Below the pieces are notes generated by a model that ran no database searches, was not told where the DNA came from, and worked only from the letters and a program-made list of their open reading frames with translations. This document shows, in pieces, positions 1-64,000 of a DNA stretch of 64,000 nucleotides (within the stretch, counting starts at the first letter, position 1; each line of letters opens with the position of its first letter). Location of the stretch: contig JADFTS010000035.1 of assembly GCA_015680905.1 (NCBI GenBank), positions 1 through 64,000 on the forward strand, in the 5' to 3' direction. A program made the translations under genes and the position numbers. The stretch is from Coptis chinensis. Its lineage: Eukaryota; Streptophyta; Magnoliopsida; Ranunculales; Ranunculaceae.

Positions 1-976
1 AAAGATGTCAACTTGTCATCAACCCGGCTGTACTGTCAATTTCTTCTAGTCATCTGTCTTCCACAAGTTGGTGTCATCCCCATTTTTTAGTAATAATATA
101 ATAGAAAAACCACTCTATATTAGATAGTGCAGGTTCACCTTTAGAAGTAGTTTCTCTAGAATCAACTAAACCTTCTGCATGTTTTATTCCATAAGGGAAG
201 CGATGTGATGGTTTTAAAGAGCTTTTAATTCACAAAATCTTCAAGCTTTGTATACTGAAGTAAATACTGAACCAAAGTGGATATCCTTCAATCCAGCTGT
301 TTGGAAGGGACGAAAAACCTTACTCGTACATTTGATGTAGTTAAAAAGAAAATCAGTTCATATAAAATTGCTGACTGCTGCCATTTATTTTTCTTGTCTC
401 CCTTGTCACTTGTTGTACATACATGAAATGGACAAGTTCAATTGGTAGTATTTACTGCTTATGGTCTGAGCAGCCCTAGAAAACAAAGAGATAAAGAAGG
501 AAATGAAGTATGGTCGATTGATCACCAATTTGGAAGCACAACTACAATATCCTAAATGCTATGTACATGCGGTTGTTTAAGTGAGATCTATAAGTTGATC
601 ACTTAATCATATTCAAAATGTAAATGCTATCTCACATATACTTATACCACAGGGTGGCCTCTGTGTTTGAGTTGGTGATTAATTCTCAATGACAACGTAT
701 TCAATTTTCTGCTACTCCAAGTCTTATTCATAAATATAACATAACCTAAAACAGACAATTTCTCATTCATTATTCCTAGAAAGTGAGTACAATTTTTGCT
801 CTTCTATTCCATACAGTGTGCCTTGAAAATTCTTCACTTTTATTTGTAGAAATATAAATATCCATTTCTACTTATTAAGGGAAAATTCTTTACAGAACAG
901 TCAACTATTTGCTTTGTGAATTTCTCAAAATCAACACAAATTTCTGATAGACAAAGCAACAGAGAGAGGAAAGTAC
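1..976. other. No gene recognised
   Basis: AT-rich sequence without a convincing reading frame on either strand. It lies downstream (in minus-strand terms) of the CDKB1-type pseudogene, so the missing last exons of that kinase would be expected here. I looked for the segment that normally follows LLHIFR in this family and did not find it. Confidence 0.5.
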
Positions 977-1692
977 CTAAATATATGAAGCAACTGTTGC
1001 AGCTAAGAATCACCAGGAAATAGGGCTTGTCTCCTAACCATTTCAGCTACACCAAGAAAAATAGTTTAGGAAGATGTAATTATTGTTGATTGAAAAATAA
1101 AAAGAATAGGGTTACAGACCAAATATGCATCCGACAGACCACATATCGACACCAGTGGAGTAGTGTGTTGAGCCGAGCAGAACCTCTGGAGCTCTGTACC
1201 AGAGAGTTACAATCTGGTAATAATAATAAGAATTGAATAGCAGAAGAAGGAAGGTTAGAGTTGAAATGGAAATGGAAAAGGAAAAGGAAAAAGCAGACCA
1301 CCTCGTGTGTGTAGCTCTTGAGGAGGAACGGTGAAGGCTCTTCCAAGGCCAAGATCGGCAATCTTGAGTATGCCCTTGTCCTTGTCAACCAAAAAGATTT
1401 TGGGGTTTGAGATCTCTGTGAAGCACGCTGTGACTGTGGCAGTGGGCCACCCTTGCACACAATTGGTAGAGGAAGCTCTGGATGAGTGTGGGGGCCTAAG
1501 GGGAGGATTGGATCCTTTGCGGTGAGAATCGATGAATTTCTTGAGATCCGTGTCGAGGTACTCGAAGACCAGGTAGAGAAGGGCTTTCCGTTCTTGTTGT
1601 CGACGTGCTCGACGCAGAGCAATCGGACCAGATAGAGACTCTGAGAGAGCATCTGAAGAAGGGCAATCTCGAAGAGCAGTTGGGGGAACACC
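977..1692 (-). pseudogene. CDKB1: CDKB1-type cyclin-dependent kinase pseudogene
   Basis: Seen: on the minus strand the DNA encodes, in broken frames, [90 protein letters not shown] and ALFPGDS-LQQLLHIF. Known: PPTALRE in the cyclin-binding helix is the CDKB1 hallmark, replacing PSTAIRE of CDKA. These plant-specific kinases drive G2/M. Three exon pieces remain with plant-like borders: 1302-1692, then an 88-nt GT-AG intron at 1214-1301, a second piece down to about 1115, and a third at 977-1046 that starts with AEMVRRQ. Lesions: a 2-nt loss after TALR (near 1665), a 1-nt loss at KGV (near 1455), 1-nt gains near 1395 and 1325, and a TAG replacing the codon after GDS (near 1002). The N-terminal ATP-binding exon and the C-terminal lobe are missing. 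Retained introns show it is a DNA-level copy, not a processed pseudogene. Confidence 0.88.
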
Positions 1693-1699
1693 CTATAAT

Positions 1700-1970
1700 A
1701 AATTATAAAAAGAGTTTCAAATTTTTGAATTTTGAATGTAGGCGGCCAGATTTTATCGTCGAACACGGACCTATTCAAGCCCATCCCAAAGTAAAAGCTC
1801 CCACTTTAATTCGGTTTGGGATTGGGCTGGAAACCTGAGGAACCCGAGCCTGATCATAAATAATTATAAATAAATAATATGAACAAATCTCGTATCTTGC
1901 CACTTGCTTTGTTTCCTCGATAACACTGTCTTACACGAGCTAGTAATACTTGGCCAAGTGGACATGTGAT
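1700..1970. other. Spacer between kinase pseudogene and MITE
   Basis: AT-rich DNA where the first kinase exon (ATP-binding loop) would be expected on the minus strand. I saw no such exon. The short open frames here match nothing I recognise. Confidence 0.4.
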
Positions 1971-1978
1971 CTAGAAAC

Positions 1979-2382
1979 CATGGACCAAAATATCGCCGAT
2001 ATATCCGATATATCACCGATATATATATCGGTATTTTGGTACACCGATATCGATATTTTTGATATATATCCACCGAATATAGAACTCTTTTTTTTCCGAT
2101 ATATATCGGAATTTATGATATAAAACTTTATATCGCCGATATAATCGATATATTTGATATTTATGATATATATCGGTTGATTTTTTGACCATTTTTTAAT
2201 ATAAATCCGATATTTTCAATATATTTCCGATATATTTTCGATATTTCAGATATTTCCGATAATTTAAATAGTTTGGACTGGTCACCAAAAAAATAGATAT
2301 ATCCGAAATATCCGATGTATCCGATATATATCGGTTTTTGGATACACCGATATATTCATCGATATCGATATTTTGGGCCTTG
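1979..2382. mobile_element. hAT-type MITE, 404 bp, with 8-bp target duplication
   Basis: Seen: the ends are inverted repeats, CATGGACCAAAATATCG on the left and CAAGGCCCAAAATATCG on the reverse complement of the right (15 of 17 identical). The element is flanked by the direct repeat CTAGAAAC at 1971-1978 and 2383-2390. The interior is packed with CGATAT, ATATCG and TATCGG words and has no coding potential. Known: hAT transposons make 8-bp duplications with consensus nTnnnnAn, which CTAGAAAC fits, and their ends often read CANGG. Inference: a non-autonomous hAT MITE. If the boundary is moved inward by three bases, the flanking repeat becomes 11 bp (CTAGAAACCAT), but the right end then fits less well. 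Confidence 0.82.
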
Positions 2383-2448
2383 CTAGAAACCATACCAACA
2401 GCTTCCCAAAAGAAAAAAAATGTGATTGACCACCATTACTCAACCAGA

Positions 2449-2664
2449 CCACCACCATGATCAGCGCCACCACTCTCCAGTCTCCACCAATTTTATGAAT
2501 AAAAACCACATAAAATATATTTGATAAGGATCAAATATATTAGACTAAATTGCATCGAGTTTACACCAAAAACATGTTTTAAAAAGAAAATATATTTGTG
2601 AATGGTGGTTGACGGCACCACCACCATGATCGCCACCACTCTCCATCTCCACCAATTTATGACC
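2449..2664. repeat. Two copies of a 48-bp ACC-rich motif, about 166 bp apart
   Basis: The run beginning ACCACCACCATGATC and ending CACCAATTTATGA occurs at 2449-2497 and again at 2617-2664 with small differences. It looks like a local direct duplication. No function is evident. Confidence 0.55.
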
Positions 2665-2763
2665 AAACCGCCACTCCACCCGGTTTAATGACAAGCAACC
2701 GCCATAATTTTTATTATTTATCTTCCCTCCCCCTCCCCAAAAAAAAATATAAAAGTAATAATA

Positions 2764-2785
2764 ATATATATATATATATATATAA
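2764..2785. repeat. (TA)n microsatellite
   Basis: About eleven TA dinucleotides in a row, in AT-rich non-coding DNA. Confidence 0.9.
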
Positions 2786-2789
2786 TAAC

Positions 2790-4165
2790 AACGTTAGAAA
2801 CAAACTTATCCAAAAATTTTGGTGGTGGTGGTGGAGGAAGAAGGTTGGAGAAGATGAACAATGAAATCTCGGTTGGGCTTTGGGCCTAAACCTTTTGGTT
2901 TTTCTAATGGGCCAAAATCTAATTTAGTTTTGGGCGGATTTTAGTTAAGTTGTTAGGGTCTTCCGGACACATTAGTTATGTTGTTAGGGCCTCAAGTTTT
3001 GAATCGAAGTTTTATATTTAATTTTGATGCCAAAAAGGAAAGCGGCATTTATTGAATGCGCCATAAATGGCAGATTAGCGTTATCTATGGGTATTCATTA
3101 AATGCCATGAATGACCCGGTATTCATTAATGTGCCATGAATGACCGGATTCTTCGGATCGCCCTAGAGGAACTAAGGTATTCGCCTTACGGGTTAGTTGT
3201 ATTCCTGAGTAATACGGAATGTAGGGTTAGGTATTCCTTGAATGTGACAAGGAATGACCTAAGGTATATAGGCACTAAATGGTGAGTCTATATAAAAAGA
3301 AATTGATTATTTGATAAGAGAAATTGATTTGATTACGCGAGTGTATTTGGGCTCAGATGGAATACCTATAGGATATCTACACATATTATATAAAATTGCT
3401 AACTTTTCTTTGCGGGGAGGGGTAGGACTTAATAATATTTTTCGTGCAGGGACGCCGGTCCTACCCCTTCTGGTTGTGGATATCGGTAAGTTTTAATGCA
3501 ATGATTTAGATATTAAAACGAGAGTGATTTGAATAAAGATACGTTAATATAATGGAAGTTTGCTTGGGAAGAAACTATCTGCCGCCGAAAATGGCGGAAA
3601 CACTGCCTTCCAAGTCGAGAATGATTAAGTTAGCAGGGAAAATATAAAGTGATTGTTGGATAATTAAAGTATGATAATGTTTATATGTGGTTAGTTTACT
3701 CATGCAAGCAAATTCATTTATGACCATGTTTGCTTTGTTTTGACAACGTGGGTGTGTTCTTGGGAACATAGGTGGAAGCGATGGAACAGCGGCGCTTGAT
3801 TTGAGATTCTTGCCTGAAGCCCGGTCAGTTAGTTTTCTTTTTAGGTCCCGATCTTTTGAAAGTATGTAATAACGTAGTTTTTCTTTTCATATGACATGAA
3901 AATCACGATGTTGAAAGACCGTTATTCTTAGAGTGGTTTGATGTTTTATTGGGGACGGAAGATAGACTTTTTTATAAAGTAATAAAGAGAATTTTTGGAG
4001 ATTATTTTTGTTTGTTAAGATTCTTTATGATGTGGTTTTAGGTTTTGGCAGGTATTGTATCCACCCCGGCATATCCCCAGGTTTTTAGACAATTGAACGA
4101 GTGATGTTTGAGACATTTATATTTCAAATATTCATTTATTTTAATTGTTTAGAAATTTGAATGAC
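2790..4165. other. No gene recognised; possible old retroelement debris
   Basis: No long or family-like reading frame. A short partial repeat built on ATTCATTAA and GCCATGAATGACC occurs near 3090-3145. The mix of moderately GC-rich blocks (3170-3250, 3410-3490, 3770-3850) with AT-rich DNA could be decayed LTR sequence, but no LTR ends were found, so this is a guess. Confidence 0.3.
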
Positions 4166-5912
4166 ACTCTCTCTCCGTCATACATTCATATCAATTTCAA
4201 ATTGAGAAGGAACTTAAATCTGTGGTAGAATGGCCTTCTATTCAATTAATGATTCTAAAGCATAGTGGCTCTAGACTTGATGAAAATTGGTGTAGATTTA
4301 TTTTAAATGCTGGTAAGCATGAGGAAGGAAGTGCGCTGGTGTCTTAGTCCTTTTCATTGTGTAGCGACTCGAGGGCATAGATTGGCGGTAGGAGTTTCTT
4401 GGACAAATACATTAAGGCATATCCAACCTTCTTAGAACTTGTTCTCACCCTCAGCTAGGTTGCATGAAGCTATTTTGGAAACTTAAATTATGAAGTTAAG
4501 CACTTCGTGAGTGGCCTAGGAAATCCCCGGAGTTCGAGTTCATCAGACGAATCAAGATGCTCATTCAAGGTGATGGTGAGTGGAGGGTTGGATTTTGCAA
4601 GACAACTACTATTACATGGTTTGAATCTATTTGCAAAGGTGATTGTCTTCAAAATGGAGAACTAGATCTCATGGAGGATGATTACTTTTATGGCTCATCG
4701 TAATCTTCTTCTCCAAAACCTCATGTTTGTTTTACGACTTTGACTCTAAAGATGAGCTTTTTGGGTTACTTAATCTCACTTTTATCGACTATTGCGTAAA
4801 AGATAAACTTAAAGCTGCTGACTTGGCAATAGATGAAGCATTCAAAATTGCAGGTCAAGTATTTTGAGCATCAGGTGAGAGAGCATGCCATTTTTAGTCT
4901 CTCATGCATTGGTCCCAGTTGATGATGCATGTGGCGTTGGATATTGAGCCTCTTAATAGATATATTTTAGTTCATTCATTTGTTTTAATTCGTCTCTTTA
5001 GCCTTTGTCTAGAAAATTTTGCCAATGCATTAGAAAGCCAAGAATCGACGGCTAATTCAAATCCGGAATCATGCTATGGTCCATCTCTTTCTTCCGAAAA
5101 CTATGGTCATCTAAAAGATCTAGTTCACTTTGTCGAGACTCTTATGGACTTATTTCCAGCAACTATTCATTAGCCTTTGCAGTTTGTAAATTGATAATCA
5201 CAACTGTTTCAAATGGCATTGTGATCCGCTAGTGTTTCTTTCTCGGGCATGCTCACTCCCTGCTTGAATTCGATCTATCAAAGCTTACCAAGAGCACCAG
5301 AGCATACATGGGTAGAGGTGTCCGTATATCGAGTAATCTAGTCGGCCTGTGGTATGTTTGAGAGCTTCCATCAATGTGCTTTGTCAAGATATCCTTTTTC
5401 GCTAAGCTTTGGACATCCTATTATAATTTTCTTAAGAAGAACACGAGGGAAGTGGGACTTCGGTTGTACAAATAGCAAAGGAAAGAGGTATTAAAGTTGA
5501 GTGACTTTAGAACAGTTTTAGGTGCAAGGTGTATGCACGCATATCGCCAACCTTTGCCTTTGGCAATTGGGATACTAATTCTATGAAGGTGAACTAATTC
5601 TAGTCGAGACATATTAGCACGGGTCAACTCGATTCTTTTTCCAAAGAGGTTAATTTAGGTTACGCTTGCCACTTTTGTAGTCTAACAGATTTGATGCACA
5701 TACGCGGAATTATGGCCTACGTAAGTCCCAAGTGTTGTTGGTACAGTTATACAAGTTTGGTCTCTTTGTTTTTGTAGAGGTACATCATTTCTTTCATGTT
5801 GTAATCTTGATAGAAATGATAGGCTTATTGTCAGATGTGCTTCTCAGCAAAGTAACTTATGTTATATATGAAAAAATAGCTTTGTTTTAACAAATATACA
5901 AATGTTAAGAAA
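4166..5912 (+). pseudogene. Degenerate fragment of a helical-repeat gene (zf-C3H1-like), copy 1
   Basis: Seen: reading across frames gives WPREIP, then VGFCKTT, CLQNGELDLMEDD, FANALESQESTANSNPESCY, SLSSENYGHLKDLVHFVETL, APEHTWVEVS and VYPFSAKLW (the last clearer in copy 2). The only sizeable open stretch is 4904-5173, with frameshifts and stops elsewhere. Known and inferred: the LxxFVE and YPFSxKLWxxYY patterns resemble half-TPR helical repeats, and the order recalls the C-terminal half of the large plant proteins with a putative zf-C3H1 zinc finger. That identification is from memory and moderate. Context: it is paralogous to 41741-43572, and the 600-bp satellite starts at its 3' edge with no spacer. 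Copy 1 is the more degraded of the two. Confidence 0.55.
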
Positions 5913-8900
5913 TGCAAATGTGCTAGGAATTGGTGATTATTTCACCTTTATGTCTGAAAAATTATTCTTGAGATTCAATATTAGAAAAGGCATACAAAAC
6001 CGCTGATTTTTTTTTTTTTCCAAAACCGTTGATATAGCATGTGTGTTATAATACACCAAAAAAAAAAGATGAAATTGAAAAAAAAAAAAAATTTTGTCAT
6101 AATAATTATACATGGAGATTCCATATTAAAAAGCCACACAAAAAAAATCGTTGATATAGCACATGTGTTGTAAATACACCAATTGGCTAAAAAATGGGAA
6201 AAAAATAAACTTAATTTTTAATATATTTTAGGTTGTGCAGATTTCTTTTCATAAACTTGTAGATCTTTTTAGAAACTTGTATTGTTTTTACAAAAATCTC
6301 CATTTGGACTTGAGGCTTGTAATTTTCCGTGTTAGTTATATCACGAGAATTGTTCACGTTAACGGTCCTTGATGAAGAATATTGGTTGTTTATATTTCCC
6401 TTTGAATTATTTTTCTCCCATTGTTGAAAGCAATAACAACAACAACTTATCTCTTATCTTGCCCAATTTGACTTTTCACTTTTTGAGTACATGTTTGTTA
6501 ATTTCTGCATGTGTGCCTGGAATTGGTGATAGTTTCACCTTTTATGTCTTAAAAATTATTCTTGAGATTCAATATTAGAGAAGCCACACAAAACCGTTGT
6601 TGATAATTTTTTTTTTTTTCAAAACCATTGATACAAAGATGTGTTTTATAATACACAAATTTGAGATGAAATTGGAAAAAAAAAAAAAAACTTAATTCTT
6701 TTTCCTAAAAATTATACTTGAGATTCCATATTAAAAATGCCACACAAAAATCGTTGATACAACACACATGTGTTGTAAATACACCGGCTTGCTAAAAAAA
6801 TGGGGAAAAAAGATAACTGAATTTTAATATATTTTAGGTTATGTAGATTTGTTTAGAAACTTGTAGATCTTTTTAGAAGCTTTGTATTGCTTTCAGAAAT
6901 CTCTCCATCTGGACTTGAGGCTTGTAATTTTCGAGGTTAGCTATATACAAGAATTTGCTCACGTTAACGGTCCTTGATGAAGAATATTGGTTGCTTATAT
7001 TTCCCTTTGAATTAATTTTCTTCCATTGTTGAAAGCAAAGACAACAACAACTTATCTCTTATTTTTCCCAATCTGACTTTCACCTTTTTGATTACATATT
7101 TGTTAGTTTCTGCATGTGTGCTAGGAATTGGTGATTGTTTCACCTTTATGTTTAAAAAAATTATTCTTGAGATTCAAAATTAGAAAAGCCAAATAAAAAC
7201 CGTTGATATTTTTTTTATTATTTTTTTCAAAACCGTTGATACAAACATGTGTGTTATAATACACCAATTTGTAGAAGAATTAAAAAATAAAAAAAATTGA
7301 ATTCTTTGTCAAAAAATTATACTTGAGATTCCATATTAAAAAGCCACACAAAAATCGTTGATACAAAGACACATGTTTTGTAAATACACAAGTTTGCTAA
7401 AAAAAAATGGGAAAAAAGAGAACTGGATTTTTATAGATTTTAGGTTGCGTAGATTTGTTTTTAGAAACTTGTGGATCTTTTTAGAAGCTTGTATTACTTT
7501 TCATAAATCTCACACATTTGGACTTGAGGCTTGTAATTTTTCCAGGTTAGTTATATACAAGAATTTGCTCACGTTAATGGTCCTTGATGAAGAATATTGG
7601 TTGCTTATATTTCTCTTTGAATTATTTTTATTCCATTGTTGAGAAAAGACAAACAACAACTTCTCTTATCTTGCCTAACTGACTATCACCTTATTGAGTA
7701 CATGTTTGTTAGTTTTCTGATGTGTGCTAGGAATTGGTGATTATTTCACCTTTATGTCTTAAAAATTATTCTTGAGATTCAATATTAGAAAAGCCATACA
7801 AAAACCGTTGATATATACTTTTTTTTTTTCCAAAAACCGTTGATACAGCATGTGTGTTATAATACACCAATTTGCAGATGAAATTGGAAAAAAAAAATAC
7901 GAATTCTTTGTCATAATAATTATACTGGAGATTCCATATTAAAAAAGCCACACAAAAATCGTTGATATAGCGCATGGGTTGTAAATACACCAGTTTGATA
8001 AAAAAAAATGGGAAAAAATAGAACAAAATTTTAATATATTTTAGGTTGCGCAGATTTGTTTTCAGAAACTTGTAGATCTTTTTAGAAGCTTGTATTGCTT
8101 TTCAGAAATCTCTCCATTTGGACTTGAGGCTTGTAATTTTTTCAAGGTTAGTTATATACAAGAATTTGCTCACGTTAATTGTCCTTGATGAAGAATGTTG
8201 GTTGCTTATATTTCCCTTTGAATTATTTTTCTCCCATTGTTGAGCAGTACAACAGCAACTTATCTCTTATTTTGCCCTAACTGACTTTCACCTTTTTGAG
8301 TACATGTTTGTTAGTTTCTGCATGTGTGCCTGGAATTGGTGATAGTTTCACCTTTATGTCTTAAAAATTATTCTTGAGATTCAATATTAGAAAAGCCACA
8401 CAAAACCGTTCCTAATATTTTTTTTTTTTTTCAAAACCATTGATACAACATGTGTTTTATAATACACCAATTTGAAATGAAAAAAAAAAAAAAAAAAATA
8501 ATGAATTCTTTGTCCTAAAAATTATACTTGAGATTCCATATTAAAAATGCCACACAAAAATCGTTGATACAGTACATGTGTTGTAAATACACTAGTTTGC
8601 TAAAAAAAAATGGGAAAAAAGATAACTGAATTTTAATATATTTTAGGTTGCGTAGATTTGTTTTCAGAAACTTGTAGATCTTTTTAGAAGCTTGTATTGC
8701 TTTTCAGAAATCTCTCCATTTGGACTTGAGGCTTGTAATTTTCCAGATTAGTTATATACAAGAATTTGCTCATGTGAACGGTCCTTGATGAAGAATATTG
8801 GTTGCTTATATTTCCTTTGGAATTATTTTTCTCCCATTGTCGAGCAGTACAACAGCAACTTATCTCTCATCTTGCCCAAACTGACTTTCACCTTTTTGAG

Positions 8901-11900
8901 TACATGTTTATTAGTTTCTGCATGTGTGCTAGGAATTGGTGATTGTTTCACCTTTTATGTCTTTAAAAATTATTCTTGAGATTCAATATTAGAAAAGCCA
9001 AATAAAACTTTTTTATTTGATTTTTTTTTTTATTTTATTTTTTTTTTTTTTTTGTTTCAAAACCGTTGATACAACATGTGTGTTATAATACACCAATTTG
9101 CAGATGAAATAGAAAAAAAAAAAATTGAATTCTTTTGTCCTAAAAATTATACCTAAGATTCCATATTAAAAAAAAGCCACACAAAAATTGTTGGTACAAC
9201 ACATGTGTTGTAAATACACCAGTTTTTAAAAAAAAAATGGGAAAAAAAAGAGAACTGAATTTTAATATATTTTAGGTTTGTAGATTTGTTTTTCAGAAAC
9301 TTGTAGATTTTTTAGAAGCTTGTATTGTTTTTTTCTCCATCCCTGACTGGAGTTTTGTAATTTTCGAGGTTAGCTATATACAAGAATTTGCTCATGTTAA
9401 CGGTCCTTGATGAAGAATATTGGTTGCTTATATTTCCCTTTGAATTATTTTTCTTCCATTTTGAGAACAAAAAACAACAACTTATAGATCTGACGGACTT
9501 TCCCTTTTGAGTACATGTTTGTTAGTTTCTCGCATTATTACTGGGAATGTGTCATTGTTTCACCTTTATGTTTTAAAAATTATTCTTGAGATTCAATATT
9601 AGAAAAGCCAAATAAAACCGTTGATATTTTTTATTTTTTTTTCAAAACCGTTGATACAACATGTGTGTGTTATAATACACCAATTTGCAAGAATTTGGAA
9701 AAAAAAAAAAACCCTTGTCCTAAAATAATCACCCATTCTAGGCACACATTTGGGCATGAGGCTTGTAATTTTTTTCGGGTTAGTTATATACAAGAATTTG
9801 CTAACGTTAACGGTCCTTGATGAAGAATATTGGTTGCTTATATTTCCCTTTGAATTATTTTTCTTCCTTTGTTGACCAGTACAACAACAACTTATCCATT
9901 ATCTTGCCCAGTCAGACTTTCCTTTTTGAGTACATGTTTGTTAGTTTTGCATGTGTGTTAGAATTGGAGATTATTTCACCTTTATGTCTTAAAAATTATT
10001 GTTGAGATTCAATATTAGAAAAGCCACACAAAAACCGTTGATATATTTTTTTTTCAAAAACCATTGATACAGCATGTGTGTTATAATACACCAATTTGCA
10101 GATGAAATTGGAAAAAAAAAACATATATATGAATTCTTTGTCCTAAAAATTATACTTGAGATTCCATTTTAAAAAAGCCACACAAAAAGCATTGATACAA
10201 CACGTGTTGTAAATACAACAACAACTTATCTATTATCTTGCCCTAACTGACTTTCACCTTTTTGAGTAAATGTTTGTTAGTTTTAGCGTGATGTGCCTGG
10301 AATTGGTGATAGTTTCACCTTTATGTCTTAAAAATTATTCTTGAGATTCAATATTAGAGAAGCCACACAAAAACCATTGATACGGCATGTGTTTTATAAT
10401 ACACCAATTTGCAAATGAAAATGGAAAAAAAAAAAAAATTACGAATTCATTGTCTCAAAAATTATACTTGAGATTCCATATTAAAAATGCCACACAAAAA
10501 TCGTTGATACAGCACATGTGTTGTAAATACACCAGTTTGCTAAAAAAAATGGGAAAAAAGAGAACTGAATTTTAATATATTTTAGGTTGCGTAGATTTGT
10601 ATTTACAAACTTGTTGATTTTTTTAGAAGCTTGTATTGCTTTTCAAAAATCTCTCCATTTGGACTTGAGGCTTGTAATTTTCCAGGTTAGTTATATACAA
10701 GAATTTGCTCACGTTAACGGTCCTTGATGATGAATATTGGTAGCTTATTTTTCCTCCATTGTTGAGCAGTACAACAACAACTTATCTCTTATCTTGCCCA
10801 ATCTGAATTTCTCCTTATTGAGTACATGTTTGTTAGTTTCTGCATGTGGGCCAGGAATTGGTGATTATTTCACCTTTATGTCTTAAAAATTGTTCTTGAG
10901 ATTCGATATTAGAAAAGCCACACAAAAACCTTTGGTAATTTTTTTTCGAAAAACCGTTGATGCAGCATGTGTGTTATAATACACCAATTTGAAGATGAAA
11001 TTGGAAAAAAAAAAATATGAATTCTTTGTCCTAAAAATTATACTTGAGATTCCATTTTAAAAAAGTGAAACAAAAATCGTTGATACAGCACATGTGTTGT
11101 AAATACACTAGTTTGCTAAGAAAATGGGAAAAAAGAAAACTGAATTTTAAAATATTTTAGGTTACGTAGATTTGTTTTCAGAAACTTGTAGATCTTTTTA
11201 GAAGCTTGTATTGCTTTTCAGAAATATCTCCATCTGGACTTGAGGCTTTTAATTTTCCAGGTTAGTTATATACAAGAATTTGCTCACATTAACGGTCCTT
11301 GATGATGAATATTGGTTGCTTATATTTCCCTTTGAATTATTTTTCTTCCATTGTTGAGCAGTACAACAACAACTTATCTCTTATCTTGCCCAATCTTACT
11401 TTCACGTTTTTGAGTACATGTTTGTTAGTTTCTGCATGTGTGCCTGGAATTGGTGATAGTTTCACCTTTATGTCTTAAAAATTATTCTTCAGATTCAATA
11501 TTAGAGAACCCACAGAAAAACCGTTGATAATATTTTTTTTTTCAAAAACCATTGATACAGCATGTGTTTTATAATACACCAATTTGCAGATGAAATTGGA
11601 AAAAAAAAAAATTACGAATTCTTTGTCCTAAAAATTATACTTGAGATTCCATATTAAAAATGCCACACAAAAATCGTTGATACAGCACACATGTTGTAAA
11701 TACACCAGTTTGCTAAAAAAAATTGGAAAAAAGAGAACTAAATTTTAATATATTTTAGGTTGCGTAGATTTGTTTTCAGAAACTTGTTGATCTTTTCAGA
11801 AGCTTGTATTGCTTTTCAGAAATATCTCCATCTGGACTTGAGGCTTGTAATTTTACAGGTTAGTTATATACAGGAATTTGCTCACGTTAACGGTCCTTGA

Positions 11901-12122
11901 TGAAGAATATTGGTTGCTTATATTTCCCTTTGAATTATTTTTCTTCCATTATTGAGCCGTACAACATCAACTTATCTCTTATCTTGCCCAATCTTGCTTT
12001 CACCAATTTGAGTATATGTTTGTTAGTTTCTGCATGTGTGCCTAGAATTGGTGATTGTTTCACATTTATGTGTTAAAAATTATTCTTTAGATTCAATATT
12101 AGAAAAGCCACAGAAAAACCGT

Positions 12123-12126
<4 letters not shown>

Positions 12127-12153
<27 letters not shown>

Positions 12154-12197
12154 GATACAACATGTGTTTATAATACATGTGTGTTATAATAAATTCG

Positions 12198-12228
<31 letters not shown>
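12127..12228. repeat. Facing T-tract and A-tract inside one satellite monomer
   Basis: A run of about 27 T is followed some 45 bp later by a run of about 30 A. Both are expanded versions of the short homopolymer tracts found in every monomer, and together they could form a hairpin. Confidence 0.7.
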
Positions 12229-12229
<1 letters not shown>

Positions 12230-15200
12230 GAATTCTTTGTCCTAAAAATTATACTTGAGATTCCATATAAAAAAAGCAACACAAAAATCGTTGATACAGC
12301 ACATGTGTTGTAAATACACCAGTTTGCTAAAAAAAATATGAAAAAAGAGAACTGAATTTTAATATATTTTAGATTGCGTAGATTTGTTTTCAGAAACTTG
12401 TGGATCTTTTTAGAAGCTTGTATTGTTTTTCGGAAATCTCCACATTTCGACTTGAGGCTTGTAATTTTTCAGGTTAGTTATATTCAACAATTTGCTCACC
12501 TTAACGATCCTTGATGAAGAATATTGGTTGCTTATATTTCCCATTGAATTATTTTTTTTCCATTGTTGAAGCAAAGACAACAAACAACTTATCTCTTATC
12601 TTGCCCAATTTGACTTTCACTTTTTGACAACATGTTTGTTAGTTTCTGCATGTGTGCCTGGAATTGGTTATTATTTTGCCTTTATGTCTTAAAAATTATT
12701 TTGTTATTCAATATTAGAAAAGCCACAAAAACCGTTGATACAAACATGTGTGTTTATAATACACCCATTTGCAGATGAAATTGGAAAAAAAAAATGAATA
12801 CTTTGTCCTAAAAAATTTGACTTGAGATTCCATATTAAAAAAGCCAAACAAAATCGTTGATACAACACATGTGTTGTAAATACACCAGCTTTGCTAAAAA
12901 AAAAAATAGGGAAAAAAGAGAACTGAATTTTAATATATTTTAGGTTGCGTAGATATGTTTTTAGAAACTTGTGGATCTTTTTAGAAGCATGTATTTCTTT
13001 TCAGAAATCTACACATTTGGACTTGAGGCTTGTATTTTTCAAGGTTAGTTATATACAAGAATTTGCTAATGTTAACGATCCTTGATGAAGAATATTGGTT
13101 GCTTATATTTCCCTTTGAATTATTTTTCTTCCATTGTTGAGCAGTACAAACGCAACTTATCTCTTATCTTGCCCAATATGACTTTCACCTTTTTGAGTAC
13201 ATGTTTGTTAGTTTCTGCATGTGTGCCTGGAATTTGAAATTGTTTCACCTTTATGTCTTAAAAATTATTCTTGAGATTCAATATTAGAAAAGCCACACAA
13301 AAACCGTTGCTATTTTTGTTTTCAAAAACCGTTCATACAACATGTGTGTTATAATACACCAATTTGTAGCCGAAACTGAAAAAAAAATAAATAAATAAAT
13401 AAATAAATAAAAACGAATTCTTTGTCCTAAAAATTATACTTGAGATTCCATATTAAAAAAGCAACACAAAAATCGTTGATGCAACACATTTGTTGTAAAT
13501 ACACCAGTTTCTAAAAAAAATGGGAAAAAAGAGAACTAAATTTTAATATATTTTAGGTTGCGTAGATTTGTTTTTAGAAACTTGTGGATCTTTTCAGAAG
13601 CTTGAATTGCTTTTTAGAAATCTACACATTTGGACTTGAGGCTTGTAATTTTCAAGGTTAGTTATATACAAGAATTTGCTCACATTAACGGTCCTTGATG
13701 AAGAATATTGGTTGCTTATATTTCCCTTTGAATTATTTTTCTTCCATTGTTGAGCAGTACAACAACAACAACTTATCTCTTATCTTGCCCAATATGACTT
13801 TCACCTTTTTTAGTACATCTTTGTTAGTTTCTGCATGTGTGCTTAGAATTGGTGATTGTTTCACCTTTATGTCTTAAAAATTATTCTTGACATTCAATAT
13901 TAGAAAAGCCACACAAATACCATTGATACTTTTTTTTTTTTTCCCAAAGACGAAACCGTTGATACAACAAGTGTGTTATAATACACAAAAATTTGCAGGA
14001 AATTGAAAAAAAAAAAAAAACGAATGCTTTTTCTTAAAAATTATACTTGAGGTTCCATATTATAAAAGCCAATCTACATTTTGGAAAAACGCTTGATACA
14101 AACATATGTGTTGTAAATACACCAATTTGCTAAAAAAAAATGGGAAAAAAGAGAACTGAATTTTAATATATTTTAGGTTGCGTAGATTAGTTTTCAGAAA
14201 CTTGTGGAACTTTTTAGAAGCTTGTATTGCTTTTCAGAAATCTCTCCATTTGGACTTGACGCTTGTAATTTTCCAGGTTAGTTATATACAAGAATTTGCT
14301 CAAGTTAACGGTCCTTGATGAAGAATATTGGTTGCTTATATTTTCCTTTGAATTATTTTTCTTCCATTGTTGAGCAGTACAACCACAACTTATCTCTTAT
14401 CTTTCCGAATCTGACTTTCACCTTTTTAGTACATATTTGTTAGTTTCTGCATGTGTGCCTAGAATTGGTGATTGTTTCACGTTTATATCTTAAAAATTAT
14501 TCTTGAGATTCAATATTAGAAAAGCCACACAAAAACCGTTATTCTTTTTTTTTTCTTTCAAAATCCGTTGATACAACATGTGTGTTATAATACACCAATT
14601 TGCAAACAAACTTAAAAAAAAAAAAAAAAAAAATTCTTTGTCCTAAAAAAAAATTCCATATTAAAAAAGCCACACAAAAATCGTTGATACAGCACATGTG
14701 TTGTAAATACACCAGTTTGCTAAAAAAAATTGGAAAAAAGATAACTAAATTTTAATATATTTTAGGTTGCGTAAATTTGTTTTCAGAAACTTGGGGATCT
14801 TTTTTAAAAGCTTGTTTTGTTTTCAAAAATCTCCCATTTGGACTTGAGGCTTGTAATTTTTCGGGTTAGTTATATACAACAATTTGCTCATGTTAACGAC
14901 CCTTGATGAAGAATATTGGTTGCTTATATTTCCCTTTGAATTATTTTTCTTCCATTGTTGAAAGCAAAAACAACAACAACTTATCTCTTATCTTGCCCTA
15001 ACTGACTTTCACCTTTTTGAACATGTTTGTTAGTTTTTGCATGTGTGCCGGAATTTGTTATTATTTCACCTTTATGTCTTAAAAATTATTTTTGGGATTC
15101 AATATTATTAGAAAAACCATTGCTTTTTTTCTTTTTTTTTTTTTTTTTTTCAAAAACCGTTGATACAGCATGTGTGTTATAATACACCCATTTGCAGATG

Positions 15201-18200
15201 AAACTGGAAAAAAAAATATGAATTCTTTGTCCTAAAAATTATACTTGAGATTCCATATTAAAAAGCCACACAAAAATCGTTGATTCAGCACATGTGTTGT
15301 AAATACACCAGTTTGTAAAAAAAATGGGAAAAAAGAGAACTGAATTTTAATATATTTTAGGTTGCGTAGATTTGTTTTCAGAAACTTGTGGATCTTTCTA
15401 GAAGCTTGTATTGTTTTTCAGAAATCTCTCCATTTGGACTTAAGGCTTGTAATTTTCCAGGTTAGTTATATACAAGAATTTGCTCACGTTAACGGTCCTT
15501 GATGAAGAATATTGGTTGCTTATATTTCCCTTTGAATTATTTTTCTTCCATTGTTGAGCAGTACAATAGCAACTTATCTATTATCTTGCCCAATCTGACT
15601 TTCACCTTTTTGAGTACATGTTTGTTAGTTTCTGCATGTGTGCCTGGAATTTATGATTGTTTCACCTTTATGTCTTAAAAATTATTCTTGAGATTCAATA
15701 GTAGAAAAGCCACACAAAAACCGATACTTTTTGATATTTTTTTTTTTCAAAAACCGTTGATACAACATGTGTGTTATAATACACCAATTTGTAGAGGGAA
15801 AAAAAAAAATAAAAAAAAATATATATATAAAAAAAAAAAAAATTCTTTGTCCTAAAAATTATACTTGAGATTCCATATTAAAAAAGCCACACAAAAATCG
15901 TTGATATAGCACATTTGTTGTAAATACACCTTTTTGCTAAAAAAATTGGGAAAAAAGAGAATTCAATTTTAATATATTTTAGGTTGCGTAGATTTGTTTT
16001 CAGAAACTTGTGGATCTTTTTAGAAGTTTGTATTGCTTTTCAGAAATCTACACATTTGGACTTGAGGCTTGTAATTTTCAAGGTTTGTTATATACAAGAA
16101 TTTGCTCAAGTTAACGGTCCTTGATGAAGAATATTGGTTGCTTATATTTCCCTTTGAATTATTTTTCATCCATTGTTGAGCAGTACAACAACAACTTATC
16201 TCTTATCTTGCCCAATCTGACTTTCACCTTTTTGTGTACATGTTTGTTAGTTTCTGCCTGTGTGCCTAAAATTGTGGATTGTTTCACCTTTATTTCTTAA
16301 AAATTATTCTTGAGATTCAATATTAGAAAAGCCACACAAAAACCGTTGATATAGCATGTGTTTTATAATACACCAATTTGTAGATGAAATTGGAAAAAAA
16401 AAATTACGAATTCTTTGTCCTAAAATTTATACTTGAGATTCCATATTAAAAATGCCACACAAAAATCGTTGATACAACACAGGTGTTGTAAATACACCAA
16501 TTTGCTAAAAAAAATGGGAAAAAATAGAACTAAATTTTAATATATTTTAGGTTATGTAGATTTGTTTTCAGAAACTTGTTGATCTTTTTAGAAGCTTCTA
16601 TTGATTTTCAGAAATCTACACATTTGGACTTGAGGCTTGTAATTGCTTTTGCAGAAACTTTTGATCTTTTTAGAAGCTTCTATTTTGCACCAGGTTAAAA
16701 AAAAAATGGGAAAAAAAAAATAAAACTTAATTTTAATATATTTTAGGTTCGTAGATTTGTTTTCAAAAACTTGTAGATCTTTTTTTAAAAGCTTGTATTG
16801 CTTTCAGAAATCTCTCCATCTGGACTTGAGGCTTGTAAGTTTCCATGTTAGTTATATACAAAAAATTGCTTTAAAACAAGTCCTTGATGAAGAATATTGG
16901 TTGCTTATATTTCCCTTTAAATTATTTTTCTTCCATTGTTGAAAGCAAAGACAAATGCAACTTATCTCTTATCTTTCCCAATCTGACTTTCACCATTTTG
17001 AGTACATGTTTGTTTGTTTCTGCATGTTTGCCTGGAATTTGTGATTGTTCACCTTTATGTCTTAAAATTTATTCTTGAGATTCATTATTATAAAAGCCAC
17101 ACAAAAACCGTCGATATTGTTTTTAAAAAAAACAATAGATACAACATGTGTGTTATAATACACCAATTTGCAAAAAGCGAAAAAAAAAAAAAAAAAAAAA
17201 AATTCTTTGTCCTAAAAATTACACTTGGGGTTCCATATTAAAAAAGCCACATAAAAAACGTTGATACATCACATGTGTTGTAAATACACCAATTTGCTAG
17301 AAAAAATGGGAAAAAAGATAACTGAATTTTAATATATTTTAGGTTGCGTAGATTAGTTTTCAGAAACTTGTAGATATTTTTAGAAGCTTGTATTGCTTTT
17401 CAGAAATCTCTCCATTTGGATTTGAGGCTTGTAATTTTCTAGGTTAGTTATATACAAGAATTTGCTCACGTTAACGGTCCTTGATGAAGAATATTGGTTG
17501 CTTATATTTTCCTTTGAATTATTTTTCTTCCATTGTTGAGCAGTACAACAACAACTTATCTCTTATCTTTCCCAATCTGACTTTTAGCTTTTTGAGTGCA
17601 TGTTTGTTAGTTTCTGCATGTGTGCATGGAATTGGTTATTATTTCACTCTTATGTCTTAAAAATTATTCTTGAGATTCAATATTAGAAAAGCCACACAAA
17701 AACCATTGATACTTTTTCTTTCTTTTTTTTCCAAAAACCGTTGATAAAACATGTTTGAAATTGGAAAAAAAAATAATACACCTAAAAATTTACTTGAGAT
17801 TCCATGATTAAAAAAAAATAAATAAAAAAAAAAAAAAAAAAAAAAAAGAGAACTTAATTTTAATATATTTTAGGTTGCATAATTTGTTTTCAAAACTTGA
17901 GTTTTTTAGAAACTAAACATTTGGACTTGAGCCTTTAATTTTTCAAGGTTAGTTATATACAAGAATTTGCTCACTTTAACGGTCCTTAATGATGAAGAAT
18001 ATTAGGCTTTATATTTCCTTTGAATTATTTTTCTTCCATTGTTGAAAGCAAGACAAATGCAACTTATCTCTTATCTTCCCAATCTGACTTTCACCTTATT
18101 GAGTACATGTTTCTTAGTTTCTACATGTTTACCTGGAATTGGTGATTATTTCACTTTTATGTCTTAAAAATTATTCTTGAGATTCAATATTAGAAAAGCC

Positions 18201-18264
18201 ACACAAAAAAAACCCAAATACAACATGTGTGTTTAATACACCAATTTGCAAATTGGAAATTGAA

Positions 18265-18268
<4 letters not shown>

Positions 18269-18296
<28 letters not shown>
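18269..18296. repeat. (AT)n microsatellite within the satellite
   Basis: About fourteen AT dinucleotides replace the usual A-tract of this monomer. Confidence 0.9.
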
Positions 18297-18299
<3 letters not shown>

Positions 18300-19194
18300 T
18301 TCTTTGAATTCTTTAAAAATTTACCGGGATTCCATATTAAAAAAAAGCCATACAAAAATCATTTATACAAAGACATGTGTTGTAAAATACACTTATTTTG
18401 CTAAAAAATGGGAAAAAAAATAACAGAATTTTAATATATTTTAGGTTGCGTAGATTTGTTTTCAGAAACTTGTAGATTTTTTTAGAAGCTTGTATTGCTT
18501 TTCCAATTGACTTGAGGCTTGTAATTTTCTAGGTTAGTTAGTTTATATACAAGAATTTGCTCACGTTAAAGGTCCTTGATGAAGAATATTGGTTGCTATA
18601 TTTTCCTTTGAATTATTTTTCTTCCATTGTTGAGCATTTACAACAACAACTTATCTCTTCAATCGACTTTTATCTTTTTGAGTGCATGTTTGTTAGTTTC
18701 TGCATGTGTGCATGGAATTGGTGATTATTTCACCTTTATGTCTTAAAAATTATTCTTGAGATTCAATATTAGAAAAGCCACACAAAACCATTGATTTCCA
18801 AAATGTTGATAAAACATGTGTTTTATAATACACCAATTTGTAGATGAAAATTGAAAAAAAAATTTTTGAATTCATTGTCCTAAAAATAATACTTGAGATT
18901 CCATATTAAAAATTTAATCTTGTTTTAACATATATTGATAAATAGCACCAGATTTGATGAAAAAAATCTAAAAAAAAAGAAGAATATTTAATATATTTTG
19001 AATAACCATCGAAAAGAATCTTGTTAAAAAGATCCTTGTATTGCTTTTCAAAATACGTAAAGCCTCTCCATTTGGATTAGAATCTGAAAAGGCTTGTAAA
19101 TAGGGTTAGTTATATACAAAAATTTGATCAACTCAAAAATAAACCGGCTTCTTGACCCAATTAATCAATTGGGCTGGGATAATGGTCATTTGGA

Positions 19195-20141
19195 CACTTC
19201 TTATTTACATCAATTAAAATCAACACCTTTTATTGAACTTCGACCATCCTTCTTAGGTACTACCACTATATTTGCTACCCATTCAGAATGATCAACTTCT
19301 TTAATGATGCCATTATCTAACATTTTTGTATCTTTGCTCTTGCTTCGCTTCTTCACATGGTCTCACCTTTCTATGCTTTTGATGCTTTGTCTTTGCATCT
19401 TCTTCCATATTTAACTTGTGCAAACATATTTCGGATCGATCTTGGTGAGATCGACATCGACTCACTATGCAAAAACTTCTTGATTCTCTTCCAAAAACAC
19501 TACCAACTCTTTTCTTATATCCACCGCCATTTATGTGCTTATGAACGTATAATGCTCCTCTTCTCTTTTACCGATATTAACCTTGTCCACCATTTCTATT
19601 GTTTTCCTTTCCCATGGTGGCTCCTCATGCTTATTCATCTCCTGAGTGAACTTTACCTGCTCCTGTATCTGTATGTTGGTATCGGCAGGTAAAGTTTGTT
19701 GTAACTGCTAAGCAGAGTTTTCCAAGACGCCCCCGGTATCTTGGCTTTTCCCCTTCATCATTCCCTTTACCGTAACGAAATTACACTTTTCTGATTCTGA
19801 TTGATCTCCCCTTATCTCGTGCAATCCATATACAGTTGGGAATCTGAGTACTTGATAAAATGTACTGGGTACAGCCCGCATTTTATGTATCCATTTCCTC
19901 CCCAGTATCGCATTGTGATTAGATTGGTGCTTGATGACCACGAATTTCGTCATCACCGTTTAAGGCCCAGCTCGAACTGGTAATTTTATCTCCCCAGTAG
20001 GTTTGGTAGAAGTTCCATTAAAACCATATAAATTGAACTTTGGTGGTTTCAAATGCGTCTCATCGAGACCAACTCCTTTGAATGCTTTCCAAAATAAAAT
20101 ATTAACTGAACTTCCACAATCTACCAATATCTTTTGTACAT
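19195..20141 (-). pseudogene. Ty3/gypsy pol relic: protease end and RT start
   Basis: Seen on the minus strand: ILVDCGSSVNILFWKAF (an aspartic-protease active-site segment with D-C-G where D-S-G or D-T-G is usual), then KFNLYGFNGTSTKPTGEIKL, TKFVVIKHQSNHNAILGRKW, MRAVPSTFYQVLRFPT and GLHEIRGDQ. A linker follows with MAVDIRKELVVFLEENQEVF, then GIIKEVDHSEWVANIVVV-KKDG, the first RT block. Known: this order (protease, tether, RT) is that of plant Ty3/gypsy polyproteins, which are cleaved in virus-like particles. The 5' side is cut off at 20142 by an LTR, and the 3' side stops before the RT catalytic motif. Stops and frame changes are frequent, so it is not functional. Confidence 0.85.
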
Positions 20142-21639
20142 TGATAAGAGTAAAAAGATAGTTTTACCTATGAATAAATGATTAAACTCAAACGCAAGTA
20201 AAACTAAAACTATACTTGGGACTAGACTATTTATCAAAGATTTCTACTCTCGAGTCTATAACAATATAGTGGGAATAGAAGATTCGTTCCACTCCTAGTT
20301 CTTTAGAATTCACATTTCCTAAGATTATTAATCCTACCAAAGTCAATGAGAATTTTACGAAACTATACTACGATGGCAATTCAAATACTAAAATACTAAC
20401 TATAATAATTCAACTACGGAAATATTAAATTGTTACTATGATAAGGAATTAGGGAGGATTGATTCCACCTTAACTCGACTTAATTTACTAACGAAGAATC
20501 GTCGTAATCCGAATTGAATTGCTTTCACATAACAATTGGTTCTTCCTAATCCCTAGTTGTTCATGGTAATCTCTACCAACTAACATCTAGCATGTGAAAC
20601 AATCAAACCCATTCTCATGGTGAACTAATCGTTTTTTAGAATGGAATGGAAATTCACGACTATTCTACACAAACACAAATCAAGCTTCATCAAGGCTTCT
20701 TCAACCCCCTCTAATGGAGGTTTAACCTAGAATCATTAAGCTATCATTTCTATATGAATTTAAGCAGGACATGGTATAAAGATTCTAACTTTGCTTATTT
20801 GAATTCAAAAGGAAACTACTCATGCAAGATTTGGTTGAAACTAATAATGATAAATAACTAAATCTATGAATTGAAACTAAATAATTGATGGAAATTGAAA
20901 CTAAATTATGAAGAACTAATTAACTTTATTGATCTAATGAAATAGCAATAATAATAATTCAATAACTAAATTAAAACAAGATAATAAAAACTAATTAATT
21001 AATGGATTCTAAAAACTATATCTAAAACATTCTCTAATGGCTACTTGCTACCTAAACTAATTATCTCTTTAAGAGTTAAGTCTTGTATGTTGAAATGGAG
21101 GAGACCAGATCCACATTTTCGTGCATGGGCTGAGGAGCCATGTTTTAGGCCGGAAAATCGAGCCCAAAGCCCAATTTCTTCAGTCCACAGAGCCCTTTTC
21201 AGCTGGATTTGACTTCAATAGACTTTTGTCCACTTTGGCTCCTCTGATTGGGTGAAGGCTTAGACCATTGGAAAGCTCTTTCCAAGTCGGTCATTTTGAC
21301 ATAAGGTAGGCCCAATTCCGAGGCCTGAGTCCAAAGCTATAGTCTTCGAAAGTTCTGCTGACTTTGTGTACTATTTCTGCCCGCATTGACTTTGACTTTT
21401 CAGCTTTTGACCGGTTTTTACAAAGGCTTTTTCTCCTTGAATCTTGGCCTTTAATCCTAGAACTTCTTAGGAACCAATCCTTGCTCCTTTATCTCGCCAA
21501 AGTGGCACATTTCTGCACATAATTGACTTCAATGCCTGAAATACATAAAACCATGTAATCAGCATTAACTCTTATTTATTACTCGCATAATTGGTCTAAA
21601 AGTATTATTGTTAAAACTACAGTTTTTAGGCTCTTATCA
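20142..21639 (-). mobile_element. LTR (1,498 bp) of a minus-strand Ty3/gypsy-type element
   Basis: Seen: on the minus strand the segment begins TGATAAGAGCC and ends CTCTTATCA, giving TG...CA ends and a 9-bp terminal inverted repeat. Immediately upstream in that strand (21640 onward) is a purine-rich stretch reading GATGTTTGGGAGTGGTT, preceded by TTGCTTGAGGACAA. Known: a TTGCTTGAGGACAA-like segment followed by a G-rich polypurine tract and TGATAAG is typical of the 3' LTR junction of plant Athila/Tat-group gypsy elements. No second LTR copy is in the window and no matching 5-bp duplication could be paired, so this is a 3' LTR of a broken element that abuts or interrupts the protease relic at 20141. 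Confidence 0.72.
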
Positions 21640-22726
21640 AACCACTCCCAAACATCATTTTGTTTGTCCTCAAGCAAATATGAGAAATTAATGTTCTCAG
21701 CTTTCTAAATCACTTCTTTTCCAACAGTATAGTTACAACTTATTAACTATTTAAATTTTCGGTGCTTGCCTCCTCTTTGTACAAATTTACGTCCAGACAA
21801 CCATTCACGTCTAAGCTTTTTTGCTTTAGAGGACTAGAGATAAACAGAGCCTCTTTGATCTATATAACCATTGCATTTTATATTATTTAAATCATAACAG
21901 TGTATTGTTAACATTTATGATTTATGTAATTCTGCTCAACAACATGCATTAGTATCTCAACAAATTATATTAACAAGTAATGCTAGAATACCTAACAATT
22001 CATTCACCGTCAACTCACTGGTCCGGAAACAAACAGAAAAAAGAAGCAAGGGATTACTTGTATTTGGCTAGCGGCCATTAAATCACCAAAGAACTCCCCC
22101 GCCAATAACGCCCATCGGGACAGTTAATCACATTTTTTCTCTCTCTATTTCTATTTTCTGCAACAAGAATAGGGTTTCCCTTTCTCAAAACTCAAATCTA
22201 TTCAAATTTTGAGTTAAGCGGGTATAAACTTTGGCTTCACTTCAATTTTTAAATTTAACTTTGGCTTCACTCAAATCTCGGCCTACTTCCCCCTCTTTGA
22301 TATCTAGCGGGATGACTTCAACTTTGGGTTTTTAAAATCCCTCTTTCAAATTTTTAAATTTTTAAACTTTGGGTTCACTCAAATCTCGGCCTACTTCCCC
22401 CTCTTTCATATCTAGCTGGATGACTTCAACTTTGGGTTTTTAAAATCCCTCTTTCAAATTTTTAAATTTTTAAACTTTGGGTTCAATCAAATCTCGGGGC
22501 GGGATGACTTAAATTTTTAAATTTTTAGCAACTAATAGAGCGGGAACTAGCCCGAGAGACCTCAATTTTTTTCATACACACTGTGCCCGAAATTTCAAAT
22601 TCCAACCCATTCCACGGTTTCACAAAATCTCAGTAATCCGACCCTCATTATCTCGTGCTTGTTATAGGAGAATTGTTTTTCAAGTGTCCATCCATAATTC
22701 CATTATGGCTTTGGTTATCTAGCATG
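21640..22726 (-). mobile_element. Non-coding internal remnant next to the LTR
   Basis: The stretch behind the polypurine tract has no gag or pol similarity that I can read. It contains C-rich and CT-rich blocks (22090-22200) and the 108-bp tandem repeat annotated separately. Inference: the 3' untranslated interior of the same retroelement. The outer limit is uncertain. Confidence 0.4.
22200..22530. repeat. 108-bp tandem repeat, about 2.5 copies
   Basis: CTCGGCCTACTTCCCCCTCT begins at 22277 and 22385, and a partial third copy starts CTCGG at 22493, giving a period of 108 bp twice. Each unit also holds repeated AATTTTTAAATTTTTAA and CTTTGGGTT words. Confidence 0.85.
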
Positions 22727-22734
22727 CATGTAAC

Positions 22735-22873
22735 TACTATTCTAAAAATCGCTCTAGGCGCTGCCCAACCTACTCGCCTAGGCCCAAGTCGTTTAAAAAA
22801 TCGGTGGACCGACTAAGCAGGTCTAGGCGGACTGATTAGGCAGGCTAGGCGGCTTCTAGGCGGTCCGGTCAAG

Positions 22874-22904
<31 letters not shown>

Positions 22905-23241
22905 GATTAAATGTCCAAAAATAAAGGCTCGTGTAGGCTTAAGATTTGAATGAGTTTAAAAGACTTAAATCTAATGTAAATTATATGGCACTATAATAGA
23001 GAGTATATTTTTATATAAAGTCTATATTTATCAACTATTATGCATTTTTGTAATAAGTATCTTTGTTCGTGTTCGATTATTTTTTGAGTTATGGTAAATG
23101 ATTTTCTTCATTTCTTGTAGTATGTGTGTATTATTATATATATTAGGGAAAAAACTGCCTACCGCCTAGCCCATCTAGGCACTGCCTAGAAAGCCTAGGC
23201 ACTAGGCCCTCTCCCACCGCCTAGTGTTTTTTAGAACACTA
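22735..23241. mobile_element. hAT-like MITE, 507 bp
   Basis: Seen: the left end TACTATTCTAAAA and the reverse complement of the right end TAGTGTTCTAAAA form an inverted repeat. The repeat continues inward as A-rich sequence leading to CTAGGCG words on both sides. The flanks are CATGTAAC (22727-22734) and CATATAAC (23242-23249), matching at 7 of 8 bases. The interior has many CCTAGGC or GCCTAGG words, a run of about 30 T, and no coding capacity. Known: 8-bp duplications suggest the hAT superfamily. Confidence 0.72.
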
Positions 23242-23249
23242 CATATAAC

Positions 23250-24044
23250 TTGGATGTTCATCGCGTTTTGATTACCATTAAACATTATATATGCAAATAA
23301 GAACCCGTAAATAAATATGGTATTATTTTTATTGCCTAACATGTTTTAAATGAGATCACTAACTCTTTGATGTTGCCAGGGTTCAATCCCCATCGCTCTA
23401 GTTGGTATCATCACCCAAATATTTTACCAACTTTGCTAGTTCGCACCTGCGAGTATGTTATGATTGCATTGTTTCGATATGTAACTGCTCATTTTGGAAT
23501 TCATAAGAATAAAAATAACTTTGGGTAGAATATGTGTTTGCGATCACCTTCTGCACACATGTAATTGTCTTCTTTTAACAAAATTTCTAAATAGATAATA
23601 ACATTCTCAAATCGCAGTAACTCACAAACTCACTAATCGTTTATAAGTAGGAGACCCGGCCCATAACTATGTCAGCTTCAGCACAATAACATATTGCTGA
23701 GAATGAAGAATACGATCAATCAGTTTATACCTATAACATGTTATAATCTTCACAAGTACAAGTTAACGTTCGATCACATCGTGGGGACAAATTAAACTTG
23801 GATTGGACACTGTGGTTGCCAAAAAGGGGTTGCCTACTTTTTCAATCAATTATTTAACTACACTCTACATACTCGTGACGAATTATTACATGGCGTTTTA
23901 CATCTTACTTCGTCTCCTAACTCCTCACTCTAGGCATGATAGTGATTCGCTTCGCATGAATTGCACAGAGGTTTGTGTCCTCAAATATCCCGACCAAATA
24001 AGCCTCAGCAACCTCTTACAAAGCAGCAACATTCTTAAATACCC
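23250..24044. other. No gene recognised
   Basis: AT-rich unique sequence between the MITE and the segmental duplication. An open frame of about 100 codons from 23803 runs into the duplicated block. It resembles no family I know, and only its last quarter is shared with copy B. Confidence 0.4.
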
Positions 24045-24663
24045 GTTAAATCGCAACTCAGCTCACCCGTTATCGGAGAAAGAAACAACTCATTTCAGCA
24101 AATCAGATAGGCTATTCGTGTGAAAGGATAGCCGCCCATAGGGAAGGCTGCTCATAATATTCCATTGCCCAAGTAATATCCTTCACGGTTTGTCTATGTA
24201 ATGTATACCATACTTTCTTGGATAAGCAATCCGGTTTAATATGATTAGTTCAAAAGCGGTAGCAAAACAAAAGGGTTAGAATTCCTTCTTTATCGAGCCA
24301 CCACTATCTCACTGTTCACCTCAATCGTAGCCCAAGAGAGCTCATATCAAGGATAGGATCAACGCAAACTATCACCAGATATTTCCGCTGTCCTTTTCAA
24401 CAAATACAACCCAAGGAATAAGGTAAGCTAACCGCAAGCTTATTCTCTTTTACCTAGCCTAGAGCAATGTCGGCTGCAATCAAAGACCTGCTTTTTCTCG
24501 ATCTTATCTCTTGCTTTTATTCCTTTTGACTTCTATTCTATCTAGAAACTAAATGATGTATAAGTATCATAGCGCAAGCACCTGAAGCGATGGCTAAAAC
24601 TTTACCAATGTCATTATTTATTTGATTACTAGAGGAAGCGATGGCGCTACCTCGGCGCTCGAT

Positions 24664-26579
24664 ATTTCACCTCCGGTATTTCGTCTTTTATACTTTCGAT
24701 ATTTACCATGCCAACACTGCCAAATGTTCATTCCGAGAGAGATCAACATCAAGCGGTACTGATGGACTATGGAAGTTCTCCTGCATCATTGAAGCATGCA
24801 AATCCTCTGAAGGTGTTTCCAGCTCCCTCAAGACCACCAACTATGACTCGCTAGGAAAAACTTGAAAAATTAAAATTGAAAGACAAAGACATGAATACTT
24901 ACATTGCAAAGCAATCAGAGACATCGACAAAACCTTTGAGGAAATAGTAATCGCAGCGGTCAACAACAGCATGCAAGCAACCATCTCTGTCGTTGACATA
25001 TATGAAACTTCAAACAGTGAATACGATAATATTCAACACAATTCACATCATACAAAGAGAAAGTCCCTACAAGCTAGACCATGTATATAACTCTGTTTCC
25101 CAAATGAAACATACGTGTGTATCCTGCTCGACGATCGTGAAGATTTATTGACTCGACGGACTTTTCTAAACCATGCACCAGAATGAAGTCTTGCCCTCCC
25201 TGGACTAGATCATAGGCATACAATTCCTTTTTAGGCAAACAGAACATGTATAGACGGTCATCTACAATAACACTTCCACCCCGGGTCATATAGCAGTCCT
25301 TTCTTATAGGCAAAATTAGATCATATTTCCATAAATGAGTAAATACATCAAAATAACACTCACAAACGCCATTGTATAACACAAGAATCTTCTTCTGTTT
25401 TTCATAAACTACAGGCATACCAACCCTACTCTTTAAAAGGTTAATAACCTTTTCAGAAGGATAAGGTAAACCTTCCCACCTATTCGTAGCCGGATCAAAA
25501 CCTCTGCCCACGGCTCCCCGGTAGAACCGAATACATAAATTTTCCCATCCAAAACAGTCGTTAAAGTCAAAAACTTGCCACCGTACATTGCAGTGCCCAT
25601 ACTCATACTAGCAGTCTTGCCAAAAGAGGGAGTGTCAATGACCTGAACAGTCGATGACGAAATATGATGATATTAAGACAGCTGAGAATCACAGTCAAGA
25701 CCTCCAATAATATAAACTTTAGAGTCTACTAAAGCACATCTAAATCCATAAAGAAGGAAGCTCCCATAATAAACAAGGGACATTTTTAATTTTACTTTTA
25801 CTACTACCAGTATCAAAGGTCGGATTTAACTCGTACAAGCGGTAATTACCTTTCATAAATACAACAAAGCACACGGTCATCTCCTCCTTCACTACGTTGC
25901 CAGTTGGGCAGTTAACTATGTGAGGACGACGTTTCTTGGTTTCACTATTGATATTCAATTTTCTCTGCTTCATAAACTTTGATCCTATTCTCAACATCCC
26001 AAGTTTTCCTCATAATCTAAACATCTCGTCTCCTTTTGTAACTAAAAGGTTTCTTCTTGATTTAAAAATTCAATTCTTTTGGGAAAAATAAATAAATAGT
26101 TCAGAAAGCATGTGTTCCGGTTGTATCAAGGTTTAGGCCGACCCAAAATGATAATACAGCATGTCAATTACACATTTACACGACTACCTTGTCTCTTGAT
26201 GTTATGGCCTAAATCTTTTTGTAAAGATGGCAACAGTAGATTCGGAATGAACATTTGGCATGGTAAATATCGAAAGTATAAAGGATGAAATACCGAAGGT
26301 GAAATTATTTAACTCGGGCATGCATGTTTTGTGAACAGTGCGACTTCGGTCAACTGACAGAAGTGGTACTATTTCAAAAAAAAATTGAAATTTGGTACTA
26401 TTTCCTAATATCGGTCTAAAAAGTGGTACCAATGTCTAAAAAACCCTGAGGGTATTGTGGACATTATGAAAATCTGAACAGATTGAAACAGTTTGACTTC
26501 GGTCAACTCGGTCAACTGACAGAAGTGGTACTATTTCCTAATATCGGTATAAAAAGTGGTACCAAAGTCTAAATAACCC
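24664..26579. mobile_element. Truncated Mutator-like element (copy A)
   Basis: The right terminal inverted repeat (26242-26579) is nearly complete and ends in GTCTAAATAACCC, as in the intact copy. Only about 75 bp of the inner left repeat survives (24664-24738, around CTTTCGATATTTACCATGCC). The flanking sequence right of the element matches the right flank of copy B, so copy A descends from the same insertion by duplication and later lost its left end. Confidence 0.85.
25074..26005 (-). pseudogene. Kelch-repeat protein pseudogene, copy A
   Basis: Seen: minus-strand segments MLRIGSKFMKQRKLN, YRLYELNPTFDTGSSKSK, VDSKVYIIGGLDCDSQLS, DGKIYVFGSTG, GRGFDPATNRWEGLPYPSE and PKKELYAYDLVQGGQDFILV, ending at a stop at 25074-25076. 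Known: F-D-P-x-T-N-x-W, V-Y-I-I-G-G and L-Y-A-Y-D-L are typical kelch beta-propeller strands. In plants such repeats occur in F-box/kelch adaptors and in stand-alone kelch proteins. No F-box is visible. Lesions: a 1-nt change near 25785, a TAA after CDSQLS (near 25675) that is shared with copy B, and a frameshift near 25510. The longest clean stretch is 145 codons. It sits in reverse orientation inside the MULE, so it is probably a captured gene. Confidence 0.8.
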
Positions 26580-26996
26580 ACAAACAAATCAATGTAACCA
26601 CAGTTATATAAGTACAGGAAACAATGTTTAAAAAATTGTTTATTCATAAATCTATTACAAGCCAAAGCCTACCTCACATGAGTGCCATGTTCTCCCTTGA
26701 TTCAAACATCATAGCCTTCTAAATGGTTAACCACCAGCGTGGTGATTATACCTAATTAGTAGAAATCTCATTGAACTCGACGAGGCAATCGATTTGAAAT
26801 CCGAAACTTAAATCTCTGAACATTTTACTTAAGTACTAATACCTTATTATCCAAGCCTTCCTTTCTTTTCTTGAGCCTTGAATATTGTGTGCCTTGAATA
26901 TTCTATTGTATTACAAACAAAGAAAAATCGGATTTTCTGTAAACCTAATTGAAAAAGATAATCGGGGAGTGCATACTATAAATATATCAACAACAA
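26580..26996. other. Shared flank between MULE and 1.5-kb array
   Basis: Non-coding sequence present in the same position in copy B (46855-47262), ending in ATATATCAACAACAACAACA where the tandem units start. It shows that MULE flank and array were already joined before the segmental duplication. Confidence 0.75.
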
Positions 26997-27839
26997 CAAC
27001 AACATTTTCTTTTATTTGAAAAGTATATACAAAAAAAAAAAAAAAAAAAAAAATCTTTTATTCGAAAAGTAAATACTATAATTAAAAAAATAAAAAATAA
27101 CAACAACAAAAACAACAACATTTTCTTTTATTCGAAGAGTATATACTATAAAATAAAACTATATATATATAAAATAAAAAATTTAAAAAAAAAAATCATC
27201 ATTTTCTTTTTTTCGTAGATTATCTACTATAAAAAAAATAAAAAATAAAAAAATAAAAATAAAAAACCATTTAAAAATAAAACAAATCAAAATCTCACAA
27301 AAGCAAAGCTAACTAAACTTATTACGCTTCAAATACAAAACGTGTAATACTCTATAAGCTCCAAACAGCTTCCACTATTGAAGTTTGCGCCATCAATTCA
27401 GAATATACGTGTTGGTCTAACTACTTTGTGACACATTCTTCCATATGTTCTACCTCATTACAAAGCCACGATCTTCGTCTAAGAAATCTGAAGTTAAAAA
27501 ACCCATCTTGAAAAAATTAACTTTTCACGCATTACATACCACCGTAGGAGTGTCCGGACAAAAGCACATGTCTCATTTGGTGTGCTATCTCTTTCCTATT
27601 GTGTGATATTTGTTTGTTTTTTCATTGATTGGTGTCATTTTATTTTTAACTTTCTTTTGACATGTTGCATATTGTGCCATGACACACTTTTCTTGACATT
27701 TTGAGGTTGCATTGGCTGAACATTTTTTTCAGTTTTTAGGTCGATCTTTATGAATAATGGGGAGGATTAACTATGATGAAAATTGTCTAGAAATCTCACA
27801 CTAGTGGATCTATTAATATATATGTAATGTAATAGTTTT

Positions 27840-28213
27840 TGGTTTGAAGGGAAGCATCGTGTTTTGATGTAACTATGTTTCAAATACCGACATGATCTCC
27901 GTTGGTAGATGAATTTTTTGGGAATGGAGCATTTGAGGTGGGAGAATTTAGAGCCACTCCTAATAGACCAGAAGAACAGGGGAAGATTTGGAAACACGAG
28001 GAGGCTTGTAAAGCTAACCAGCATTCTTTCATTCCGTTCGGTTTCGACACTTTTGGTTTCTTGGCACAACAATCTGTTAAGATCCTTAAGTGATTGCAGA
28101 AAGTTATGGACTGCAACCTAATGACAACTGGTTCTAAAGAGTTTGTATTCAGGAGGATAGGATTTGCCGTTCAGAAAGGACTTGCGTCAAAGCTTGTTGC
28201 ACGCTTGTCCTAA
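27840..28213 (+). pseudogene. 1.5-kb unit 1: truncated terminal exon
   Basis: Only the end of the coding half remains. WFEGKH is followed directly by a frame break, then GKIWKHEEACKANQH, FGFDTFGFLAQQSVK, the shared TGA at 28091, and in the same frame GFAVQKGLASKLVARLS to TAA at 28211. A deletion removed most of the intron and the exon start, fusing the intron near 27830 to the WFEG segment. Confidence 0.75.
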
Positions 28214-28880
28214 TTATTTGTAAAACTCGTTATCATTATCAATAAAATTTCCACTTAAAAAACAACAACAACAACATTTTCTTTTATTCGAAGAGTATAT
28301 ACTACAAAAAAAATATTTTATTCGAAGAGTATATACTATAAATAAAAAAAAAATAAAAAAAAATAACAACAACATTTTCTTTTATTTGAAGAGTATATAC
28401 TAAAAAAAAAACTATAAAAAAAATAATCATTTTCTTTTTTTCGTAGATTATCCACTATAAAAAAAAATCCTCTTTAAAAATAAAACAAATCAAAATCTCA
28501 CAAAAGCAAAGCTAACTGAACTTATTCTGCTCGTGCAATACTCTATAAGCTCCAAACAGCTTCCACTATTAAAGTTTGCGCCATCAATTCAGAATATACG
28601 TGTTGGTCTAACTACCTTGTGAAACATTCTTCCATATGTTCTACCTCATTACAAAGCCACGATCTTCGTCAAGGAAATCTGAAGTTAAAAAACACATCTT
28701 GAAAAAATTAACTTTTCACGTACATACCACGTAAAAGTGTCCAGACAAACGCACATGTCTCATTTGGGGTGCTATCTCTTTCCTATTGTGTTATATTTGT
28801 TTGTTTTCATTGATTGGTGTCATATTTTTAACTTTCTTTTGACATGTTGCATATTATGCTCGACACACTTTTTGCTGCAG

Positions 28881-29715
28881 TGTTGGCTGAATTTTTTCTT
28901 AAGCTTCACAGGTATTTTCTTTCTTCATCTCTTGACATTTTGAGGAGAAAGCATCCTTCTGTTTGGGGGTGGTAAGAACTTGAAGCAAAATTTACGCAGT
29001 TTTTAGGTTATATATAGCTTCTTTATGAATAAGTGTACTTAGTGACAAAGTCTTGTTTTCTTTTCTATGATGAAAATTATCTAGAAATCTCACACTAGTA
29101 TTCGAATTAGGATTTCTTCTTAGAAACTTAATATAATATGTATGCAATAGTTTTTACATCTTTTCTTCAACATTCATGCACGGAGTATCATTGACAACAC
29201 ATTGTATACATTTTCCAGGTTTCAAATACCGACATGATCACGTCAAGGATATTTTATGTGATGCATTTTAGAAGGCTGGAGTACAAGTGAAGAAAGAAGC
29301 TCCCGTGAATTTTTTCACTGATCCAAATGGGGGAAGATTAACACTTCGGCCTTTGGATGTATTGATCTATAGTTGGTTTGAGGGGAGACATGCGTGTTTT
29401 GATGTAACTGGAGCCTATCCGTTGGTAGAGCTTGGGAATGGAGTATTTGAGTTGGGATAAGCAGCTAATAGAGGAGCAGTAGGGAAGATTTGGAAACACG
29501 AGGAGGCTTGTAAACCTAACCAGCATTGTTTCATTCCGTTCAGTTTCAACACTTTTGGTTTCTTGGCATAACAATCTGTTAAGCTCCTTAAGTGATTGCA
29601 GAAAGTTATGGACTGCAACCTAATGACAGCTGGTTCTAACGAGTTTCTATTCAGGAGGATTGGATTTGCCGTTCAGAAAGGACTTGCTTCACAGCTTGTT
29701 ACACACCTGTCCTAA
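28881..29715 (+). pseudogene. 1.5-kb unit 2: split gene-like pseudogene
   Basis: The layout is complete: acceptor TTTTTGCTGCAG, 31-nt exon 28881-28911, donor GTATTTTC, intron 28912-29218 ending TTTTCCAG, and long exon 29219-29715. The spliced frame reads FFLSFTG joined to FKYRHDHVKDILCDAF, then KKEAPVNFFTDPNGGRLTLR, SWFEGRHACFDVTGA, KIWKHEEACKPNQHC and FAVQKGLASQLVTHLS. In-frame stops: TAG at 29269, TAA at 29458 and 29568, TGA at 29593. Inference: the protein resembles a conserved segment of plant transposon-associated proteins often labelled auxilin-like or RT-associated, with LRPxDVLVYxW followed by CxDVTGxSPL. That identification is from memory. Confidence 0.65.
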
Positions 29716-30433
29716 TTATTTGTAAAACTTGTTATCATTATCCAAAAAATTCCACTTAAAAACAACAACAACAACAACATTTTCTTTTATTTGAAGAGTA
29801 TATACTACCAAAAAAAAAATCTTTTATTCGAAGAGTAATACTATAAATAGAAAAATAAAAAATAACAACAAAACAAAAACAACAACATTTTCTTTTATTC
29901 GAAGAGTATATACTACAAAAAAAACTATAAAAAATAATAATAATAATAATAAAACATCATCATTTTCTTATTTTTGTAGATTATCCACTTCAAAAAAAAT
30001 AAAAATAAAACCCTTTAAAAGTAAAACAAATCAAAATCTCACAAAAGCAAAGCTAACTGAACTTATTCTGCTAAAATAAAGTCGCGTGCACTACTATATT
30101 AGCTCCAAACAGCTTCCACTATTGAAGTTTGCGCCATCAATTCAGAATATACGTGTTGGTCTAACTACCTTGTGAAACATTCTTCCATATGTTCTACCTC
30201 ATTACAAAGCCACGATCTTCGTCTAGGAAATCTGAAGTTAAAAAACCCATCTTGAAAAAATTAACTTTTCACGTACATACCACGTAGGAGTGTCCAGACA
30301 AAAGCACATGTCTTATTTGGTGTGCTATCTTTTTCCTTTTGTGTGATATTTGTTTGTTTTCATTGATTGGTGTGATATTTTTAACTTTCTTTTGACATGT
30401 TGCATATTGTGCTCGACACACTTTTCGCCGCAG

Positions 30434-31269
30434 TGTTGGCTGAATTTTTTCTCAAGCTTCACAGGTATTTTCTTTCTTCATGACTTGACATTTTGAGAAG
30501 AAAGCATCCTTCTGTTTGTGGGTGGTAAGAACTTTAAGCAAAATTTACACAGTTTTTAGGTTGTATATAGCTTCTTTTTGAATAGGTGTACTTAGTGACA
30601 AAGTCTTGTTTCCTTTTCTATGATGAAAATTGTCTAGAAATCTCACACTAGTATTCGAATTATGATTTCTTCTTAGAAACTTAATATAATATGTACGCTA
30701 TAGCTTTTACATCTTTTCTTGAACATTCATGCACGGAGTATCATTGACAACACATTGTATACAGTTTCCATGTTTCAAATACCGACATGATCATGTCAAG
30801 GATATTTTATGTGATGCATTTTGGAGGGCTGGAGTACAAGTGAAGAAAGAGGCTCCCGTGAATTTTTTCACTGATCCGAATGGGGGAAGATTAACACTTC
30901 GGCCTGTGGATGTATTGGTCTACAGTTGGTTTGAGGGGAAGCATGCGTGTTTTGACGTAACTGGATCCACTCCGTTGGTAGGGCTTGGGAATGGAATATT
31001 TGAGTTGGGAGAAGCAGATAATAGAGCAGCAACAAGGAAGATTTGGAAACACGAGGAGGCTTGTAAAGCTAACCAGCATTTTTTCATTCCGTTCGGTTTC
31101 GACACTTTTGGTTTCTTGGCACAACAATCTGTTAAGCTCCTTAAGTGATTGCAGAAAGTTATGGACTGCAACCTAATGACAACTGGTTCTAACGAGTTTG
31201 CATTCCAGGAGGATAGGATTTGCCGTTCAGAAAGGACTTGCGTCACAGCTTGTTGCACGCTTGTCCTAA
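30434..31269 (+). pseudogene. 1.5-kb unit 3: longest single open stretch of block I
   Basis: The 31-nt exon is 30434-30464 with an intact donor. The main acceptor is mutated (TTTCCATG instead of TTTCCAGG), so splicing at the usual site would fail. The reading frame is open from an ATG inside the intron at 30729 (MHGVSLTTHC) through FKYRHDHVKDILCDAFWRAG, LRPVDVLVYSWFEGKHACFD and SVKLLK to the shared TGA at 31146 (139 codons). A 1-nt insertion near 31205 breaks the tail. Confidence 0.68.
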
Positions 31270-31951
31270 TTATTTGTAAAACTCATTATCATTATCAATA
31301 AAATTTCCACTTAAAAAACAACAACAACAACATTTTCTTTTATTCGAAGAATATATACTACAAAAAAAATTATCTTTTATTCGAAGAGTATATACTATAA
31401 ATAAAAAAATAACAACAACAGAAACAACAACATTTTCTTTTATTCGAAGTGTCTATACTACATAAAAAACTAAAAAAAAAATAATCATTTTCTTTTTTTC
31501 GTAGATTATCCACTACAAAAAAAAAATCCTCTTTAAAAATAAAACAAATCAAAATCTCACAAAAGATAAGCTAACTGAAATTATTCTGCTCAAATACAGT
31601 CGCGTGCAATACTCTATGAGCTCCAAACAGCTTCCACTATTGAAGTTTGCGCTATCAATTCAGAGTATACGTGTTGGTCTAACTACCTTGTGAAACATTC
31701 TTCCATATGTTCTACCTCATTACAAAGCCACGATCTTCGTCAAGGAAATCTGAGGTTAAAAAACCCATCTTGAAAAAATTAACTTTTCATGTACATACCA
31801 CGTAAGAGTGTCCAGACAAAAGCACATGTCTCATTTGGTGTGCTATCTCTTTCCTATTGTGTGATATTTGTTTGTTTTCATTGATTGGTGTGATATTTTT
31901 AACTTTCTTTTGACATGTTGCATATTGTGCTCGACACACTTTTCACCGCAG

Positions 31952-32789
31952 TGTTGGCTGAATTTTTTCTCATGCTTCATAGGTATTTTCTTTCTTCATC
32001 TCTTGACATTTTGAAGAGAAAGCATCCTTCTGTTTGTGGGTGGTAAGAACCTGAAGCAAAATTTACACAGTTTTTAGGTTGTATAAAGTTTTTTTTATGA
32101 ATAAGTGTACTTAGTGACAAAGTTTTGTTTTCTTTTCTATGGTGAAAAAATTGTCTAGAAATCTCACACTAGTATTCGAATTAGGATTTCTTCTTAGAAA
32201 CTTAATATAATATGTACGCAATAGTTTTTACATCTTTTCTTGAACTTTCATGCACGGAGTATCATTGACAACACATTGTATACATTTTCCAGGTTTCAAA
32301 TGCCGATATGATCATGTCAAGGATATTTTATGTGATGCATTTTGGAGGGCTGGAGTACAAGTGAAGAAAGAGGCTCCCGTGAATTTTTTCACTGATTCGA
32401 ATGGGGAAAGATTAACACTTCGGCCTGTGGATGTATTGGTCTAAAGTTGGTTTGTGTGGTGGCATGCGTGTTTTGATGTAACTAGAGCCTCTCCGTTGGT
32501 ACGGCTCGGGAATAGAGTATTTGAGTTGGGTGAAGCAGCTAATAAGGCAGCAGCAGGTAAGATTTGGAAACACGAGGAGGCTTGTAAAGCTAACCAGCAT
32601 TGTTTGATTATGTTCAGTTTCGACACTTTTGGTTTCTTGCCACAACAATATGTTAAGCTCCTTAAGTTATTGCAGAAACTTATGGACTGCAACCTAATGA
32701 CAGGTGGTTCGAACGAGTTTGTATTCAGGAGAATAGGATTTGCCGTTCAGAAAGGACTTGAGTCACAGCTTGTTGCACGCTTGTCCTAA
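31952..32789 (+). pseudogene. 1.5-kb unit 4: the unit without the shared TGA
   Basis: 31-nt exon 31952-31982, intact donor, main acceptor TTTTCCAG before 32293. The frame closes early at a private TAA (32442) after LRPVDVLV. Beyond it the same frame is open for 111 codons to 32789, because the codon that is TGA in the other units is TTA here, giving KLLKLLQKLMDCNLM and ending FAVQKGLESQLVARLS. This is the only unit showing the uninterrupted tail. Confidence 0.72.
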
Positions 32790-33068
32790 TTATTTGAAAA
32801 ACTCATTATCATTATCAATAAAATTTCCAATTAAAAAACAACAACAACAAAATTTTCTTTTATTCGAAGAGTATATACTACAAAAAAAACAAAAAATAAA
32901 AAAAATATATATATTTTCTTTTATTCGAAGAGTATATACTATAAATAAAAAAAATAAAAAAATAACAACAATATTTTCTTTTATTCGAAGAGTATATACT
33001 AAAAAAAAAAACTATAAAAAAAAAAAAAAAAAATCATCATTTTTCTTTTTTTCGTAGGTTATCCACTA

Positions 33069-33069
<1 letters not shown>

Positions 33070-33113
<44 letters not shown>
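33070..33113. repeat. Poly-A tract in a unit spacer
   Basis: About 44 A in a row at the end of the minisatellite spacer of unit 5, an expansion of the short A runs seen there in other units. Confidence 0.85.
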
Positions 33114-33117
<4 letters not shown>

Positions 33118-33548
33118 AACTACTTTAAAAATAAAACAAATCAAAATCTAACAAAAGCAAAGCTAACTGAACTTATTCTGCTCAAATACAGTCGCGTGCA
33201 CTACTCTATAATCTTAGAACAGCTTCCACTATTGAAGTTTGCGCCATCAATTCAGAATATACGTGTTGGTCTAACTACCTTGTGAAACATTCTTCCATAT
33301 GTTCTATCTCATTACAAAGCCATGATCTTCGTCTAGGAAATCTGAAGTTAAAAAACCCATCTTGAAAAAATTATCTTTTCACGTACATACCACACCACGT
33401 AGGAGTGTCTAGACAAAAGCACATCTTTCATTTGGTGTGATATCTCTTTCCTATTGTGTGATATTTGTTTGTTTTCATTGATTGGTGTCATATTTTTAAC
33501 TTTCTTTTGACATGTTGCATATTGTGCTCGACAAATTTTTCGCTGCAG

Positions 33549-33823
33549 TGTTGGCTGAATTTTTTCTCAAGCTTCACAGATATTTTCTTTCTTCATCTCT
33601 TGACATTTTTAGGAGAAAGCATCCTTCTGTTTGGGGGTGGTAAGAACTTGAAGCAAAATTTACACAGTTTTCAGGTTGTATATAGCTTCTTTATGAATAA
33701 GTGTACTTAGTGACAAAGTATTGTTTCCTTTTCTATGATGAAAATTGTTTAGAAATCTCACACTAGTATTCGAATTAGGATTTCTTATTAGAAACTTAAT
33801 ATAATATGTATGCAATAGTTTAG
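33549..33823 (+). pseudogene. 1.5-kb unit 5: truncated by array 3
   Basis: The 31-nt exon (33549-33579) is present but the donor reads ACAGATATT instead of ACAGGTATT. The intron runs normally to TATGCAATAGTTT at about 33822 and then switches abruptly to array 3. The long exon is absent. Confidence 0.7.
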
Positions 33824-36800
33824 AGGGGTGTATTTTTATCCACCTTGGCGCTGTTGAGGAACTCCTTCAACAATCTTTTGTAATATTATGGGTGGCTATC
33901 CCATGTATCATCTAACCGGTCATTTGTTTTATGAAAATATTTTACCATCCGGATTTTTTTTTTTCACTAGTATTGGTAAATTTTTAGGTGCGACTTTGGA
34001 ACCCCTCTTGAAAGTTTTATCAAATTTTTCATTTGAATACCTGAAGATTATGGTTAGAATACATGTACAATTTCAATCCTTTTCTATTTGGGGATGATTG
34101 ATCATGAAATTGTATTGGAATAAAGAAAAACATTTACATTAAAATGTTTGTGAGGTGTTGCAAATTGCCAATTATTTACAAGAAAACATTTATGGGTATT
34201 ACTCAGTTCCTTGTTTCTGTAATAGGTCACCGCTTTGTCAGTCTATTCTTTCCTAGATAGATGATTCATTTACATAGTCATAACATTTTTTTAAATGAAG
34301 CATTTCTAGAAGTTGGATCGGAACATTTGTACTCAATATTTATTTTATGAAAAAGTTTTATTTAAGTTGCGCATAACTTTATCATGTTACATTGCAAATT
34401 TGCGGGATGGTCTTAGTCCTAGGCAGGATCCTTGAGATTAGACATCAAGCTAAACTTTGCAATGGGTCTCGTGTTGCTTCTAATTGTCATTACCATTGCC
34501 TAACCTCTCTCTGATCACCTTACTTCTTGAAGTGTCATAATTAATCAAGACGGCAATGCTAACAGCTCTAAAGTTGTTGTACCTCAGCTTTTTTTATAAC
34601 ACCACCACTGAAGACAACAAAAAGATTCTTGAAGTAACTATAACTCAAGGGAATGAATTCACTCAAAAGTGCCACATGTATAGCTTTGTTGTGATCTTGA
34701 GAGGGAAGATGGAAATATTTGAACGAGGATATTGTAGTCTGTGGTGCATGAGGAATGGACATCCGATGTAGTTGGTTTTGTAGTACTGAGTTAAATTGAG
34801 AATGAAGAAAAGAAGACGACTTTCTTTCGATTCCCGTTGAATCGGAAGTTTGGAAATAAGTTTTACTGTAAGTTTTATTTAAGTACTTTGTCTTATATAT
34901 TTGGTTAAGTTGTTCACATAGGATTATCTTTCAATGTTAAAATCATATAACTTTTACATGTTCTCAAAAAAAAAAAAAAAAAAAAAAAATCTTTTATTCA
35001 AAGAGTATAATAAAAAAAAAAATGGAAAAAAAAATAGAGAATTCTTTTAGAGATGTCCTCTAACTTAGATAAAATTTGTTGTCCAATTTTGAAAAAATAT
35101 CTAATGGTCTAGAAATGTCTAGTTTTTGCAATCATTATTTGTCAAAGTTAAAAATTGTTAAACATGTTAAGGTTTTAAATCAGTGAGCATAGGCTTTAAT
35201 TTCTGGATTTTTTTTCACAGTTGTTGGTAAATTTTTAGGTGTGACTTTGGAACCCCTCTTGAAAGTTTTATTTAATTTGTCATTTGAATACCTTAAGATT
35301 ATGGTTAGAATACATGTACACTTTCAATCCTTTTGTATATGAAATGATTGACCTTGAAATTGTATTGGAATAAAGAAAAACATTTACATTAATTTGTTTG
35401 TGAGGTGTTGCTAATTACCGATTATTTACAATAAAACATTTATGAGTATTACTCAGTGCCTTGCTTCTGTAATTGGTCACCGCATTGTCAGTCTATTCTT
35501 TCCAAGATAGATGATTCATTTACATAGTCATAACTTTTTTCTAAATTAAGCATTTCTAGACGTTGGATCGGAAAATTTGTACTCAATATTTATTTTATGA
35601 AAAAGTTTGATTTAAGTTGCGCATAACTTTACCATGTTACGTTGCAAATGCCACAGGAGGGTCTTAGGCCTAGGCGGGATCCTTGGGATTAGACATCAAG
35701 CTAAACTTTGCATTGGGTGTCGGTTTGTTTCTAATTGCCGGTATCATTACCTAACATCTCTCAGATCACCTTATTTCTTGAACAGTCATAATTAATCAAG
35801 ACTGCAATGCCAACATCTCTTAAGTTGTTGTATATCAGCTTTTCTTATAACACCACCACTAAAGATAACATAAAAGATTCTTAAAGTAAATATAACTGAA
35901 GGGAATGAATTCTCTCGAAGGTGCAATGTGTATAGCTTTGTTGTGATATTGAGAGGGAAGATGGCAATGTTTGAATGAGGATATTGCAGTCGTTGGTGTG
36001 TGAGGAATAGACATCCGGTGTAGTTGATTTTGTAGTACTGAGTTAATTTGAGATCGAATAAGGGATGGCGACTTTCCTTCGATTCTCGTTGAATTGGAAA
36101 TTTGGAAATAAGTTTTATTGTAAGTTTTATTTTAGTGTTTTGTCTTTTATATTTGACTAAGTTGTTCACTTAGGATTATCTTTCAATGTTGAAATCTTAT
36201 TTCTTTTACATGTTCTAAAAATAAATAAAAAATAAAAAATAAATCTTTTATTCGAAGAGTATAATATACAAAAAAAAAAAAAAAAAAAGGAAAAAAAATT
36301 CATTTAGAGATATACTCTAACTTAGATTAAATTTGTTGTCCACTTTTGAAAAATATCTAACGGTCCAAAAATGTCTAGTTTTTGCAATCATCATTTGTCA
36401 AAGTTAAAAATTGTCAAATATGTTGAATTTTTGTAGAGATGTTCCTTATGGTTAGTAGTTCAAATCCACAAAAAATGAGGTTTTAAATCAGTGAGCATAG
36501 GCTTTTTCTAGATTTTTTTTCACTGTTGTTGGTAAATTTTTAGGTGTGACTTTGGAACCCCTCTTGAAAGTTTTATTTAATTTGTCATTTGAATACCTTA
36601 AGATTATGGTTAGAATACATGTACACTTTCAATCCTCTTGTATATGGGATGATTGACCTTGAAATTGTATTGGAATAAAGAAAAACATTTAGATTAATTT
36701 GTTTGTGAGGTGTTGCTAATTACCGATTATTTACAATAAAACATTTATGAGTATTACTCAGTGTCTTGCTTCTGTAATTGGTCACCGCATTGTCAGTCTA

Positions 36801-38826
36801 TTCTTTCCAAGATAGATGATTCATTTACATAGTCATAACTTTTTTCTAAATTAAGCATTTCTAGACGTTGGATCGGAAAAATTTTACTCAATATTTATTT
36901 TATGAAAAAGTTTGATTTAAGTTGCGCATAACTTGACCATGTTACGTTGCAAATGCCACAGGAGGGTCTTAGGCCTAGGCGGGATCCTTGGGATTAGACA
37001 TCAAGCTAAACTTTGCATTGGGTGTCGGTTTGTTTCTAATTGCCGGTATCATTGCCTAACATCTCTCAGATCACCTTATTTCTTGAACTGTCATAATTAA
37101 TCAAGACTGCAATGCCAGCATCTCTTAAGTTGTTGTACATCAGCTTTTCTTATAACACCCCCACTAAAGATAACAAAAATATTCTTGAAGTAAATATAAC
37201 AGAAGGGAATGAATTCTCTCGAAGGTGCAACGTTTATAGCTTTGTTGTGATCTTGAGAGGGAAGACGACAATGTTTGAACGAGGATATTGCAGTCCTTGG
37301 TGCGTGAGGAATAGACATCCGGTGTAGTTGATTTTGTAGTACTGAGTTAATTTGACATCGAATAAGGGATGGCGACTTTCCTTCGATTCCCGTTGAATTG
37401 GAAATTTGGAAATAAGTTTTACTGTAAGTTTTATTTTAGTGTTTTGTCTTTTATATTTGACTAAGTTGTTCACTTAGGATTATCTTTCTTTGTTGAAATC
37501 TTATTTCTTTTACATGTTCTAAAAAAAAAAAAAAAAAAATCTTTTATTCGAAGAGTATGACATACAACAAAAAAAAAAGGAAAAATTTTTTTTTAAAAAA
37601 AAATCATTTAGAGATATACTCTAACTTAGATAAAATTTGTTGTCCACTTTTGAAAAATATCTAACGGTCCAAAAATGTCTAGTTTTTGCAATCATCATTT
37701 GTCAAAGTTAAAAATTGTCAAACATGTTGAATTTTTGTAGAGATGTTCCTTATGGTTAGTAGTTCAAATCCACAAAAAATGAGGTTTTAAATCAGTGAGC
37801 ATAGGCTTTAATTTCTGGATTTTTTTTCACTTTTGTTGGTAAATTTTTAGGTGTGACTTTGGAACCCCTCTTGAAAGTTTTATTTAATTTGTCTTTTGAA
37901 TACCTTAAGATTATGGTTAGAATACCTGTACACTTTCAATCTTTTTGTATATGGGATGATTGACCTTGAGATTGTATTGGAATAAAGAAAAACATTTACA
38001 TTAATTTGTTTGTAAGGTGTTGCTAATTACCGATTATTTACAATAAAACATTTATGAGTATTACTCAGTGCCTTGCTTCTGTAATTGGTCACTGCATTGT
38101 CAGTCTATTCTTTCCATGATAGATGATTCATTTACATAGCCATAACTTTTTTCTAAATTAAGAATTTCTAGACGTTGGATCGGAAAATTTGTACTCAATA
38201 TTTATTTATGAAAAAGTTTGATTTAAGTTGCGCATAACTTTACCATGTTATGTTGCAAATGCCACAGGATGGCCTTAGGCCTAGGCGGGATCCTTGGGAT
38301 TAGACATCAAGCTAAACTTTGCATTGGGTGTCGGTTTGTTTCTAATTGCCGGTATCATTGCCTAACATCTCTCAGATCACCTTATTTCTTGAACTGTCAT
38401 AATTAATCAAGACTGCAATGCCAGCATCTCTTAAGTTGTTGTACATCAGCTTTTCTTATAACACCACCACTAAAGATAACAAAAATATTCTTGAAGTAAA
38501 TATAACTGAAGGGAATGAATTCTCTCGAAGGTGCAACATGTATAGCTTTGTTGTGATCTTGAGAGGGAAGACGACAATGTTTGAACGAGGATATTGCAGT
38601 CCTTGGTGCGTGAGGAATAGACATCCGGTGTAGTTGATTTTGTAGTACTGAGTTAATTTGACATCGAATAAGGGATGGCGACTTTCCTTCGATTCCCGTT
38701 GAATTGGAAATTTGGAAATAAGTTTTACTGTAAGTTTTATTTTAGTGTTTTGTCTTTTATATTTGACTAAGTTGTTCACTTAGGATTATCTTTCTATGTT
38801 GAAATCTTATTTCTTTTACATGTTCT

Positions 38827-38864
<38 letters not shown>

Positions 38865-39678
38865 TTAGAGATATACTCTAACTTAGATAAAATTTGTTGT
38901 CCACTTTTGAAAAATATCTAACGGTCCAAAAATGTCTAGTTTTTGCAATCATCATTTGTCAAAGTTAAAATTTGTCAAACATGTTGAATTTTTGTAGAGA
39001 TGTTCCTTATGGTTAGTAGTTCAAATCCACAAAAAATAAGGTTTTAAATCAGTGAGCATAGGCTTTAATTTCTGGATTTTTTTTCACTTTTGTTGGTAAA
39101 TTTTTAGGTGTGACTTTGGAACCCCTCTTGAAAGTTTTATTTAATTTGTATTTTGAATACCTTAAGATTATGGTTAGAATACCTGTACACTTTCAATCCT
39201 TTTGTATATGGGATGATTGACCTTGAGATTGTATTGGAATAAAGAAAAACATTTACATTAATTTGTTTGTGAGGTGTTACTAATTACCGATTATTTACAA
39301 TAAAACATTTATGAGTATTACTTTCGAGTGTCTTGCTTCGTAATTGGTCACCTGCATTGTCATCTATTCTTTCCATGATAGATGATTCATTTACATAGCC
39401 ATAACTTTTTTTCTAAATTAAGCATTTCTAGACGTTGGATCGGAAAATTTGTACTCAATATTTATTTTATGAAAAAGTTTGATTTAAGTTGCGCATAACT
39501 TTACCATGTTATGTTGCAAATGCCACAGGATGGCCTTAGGCCTAGGCGGGATCCTTGGGATTAGACATCAAGCTAAACTTTGCATTGGGTGTCGGTTTGT
39601 TTCTAATTGCCGGTATCATTGCCTAACATCTCTCAGATCACCTTATTTCTTGAACTGTAATAATTAATCAAGACTGCA

Positions 39679-39894
39679 ATGCCACCATCTCTTAAGTTGT
39701 TGTACATCAGCTTTTCTTATAACACCACCACTAAAGATAACAAAAATATTCTTGAAGTAAATATAACTGAAGGGAATGAATTCTCTCGATGGTGCAACGT
39801 GTATAGCTTTGTTGTGATCTTCAGAGGGAAGATGGCAATGTTTGAACGAGGATATTGCAGTCCTTGGTGCGTGAGGAATAGACATCCGGTGTAG
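39679..39894 (+). other. Recurrent 71-codon open frame of array 3 (example)
   Basis: A frame with SLKLLYISFSYNTTTKDNKN, ILEVNITEGNEFSR, YSFVVI and MFERGYCSPWCVRNRHPV ends at the same TAG in units 3, 4 and 5 (37112-37327, 38418-38633, 39679-39894). A related version is in unit 1 (34556-34771), while unit 2 has a frameshift and a TGA. A 73-codon frame lies on the opposite strand of units 3 to 5. No signal peptide, no known domain. It may be a remnant exon or simply a product of repetition. Confidence 0.35.
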
Positions 39895-40084
39895 TTGATT
39901 TTGTAGTACTGAGTTAATTTGAGATCGAATAAGGGATGGCGACTTTCCTTCGATTCCGTTGAATTGGAAATTTGGAAATAAGTTTTACTGTAAGTTTTAT
40001 TTTAGTGTTTTGTCTTTTATATTTGACTAAGTTGTTCACTTAGGATTATCTTTCATTGTTGAAATCTTATTTCTTTTACATGTT

Positions 40085-40085
<1 letters not shown>

Positions 40086-40148
<63 letters not shown>
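40086..40148. repeat. 63-nt poly-A tract
   Basis: An uninterrupted A run at the 3' side of the last array 3 unit, in the position where earlier units have 20-35 A. Confidence 0.9.
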
Positions 40149-40152
<4 letters not shown>

Positions 40153-40299
40153 TTAGAGATATACTCTGACTTAAATAAAATTTGTTGTCCACTTTTGAAA
40201 AATATCTAACGGTCCAAAAATGTCTAGTTTTTGCAATCATCATTTGTCAAAGTTAAAAATTGTCAAACATGTTGAATTTTTGTAGAGATGTTCCTTTTG

Positions 40300-40483
40300 G
40301 TTCGTAATTTAATTGGAATACAAATTATGGGCTATTCAAAGCATCTATACAAATCAAACCTTGCATTCACGGACCTCCATCTCCATCCCGATTCGATTCA
40401 GAGCCACAAATTATCAAAATGGCTGCTTCAGCCCAAGCTCCTGTGCTCACTTCCCTTGTCTTTCTTTCTGTCCTTTACGCGCG
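40300..40483 (+). other. Unique segment with a possible first exon
   Basis: Between the end of array 3 and copy B is a unique stretch of more balanced composition. An ATG at 40419 opens MAASAQAPVLTSLVFLSVLY, a short hydrophobic N-terminus, and the frame continues into the duplicated block as NRNSAHLLSEKETTHFSKSD before a stop near 40580. No family recognised, so it may be a chance frame. Confidence 0.25.
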
Positions 40484-41066
40484 GTTAAATCGCAACTCAG
40501 CTCACCTGTTATCGGAGAAAGAAACAACTCATTTCAGCAAATCAGATAGGCTATTCTTGTCAGAGGATAGCCGGCCATAGGGAAAGGCTGCTCATAATAT
40601 TCCATTGCCCAAAACTAGATGAGAATAAAGCTCATCCTTCACGGTTTCTCTAAGTAATGTATACCATACTTTCTTGGATAAGCAATCCAGTTTAATATGA
40701 TTAGTTCAAAAGCAGTAGCAAAACAAAAGGGTTAGAATTCCTTCTTTATCGATCCACTACTATCTCACTGTTCACCTCAACCGTAGCCCAAGAGAGCTCA
40801 TATCAAGGATAGGATCAACGCCAACTATCACCAGATATTTCCGCTGTCCTTTTCAACAAATACAACCCAGGGAATAAGGTAAGCTAACCGTAAGCTTATT
40901 CTCTTTTACCTAGCCCAGAGCAATGCCGGCTGCAATCAAAGACCTGCTTTTTCTCGATCTTATCTCTTGTTTTTATTCCTTTTGACTTCTATTTTATCTA
41001 TAAACTAAATCATGTATAAGTATCATAGCGCAAGTAGCTGAAGCATGACGCTACCTCGGCGCTTGA

Positions 41067-41740
41067 CGTGCCGAGCAAGGTAAGGAAGTTCATGGGTAGG
41101 ACCATTACAGGGCAATCAAGTGGCACCGACACCCCAGTAACAGGTGTTCAACAAAATGGAAGTGCAAAGCAAGCTTAGCCATTGTACATACTTTAATTGC
41201 ATCGAGTACATATAAACTCTGCTTTGTCTGCCTTTGTATTTCAGAGGGATTTCTAATTTTTTTTATGGAATATCCTTCCCAACTTTGGATTCATTAACTT
41301 GTACCTAATTCCCCGCTATATTTCATGCTCACAATTCTAGTATCTGCACTCCAACTTATGCTGTAATGCTACATGATTGTTATTGTCTTCGCTGCCGATT
41401 CTTTTGGAGTATAGTGTGAAATGTGTAACGGTGTCAAGCGGGTCAATGCAAGGACTGCTTAATGAAGTGGCCCATTGTTGTGGTCATAATATGTTGATGT
41501 GTGCTCCTAATGCGCTATTTCTTTGCTGCAGCTGCGTCACATGTCCTCATATCTGCTCCTACCTCCTTTCTTCCACCGCTACCACCTTTTTCTTTGGAGT
41601 GCTCGACCTCCTGTTTGCACCGCTTCTATTTCCCTGCTGCTACTACTTCTTTCTTGTCATGTAATGTATTCAAGGCGGCCAGACTCTCTCTCACCCAATT
41701 TGTAATATAACAAAATTCACTCACAATTCTCAATACACTA
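41067..41740 (+). other. Possible terminal-exon remnant, then unassigned DNA
   Basis: From about 41067 a frame reads VPSKVRKFMGRTITGQ and TDTPVTGVQQNGSAKQA to a TAG near 41179, followed by AT-rich sequence that looks like a 3' untranslated region. Sequence composition is gene-like, but I cannot name a family. The remaining stretch to 41740 has overlapping open frames rich in Cys, Leu and Ser with no recognisable domain. Confidence 0.28.
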
Positions 41741-43572
41741 TTGTCTCTCTCTCGTCATACATTCATATCAATTTCAATTGGACAAGGAACTTAAATCTGT
41801 GGTAGAATGGCCTTCTATTCAATTAATGTGATTCTAAGAAGCATAGGGCTCTAGACTTGATGAAAATTGGTGTAGATTAGGTTATTTTAAATCTTTGGTA
41901 AGCATGACAAGGAAGTGCGTTTCGTGTCTTAGTCATGTTCGATTGTGTAGCAGCTCTTGAGGGGCATAGATTGCAGTAGGAGTTTCTTGGACAAATACAT
42001 TAAGGTATATCCAACCTTCTTAGAACTTGTTTCTCACCTCGCCTAGGTTGCATACAACCTATTTTGGAAACTTAAATTATGAAGAAGCACTTCGTAAGTG
42101 GCCTAGGGAAATCCCCCTCGAGTTCAAGTGCATCCGGAATCGGTATGATGCTCATTCTTGCAGATGGTGAGTGGAGGGTTGGATTTTGCAAGACAACTAA
42201 TATTACACTGCTTTGAATCTGTTTGCAAAGGTGATTGTCTTCAAAATGGAGAACTAGATCTCATGGAGGATGATTGCTTTTATGGCTCATAAGAATCTTC
42301 TTCTCCAAAACCTCATGTTTGTTTTACGCACTTTGACTTTAAAGATGAGCTTTTTGGGTTCCTTAATCTCTCACTCTATCGACTATTGCAGAAAGATAAA
42401 CTTAAAGCGCACTTGGGATAAAGCATTAAAAATTGCCGGTCTAGAGTATTTTGAGCATTGTGTGAGTCTCTCTCGTGCATTGGTCCCAGTTGATGATGCA
42501 TGTGGCAGTGGGATATTGAGCCTTCTTAATAGATATATTTAGTTGATTCACGTGTTTTACCTGTCTCTTAGCCTTTGTCTACAAAATTTTGCCAAGGCAT
42601 TAGAAAGCCAAAGATACGACAGCTAATCAGCAACATATTGGGTCCAATTCCAAACAATTATTTTCTGATCAATTCAGTCCTGGAATCATGCTATGGTTCA
42701 TCTCTTCTTCCCGAAAACTATGGTGATCTAAAAGATCTAGTTCACTTTGTCGAGAACTCGAGGCTCTTATGGACTTATTTCAAGCAACTATTCATTAGCC
42801 TTTGCAGTTTGTAAATTGATAACTGTCAAATCTGTTTCCACTGGCATTGCATCTGCTAGTGTGTTTTTCTGGGCATGCTCACTCCTGCTGAATTCGATCT
42901 ATCAGGCTTACCCAGTAGCACCAGAGCATACATGGGTAGAGGTGTCTGGTATATTGAGTAATCTAGTCGAAGACCAGGGTATGCTTGAGAGCTTCCATCA
43001 ATGTGCTTTGTCAGTATATCCTTTTTCTGCTAAGCTTTGGACATCCTATTATAATTTTCTTAAGAAGAAGACAGAAAGTGGGACTTCAGTTGTACAAATA
43101 GCAAAGGAAAGAGGTATTAAAGTTGAGTGACTTGTGAACAGTTTTAGGTGCTAGGAGTATGCACGTACACGCCAACCTTTGTCTTTGGCAATTGGGATAC
43201 TGCATGATTAGGGAAAATAAACATGTATATGAAGGTGAACTAATTCTAGTCAGAGACATATTAGCACCGGGTCAACTGATTCTTTTTCCAAAGAGGTTAA
43301 TTTAGGTTACGCTTGCCAGTTTTGTAGTCTAACAGATTTGATGCACATACGTGGATTGCGGCCTACAGAAGTCCCAAGTGTTGTTGGTACAGTTATACAA
43401 GTTTGGTCTCTTTTGTTTTTGTATAGGTACATCATTTCTTTTACATGAGTTTCATGTTGTAATCTTGATAGAAATGATAGGCGATTGTTGTACTGTGCTT
43501 CTCAGAGCAGTGTAACTTATGTTATATATGAAAAAATAGCTTTGTTTTAACAAATATACAAATGTTAAGAAA
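41741..43572 (+). pseudogene. Degenerate fragment of a helical-repeat gene (zf-C3H1-like), copy 2
   Basis: Better preserved than copy 1. Open stretches give WDKALKIAGLEYFEHCVSLS, RALVPVDDACGSGILSLLNR (42270-42542), SCYGSSLLPENYGDLKDLVH (42575-42814), and AYPVAPEHTWVEVSGILSNL followed by CALSVYPFSAKLWTSYYNFL (42747-43130), ending SVVQIAKERGIKVE and a TGA. Known: LSVYPFSxKLWxxYYxF has the look of a half-TPR repeat. The order recalls the C-terminal half of plant proteins with a putative zf-C3H1 domain, which are linked to nuclear RNA surveillance in animals. Frame changes between segments include a shift near 42770 inside LVHFVE...LW, and introns may account for only some gaps. The last segment (128 codons) is the cleanest and may be a nearly intact last exon. 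Confidence 0.58.
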
Positions 43573-44629
43573 CATAATTCTAGCCTGTTATATACTTGTA
43601 TCCACTGAAAAGTTTGAAAATACACAAGTGCTTCATTCACATTTTGATAAATGGCGAACGGCAAAGAGAGCATGGAGTTTGATGCAGAAAATGCTCAACT
43701 GGCTTGTGTAGACTGTAGAGGACCAAATGACAGTTTCATTGCAGCTGATTTTTGTTGGTTGTTCCTTATTTTTTCAAAGACACATTATACATGACACCCA
43801 AACGTATGGGAGTGACTATGTATGTATCTTAGTGTAGATGTATGATCTTATTCTAGAATTTTGATATCAACAACAAATGTAGTATTGTAGTCTAAAACAA
43901 ACACTGTAAAAGTGTAATTCGAAACTATGTACATCGGAATTCTTCAATTTTTGTTACATTTCTTTTTCTTCGTGTTTTATCCCTTTAAAAATATACCAAA
44001 CTGAAATCTCTCTTGGATGGTCAAATCTAAAACAATACAAATAGCTTTATATGACTCTGAACCTTGTACCGTCATGTAGGGATTGGATCGTTCTTAAGTT
44101 CTCTTCTCTAAAGCACGGACGCACCTACCAAAGGGTTGTGTCCGTGTCGGGCGCGATGCCGCGCCGGACACTAAACCGGACACGAGTCAGGACGCGGTCA
44201 AGACTAGGATTTTAATTTAAAAAAATATAAAATAAATCAAAATAATACTAAAAAAATCAATTTTTCCGGTTTTTATTTTGGTAAAACTTATGACATGTTT
44301 TTAAAGTTTGATTAGGAAATATTAAACTTAATCTTGGGGCTATTTATCTTGAATAGTTCTGAATTTATAAATGTTGATACATTTAATTTAGTTTTTAATG
44401 TTCTATTTATATAAAACTAGTAAATGACGTGATATTGCTTTTTTATTTTGGAAAAATTAATGTTTGAGCTTTAATTACAGTCATAAGTTTCATTTCTGAT
44501 TGCAAATAAGTGTGTATGCGGGATCAGAAAATGCATGCAGTGTTACTTTAAATGATGTAATAGAAAATTTTGAACAATAAAATAAATTTTAGCTATTAGT
44601 GAAAACAAATGAGAGTGGAAAAAAACAAA
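43573..44629. other. No gene recognised
   Basis: AT-rich DNA downstream of the C3H1-like fragment. A GC-rich island at 44100-44210 carries GTGTCCGTGTCGGGC and the near-inverted GGACACTAAACCGGACACG, possibly the end of an unidentified inverted-repeat element. Nothing else is supported. Confidence 0.4.
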
Positions 44630-44984
44630 GGGTTATTTAGACTTTGGTACCACATTTTACACCGATATTAGGAAATAGTACCACTTCTGTCAGTTGACCG
44701 AGTTCACCGAAGTCAAACTGTTCAATCTGTTCTAATTTTCATAATGTCCACAATACCCTCAGGGTTTTTTAGACTTTGGTACCACTTTTTAGACCGATAT
44801 TAGGAAATAGTACCAAATTTCAAAATAATTAGGAAATAGTACCACTTCTGTCAGTTGACCAAGTTGAACGAAGTCGCACTGTTTACAAAACATGCATGCC
44901 CGAGTTAAATAATTTCACCTCTGGTATTTCGTCCTTTATACTTTCGATATTTACCATGCCAACACTGCCAAATGTTCATTCCGA
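44630..44984. repeat. MULE left terminal inverted repeat
   Basis: Pairs with 46488-46854. The module GACTTTGGTACCAC ... TTAGGAAATAGTACCA occurs at its outer end and again from 44762, so the repeat is internally duplicated. Confidence 0.9.
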
Positions 44985-45195
44985 GAGAGATCATCATCAA
45001 GCGGTACTGATGGACTATGGAAGTTCTCCTGCATCATTGAAGCATGCAAATCCTCTAAAGGTGTTTCCAGCTCCCTCAAGACCACCAACTATGACTCGCC
45101 AGGAAAAACTTGAAAAATTAAAATTGAAAGACAAAGACATGAATACTTACATTGAAAACCAATTAGAGACATCGACAAAACCTTTGAGGAAATAG
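44896..45195 (+). pseudogene. Short captured gene fragment inside the MULE
   Basis: An open frame of 99 codons starts within the left terminal repeat and continues into the interior with YGSSPASLKHANPLKVFPAP, then SRPPTMTRQEKLEKLKLKDK. The PPTMTxQEKxEKL stretch faintly recalls the conserved block of plant LNK clock proteins (PPTMTPQEKIEKL), but the match is short and from memory. In copy A (24740-24865) the same DNA has a TAG in this frame. It lies head-to-head with the kelch pseudogene. Confidence 0.35.
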
Positions 45196-45321
45196 TAATC
45201 GCAGCGGTCAACAACAGCATGCAAGCAACCATCTCTGTCGTTGACATATATGAAACTTCAAACAGTGAATACGATAATATTCAACACAATTCACATCATA
45301 CGAAGAGAAAGTCCCTACAAG

Positions 45322-46242
45322 CTAGACCATGCATATAACTCCGTTTCCCAAATGAAACATACGTGTGTATCCTGCTCAACGATCGTGAAGATTTATTAAC
45401 TCGACGGCCTTTTCTAAACCATGCACCAGAATGAAGTCTTGCCCTCCCTGGACTAGATCATAGGCATACAATTCCTTTTTTGGCAAACAGAACATGTATA
45501 TACAGTCATCTACAATAACACTTCCACCCCGGTTCATATAGCAGTCCTTTCTTATAGGCAAAATTAGATCATATTTCCATAAATGAGTAGATACATCAAA
45601 ATAACACTCACAAACGCCATTGTATAACACAAGAATCTTCTTCTGTTTTTCATAAACTACGGGCATACCAACCCTACTCTTTAAAAGGTTAATAACCTTT
45701 TCAGAAGGATAAGGTAAACCTTCCCACCTATTCGTAGCCGGATCAAAACCTCTGCCCACGGCTCCCGGTAGAACCGAATACATAAATTTTCCCATCCAAA
45801 ACAGTCGTTAAAGTCGAAAACTTGCCACCGTGATTACATTCACGGTGCCCACACTCATACTAGCGATCTTGCTAAAAGAGGGAGTGTCAATGACACGGAC
45901 GGCGATAATGAGAATATGATGATATTAAGACAGCTGAGAATCACAGTCAAGACCTCCAATAATATAAACTTTAGAGTCTACTGAAGCACATCTAAATCCA
46001 TAAAGAAGGAAGCTCCCATAATAAACAAGGGACATTTTACTTTTACTATTACCAGTATCAAAGGTCGGATTTAACCCGTACAAGCGGTAATTACCTTTCA
46101 TAAACACAACAAAGCACACGGTCATCTTTTCCTTCGCTACATTGTCAGTTGGGCAGTTAACTACGCGAGGACGACGTTTCTTGGTTTCACTATTGATATT
46201 CAATTTTCTCTGCTTCATAAACTTTGATCCTATTCTCAACAT
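45322..46242 (-). pseudogene. Kelch-repeat protein pseudogene, copy B
   Basis: Begins MLRIGSKFMKQRKLN at 46242 and is open for 105 codons through YRLYGLNPTFDTGNSKSK and VYIIGGLDCDSQLS to the TAA shared with copy A. After a damaged interval, a 139-codon stretch (45376-45795) covers GRGFDPATNRWEGLPYPSE to VELINLHDR and stops at a TGA where copy A has CGA (Arg). The normal end (CMV then TAG at 45322) follows. Kelch-type beta-propeller strands are evident and no F-box is seen. Copy B preserves the N-terminal frame better than copy A; copy A preserves the C-terminal end better. Confidence 0.8.
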
Positions 46243-46487
46243 CCCAAGTTTTCCTCATAATCTAAACATCTCGTCTCCTTTTGTAACTAAAAGGTTTCTT
46301 CTTGATTTAAAAATTCAATTCTTTTGGGAAAAATAAATAAATAGTTCAGAAAGCCCGTGTTCCGGTTGTATCAAGGTTTAGTCCCGGCCCAAAATGATAA
46401 TACGGCATGTCAATTACACATTTATACGACTACCTTCTCTCTTGATGTTCTGGCCTAAATCTTTTTGTAAAGATGGCAACAGTAGAT

Positions 46488-46854
46488 TCGGAATGAACAT
46501 TTGGCATGGTAAATATCGAAAGTATAAAGGACGAAATACCGAAGGTGAAATTATTTAACTCGGGCATGCATGTTTTGTGAATAGTGCAACTTCGGTCAAC
46601 TGACAGAAGTGGTACTATTTCCTAATTTTTTTGAAATTTGGTACTCTTTCCTAATATCGGTCTAAAAAGTGGTACCAAAGTCTAAAAAACCCTGAGGGTA
46701 TTGTGGACATTATGAAAATTTGAACAGATTGAAACAGTTTGACTTCGGTCAACTCAATCAACTAATATAAGTGGTACTATTTCCTAATTTTTTTGAAATC
46801 TGGTACTATTTCCTAGTATCGGTATAAAAAGTGGTACCAAAGTCTAAATAACCC
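46488..46854. repeat. MULE right terminal inverted repeat
   Basis: Reverse-complement partner of 44630-44984, ending GTGGTACCAAAGTCTAAATA then ACCC at 46854. It shares the same nested duplication and differs from the left repeat by scattered substitutions and small indels. Confidence 0.9.
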
Positions 46855-47427
46855 AAAAACAAATCAATGTAACCACAGTTATATAAGTACAGGAAACAAT
46901 GTTTAAAAAATTGTTTATTCATAAATCTATTGCAAGCCTAAGCCTACCTCACATGAGTGCCATTTTCTCCCTTGATTCAAACATCATAGCCTTCTAAATG
47001 GTTAACCACCAGCGTGGCGATTATACCTCACTAGTAGAAATCTCATTGACCTCGACGAGGCAATCGATTTGAAATCCGAAACTTAAATCTCTGAACATTT
47101 TGCTTAAGTACTAATACCTTATTATCCAAGCCTCCCTTTATTTTCTTGAGCCTTGAATATTGTGTGCCTTGAATATTCTACTGTATTACAAACTAAGAAA
47201 AATCGGATTTTCTGTGAACCTGATTGAAAAAGATAATCGGGGAGTGCATACAATAAATATATCAACAACAACAACAACATTCTCTTTTATTCGAAGAGTA
47301 TATACTAAAAAAAAAAAAAAAATCTTTTATTCGAAGAGTATATACTATAAATAAAAAAAATAAAAAATAACAACAACAAAAACAACAACATTTTCTTTTA
47401 TTCTAAGAGTATATACTACAAAAAAAC

Positions 47428-47468
<41 letters not shown>

Positions 47469-47952
47469 ATCATCATTTTTTTTTTTTTGTAGATTATCCA
47501 CTACAAAAAAAAATAAAAATAAAAAAAAATCATTTAAAAATAAAAAAAATCAAAATCTCACAAAAGCAAAGCTAACTGAACTTATTCTGCTCAAATACAG
47601 TCGCGTGCAATACACTATAAGCTCCAAACAGCTTCCACTATTGAAGTTTGTGTCATCAATTCAGAATATACGTGTTGGTCTAACTACCTAGTGAAACATT
47701 CTTCCATATGTTCTACCTCATTACAAAGCCACGATCTTCGTCTAGGAAATCTGAAGTTAAAAAACCCATCTTGAAAAAATTAACTTTTCAACGCACATAC
47801 CACGTAGGAGTGTCGGACAAAAGCACATGTCTCATTTGGTGTGCTATCTCTTTCATATTGTGTGATATTTGTTTGTTTTCATTGATTGGTGTGATATTTT
47901 TAATTTTCTTTTTACATGTTGCATATTGTGCTCGACACACTTTTCGCCACAG

Positions 47953-48638
47953 TGTTGGCTGAATTTTTTCTCAAGCTTCACAGGTATTTTCTTTTTTCAT
48001 CTCTTGACATTTTGAGGAGAAAGCATCCTTCTGTTTGGGGGTGGTAAGAACTTGAAGCAAAATTTACACAGTTTTTAGCTTCTATATAGCTTCTTTATGA
48101 ATAGGTGTACTTAGTGACAAAGTCTTGTTTCATTTTCTATAATGAAAATTGTCTAGAAATCTCACTCTAGTATTCGAATTAGGATTTCTTCTTAGAAACT
48201 TAATATAATATGTACGCAATAGTTTTTACATCTTTTCTTGAGCATTCAAGCACAGAGTATCATTGACAACACATTGTATACATTTTACACGTTTCAAATA
48301 CCGACATGATCATGTCAAAGATATTTTATGTGATGCATTTTGGAGGGCTGGATTACAAGTGAAGAAAGAGGCTCCCGTGAATTTTTTCACTGATCCGAAT
48401 GGGGGAAGATTAATACTTCGGCCTTGAGATGTATTGGTCTACAGTTGGTTTGAGGGGAAGCATGCGTGCTTTGATGTAACTGGAGCCACTCCGTTGGTAA
48501 GGCTTGGGAATGGAGTATTTGAGTTGGGAGAAGCAGCTAATAGAGCAGCAGCAGGGAAGATTTGGAAACACAAGGAGGCTTGTAAAGCTAACCAGCATTA
48601 TTTCATTTCGTTCACAGCTTGTTACACGTTTGTCCTAA
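47953..48638 (+). pseudogene. 1.5-kb unit 6: internal deletion in the long exon
   Basis: 31-nt exon 47953-47983 with donor GTATTTTC. The main acceptor is lost (TTTTACACG). A TGA replaces the codon after LRP (48425), and the exon jumps from the HYFISF codons directly to the QLV-like tail at about 48612, deleting about 140 bp that include the site of the shared TGA. Confidence 0.68.
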
Positions 48639-48687
48639 TTATTTGCAAAACTCGTTATCATTATCAATAAAATATCCACTTAAAAAA

Positions 48688-48698
48688 AACAACAACAA

Positions 48699-48736
<38 letters not shown>
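48688..48736. repeat. (AAC)n microsatellite
   Basis: An expansion of the ACAACAACA run that starts every unit spacer, here about 15 triplets. Confidence 0.88.
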
Positions 48737-49388
48737 TTTTCATTTATTCGAAGAGTATATACTACCAAAAAAAAAACTTTTATTCGAAGAGTATATACTA
48801 TAAATAAAAAAATAAAAAATAACAACAACAAAAACAACAACATTTTCTTTTATTCCAAGAGTATATACTTCAAAAAATACTAAAAAAAAAAAAACCCATC
48901 ATCATTTTCTTTTTTTCGTAGATTATCCACTACAAAAAAAAAAATAATAAAAATAATAAATAAAACCCTTTAAAAATAAAACAAATCAAAATCTCACAAA
49001 AGCAAAGCTAACTGAACTTATTCTGCTCAAATACAGTCGCGAGAAATACTCTATAAGCTCCAAACAACTTCCACTATTGAAGTTTGCGCCATCAATTCAG
49101 AATATTCGTGTTGGTCTAACTACCTTGTGAAACATTCTTCCATATGTTCTACCTCATTACAAAGCCACGATCTTCATCTAGGAAATCTGAAGTTAAAAAA
49201 CCCAACTTGAAAAAATTAACTTTTCGCATTACATACCACGAGGGAGTGTCGGACAAAAGCACATGTCTCATTTGGTGTGCTATCTGTTACCTATTGTGTG
49301 ATATTTGTTTGTTTTCATTGATTGGTGTCATATTTTTAACTTTCTTTTGACATGTTGCATATTGTGCTCGACACACTTTTCGCCGCAG

Positions 49389-49887
49389 TGTTGGCTGAAT
49401 TTTTTCTCAAGCTTCACAGGTATTTTCTTTCTTCATCTCTTGACATTTTGAGGAGAAAGCATCCTTCTGTTTGTGGGTGGTAAGAACTTGAAGCAAAATT
49501 TACACAGTTTTTAGGTTGTATATAGCTTCTTTATGAATAAGTGTACTCAGTGACAAAGTCTTGTTTCCTTTTCTATGATGAAAATTATCTAGAAATCTCA
49601 CACTAGTATTCGAATTAGGATTTCTTCTTAGAAACTTAATATAATATGTACGCAATAGTTTTTACATCTTTTCTTCAACATTCATACACGGAGTATCATT
49701 GACAACACATTGTATACATTTTCTAGGTTTCAAATACCGACAACAATCTGTTAAGCTCCTTAAGTGATTGCAGAAAGTTATGGATTGCAACCTAATGACA
49801 GCTGGTTCTAACGAGTTTGTATTCAGGAGGATAGGATTTGCCGTTCAGAAAGGACTTGTGTCACAGCTTGTTGCACGCTTGTTCTAA
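49389..49887 (+). pseudogene. 1.5-kb unit 7: most of the long exon deleted
   Basis: 31-nt exon 49389-49419, intact donor, acceptor TTTTCTAG before 49727. After GTTTCAAATACCGACA the sequence jumps to CAACAATCTGTTAAGC at about 49740, deleting about 340 bp. The shared TGA and the tail FVFRRIGFAVQKGL follow to TAA at 49885. Confidence 0.7.
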
Positions 49888-50142
49888 TTATTTATAAAAC
49901 TCGTTATCATTATCAATAAAATTTCCACTTGAAAAACAACAACAAAAACATTTTCTTTTTATTCGGAGAGTATATACTACAAAAAAATTTAAAAAAAAAT
50001 TTTATTCGAAGAGTATATACTATAAATAAAAAAATAACAACAACATTTTCTTTTATTCGAAGAGTATATACTACTACAAAAAAACTATAATAAAAATTTA
50101 AAAAAAATCATCATTTTCTTTTTTAGAGTAGATTATCCACAA

Positions 50143-50160
<18 letters not shown>

Positions 50161-50215
<55 letters not shown>
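50161..50215. repeat. (TA)n-(CA)n compound microsatellite
   Basis: About 21 TA units followed directly by about 7 CA units, at the spacer end before unit 8. Confidence 0.92.
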
Positions 50216-50216
<1 letters not shown>

Positions 50217-50635
50217 TTTAAAATAAAACAAAACAAAATCAACCAAAAGAAAAGCTAACTGAATTTATTCTGCTCAAATACAGTCGCGTGCAATACTCTA
50301 TAAGCTCCAAACAACTTCCACTATTAAAGTTTGCACCATCAATTCAGAATATAAGTGTTGGTCTAACTACCTTGTGAAACATTCTTCCATATGTTCTACC
50401 TCATTACAAAGTCACGATCTTCGTCTAGGAAATCCGAAGTTAAAAAACCCATCTTGAAATAATTAACTTTTCACATACATACCACGTAGGAGAGTCCAGA
50501 CAAAAGCACACGTCCCATTTTTTGTGCTATCTCTTTCATATTGTGTGATATTTGCTTGTTTTCATTGATTGGTGAGATATTTTTAACTTTCTTTTGACAT
50601 GTTGCATATTGAGCTCGACACACTTTTCGCCGAAG

Positions 50636-51468
50636 TGTTTGCTGAATTTTTTCTCAAGCTACACAAGTATTTTCTTTCTTCATCTCTTGACATTTTGAGG
50701 TGAAAACATCCTTCTGCTTGGGGGTGGTAAGAACTTGAAGCAAAATTTACGCAGTTTTTAGGTTGTATATAGCTTCTCTATGAATAAGTGTACTTAGTGA
50801 CAAAGTCTTGTTTCCTTTTCTATTATGAAAATTGTCTAGAAATATCACACTAGTATTCGAATTAGGATTTCTTTTTAGAAACTTAATATAATATGTACGC
50901 AATAGTTTTTACATCTTTTCTTGAACATTCATTCACGGATTATCATTGACAACACATTGTATACATTTTCCATGTTTCAAATACCGACATGATCATGTCA
51001 AGGATATTTTATGTGATGCATTTTGGAAGGTCGGAGTACAATGAAGAAAAAGAGGCTCCCATGAATTTTTTCACCGATCCGAATGGGGAATATTAACACC
51101 GGCCTGTGGATGTACTGATCTACAATTGGTTTGAGGGGAGACATGCGTGTTTTGATGTAACTGGAGCCTCTCCGTTGGTAGGGCTTGGGAATGGAGTATT
51201 TGAGTTGGGAGAAGCAGCTAATGGAGCAGCAACAGGAAAGATTTGGAAACACGAGGAGGCTTGTAAACCTAACCAGCATTGTTTCATTCCGTTCAGTTTC
51301 GACACTTTTGGTTTCTCGGCACAACAATCTGTTAAGCTCCTTAAGTGATTGCAGAAAGTTATGGACTGCAACCTAATGATAGTTGTTTCTAATGAGTTTG
51401 TATTCAGGAGGATAGGATTTGCCGTTCAGAAAGGACTTGCGTCACAGCTTGTTACACGCTTGTTCTAA
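50636..51468 (+). pseudogene. 1.5-kb unit 8: host unit of the retrotransposon
   Basis: The 31-nt exon is flanked by altered sites (acceptor CCGAAG, donor CACAAGTAT), and the main acceptor is CCATG. A frame change near 51040 is followed by an open stretch 51106-51348 with WFEGRHACFDVTGASPLVGL, KIWKHEEACKPNQHC and FSAQQSVKLLK to the shared TGA. Termination at 51466. The retrotransposon lies 27 bp further on, separating the exon from its AATAAA signal, which now follows 57044. Confidence 0.7.
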
Positions 51469-51490
51469 TTATTTTCTAAAACTCGTTATC

Positions 51491-51495
51491 ATTAT
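51491..51495. other. Left target-site duplication ATTAT
   Basis: Five bases directly before the 5' LTR, repeated at 57040-57044. In uninterrupted units the site reads ATCATTATCAATAAAA with a single ATTAT. Confidence 0.95.
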
Positions 51496-51796
51496 TGTAG
51501 TAGCCATATTCAGGGATGTATCACATAAGTATTGGGCCAAGAGATAAGGCCCAGACCATAGTGTGCATTGGGCCCAGAAAATAGGCCCAGGACCAAACTA
51601 TGTCCGATGAGTAACCCTAAGAGAGGGATATAAAAAGGAAGAGGAGGGGAGATAGAGAGGGGGCTGAGAATGGAGGTAGAGAGGGGTGAGGAGTGAGAGG
51701 TGAACTACGGCGGCTTGATCCCGAAAGGGTACATAGGCAACCTAATTGGTGCAGCCGATCTAAAAGAGAGCGAGGTCGCGGTATTGTGGTGCGACA
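51496..51796 (+). repeat. 5' LTR, 301 bp
   Basis: TG...CA ends, several GGCCCA words in its first half and a purine-rich GAGGGGAGATAGAGAGGG block after the TATA-like sequence. Confidence 0.95.
51628..51636 (+). promoter_or_regulatory. TATA-like box of the LTR promoter
   Basis: ATATAAAAA in GGGATATAAAAAGGAAGAGG, 133 bp into the LTR and repeated at 56871-56879. The position suits transcription starting inside the LTR, as retrotransposition requires. Confidence 0.6.
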
Positions 51797-51798
51797 AA

Positions 51799-51816
51799 TG
51801 GCGCCGTCTGTGGGGA
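51799..51816 (+). other. Primer-binding site
   Basis: TGGCGCCGTCTGTGGGGA begins 2 bp after the 5' LTR. TGG pairs with the CCA end of a tRNA, and TGGCGCCGT...GGGGA sites are common in plant Ty3/gypsy-type elements. This suggests the element's parentage although no polymerase gene is left. Confidence 0.8.
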
Positions 51817-51848
51817 CTCGATGAGTAGAGAGATGGGGGTGAGAAAAA

Positions 51849-52640
51849 ATGTGGTCGCGATTGCTATTTGGGGTTTGGGGTTTAGAAAAACTAGAGAAAG
51901 GTGGGACCTTTCCAGAGAAGCGTAACAGAGAGAAGACGGAAGTTAACAGGAGTACATTGAAGACACTCGTAGAAAAATGTCTTGCTTATCATCTCCACCA
52001 ATTCCAACACTATCATCTCTCCAACCCCAAAACCCAAACCCAACCAAGAAGAACGGCTATACACTTCGCTCAAATCATCAAAACTGGTTTAACACAAAAC
52101 GACCTTGTCTTCGGTCAACTCTTCTTATGTCGCTCTGTTTCCAATACCATGAACTATGCTCGTCACCTTTTCGATAAACTCCATCACCCCAAACTCTTCT
52201 TTTACAATGCGACGATTAAAGGCTACTCACTACACGACTTCCATCAAGATGCATTGACTTTATACACTAATGAGGTATCGTTTTGTTACTTGTGATTCTT
52301 TTACTTTTCTGGTTGTTTTAAGATCGGTTTCTACTTTTGGAAAGATCCACATTGGCAAAGAGTTGCATGGACTTGTTTTAAAAATGGGTTGTGTTGAAAA
52401 GCCATTGTTCAATTTGCTTTGATAGATATGTATTGTGCTTGTGATTTGTCGAAGTTATGGACGTTGGGTGTTTGATAAGATTGTTGATAAAGATGTTATT
52501 TGTTGGAATACTATGATAGCTGGATTTATAAAATGTGGGTAGTATGGGTAGGCTTAAAGAGGTTTTTTGATGCACTGTTAGGAATGTTTCGAGTTGGAAT
52601 ACTATTGTGGATATTGTAAATGTGGGCATCCTTGTTCTTG
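51849..52640 (+). pseudogene. Captured PPR gene fragment
   Basis: Seen: an open frame (51849-52295) contains AIHFAQIIKTGLTQNDLVFG, TMNYARHLFDKLHHPKLFFY and NATIKGYSLHDFHQDALTLY. Further on, in broken frames, are GKELHGLVLKMG, DMYCACD, VFDKIVDKDVICWNTMIAGF and SSWNTIV. Known: HxxIIKTGL, YARxLFDxxxxPxxFxxNxxIxGY and DVxxWNTMIxG are the pattern of plant pentatricopeptide-repeat proteins, which bind organellar RNA. The N-terminal part of a P-L-S-type protein is represented, with stops after 52295. It is transcribed in the same sense as the retrotransposon, so it could be part of the element's RNA. Confidence 0.82.
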
Positions 52641-54412
52641 ATTCAGTTAATGCCGCAACCAAAATGATTGAGGATCCGCAGAGAAACTTGGAACAGCGTC
52701 AAAAGGTCTCATGAAGATGCAGTTCTTTCAAATCACTAAATGAGAAATTCTCCGACTTGCATGTAAGGAATGGACTAGCTTTGGAAATACTTGGACTGAT
52801 TTATAGTGAGCTTAAACAGTTAACACTTAGCGTATGTGAAGATGCCCAAGTGAATGGGTTGGATCTTAAAGAAGAAAATTTGTTTGATCTCCTACATCCC
52901 GGTAAGTTCATATACCTCTTGAATCGAATGAGAGAGCCGCTGCTTGGCGAGAGCTTGCTAATTAAGTCGGCAAATCTTTGAGCTGGAGTTCAAGTTGATT
53001 GATATAACACAAGATGTTGCAGAATTGAGGAAGAATAGTGTTGATTCAAAATCCTTCCTTAAGTTGGTGGAAGATGTCGGGGCAGTAGTACAGTTTGAAT
53101 GACATGGACGCCGACTCGATAATCCGTCGATCCTCATATCCGGAATCTTTGATTGCTTCTCTTGTTCAGAAATACACGAAGCTAGTGAACAAGTCAGCTT
53201 TTGTAGGGAAGAGTTTGGTGAAGGAGATGGAAAATAGTGAATTACAAAGCGAAGGTGCACCGGTTAAGTTCCTTGAGTTCTCAACAGAAGCTGAAAATCA
53301 CATCTTCGAGAAAGTTTGGGAAAGATGGAGCATACTTGTAGAAGCTCTTCGTTCGAAGTTACAGACCAAAGGAGTTGAACTTGAGCAATGCGAGAAGAGG
53401 GTATCTTCTCGTCGGGAGAAGCTTAGCATTCTTTGTTCGCGAAAGGAAAAGGCTTGGTCAGGCAAATGAGATAATCTAAAGCGGTCTCTCGAGAGATGTC
53501 ATCTGAACTTGAGAGGTGCTCACAGGAGGTGCACTTTAAAGACACTAGACTTCAGGGATGTTGAAACCAAACTAAAAGCCTATTCAGAGGCAGGTGAGCG
53601 TGTTGAAGCTTTGGAATCGAGCTTTCATACATTCGAACTCTGCTTGCACGCATTACGAGATTCGTTTCTTCTTAAAGATTCTATTCTTCTTCGTGAGGAT
53701 TGAGGAGGTTTTGGAACAAATAGAATTGCCCGAGCATTTTCATTCGGAGATATAATTGAAAAGATTGAGTGGCGGGCGAGGTCGGTTCCTAGGAGTTCCT
53801 TCCCGACGACCCGATTGGGATCAGAAAAAATTCTCCGGGGAATTTGTATTCGAGACTGGTTTTGTGGTTAATGATGGCTGGAAAGATGATGTCTACCCTA
53901 TCTCAAATCCACGGGTTAGAGGACTTGAAAAGAAAAATGGAGGAGCTCCAAAAGGTGGGAGGAGGTCTTGGACGGGATGGACATGCCTTTGCAATTCAAG
54001 GGTCCATGGAGACGTAAGAAAGGTACAATGGTTGGGAAGTGCTTTCTCGAGGCTCATAATGATATAGATTCTCTTAGAAAAAAGATTGAGAATTTTGAAA
54101 GTTATTGTGGATCACTAACTCGGACTTGGAATCAGCCATGTACGAAAGTATCTGATCTTGAGGTGGCTCTTCAAGGTGTAACAAATGAAAGGGAGCTTCT
54201 CTCTTGCAACTAGGAGAAATCCTTGGAGAAAGTTACACAGTATGAGCTTGAGAAATTTAACTTGCAAAATGAAGTTGCTCGTTTGCAGGAGAATCTTGAA
54301 AATGATAATCAACTCCATCTTCGTGTTGAAGGCGAGATTAGGAGATTGCAGGTTTTGGTTAGTGATGCATTGCAGGACCAAGCGCAGAGAACATAGCTTG
54401 TGGTGGCAGTGA
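52641..54412 (+). pseudogene. Captured fragment of a large coiled-coil protein gene
   Basis: Seen, in changing frames: LHVRNGLALEILGLIYSELK, LFDLLHPGKF, VQKYTKLVNKSAFVGKSLVK, LRSKLQTKGVELEQCEKRVS, TKLKAYSEAGERVEALESSF, FLLKDSILL, QIELPEHFHSE, AHNDIDSLRKKIENFESYCG, DLEVALQGVTNERELLS and RVEGEIRRLQVLVSDALQD. Known from memory: the order and wording resemble the very long plant coiled-coil protein typified by Arabidopsis AT4G31570 (Golgi or endosome-associated, function poorly known). At least eight frame breaks are visible. Close to one continuous region of the source is represented with little or no intron sequence, so capture through RNA or from one large exon are both possible. It ends AENIACGGSD at 54413, where GTPase Der begins. 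Confidence 0.72.
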
Positions 54413-54670
54413 TATGAAGAGGATGTCGAGGAGAAGCTTCAGAGTCTTAATTGGACACCGATAGTTTATTCCACTGCAATGATTGGCTGCAGTGTTGAAG
54501 AGGTCATTGCTGCTGCTAGTATTGTGGAGAAAGAAAGGTCGAGAAGACTAAGTACAGCTATTTTGAATCAGGTAGTGCGGGAAGCATTAGCTTTCATATC
54601 ACCTCCAAGGACCAGAGGTGGAAAAAGAGGACGTCTTTATTATTGCACACAGGAGTGTAGGATGCGTTAA
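54413..54670 (+). pseudogene. Captured GTPase Der (EngA) C-terminal fragment
   Basis: Seen: one open frame reads YEEDVEEKLQSLNWTPIVYS, TAMIGCSVEEVIAAASIVEK, ERSRRLSTAILNQVVREALA and FISPPRTRGGKRGRLYYCTQ, then ECRMR and a stop. Known: Der is a double-GTPase ribosome assembly factor, and plants have a plastid form. W-x-P-I-V-Y-S-A begins the link from the second G domain to the KH-like C-terminal domain, which carries the conserved PPRxxGxKxRxYYxTQ motif. Similarity stops right after YYCTQ, where the normal protein continues with RPPTFVFFVN. The junction with the coiled-coil fragment is direct and out of frame by one base. The 86-codon frame itself has no stop or shift, the best-preserved coding piece in the element. 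Confidence 0.88.
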
Positions 54671-55009
54671 GCGTGGGCTGTTATTATGTGATCGGAGAAG
54701 ACGAGACGAGATGAATTGTTGTGTGCCCTGCATCGATTATGATGACGGTGCTTCGGGCTGGGTGCATGGTGTTTGTTCGATTGGTGTGTTTCGGTATATG
54801 ATCGGTTGTGGAGGTTAATTGCTCGGCATTGGTGATGCTTGTAGTGAATGCTCATGTCAGTTATGATGGTGGCTATGAGTGGTGTGACTGACTGGTAGTG
54901 TTGTCTGGTAATGATGATTACAAAAAACGTAGAGAGGCATACACCGCAGCAGGTTACAGAGAAAGAGAAAGATCCGCTGTACCGCGGAACAGAGTGGAGA
55001 TTGAGCTAG
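54671..55009 (+). other. Unassigned part of the retrotransposon interior
   Basis: GC-neutral, GT-rich sequence between the Der fragment and the minisatellite, with no recognisable domain. It may be a fourth captured piece or element sequence. Confidence 0.4.
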
Positions 55010-56590
55010 TATTGAGAGATGGACCCATCTCACCTATAAAGCCAGGGAATGGGGCCCTCCGCGAGCCGGAGTTCCCGGATGCACATTCCAAAGGAGAGCG
55101 AGGGTCCGAGAAGACTCTTCCGGATATGTCGGGGGCATTCCGGGAGAGCGGAGGGGTTCGAGAAGACCCTTCGCGGATATGTCGTGGGGCTATCCGAATG
55201 AGTGCGGGGGGATGAGCCCTCTGCGGACCCTCGCGGTCCAAACTTGGCCGCGTGTGGGGCAGGCAAAGCTGTCCGGACCGGGCGGTCAAGCCTCGGCGGG
55301 ATAGGATATGTGGGACGGGGAGATCCGAATCAAACATGGGGCAAGCTGAGTTGCCCCTCATCAGACTCCACTCCTGAGCAGAGACAACGGGGGGATGAGC
55401 CCCCCGCAGAGATGACATCCGAATCAAACATGGGGGCAAGCTGAGTTGCCCCTCACTAGACTCCCACACCGAAAGCGAGATAGCGGGGGATGAGCCCTCC
55501 TCATGAACAACCGAAAGCAAACCCGGGAGTGGGATGAGCCCTCCGCGGATCAGTGATGCTAGAGATACACAGGGCAATAAGAGAGCCCCAACAGGCAAGA
55601 GCTCGGGGAGTGGGATGAGCCCTCCCGTAGGGATCGAGATGCTAGAGATACATGGGGCAATGAGAGAGCCCTAACCGGGCGACAACCCGGTCGAGCCGTG
55701 GAGTGGGATGAGCCCTCCCGCGGATCGAGAGACGCTGGAGATACATGGGGCAATGGGAGAGCCCCAACCGGGATGGCCCAACCGGTCGAGACCGCTGAGA
55801 TGGGATGAGCCCTCCGCGGATCGGTCGAGACGCTAGAGATACATGGGGCAATGAGAGAGCCCTATGGGGCGACAACCCGGTCGAGACCGCGGAGTGGGAT
55901 GGATGGCCCCCGCGGATATTAGAGATGTTAGAGATACATGGGGCAATGGGGCAATGAGAGAGCCCCAACCGGCGACATCCCGGCAAGAGAGTCCCCCAGG
56001 CGATGAGTGGGTGGGATGAGCCCTTCTTCACGGGAAAGGCAAGAGACAGGCAGGTCAAAGAGAGTAGCCCCAGAGCCTGGTTGAGCCGCAGGTCGGAGTT
56101 ACAAGAGATATGCGGACATGAGATCCGAATCAAACATGGGGGCAAGCTGGGTTGGCCCTCATCAGGCTTCTTTCCAGAACAGAGATAGTAAGGGTGATGA
56201 GTCTTCCGCAAGCCGGAGTTCCAAACTGCAATTGGAAGGGGACGAGTCCCTTTGCGGACGGGATATTGAGGTCCATGAGTAAGGGCAAAGGGGATGAGCC
56301 CTTTGGCGGATACAATGTTGAGTTCTGTGAAAGGGTGAGACACTCCGTGCACATAGTAGTAAATTATGTGGAGGAGAGTTTATGGCCGGGACAAGACACT
56401 CCACGGGTACGGTAGTGAATTTTGTAGATGAGAGTGGATAGCTGGGGTGAGACACTTCGCAGGCATGAGGATTGAGTTTGAAGAGTGAGAGCGAAGGGGA
56501 TAAGACCCTTCGTGGATACGCTAATGAGTTATATGAATGAGAACCGATAGAGTGAGACACTTCACAGACATACGGTCCAGTAGCAGAGTA
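55010..56590. repeat. GC-rich degenerate minisatellite of the retrotransposon
   Basis: GGGATGAGCCCT(C)CGCGGA and GAGATACATGGGGCAATGAG recur throughout. The second word starts at 55561, 55644, 55737, 55835 and 55930, spacing 83-98 bp. Flanking parts (55010-55550 and 56000-56590) hold more degenerate relatives such as ATGAGCCCTTT and GTGAGACACT. Its high GC content contrasts sharply with the AT-rich arrays around the element. Long minus-strand open frames here are a consequence of the repetition. Confidence 0.85.
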
Positions 56591-56724
56591 CATGGATATG
56601 AGATGTCCTGAGGAGAAGAAGACTACGTACAGTCACAGGACAATGTGGATATCTAGAGTTCAGAGAAAGAGACAAGGAAGTTTGAGGACTTCTCGGGTCC
56701 GCCGTCGTCATCGCCGCCGAACCC

Positions 56725-56738
56725 GAGAAGGGGGCAAT
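56725..56738 (+). other. Polypurine tract
   Basis: GAGAAGGGGGCAAT sits directly before the 3' LTR, the position from which plus-strand DNA synthesis is primed. Confidence 0.8.
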
Positions 56739-57039
56739 TGTAGTAGCCATATTCAGGGATGTATCACATAAGTATTGGGCCAAGAGATAAGGCCCAGACC
56801 ATAGTGTGCATTGGGCCCAGAAAATAGGCCCAGGACCAAACTATGTCCGATGAGTAACCCTAAGAGAGGGATATAAAAAGGAAGAGGAGGGGAGATAGAG
56901 AGGGGGCTGAGAATGGAGGTAGAGAGGGGTGAGGAGTGAGAGGTGAACTACGGCGGCTTGATCCCGAAAGGGTACGTAGGCAACCTAATTGGTGCAGCCG
57001 ATCTAAAAGAGAGCGAGGTCGCGGTATTGTGGTGCGACA
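56739..57039 (+). repeat. 3' LTR, 301 bp
   Basis: Differs from the 5' LTR at one position (56976). It is followed by the second ATTAT at 57040-57044 and then by the rest of the interrupted unit (CAATAAAATTTCC). Confidence 0.95.
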
Positions 57040-57726
57040 ATTATCAATAAAATTTCCACTTAAAAAAAACAACAACAACAACAACATTTTCTTTTATTCG
57101 AAGAGATATGCTACAAAAAAAAATCTTTTATTCGAAAAGTATATACTATAAATAAAAAAATAAAAAATAACAACAATAAAAACAACAACATTTTCTTTTA
57201 TTCGAAGAGTATATACTAAAAAAAAAAAAAAAAAAAACATCATCAATTTCTTTTTTTCGTAGATTATCCACTATAAAAAAATAAAAATTAAAAAAAATAA
57301 AAATCCTTTAAAAATAAAACAAATCAAAATCTCATAAAAGCAAAGCTAACTGAACTTATTCTGCTCAAATACAGTCGCGTGCAATACTCTTTAAGCTCCA
57401 AACAGCTTCCACTATTGAAGTTTGCGCCATCAATTCAGAATATACGTGTTGGTCTAACTACCTTGTGAAACATTCTTCCATATGTTCTACCCCATTACAA
57501 AGACACGATCTACGTCAAGGAAATCTGAAGTTAAAAAACCCATCTTGAAAAAATTAACTTTTCACGTACATACCACGTAGGAGTGTCCAGACAAAAGCAC
57601 ATGTCTCATTTTGTGTGCTATCTCTTTCCTATTGTGTGATATTTGTTTGTTTTCATTGATTGGTGTGATATTTTTTACTTTCTTTTGACATGTTGCATAT
57701 TGTGCTCGACACACTTTTCGCCGCAG

Positions 57727-58562
57727 TGTTGGCTGAATTTTTTCTCAAGCTTCACAAGTATTTTCTTTCTTCATCTCTTGACATTTTAAGGAGAAAGCAT
57801 CATTCTGTTTGGGGGTGATAAGAACTTGAAGCAAAATTTACACAGTTTTTAGGTTGTGTATAGCTTCTTTATGAATAGGTGTACTTAGTGACAAAGTCTT
57901 GTTTCCTTTTCTAGGATGAAAATTGTCTAAAAATCTCACACTAGTTTTCGAATTAGAATTTCTTCTTAAAAAGTTAATATAATATGTACGCAATAGTTTT
58001 TACATCTTTTCTTGAACATTCATGCACGGAGTATCATTGACAACACATTGTATACATTTTCCATGTTTCAAATACCGACCTGATCATGTCAAGGATATTT
58101 TATGTGATGCATTTTGGAGGGCTGGAGTACAAGTGAAGAAAGAGGTTCCCGTGAATTTTTTCACTGATCCGAATGGGGGAAGATTAACACTTCGGCCTGT
58201 GGATGTATTGATCTACTGTTGGTTTGAGGGGATACTTGTGTGTTTTGATGTAACTAGAGCCTCTCCGTTTGTAGGGCTTGGGAATAGAGTATTTGACTTG
58301 GGAGAAGCAGCTAATAGAGCAGCAGCAGGGAAGATTTGGAAACACGAGGTGGCTTGTAAACCTAACCAGCATTGTTTCATTCCGTTCAGTTTCGACACTT
58401 CTGGTTTCTTGGCACAACAATCTGTTAAGCTCCTTAAGTGATTGCAGAAAGTTATGGACTGCAACCTAATGATAGCTGGTTCAAACGAGATTGTATTCTG
58501 GAGGATAGGATTTGCCTTTTCAGAATGGACTTGTGTCGCTGCTTGTTGCACGCTTGTCCTAA
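57727..58562 (+). pseudogene. 1.5-kb unit 9: long open stretch
   Basis: 31-nt exon 57727-57757 (donor altered to CACAAGTAT), main acceptor mutated to CCATG. The frame from ATG at 58022 is open for 139 codons through FKYRPDHVKDILCDAFWRAG, LRPVDVLIYCWFEGILVCFD and KIWKHEVACKPNQHC to the shared TGA at 58439. A 1-nt insertion near 58520 disrupts the tail. Confidence 0.68.
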
Positions 58563-58843
58563 TTATTTGTAAAAGTTGTTATCATTATCAATAAAATTTC
58601 CACTTAAAAAACAACAACAACAACAACATTTTCTTTTATTCAGAGTGTATATACTAAAAAAAAAAAAAAATAAAAAAAATAATCATTTATTCGAAGAGTA
58701 TAAACTATAAATAAATAAATAACAACAACATTTTCTTTTATTCGAAGAGTATATACTATAAAAAAACTATAAAAAAAAATCATCATTTTCTTTTTATCGT
58801 AGATTATACACTACAAAAAAAATAAAAAAATAAAAATAAAAAT

Positions 58844-58845
<2 letters not shown>

Positions 58846-58889
<44 letters not shown>

Positions 58890-58901
58890 CACACACACAC
58901 T
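58846..58901. repeat. (CA)n microsatellite
   Basis: About 27 CA units with one interruption, at the spacer end before unit 10. Confidence 0.92.
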
Positions 58902-59320
58902 TTTAAAATAAAACAAAACAAAATCAACCAAAAGCAAAGCTAACTGAACTTATTCTGCTCAAATACAGTCGCGTGCAATACTCTATAAGCTCCAAACAGC
59001 TTCCACTATTAAAGTTTGCGCCATCAATTCAGAATATAAGTGTTGACCTAACTACCTTGTGAAACATTCTTCCATATGTTCTACCTCATTACAAAGCCAC
59101 GATCTTCATCTAGGAAATCTGAAGTTAAAAAACCCATCTTGAAATAATTAACTTTTCAAGTACATACCACGTAGGAGTGTCCAGACAAAAGCACATATCC
59201 CATTTGTTGTGCTATCTCTTTCCTATTGTATGATATTTGTTTGTTTTCATTGATTGGTGTCATATTTTTAACTTTCTTTTGACGTGTTGCATATTGAGCT
59301 CGACACACTTTTCGCCGCAG

Positions 59321-60156
59321 TGTTGGCTGAATTTTTTGTCAAGCTTCACAGGTATTTTCTTTCTTCATCTCTTGACATTTTGAGGAGAAAGCATCCTTCT
59401 GTTTGGGGGTGGTAAGAACTTGAAGCAAAATTTAAGCATTTTTTAGGTTGTATATAGCTTCTTTATGAATAAGTATACTTAGTGACAAAGTCTTGTTTCC
59501 TTTTCTATGATGAAAATTGTCTAGAAATCTCACACTAGTATTCGAATTAGGAATTCTTCTTACAAACTTAATATAATATGTATGCAATAGTTTTTACATC
59601 TTTTCTTGAACATTCATGCACGGAGTATCATTAACAACACATTGTATACATTTCCTAGGTTTCAAATACCGACATGATCATGTCAAGGATATTTTATGTG
59701 ATGCATTTTGGAAAGGCTGGAGTACAAGTGAAGAAAGAGGCTCCCGTGAATTTTTTTACTGATCCGAATGGGGGAAGATTAACACTTCGGCCTGTGGATG
59801 TATTGCTCTACAGTTGGTTTGAGGGGATACTTGCGTGTTTTGATGTAACTAGAGCCTCTCCGTTTGTAGGGCTTGGGAATGGAGTATTTGATTTGGGAGA
59901 AGCAGCTAATAGAGCAGCAGCAGGGAAGATTTGGAAACACGAGGAGGCTTTTAAAGCTAACCAGCATTGTTTCATTCCATTCAGTTTCGACACTTTTGGT
60001 TTCTTGGCACAACAATTTGTTAAACTCCTTAAGTGATTGCAGAAAGTTATGGACTGCAACCTAATGATAGCTGGTTCTAACGAGGTTGTATTCAGGAGGA
60101 TAGGATTTGCCGTTCAGAAAGAACTTGTGTCACAACTTGTTGCACGCTTGTCCTAA
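59321..60156 (+). pseudogene. 1.5-kb unit 10
   Basis: 31-nt exon 59321-59351 with intact flanking AG and GT, main acceptor TTTCCTAG before 59659. A 1-nt insertion (GGAAAGGCTGG, near 59712) shifts the frame early in the long exon. Beyond it the frame is open with LRPVDVLLYSWFEGILACFD and KIWKHEEAFKANQHC to the shared TGA at 60034. Tail FAVQKELVSQLVARLS to TAA at 60154. Confidence 0.7.
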
Positions 60157-60430
60157 TTATTTGTAAAACTCATTATCATTATCAATAAAATTTCCACTTA
60201 AAAAACAACAACAACAACATTTTCTTTTATTTTGAGAGTATATACTTCAAAAAAAAAAAAATAAAAAAAATCTATTATTCGAAGAGTATATACTGTAAAT
60301 AAAAAAATAATAATAACAACAACATTTTCTGTTATTCGAAGAGTATATACTACAAAAAAAACTATAAAAAAAATCATCAATTTCTTTTTTTTCGTAGATT
60401 ATCCACTACAAAAAAAAAACAAAACAAAAC

Positions 60431-60451
60431 GCACACACACACACACACACT
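60431..60451. repeat. (CA)n microsatellite
   Basis: About ten CA units at the spacer end before unit 11, in the same position as the CA repeats before units 8 and 10. Confidence 0.88.
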
Positions 60452-60870
60452 TTTAAAATAAAACAAAACAAAATCAACCAAAAGCAAAGCTAACTGAAGT
60501 TATTATGTTCAAATATAGTCGTGTGCAATACTCTATAACTCCAAACTGCTTCCACTATTGAAGTTTGCGCCATCAATTCAGAATATAAGTGTTGGTTTAA
60601 CTACCTTGTGAAACATTCTTCCATATGTTCTACCTCATTACAAAGCCACGATCTTCGTCTTGGAAATCTGAAGTTAAAAAACTCATCTTGAAAAAATTAA
60701 CTTTTTCAATGCACATACCACGTAAGAGTGTCCGGACAAAAGCATATGTCTCATTTGGTGTGCTATCTCTTTCCTATTGTGTGATATTTGTTTGTTTTCA
60801 TTGATTGGTGTCATATTTTTAACTTTCTTTTGACATGTTGCATATTGTGCTCAACACACTTTTTCCGCAG

Positions 60871-61710
60871 TGTTAGCTGAATTTTTTCTCAAGCTCCACA
60901 GGTATTTTCTTTCTTAATCTCTTGACATATTGACGAGAAAGCATCCTTCTGTTCGGGGGTGGAAAGAACCTAAAGCAAAATTTACGCAGTTTTTAGGTTG
61001 TATAGAACTTCTTTATGAATAGCTGTACTTACTGACAAAGTCTTGTTTCCTTTTCTATGATGAAAAAATTGTCCAGAAGTCTCACACTAGTATTCGAATT
61101 GGGATTTCTTCTTAGAAACAAAATATAATATGTACGCAATAGTTTTTACATATTTTCTTGAACATTCATGTACGGAGTATCATTGACAGTACATTGTACA
61201 CATTTTCCAGGTTTCAAATACCGATATTATCATTTCAAGGATATTTTATGTTATGCATTTCGGAGGGTTGGAGTACAAGTGAAGAAAGAGGCTCCCGTGA
61301 ATTTTTTCAGTAATCCGAATGAGGGGAGATTAACACTTCGGCCTGTGGATGTATTGGTCTACAGTTGGTTTGAGGAGAGGCATGTGTGTTTTGATGTAAC
61401 TGGAGCATCTCCGTTGGTAGGGATTGGGAATGGTGTATTTGAGTTGGGAGAAGCAGCTAATAGAGCAGCAGGAAGGATGATTTGGAAACACGATGAGGCT
61501 TGTAAAGCTAACCAGCTTTGTTTCATTCCATTCAGTTTCGACACTTTTAATTTCTTGGCACAGCAATCTGTTAAGCTCCTTAAGTGATTGCAGAAAGTTA
61601 TGGACTACAACCTAATGACAACTGGTTCTAACGAGTTTACATTCAGGAGGATAGTATTTGTCGTTCAGAAAGGACTTGCGTCACAGCTTGTTGCACGCTT
61701 GTCCTCATTA
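60871..61710 (+). pseudogene. 1.5-kb unit 11
   Basis: The 31-nt exon (60871-60901) now contains TAG in the expected frame (TGT TAG CTG). Main acceptor TTTTCCAG before 61211. The long exon is open through FKYRYYHFKDILCYAFRRVG, LRPVDVLVYSWFEERHVCFD and WKHDEACKANQLC to the shared TGA at 61585. The usual final stop is lost (TCCTCATTA), so the tail would read through. Confidence 0.7.
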
Positions 61711-61863
61711 TTTGTAAAACTCGTTATCATTTTCAATAAAATTTCCACTTAAAAAAAAACAACAACAACAACATTTTCTTATATTCGGAGAGTATATAGT
61801 ACCAAAAAAAAAACAAAACAAAACATTTTCTTTTATTCGAAGAGTATATACTACAAAAAAAAC

Positions 61864-61900
<37 letters not shown>

Positions 61901-62368
61901 AACAACAACATCATCATTTTCATTTTATTCGTAGATTATCCACTACAAAAAAAAATAAAACAAATTAAAATCTCACAAAAGCAAAGCTAACTGAACTTAT
62001 TCTGCTCAAATACAGTCGCATGCACTACTTTATAAGCTCCAAACAACTTCCACTATTGAAGTTTGCGCCATCAATTCAGAATATACGTGTTGTTCCAACT
62101 ACCTTGTGAAACATTCTTCCATATGTTCTACCTCATTATAAAGCCACGATCTTCGTCAAGGAAATCTGAAGTTAAAAAACTCATCTTGAAAAAATTAACT
62201 TTTCACGTACATACCACGTAAGAGTGTCCAGACAAAATGCACATGTCTCATTTTGTGTTCTATCTCTTTCCTATTATGTGATATTTGTTTGTTTTCATTG
62301 ATTGGTGTGATATTTTTAACTTTCTTTTGAAATGTTGCATATTGTGCTCGACACACTTTTTGCCGCAT

Positions 62369-63204
62369 TGTTAGGTGAATTTTTCTCAAGCTTCGCAGGT
62401 ATTTTCTTTCTTCATCTCTTGACATTTTTGGGAGAAAACATTCTTCTGTTTGGGGGTGGTAAGAACCTGAAGCAAAATTTACGCAGTTTTTTGGTTGTAT
62501 AGAGCTTCTTTATGAATAGTTGTACTTAGTGACAAAGTCTTGTTTCCTTTTCAATGATGAAAAAATTGTCTAGAAATCTCACACTAGTATTCGAATTAGG
62601 ATTTCTTCTTAGAAATTTAATATAATATGTATGCAATAGTTTTTACATCTTTTCTTGAACATTCATGCACGGAGTATCATTGACAGTACATTGTATACAT
62701 TTTCCAGGTTTCAAATACCGACATGATCATTTCAAGGATATTTTATGTTATGCATTTTGGAGGGTTGGAATACAAGTGAAGAAAGAAGCTCCCGTGAATT
62801 TTTTCACTGATCTGAATGAGGGAAGATTAACACTTCGGCCTGTGGATGTATTGGTCTACAATTGGTTTGAGGGGAGGCATGCGTGTTTTGATGTAACTGG
62901 AGCCTCTCTATTGGTAGGGCTTGGGAATGGAGTATTTGAGTTGTGAGAAACAGCTACTAGAGCAGCAGCAGGCAAGATTTGGAAACACGAGGAGGCTTGT
63001 AAAGCTAACCTGCATTGTTTCATTCCGTTCAGTTTCGACACTTTTGGTTTCTTGGCACAACAATCTGTTAAGCTCCTTAAGTGATTGCAGAAAGTTATGA
63101 ACTACAACCTAATGACAGCTGGTTCTAACGAGTTTGTATTCAGGAGGATAGGATTTGCCGTTCATAATGGACTTGCGTCACAGCTTGTTGCACGCTTGTC
63201 CTAA
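62369..63204 (+). pseudogene. 1.5-kb unit 12
   Basis: The 31-nt exon is altered: acceptor CCGCAT, an in-frame TAG and one base missing. Main acceptor TTTTCCAG before 62708. Open through FKYRHDHFKDILCYAFWRVG and LRPVDVLVYNWFEGRHACFD to a private TGA at 62944 after GNGVFEL. The shared TGA and normal tail to 63204 follow. Units 11 and 12 share DILCYAF and a short extra A run near the start of the intron, so they are closest relatives. Confidence 0.7.
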
Positions 63205-63239
63205 TTATTTGTAAAACTCGTTATCATTTTCAATAAAAT

Positions 63240-64000
63240 TTCCACTTAAAAAACAACAACAACAACATTTTCTTTTATTCGAAGAGTATATAATACAAAA
63301 AAATAACAAAAAAAAAACCATTTTCTTTTATTCGAAGAGTATATACAATAAATAAAAAAATAAAAAAAATAACAACAACAAAAAGAACAACATTTTCTTT
63401 TATTCGAATAGTATATACTACAAAAAAACTATTGAAAAAAATACAACGTCATCATTTTCTTTTTTTCGTATTTTATCCAATAAAAAAAAAAAAAAAAAAA
63501 ATAAATGAAAAAAACCCTTAAAAATCAAAAAAATCAAAATATCACAAAAGCAAAGCTAACTGAATTTATTCTGCTCAAATACAGTCGCGTGCACTACTCT
63601 ATAAGCTCCAAACAGCTTCCACTATTGAAGTTTGCGCCATCAATTCAGAATATACATGTTGGTCTAACTACCTTGTGAAACATTCTTCCATATGTTCTAC
63701 CTCATTACAAAGCCACGATCTTCGTCTAGGAAATCTGAAGTTAAAAAACCCATCTTGAAAAAATTAACTTTTCACGTACATACCACGTAAGACTGTCCAG
63801 ACAAAAGCACATGTCTCATTTGGTGTGTTATCTCTTTCCTATTGTGTGATATTTGTTTGTTTTCATTGATTGGTGTGATATTTTTAACTTTCTTTTGACA
63901 TGTTGCATATTGTGCTCGACACACTTTTTGCCGCAGTGTTAGCTGAATTTTTTTTGAAGCTTCATAGTTATTTTCTTTCTTCATCTCTTGACATTTTAAG
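63240..64000. repeat. 1.5-kb unit 13, cut by the window end
   Basis: Spacer and first half of another unit. The 31-nt exon region near 63936-63968 again reads TGT TAG CTG and the donor is altered (CATAGTTAT), as expected for a relative of units 11 and 12. Confidence 0.8.

Follow-up and report, generated by a model that had tools for sequence, protein, structure and literature searches.

The genome of Coptis chinensis harbors a family of non-autonomous LTR retrotransposons that retains the terminal parts required in cis (LTRs, primer binding site, PPT and a GC-rich 3′ region) and that probably took in host mRNAs stepwise by template switching, its proteins presumably being supplied in trans. 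One member occupies positions 51496-57039 of the window, i.e. of the whole analysed stretch of 64,000 nt, which lies on the small contig C85. The genome search covered an assembly of 935.6 Mb in 116 contigs.

The window element has the ends of an LTR retrotransposon, namely paired LTRs, TG..CA termini and a 5-bp target-site duplication. The 5′ LTR (301 bp, 51496-51796) and the 3′ LTR (301 bp, 56739-57039) both start with TGTAG and end with GACA, and their one mismatch is an A/G difference at LTR position 238. The primer binding site TGGCGCCGTCTGTGGGGA (51799-51816) begins 2 nt past the 5′ LTR and was assigned by its sequence and by the genome-wide pattern of LTR end and primer binding site. 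The PPT, the purine run GAGAAGGGGG (56725-56734), precedes the 3′ LTR within a non-coding 3′ region (54654-56738), which contains GC-rich repeats of about 93-95 bp and is common across the family. All these features, like the gene fragments described below, lie on the plus strand. A sequence-only reading of the window had named the 301-bp LTRs, the primer binding site, the PPT and the 5-bp duplication, all of which were confirmed, and its coordinates for the element proved exact; the GC-rich non-coding region of about 2 kb had gone unmentioned there. Hallmarks of Pack-MULEs or Helitrons were absent from the element, LTRs and a 5-bp duplication being found in place of TIRs or Helitron ends, and Rfam gave nothing at gathering scores across the window.

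The insertion lies within a single unit of a tandem array of about 1.5-kb units, and the target-site duplication ATTAT is present as a left copy (51491-51495) and a right copy (57040-57044), neither with a strand. When the joined flanks were aligned within the window, nine sister units contained the uninterrupted insertion site, seven of them with ATTAT once and two with ATTTT. With nine empty sister units available, the duplication was tested more strongly than the sequence of one locus could have allowed. At a substitution rate of 1.3e-8 per site and year, the single difference between the LTRs corresponds to an insertion age of about 0.13 My; the window element is a young insertion.

In place of gag and pol the element carries pieces of three unrelated host genes, all in its own sense, as had been read from the sequence. 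Alignment of the interior to intact genes of the same species, which the sequence-only reading had suggested as a check, identified donors for the PPR, coiled-coil and Der pieces on three separate large contigs (C5, C3 and C7, respectively), none of which is that of the window. The PPR fragment (51932-52626) corresponds to nt 1761-2511 of the donor locus L037 on C5, an intact ORF of 707 aa that is 88-92% identical to the window piece; the piece includes about 46 nt of sequence preceding the donor ATG and extends to around codon 235. Since Pfam gave no PPR match on the window's own piece, its identity was established via the intact donor and longer copies in relatives. This piece had 14 matches in the genome, twelve of them in family elements (that of the window included), one at L037 and one, of 60 nt, on C6. 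The coiled-coil (golgin-like) fragment (52617-54414) shows 92.9% and 94.5% identity to its donor L044 on C3, whose protein relatives include ones labelled 'lava lamp' and 'golgin'. At its junction with the PPR fragment the 10-nt microhomology TAAATGTGGG is located (52617-52626). The GTPase Der fragment (54413-54653) consists of two exons joined at 54501/54502 and matched the Pfam family KH_dom-like (2.8e-06) and PDB 2hjg (3e-07); the capture starts inside an exon, and the donor gene on C7 has a second copy on contig C72.

Judged from the alignments of copies with donors, the cargo was shown to be spliced where introns allow this to be tested, i.e. in Der and the coiled coil; the PPR donor is a single ORF in the part concerned, so no intron test could come from it. 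A 242-nt intron of the Der donor is absent, exactly, from the window piece at 54501/54502, and L020, L036 and L039 lack it as well. The relatives L012, L013, L034-L036, L038 and L039 are without two more Der introns, with gap-free removal in L035 and L036 and small gaps in the others, and all three Der introns have GT-AG type ends. Additionally, L012, L013, L034 and L035, in which the coiled-coil gene begins upstream of the donor ATG, lack a GT-AG intron of this gene (joined donor coordinates 3190-3312). The absence of one Der intron from the window and of further Der and coiled-coil introns from its relatives points to capture via mRNA.

Other gaps and inserts in the coiled-coil part were treated separately. 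A 74-nt donor stretch, GTAAGT...TGTGCAG, is missing from the window piece at 53952/53953 and from four sister copies. Because the donor frame is open through this stretch, its reading as an ordinary intron was rejected and the gap was not counted as proof of splicing; it may be a cryptic intron, since both ends would make good splice sites, or it may have been deleted by chance. The coiled-coil joins 6034/6938 and 3862/5049 found in relatives do not qualify as clean GT-AG introns and represent either deletions or skipped exons. An insert of about 740 nt in the coiled-coil part of L035 has the inverted ends CATTGTCACCAAAT and ATTTGGTGACAATG and gave no Pfam hit on either strand; it was rejected as a further capture, a later DNA transposon being the likelier reading.

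The orientation of the cargo was examined by two approaches. Across six members, a Pfam family at E≤0.01 was found in 15 of the 18 sense frames and in 0 of the 18 antisense frames. When the PPR, coiled-coil and Der donors were compared by blastn with the oriented elements, all matches were in plus orientation except for one 31-nt minus match in L034. The fragments are cut at both ends and lack the donor 3′ ends, and no poly(A) was seen at the fragment junctions inspected. Independent later insertion of the three fragments, raised in the sequence-only reading as a possible counter-explanation, was also looked for, and no separate target-site duplications were seen around them.

With up to 3 mismatches allowed, the pattern of LTR end and primer binding site occurred at 210 places in the genome, a number that may include members with gag-pol; the reversed pattern, used as a control, was found at 0 places. 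LTR matches were scored for the best 40 of 630 candidates, and the 3′ region (56100-56738) was present at 40 scored of 466 candidates. Twenty members were examined (the window element, L009-L015, L017-L021, L034-L036, L038, L039, L042 and L043). They were picked by similarity to the window LTR or PPR piece, and their cargo share is therefore not a family-wide rate. Host gene pieces were present in 20/20 of this similarity-chosen sample and two or more genes in 19/20, where the multi-gene count outside the PPR/coiled-coil/Der cases rests on different Pfam families, without located donors. Nine cargo sets were distinguished: PPR, coiled coil and Der (five members); PPR, Der and coiled coil (four); PPR and Der (three); UBR4-type, coiled coil and Der (L020); PRA1 with DUF502 (L015) or with PPR (L017), counted as one set; XH and PPR (L018, L043); HSP70, PPR and a DEAH-type helicase (L019); RSN1_7TM channel-like (L021); and PLAC8, M18 peptidase and C2 (L042). 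A gag/pol or other retroelement Pfam domain (E≤0.01, sense frames) was found in 0 of 18 members scanned, L009 and L011 being omitted and several, including L043, being scanned in part (some in the non-shared part only). The sequence-only reading had described one element, and beyond it stand both the membership in a family with many captured genes and the capture via spliced mRNA.

A 5-bp target-site duplication, different in each case, was present in 13 of the 19 members tested when the ends were allowed to shift. L035 has partial LTRs only, and for L043 one LTR was seen, its 3′ region being taken from the genome-wide 3′-region matches. Four further loci were not counted as members: L040 and L041 (LTR only, no match to the 3′ region; one weak Myb-like hit and one weak glycosyl hydrolase hit), L016 (one LTR with the 3′ region) and L037, which is the PPR donor.

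Comparison of the arrangements gives clues to the order of capture. PPR, coiled coil and then Der are found in the window element and in L009, L010, L011 and L014, and PPR followed by Der in L036, L038 and L039. In L012, L013, L034 and L035 the PPR piece is followed by about 300 nt of other sequence, by Der up to donor position 6543 and then by the coiled coil. In L013, this stretch of about 300 nt reads by eye as a second PPR gene. Der runs to donor position 6543 before the coiled coil in L013 and is present from 6566 onwards after the coiled coil in the window. In the simplest history, PPR and Der would have been captured first and the coiled-coil mRNA would then have been inserted into Der with the loss of 22 nt. 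The two later cargo types would have arisen via different internal deletions, the window type by losing the segment between two copies of TAAATGTGGG.

The other four window-type copies are full-length insertions on C4, C2, C5 and C3 with the same fragments and the same junctions, and they share substitutions relative to all three donors. Matching insertions of this kind had been named in the sequence-only reading as support for a mobile capturing family. The substitutions between donor and copy that are common to all five copies amount to 22 of about 560 positions in PPR, 12 of about 241 in Der and 17 of about 1793 in the coiled coil (denominators approximate). On this comparative evidence, the cargo was shown to have been captured before the window-type copies spread. 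Shared substitutions are fewer in the coiled coil than in PPR and Der (Fisher p 1e-5 and 5e-5), although donor constraint may bias this test; with the same caveat, the coiled-coil piece would be younger than the PPR and Der pieces, which agrees with the order given above.

Cargo that is in sense, spliced where introns allow a test, cut at both ends and without poly(A) at the junctions seen fits switching between element RNA and mRNAs. Host mRNAs would be present alongside the element RNA during reverse transcription, and the reverse transcriptase would jump, within one particle, from element RNA to a host mRNA and back by copy choice, the proteins presumably being supplied by another, autonomous element. 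The same jumping could also produce internal deletions, such as that proposed for the PPR/coiled-coil junction at TAAATGTGGG, where the 10-nt microhomology may mark a later deletion and not a capture. The microhomologies at the joins, determined by eye, are 10 nt, 6 nt (4 nt relative to the donor itself), 2 nt and 2 nt, and 3-6 nt were inferred only from BLAST match starts for the join of Der and the 3′ region. Since two joins have just 2 nt, a length frequent by chance, the microhomologies support template switching only in part.

An alternative source of sense, spliced cargo is read-through transduction, in which copies beside each donor are transcribed into the gene, spliced and recombined back, with no need for co-packaged free mRNA. 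Retroviral transduction is often explained in this way, and the maize element Bs1 is classed under transduction in the available part of a 2026 review (PMC13317346). However, an insertion beside each of many genes would be required, and read-through from an upstream element is expected to bring along upstream or intronic DNA, whereas the PPR and coiled-coil pieces start shortly before the ATG. Moreover, the family LTR and 3′ region were absent within 9.9, 9.4 and 7.6 kb around the three donors, with L013 as positive control. Read-through is therefore regarded as unlikely. Successive insertion of LINE-made processed pseudogenes into an LTR element would likewise give spliced copies, but here neighbouring fragments meet directly or overlap, with no poly(A) at the inspected junctions and no donor 3′ ends; the coiled coil lies within Der, where little sequence was lost and none duplicated, the matches to the donors are in sense, and the junctions are identical in five copies. 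This explanation is largely refuted and has a very small probability. An assembly chimera or misjoined contig, to which the location of the window on a small contig might point and which the sequence-only reading had named as a caveat, has a negligible probability, as the same junctions recur at four unrelated loci on chromosome-size contigs, three of them with their own different target-site duplication (none for L011), and as the window element is cleanly inserted in its tandem unit.

Template switching of this kind would also explain the mosaic similarity among copies, for which gene conversion is an alternative. The window element is identical to L014 over 54196-54645 and differs from it by 7-22% in 23 of 37 windows; from L011 it differs by at most 0.7% over 56296-56895 and by up to 32% elsewhere.

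Pack-MULEs and gene-collecting Helitrons resemble the Coptis family in that fragments of several genes form collages in one mobile element, but they capture DNA, often with introns, whereas the Coptis cargo is spliced and in sense only. The lack of gag or pol and the mobilization in trans, proposed here for the Coptis family, are shared with LARD and TRIM elements; these have a conserved, non-coding core, whereas the Coptis cargo is identifiable host cDNA that varies by member, and the Coptis element matches neither class well in size or LTR length. Bs1 occurs as one low-copy element that retains part of its own gag, as compared to 210 junctions of LTR and primer binding site, nine cargo sets in 20 members and no gag found in 18 scanned members in Coptis. 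In the Coptis family several host genes are captured as sense cDNA, with splicing shown for Der and the coiled coil, and the window element and Bs1 both carry fragments of three unrelated host genes (for Bs1, PMC13317346, as far as accessible). Multi-gene capture by an LTR element was thus already established with Bs1, and the statement of the sequence-only reading that it is rare was right, where 'unknown' would have been wrong.

Host gene fragments in intact LTR elements, as in Coptis, are also known from maize, rice and sorghum. For maize, a set of 425 intact LTR elements carrying gene fragments was described, and the accessible text reports no element with more than one standard nuclear gene under the conditions used (PMC2774510), as against two or more genes in 19 of 20 Coptis members examined, although the methods differ. 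Capture by LTR elements is common in rice and sorghum according to the consulted parts of PMC3726574, the abstract of which puts the number of captured genes at 672 in rice and 1,343 in sorghum, and the section text of which gives 1,343 proteins in 1,318 rice elements. For Coptis chinensis, the available part of the genome paper describes expansion of the Tat, Athila and TAR lineages (PMC8166882), and a literature search, mostly outside subscription papers, found no gene-capturing retrotransposon family in this species. What is new is a family in which almost every examined copy is a multi-gene cDNA collage; transduction by LTR elements itself is known from Bs1.

Whether the family forms a standing RNA-level gene-shuffling engine, with hundreds of non-autonomous LTR elements that consist internally almost wholly of host cDNA, exchange modules, add mRNAs and give rise to some long chimeric frames annotated as Coptis proteins, is an evenly balanced question. 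If so, host mRNA would gain entry unusually easily at packaging or reverse transcription. RNA-based exon shuffling has mostly been inferred from isolated examples, and this plant genome supplies dated, related copies that record the order of capture, the splice status of pieces and the joining points. The frequency of host mRNA uptake, the choice of mRNAs and the expression of chimeric frames thereby become testable. The family also serves as a warning about the annotation, since a number of annotated Coptis genes are collages and one or more of these overlap a family element.

With regard to a source of the proteins and to a possible derivation from the Tat lineage of Ty3/gypsy, an interval of 14.4 kb (C4:14783-29246) lies between a family primer binding site and a family 3′ region and is long enough for an autonomous element. 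It contains the 1-kb sequence L053, which by eye is like a broken gypsy integrase, without confirmation from Pfam or protein searches; DNA similar to L053 occurs in many copies (40 scored of 1308 candidates), and L053 may be nested in the interval. As a separate observation, HSP70, 4-alpha-glucanotransferase, coiled-coil and Der segments follow one another at C3:9058673-9061566, a locus that corresponds to the annotated protein IFM89_024714.

Three annotated Coptis proteins, IFM89_011233, IFM89_024714 and IFM89_027192 (P0007, P0012 and P0017, respectively), were found to be chimeras containing coiled-coil pieces. IFM89_024714 is located at C3:9058673-9061566 on a large contig of the same assembly, and IFM89_011233, at positions 4930-8073 of L035, overlaps an element of the window's LTR family; the EFG_C tail of this protein was not found in L035. 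Within the captured coiled-coil piece of L035, an insert of ~740 nt with the inverted ends CATTGTCACCAAAT and ATTTGGTGACAATG was identified at positions 7150-7884, which is probably a later DNA transposon. In the coiled-coil donor gene on C3 (L044), a stretch of 74 nt at positions 1829-1902 has ends resembling splice sites, and the reading frame is open across it. This stretch is missing in all five copies of the window type and is possibly a cryptic intron.

On contig C4, a stretch (C4:19900-20900) lying between a family PBS and a family 3′ region resembles a broken gypsy integrase by eye, a reading that was confirmed neither by Pfam nor by protein search.

The window contains two large tandem arrays with units of ~600 bp and ~1.5 kb (5817-18849 and 27235-33711, 47498-63887), and the array of ~1.5-kb units is the place of insertion of the LTR element. 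Furthermore, inverted repeats of 93-140 nt with 89-98% complementarity were observed among positions 26255-26579, 44630-44962 and 46501-46854.
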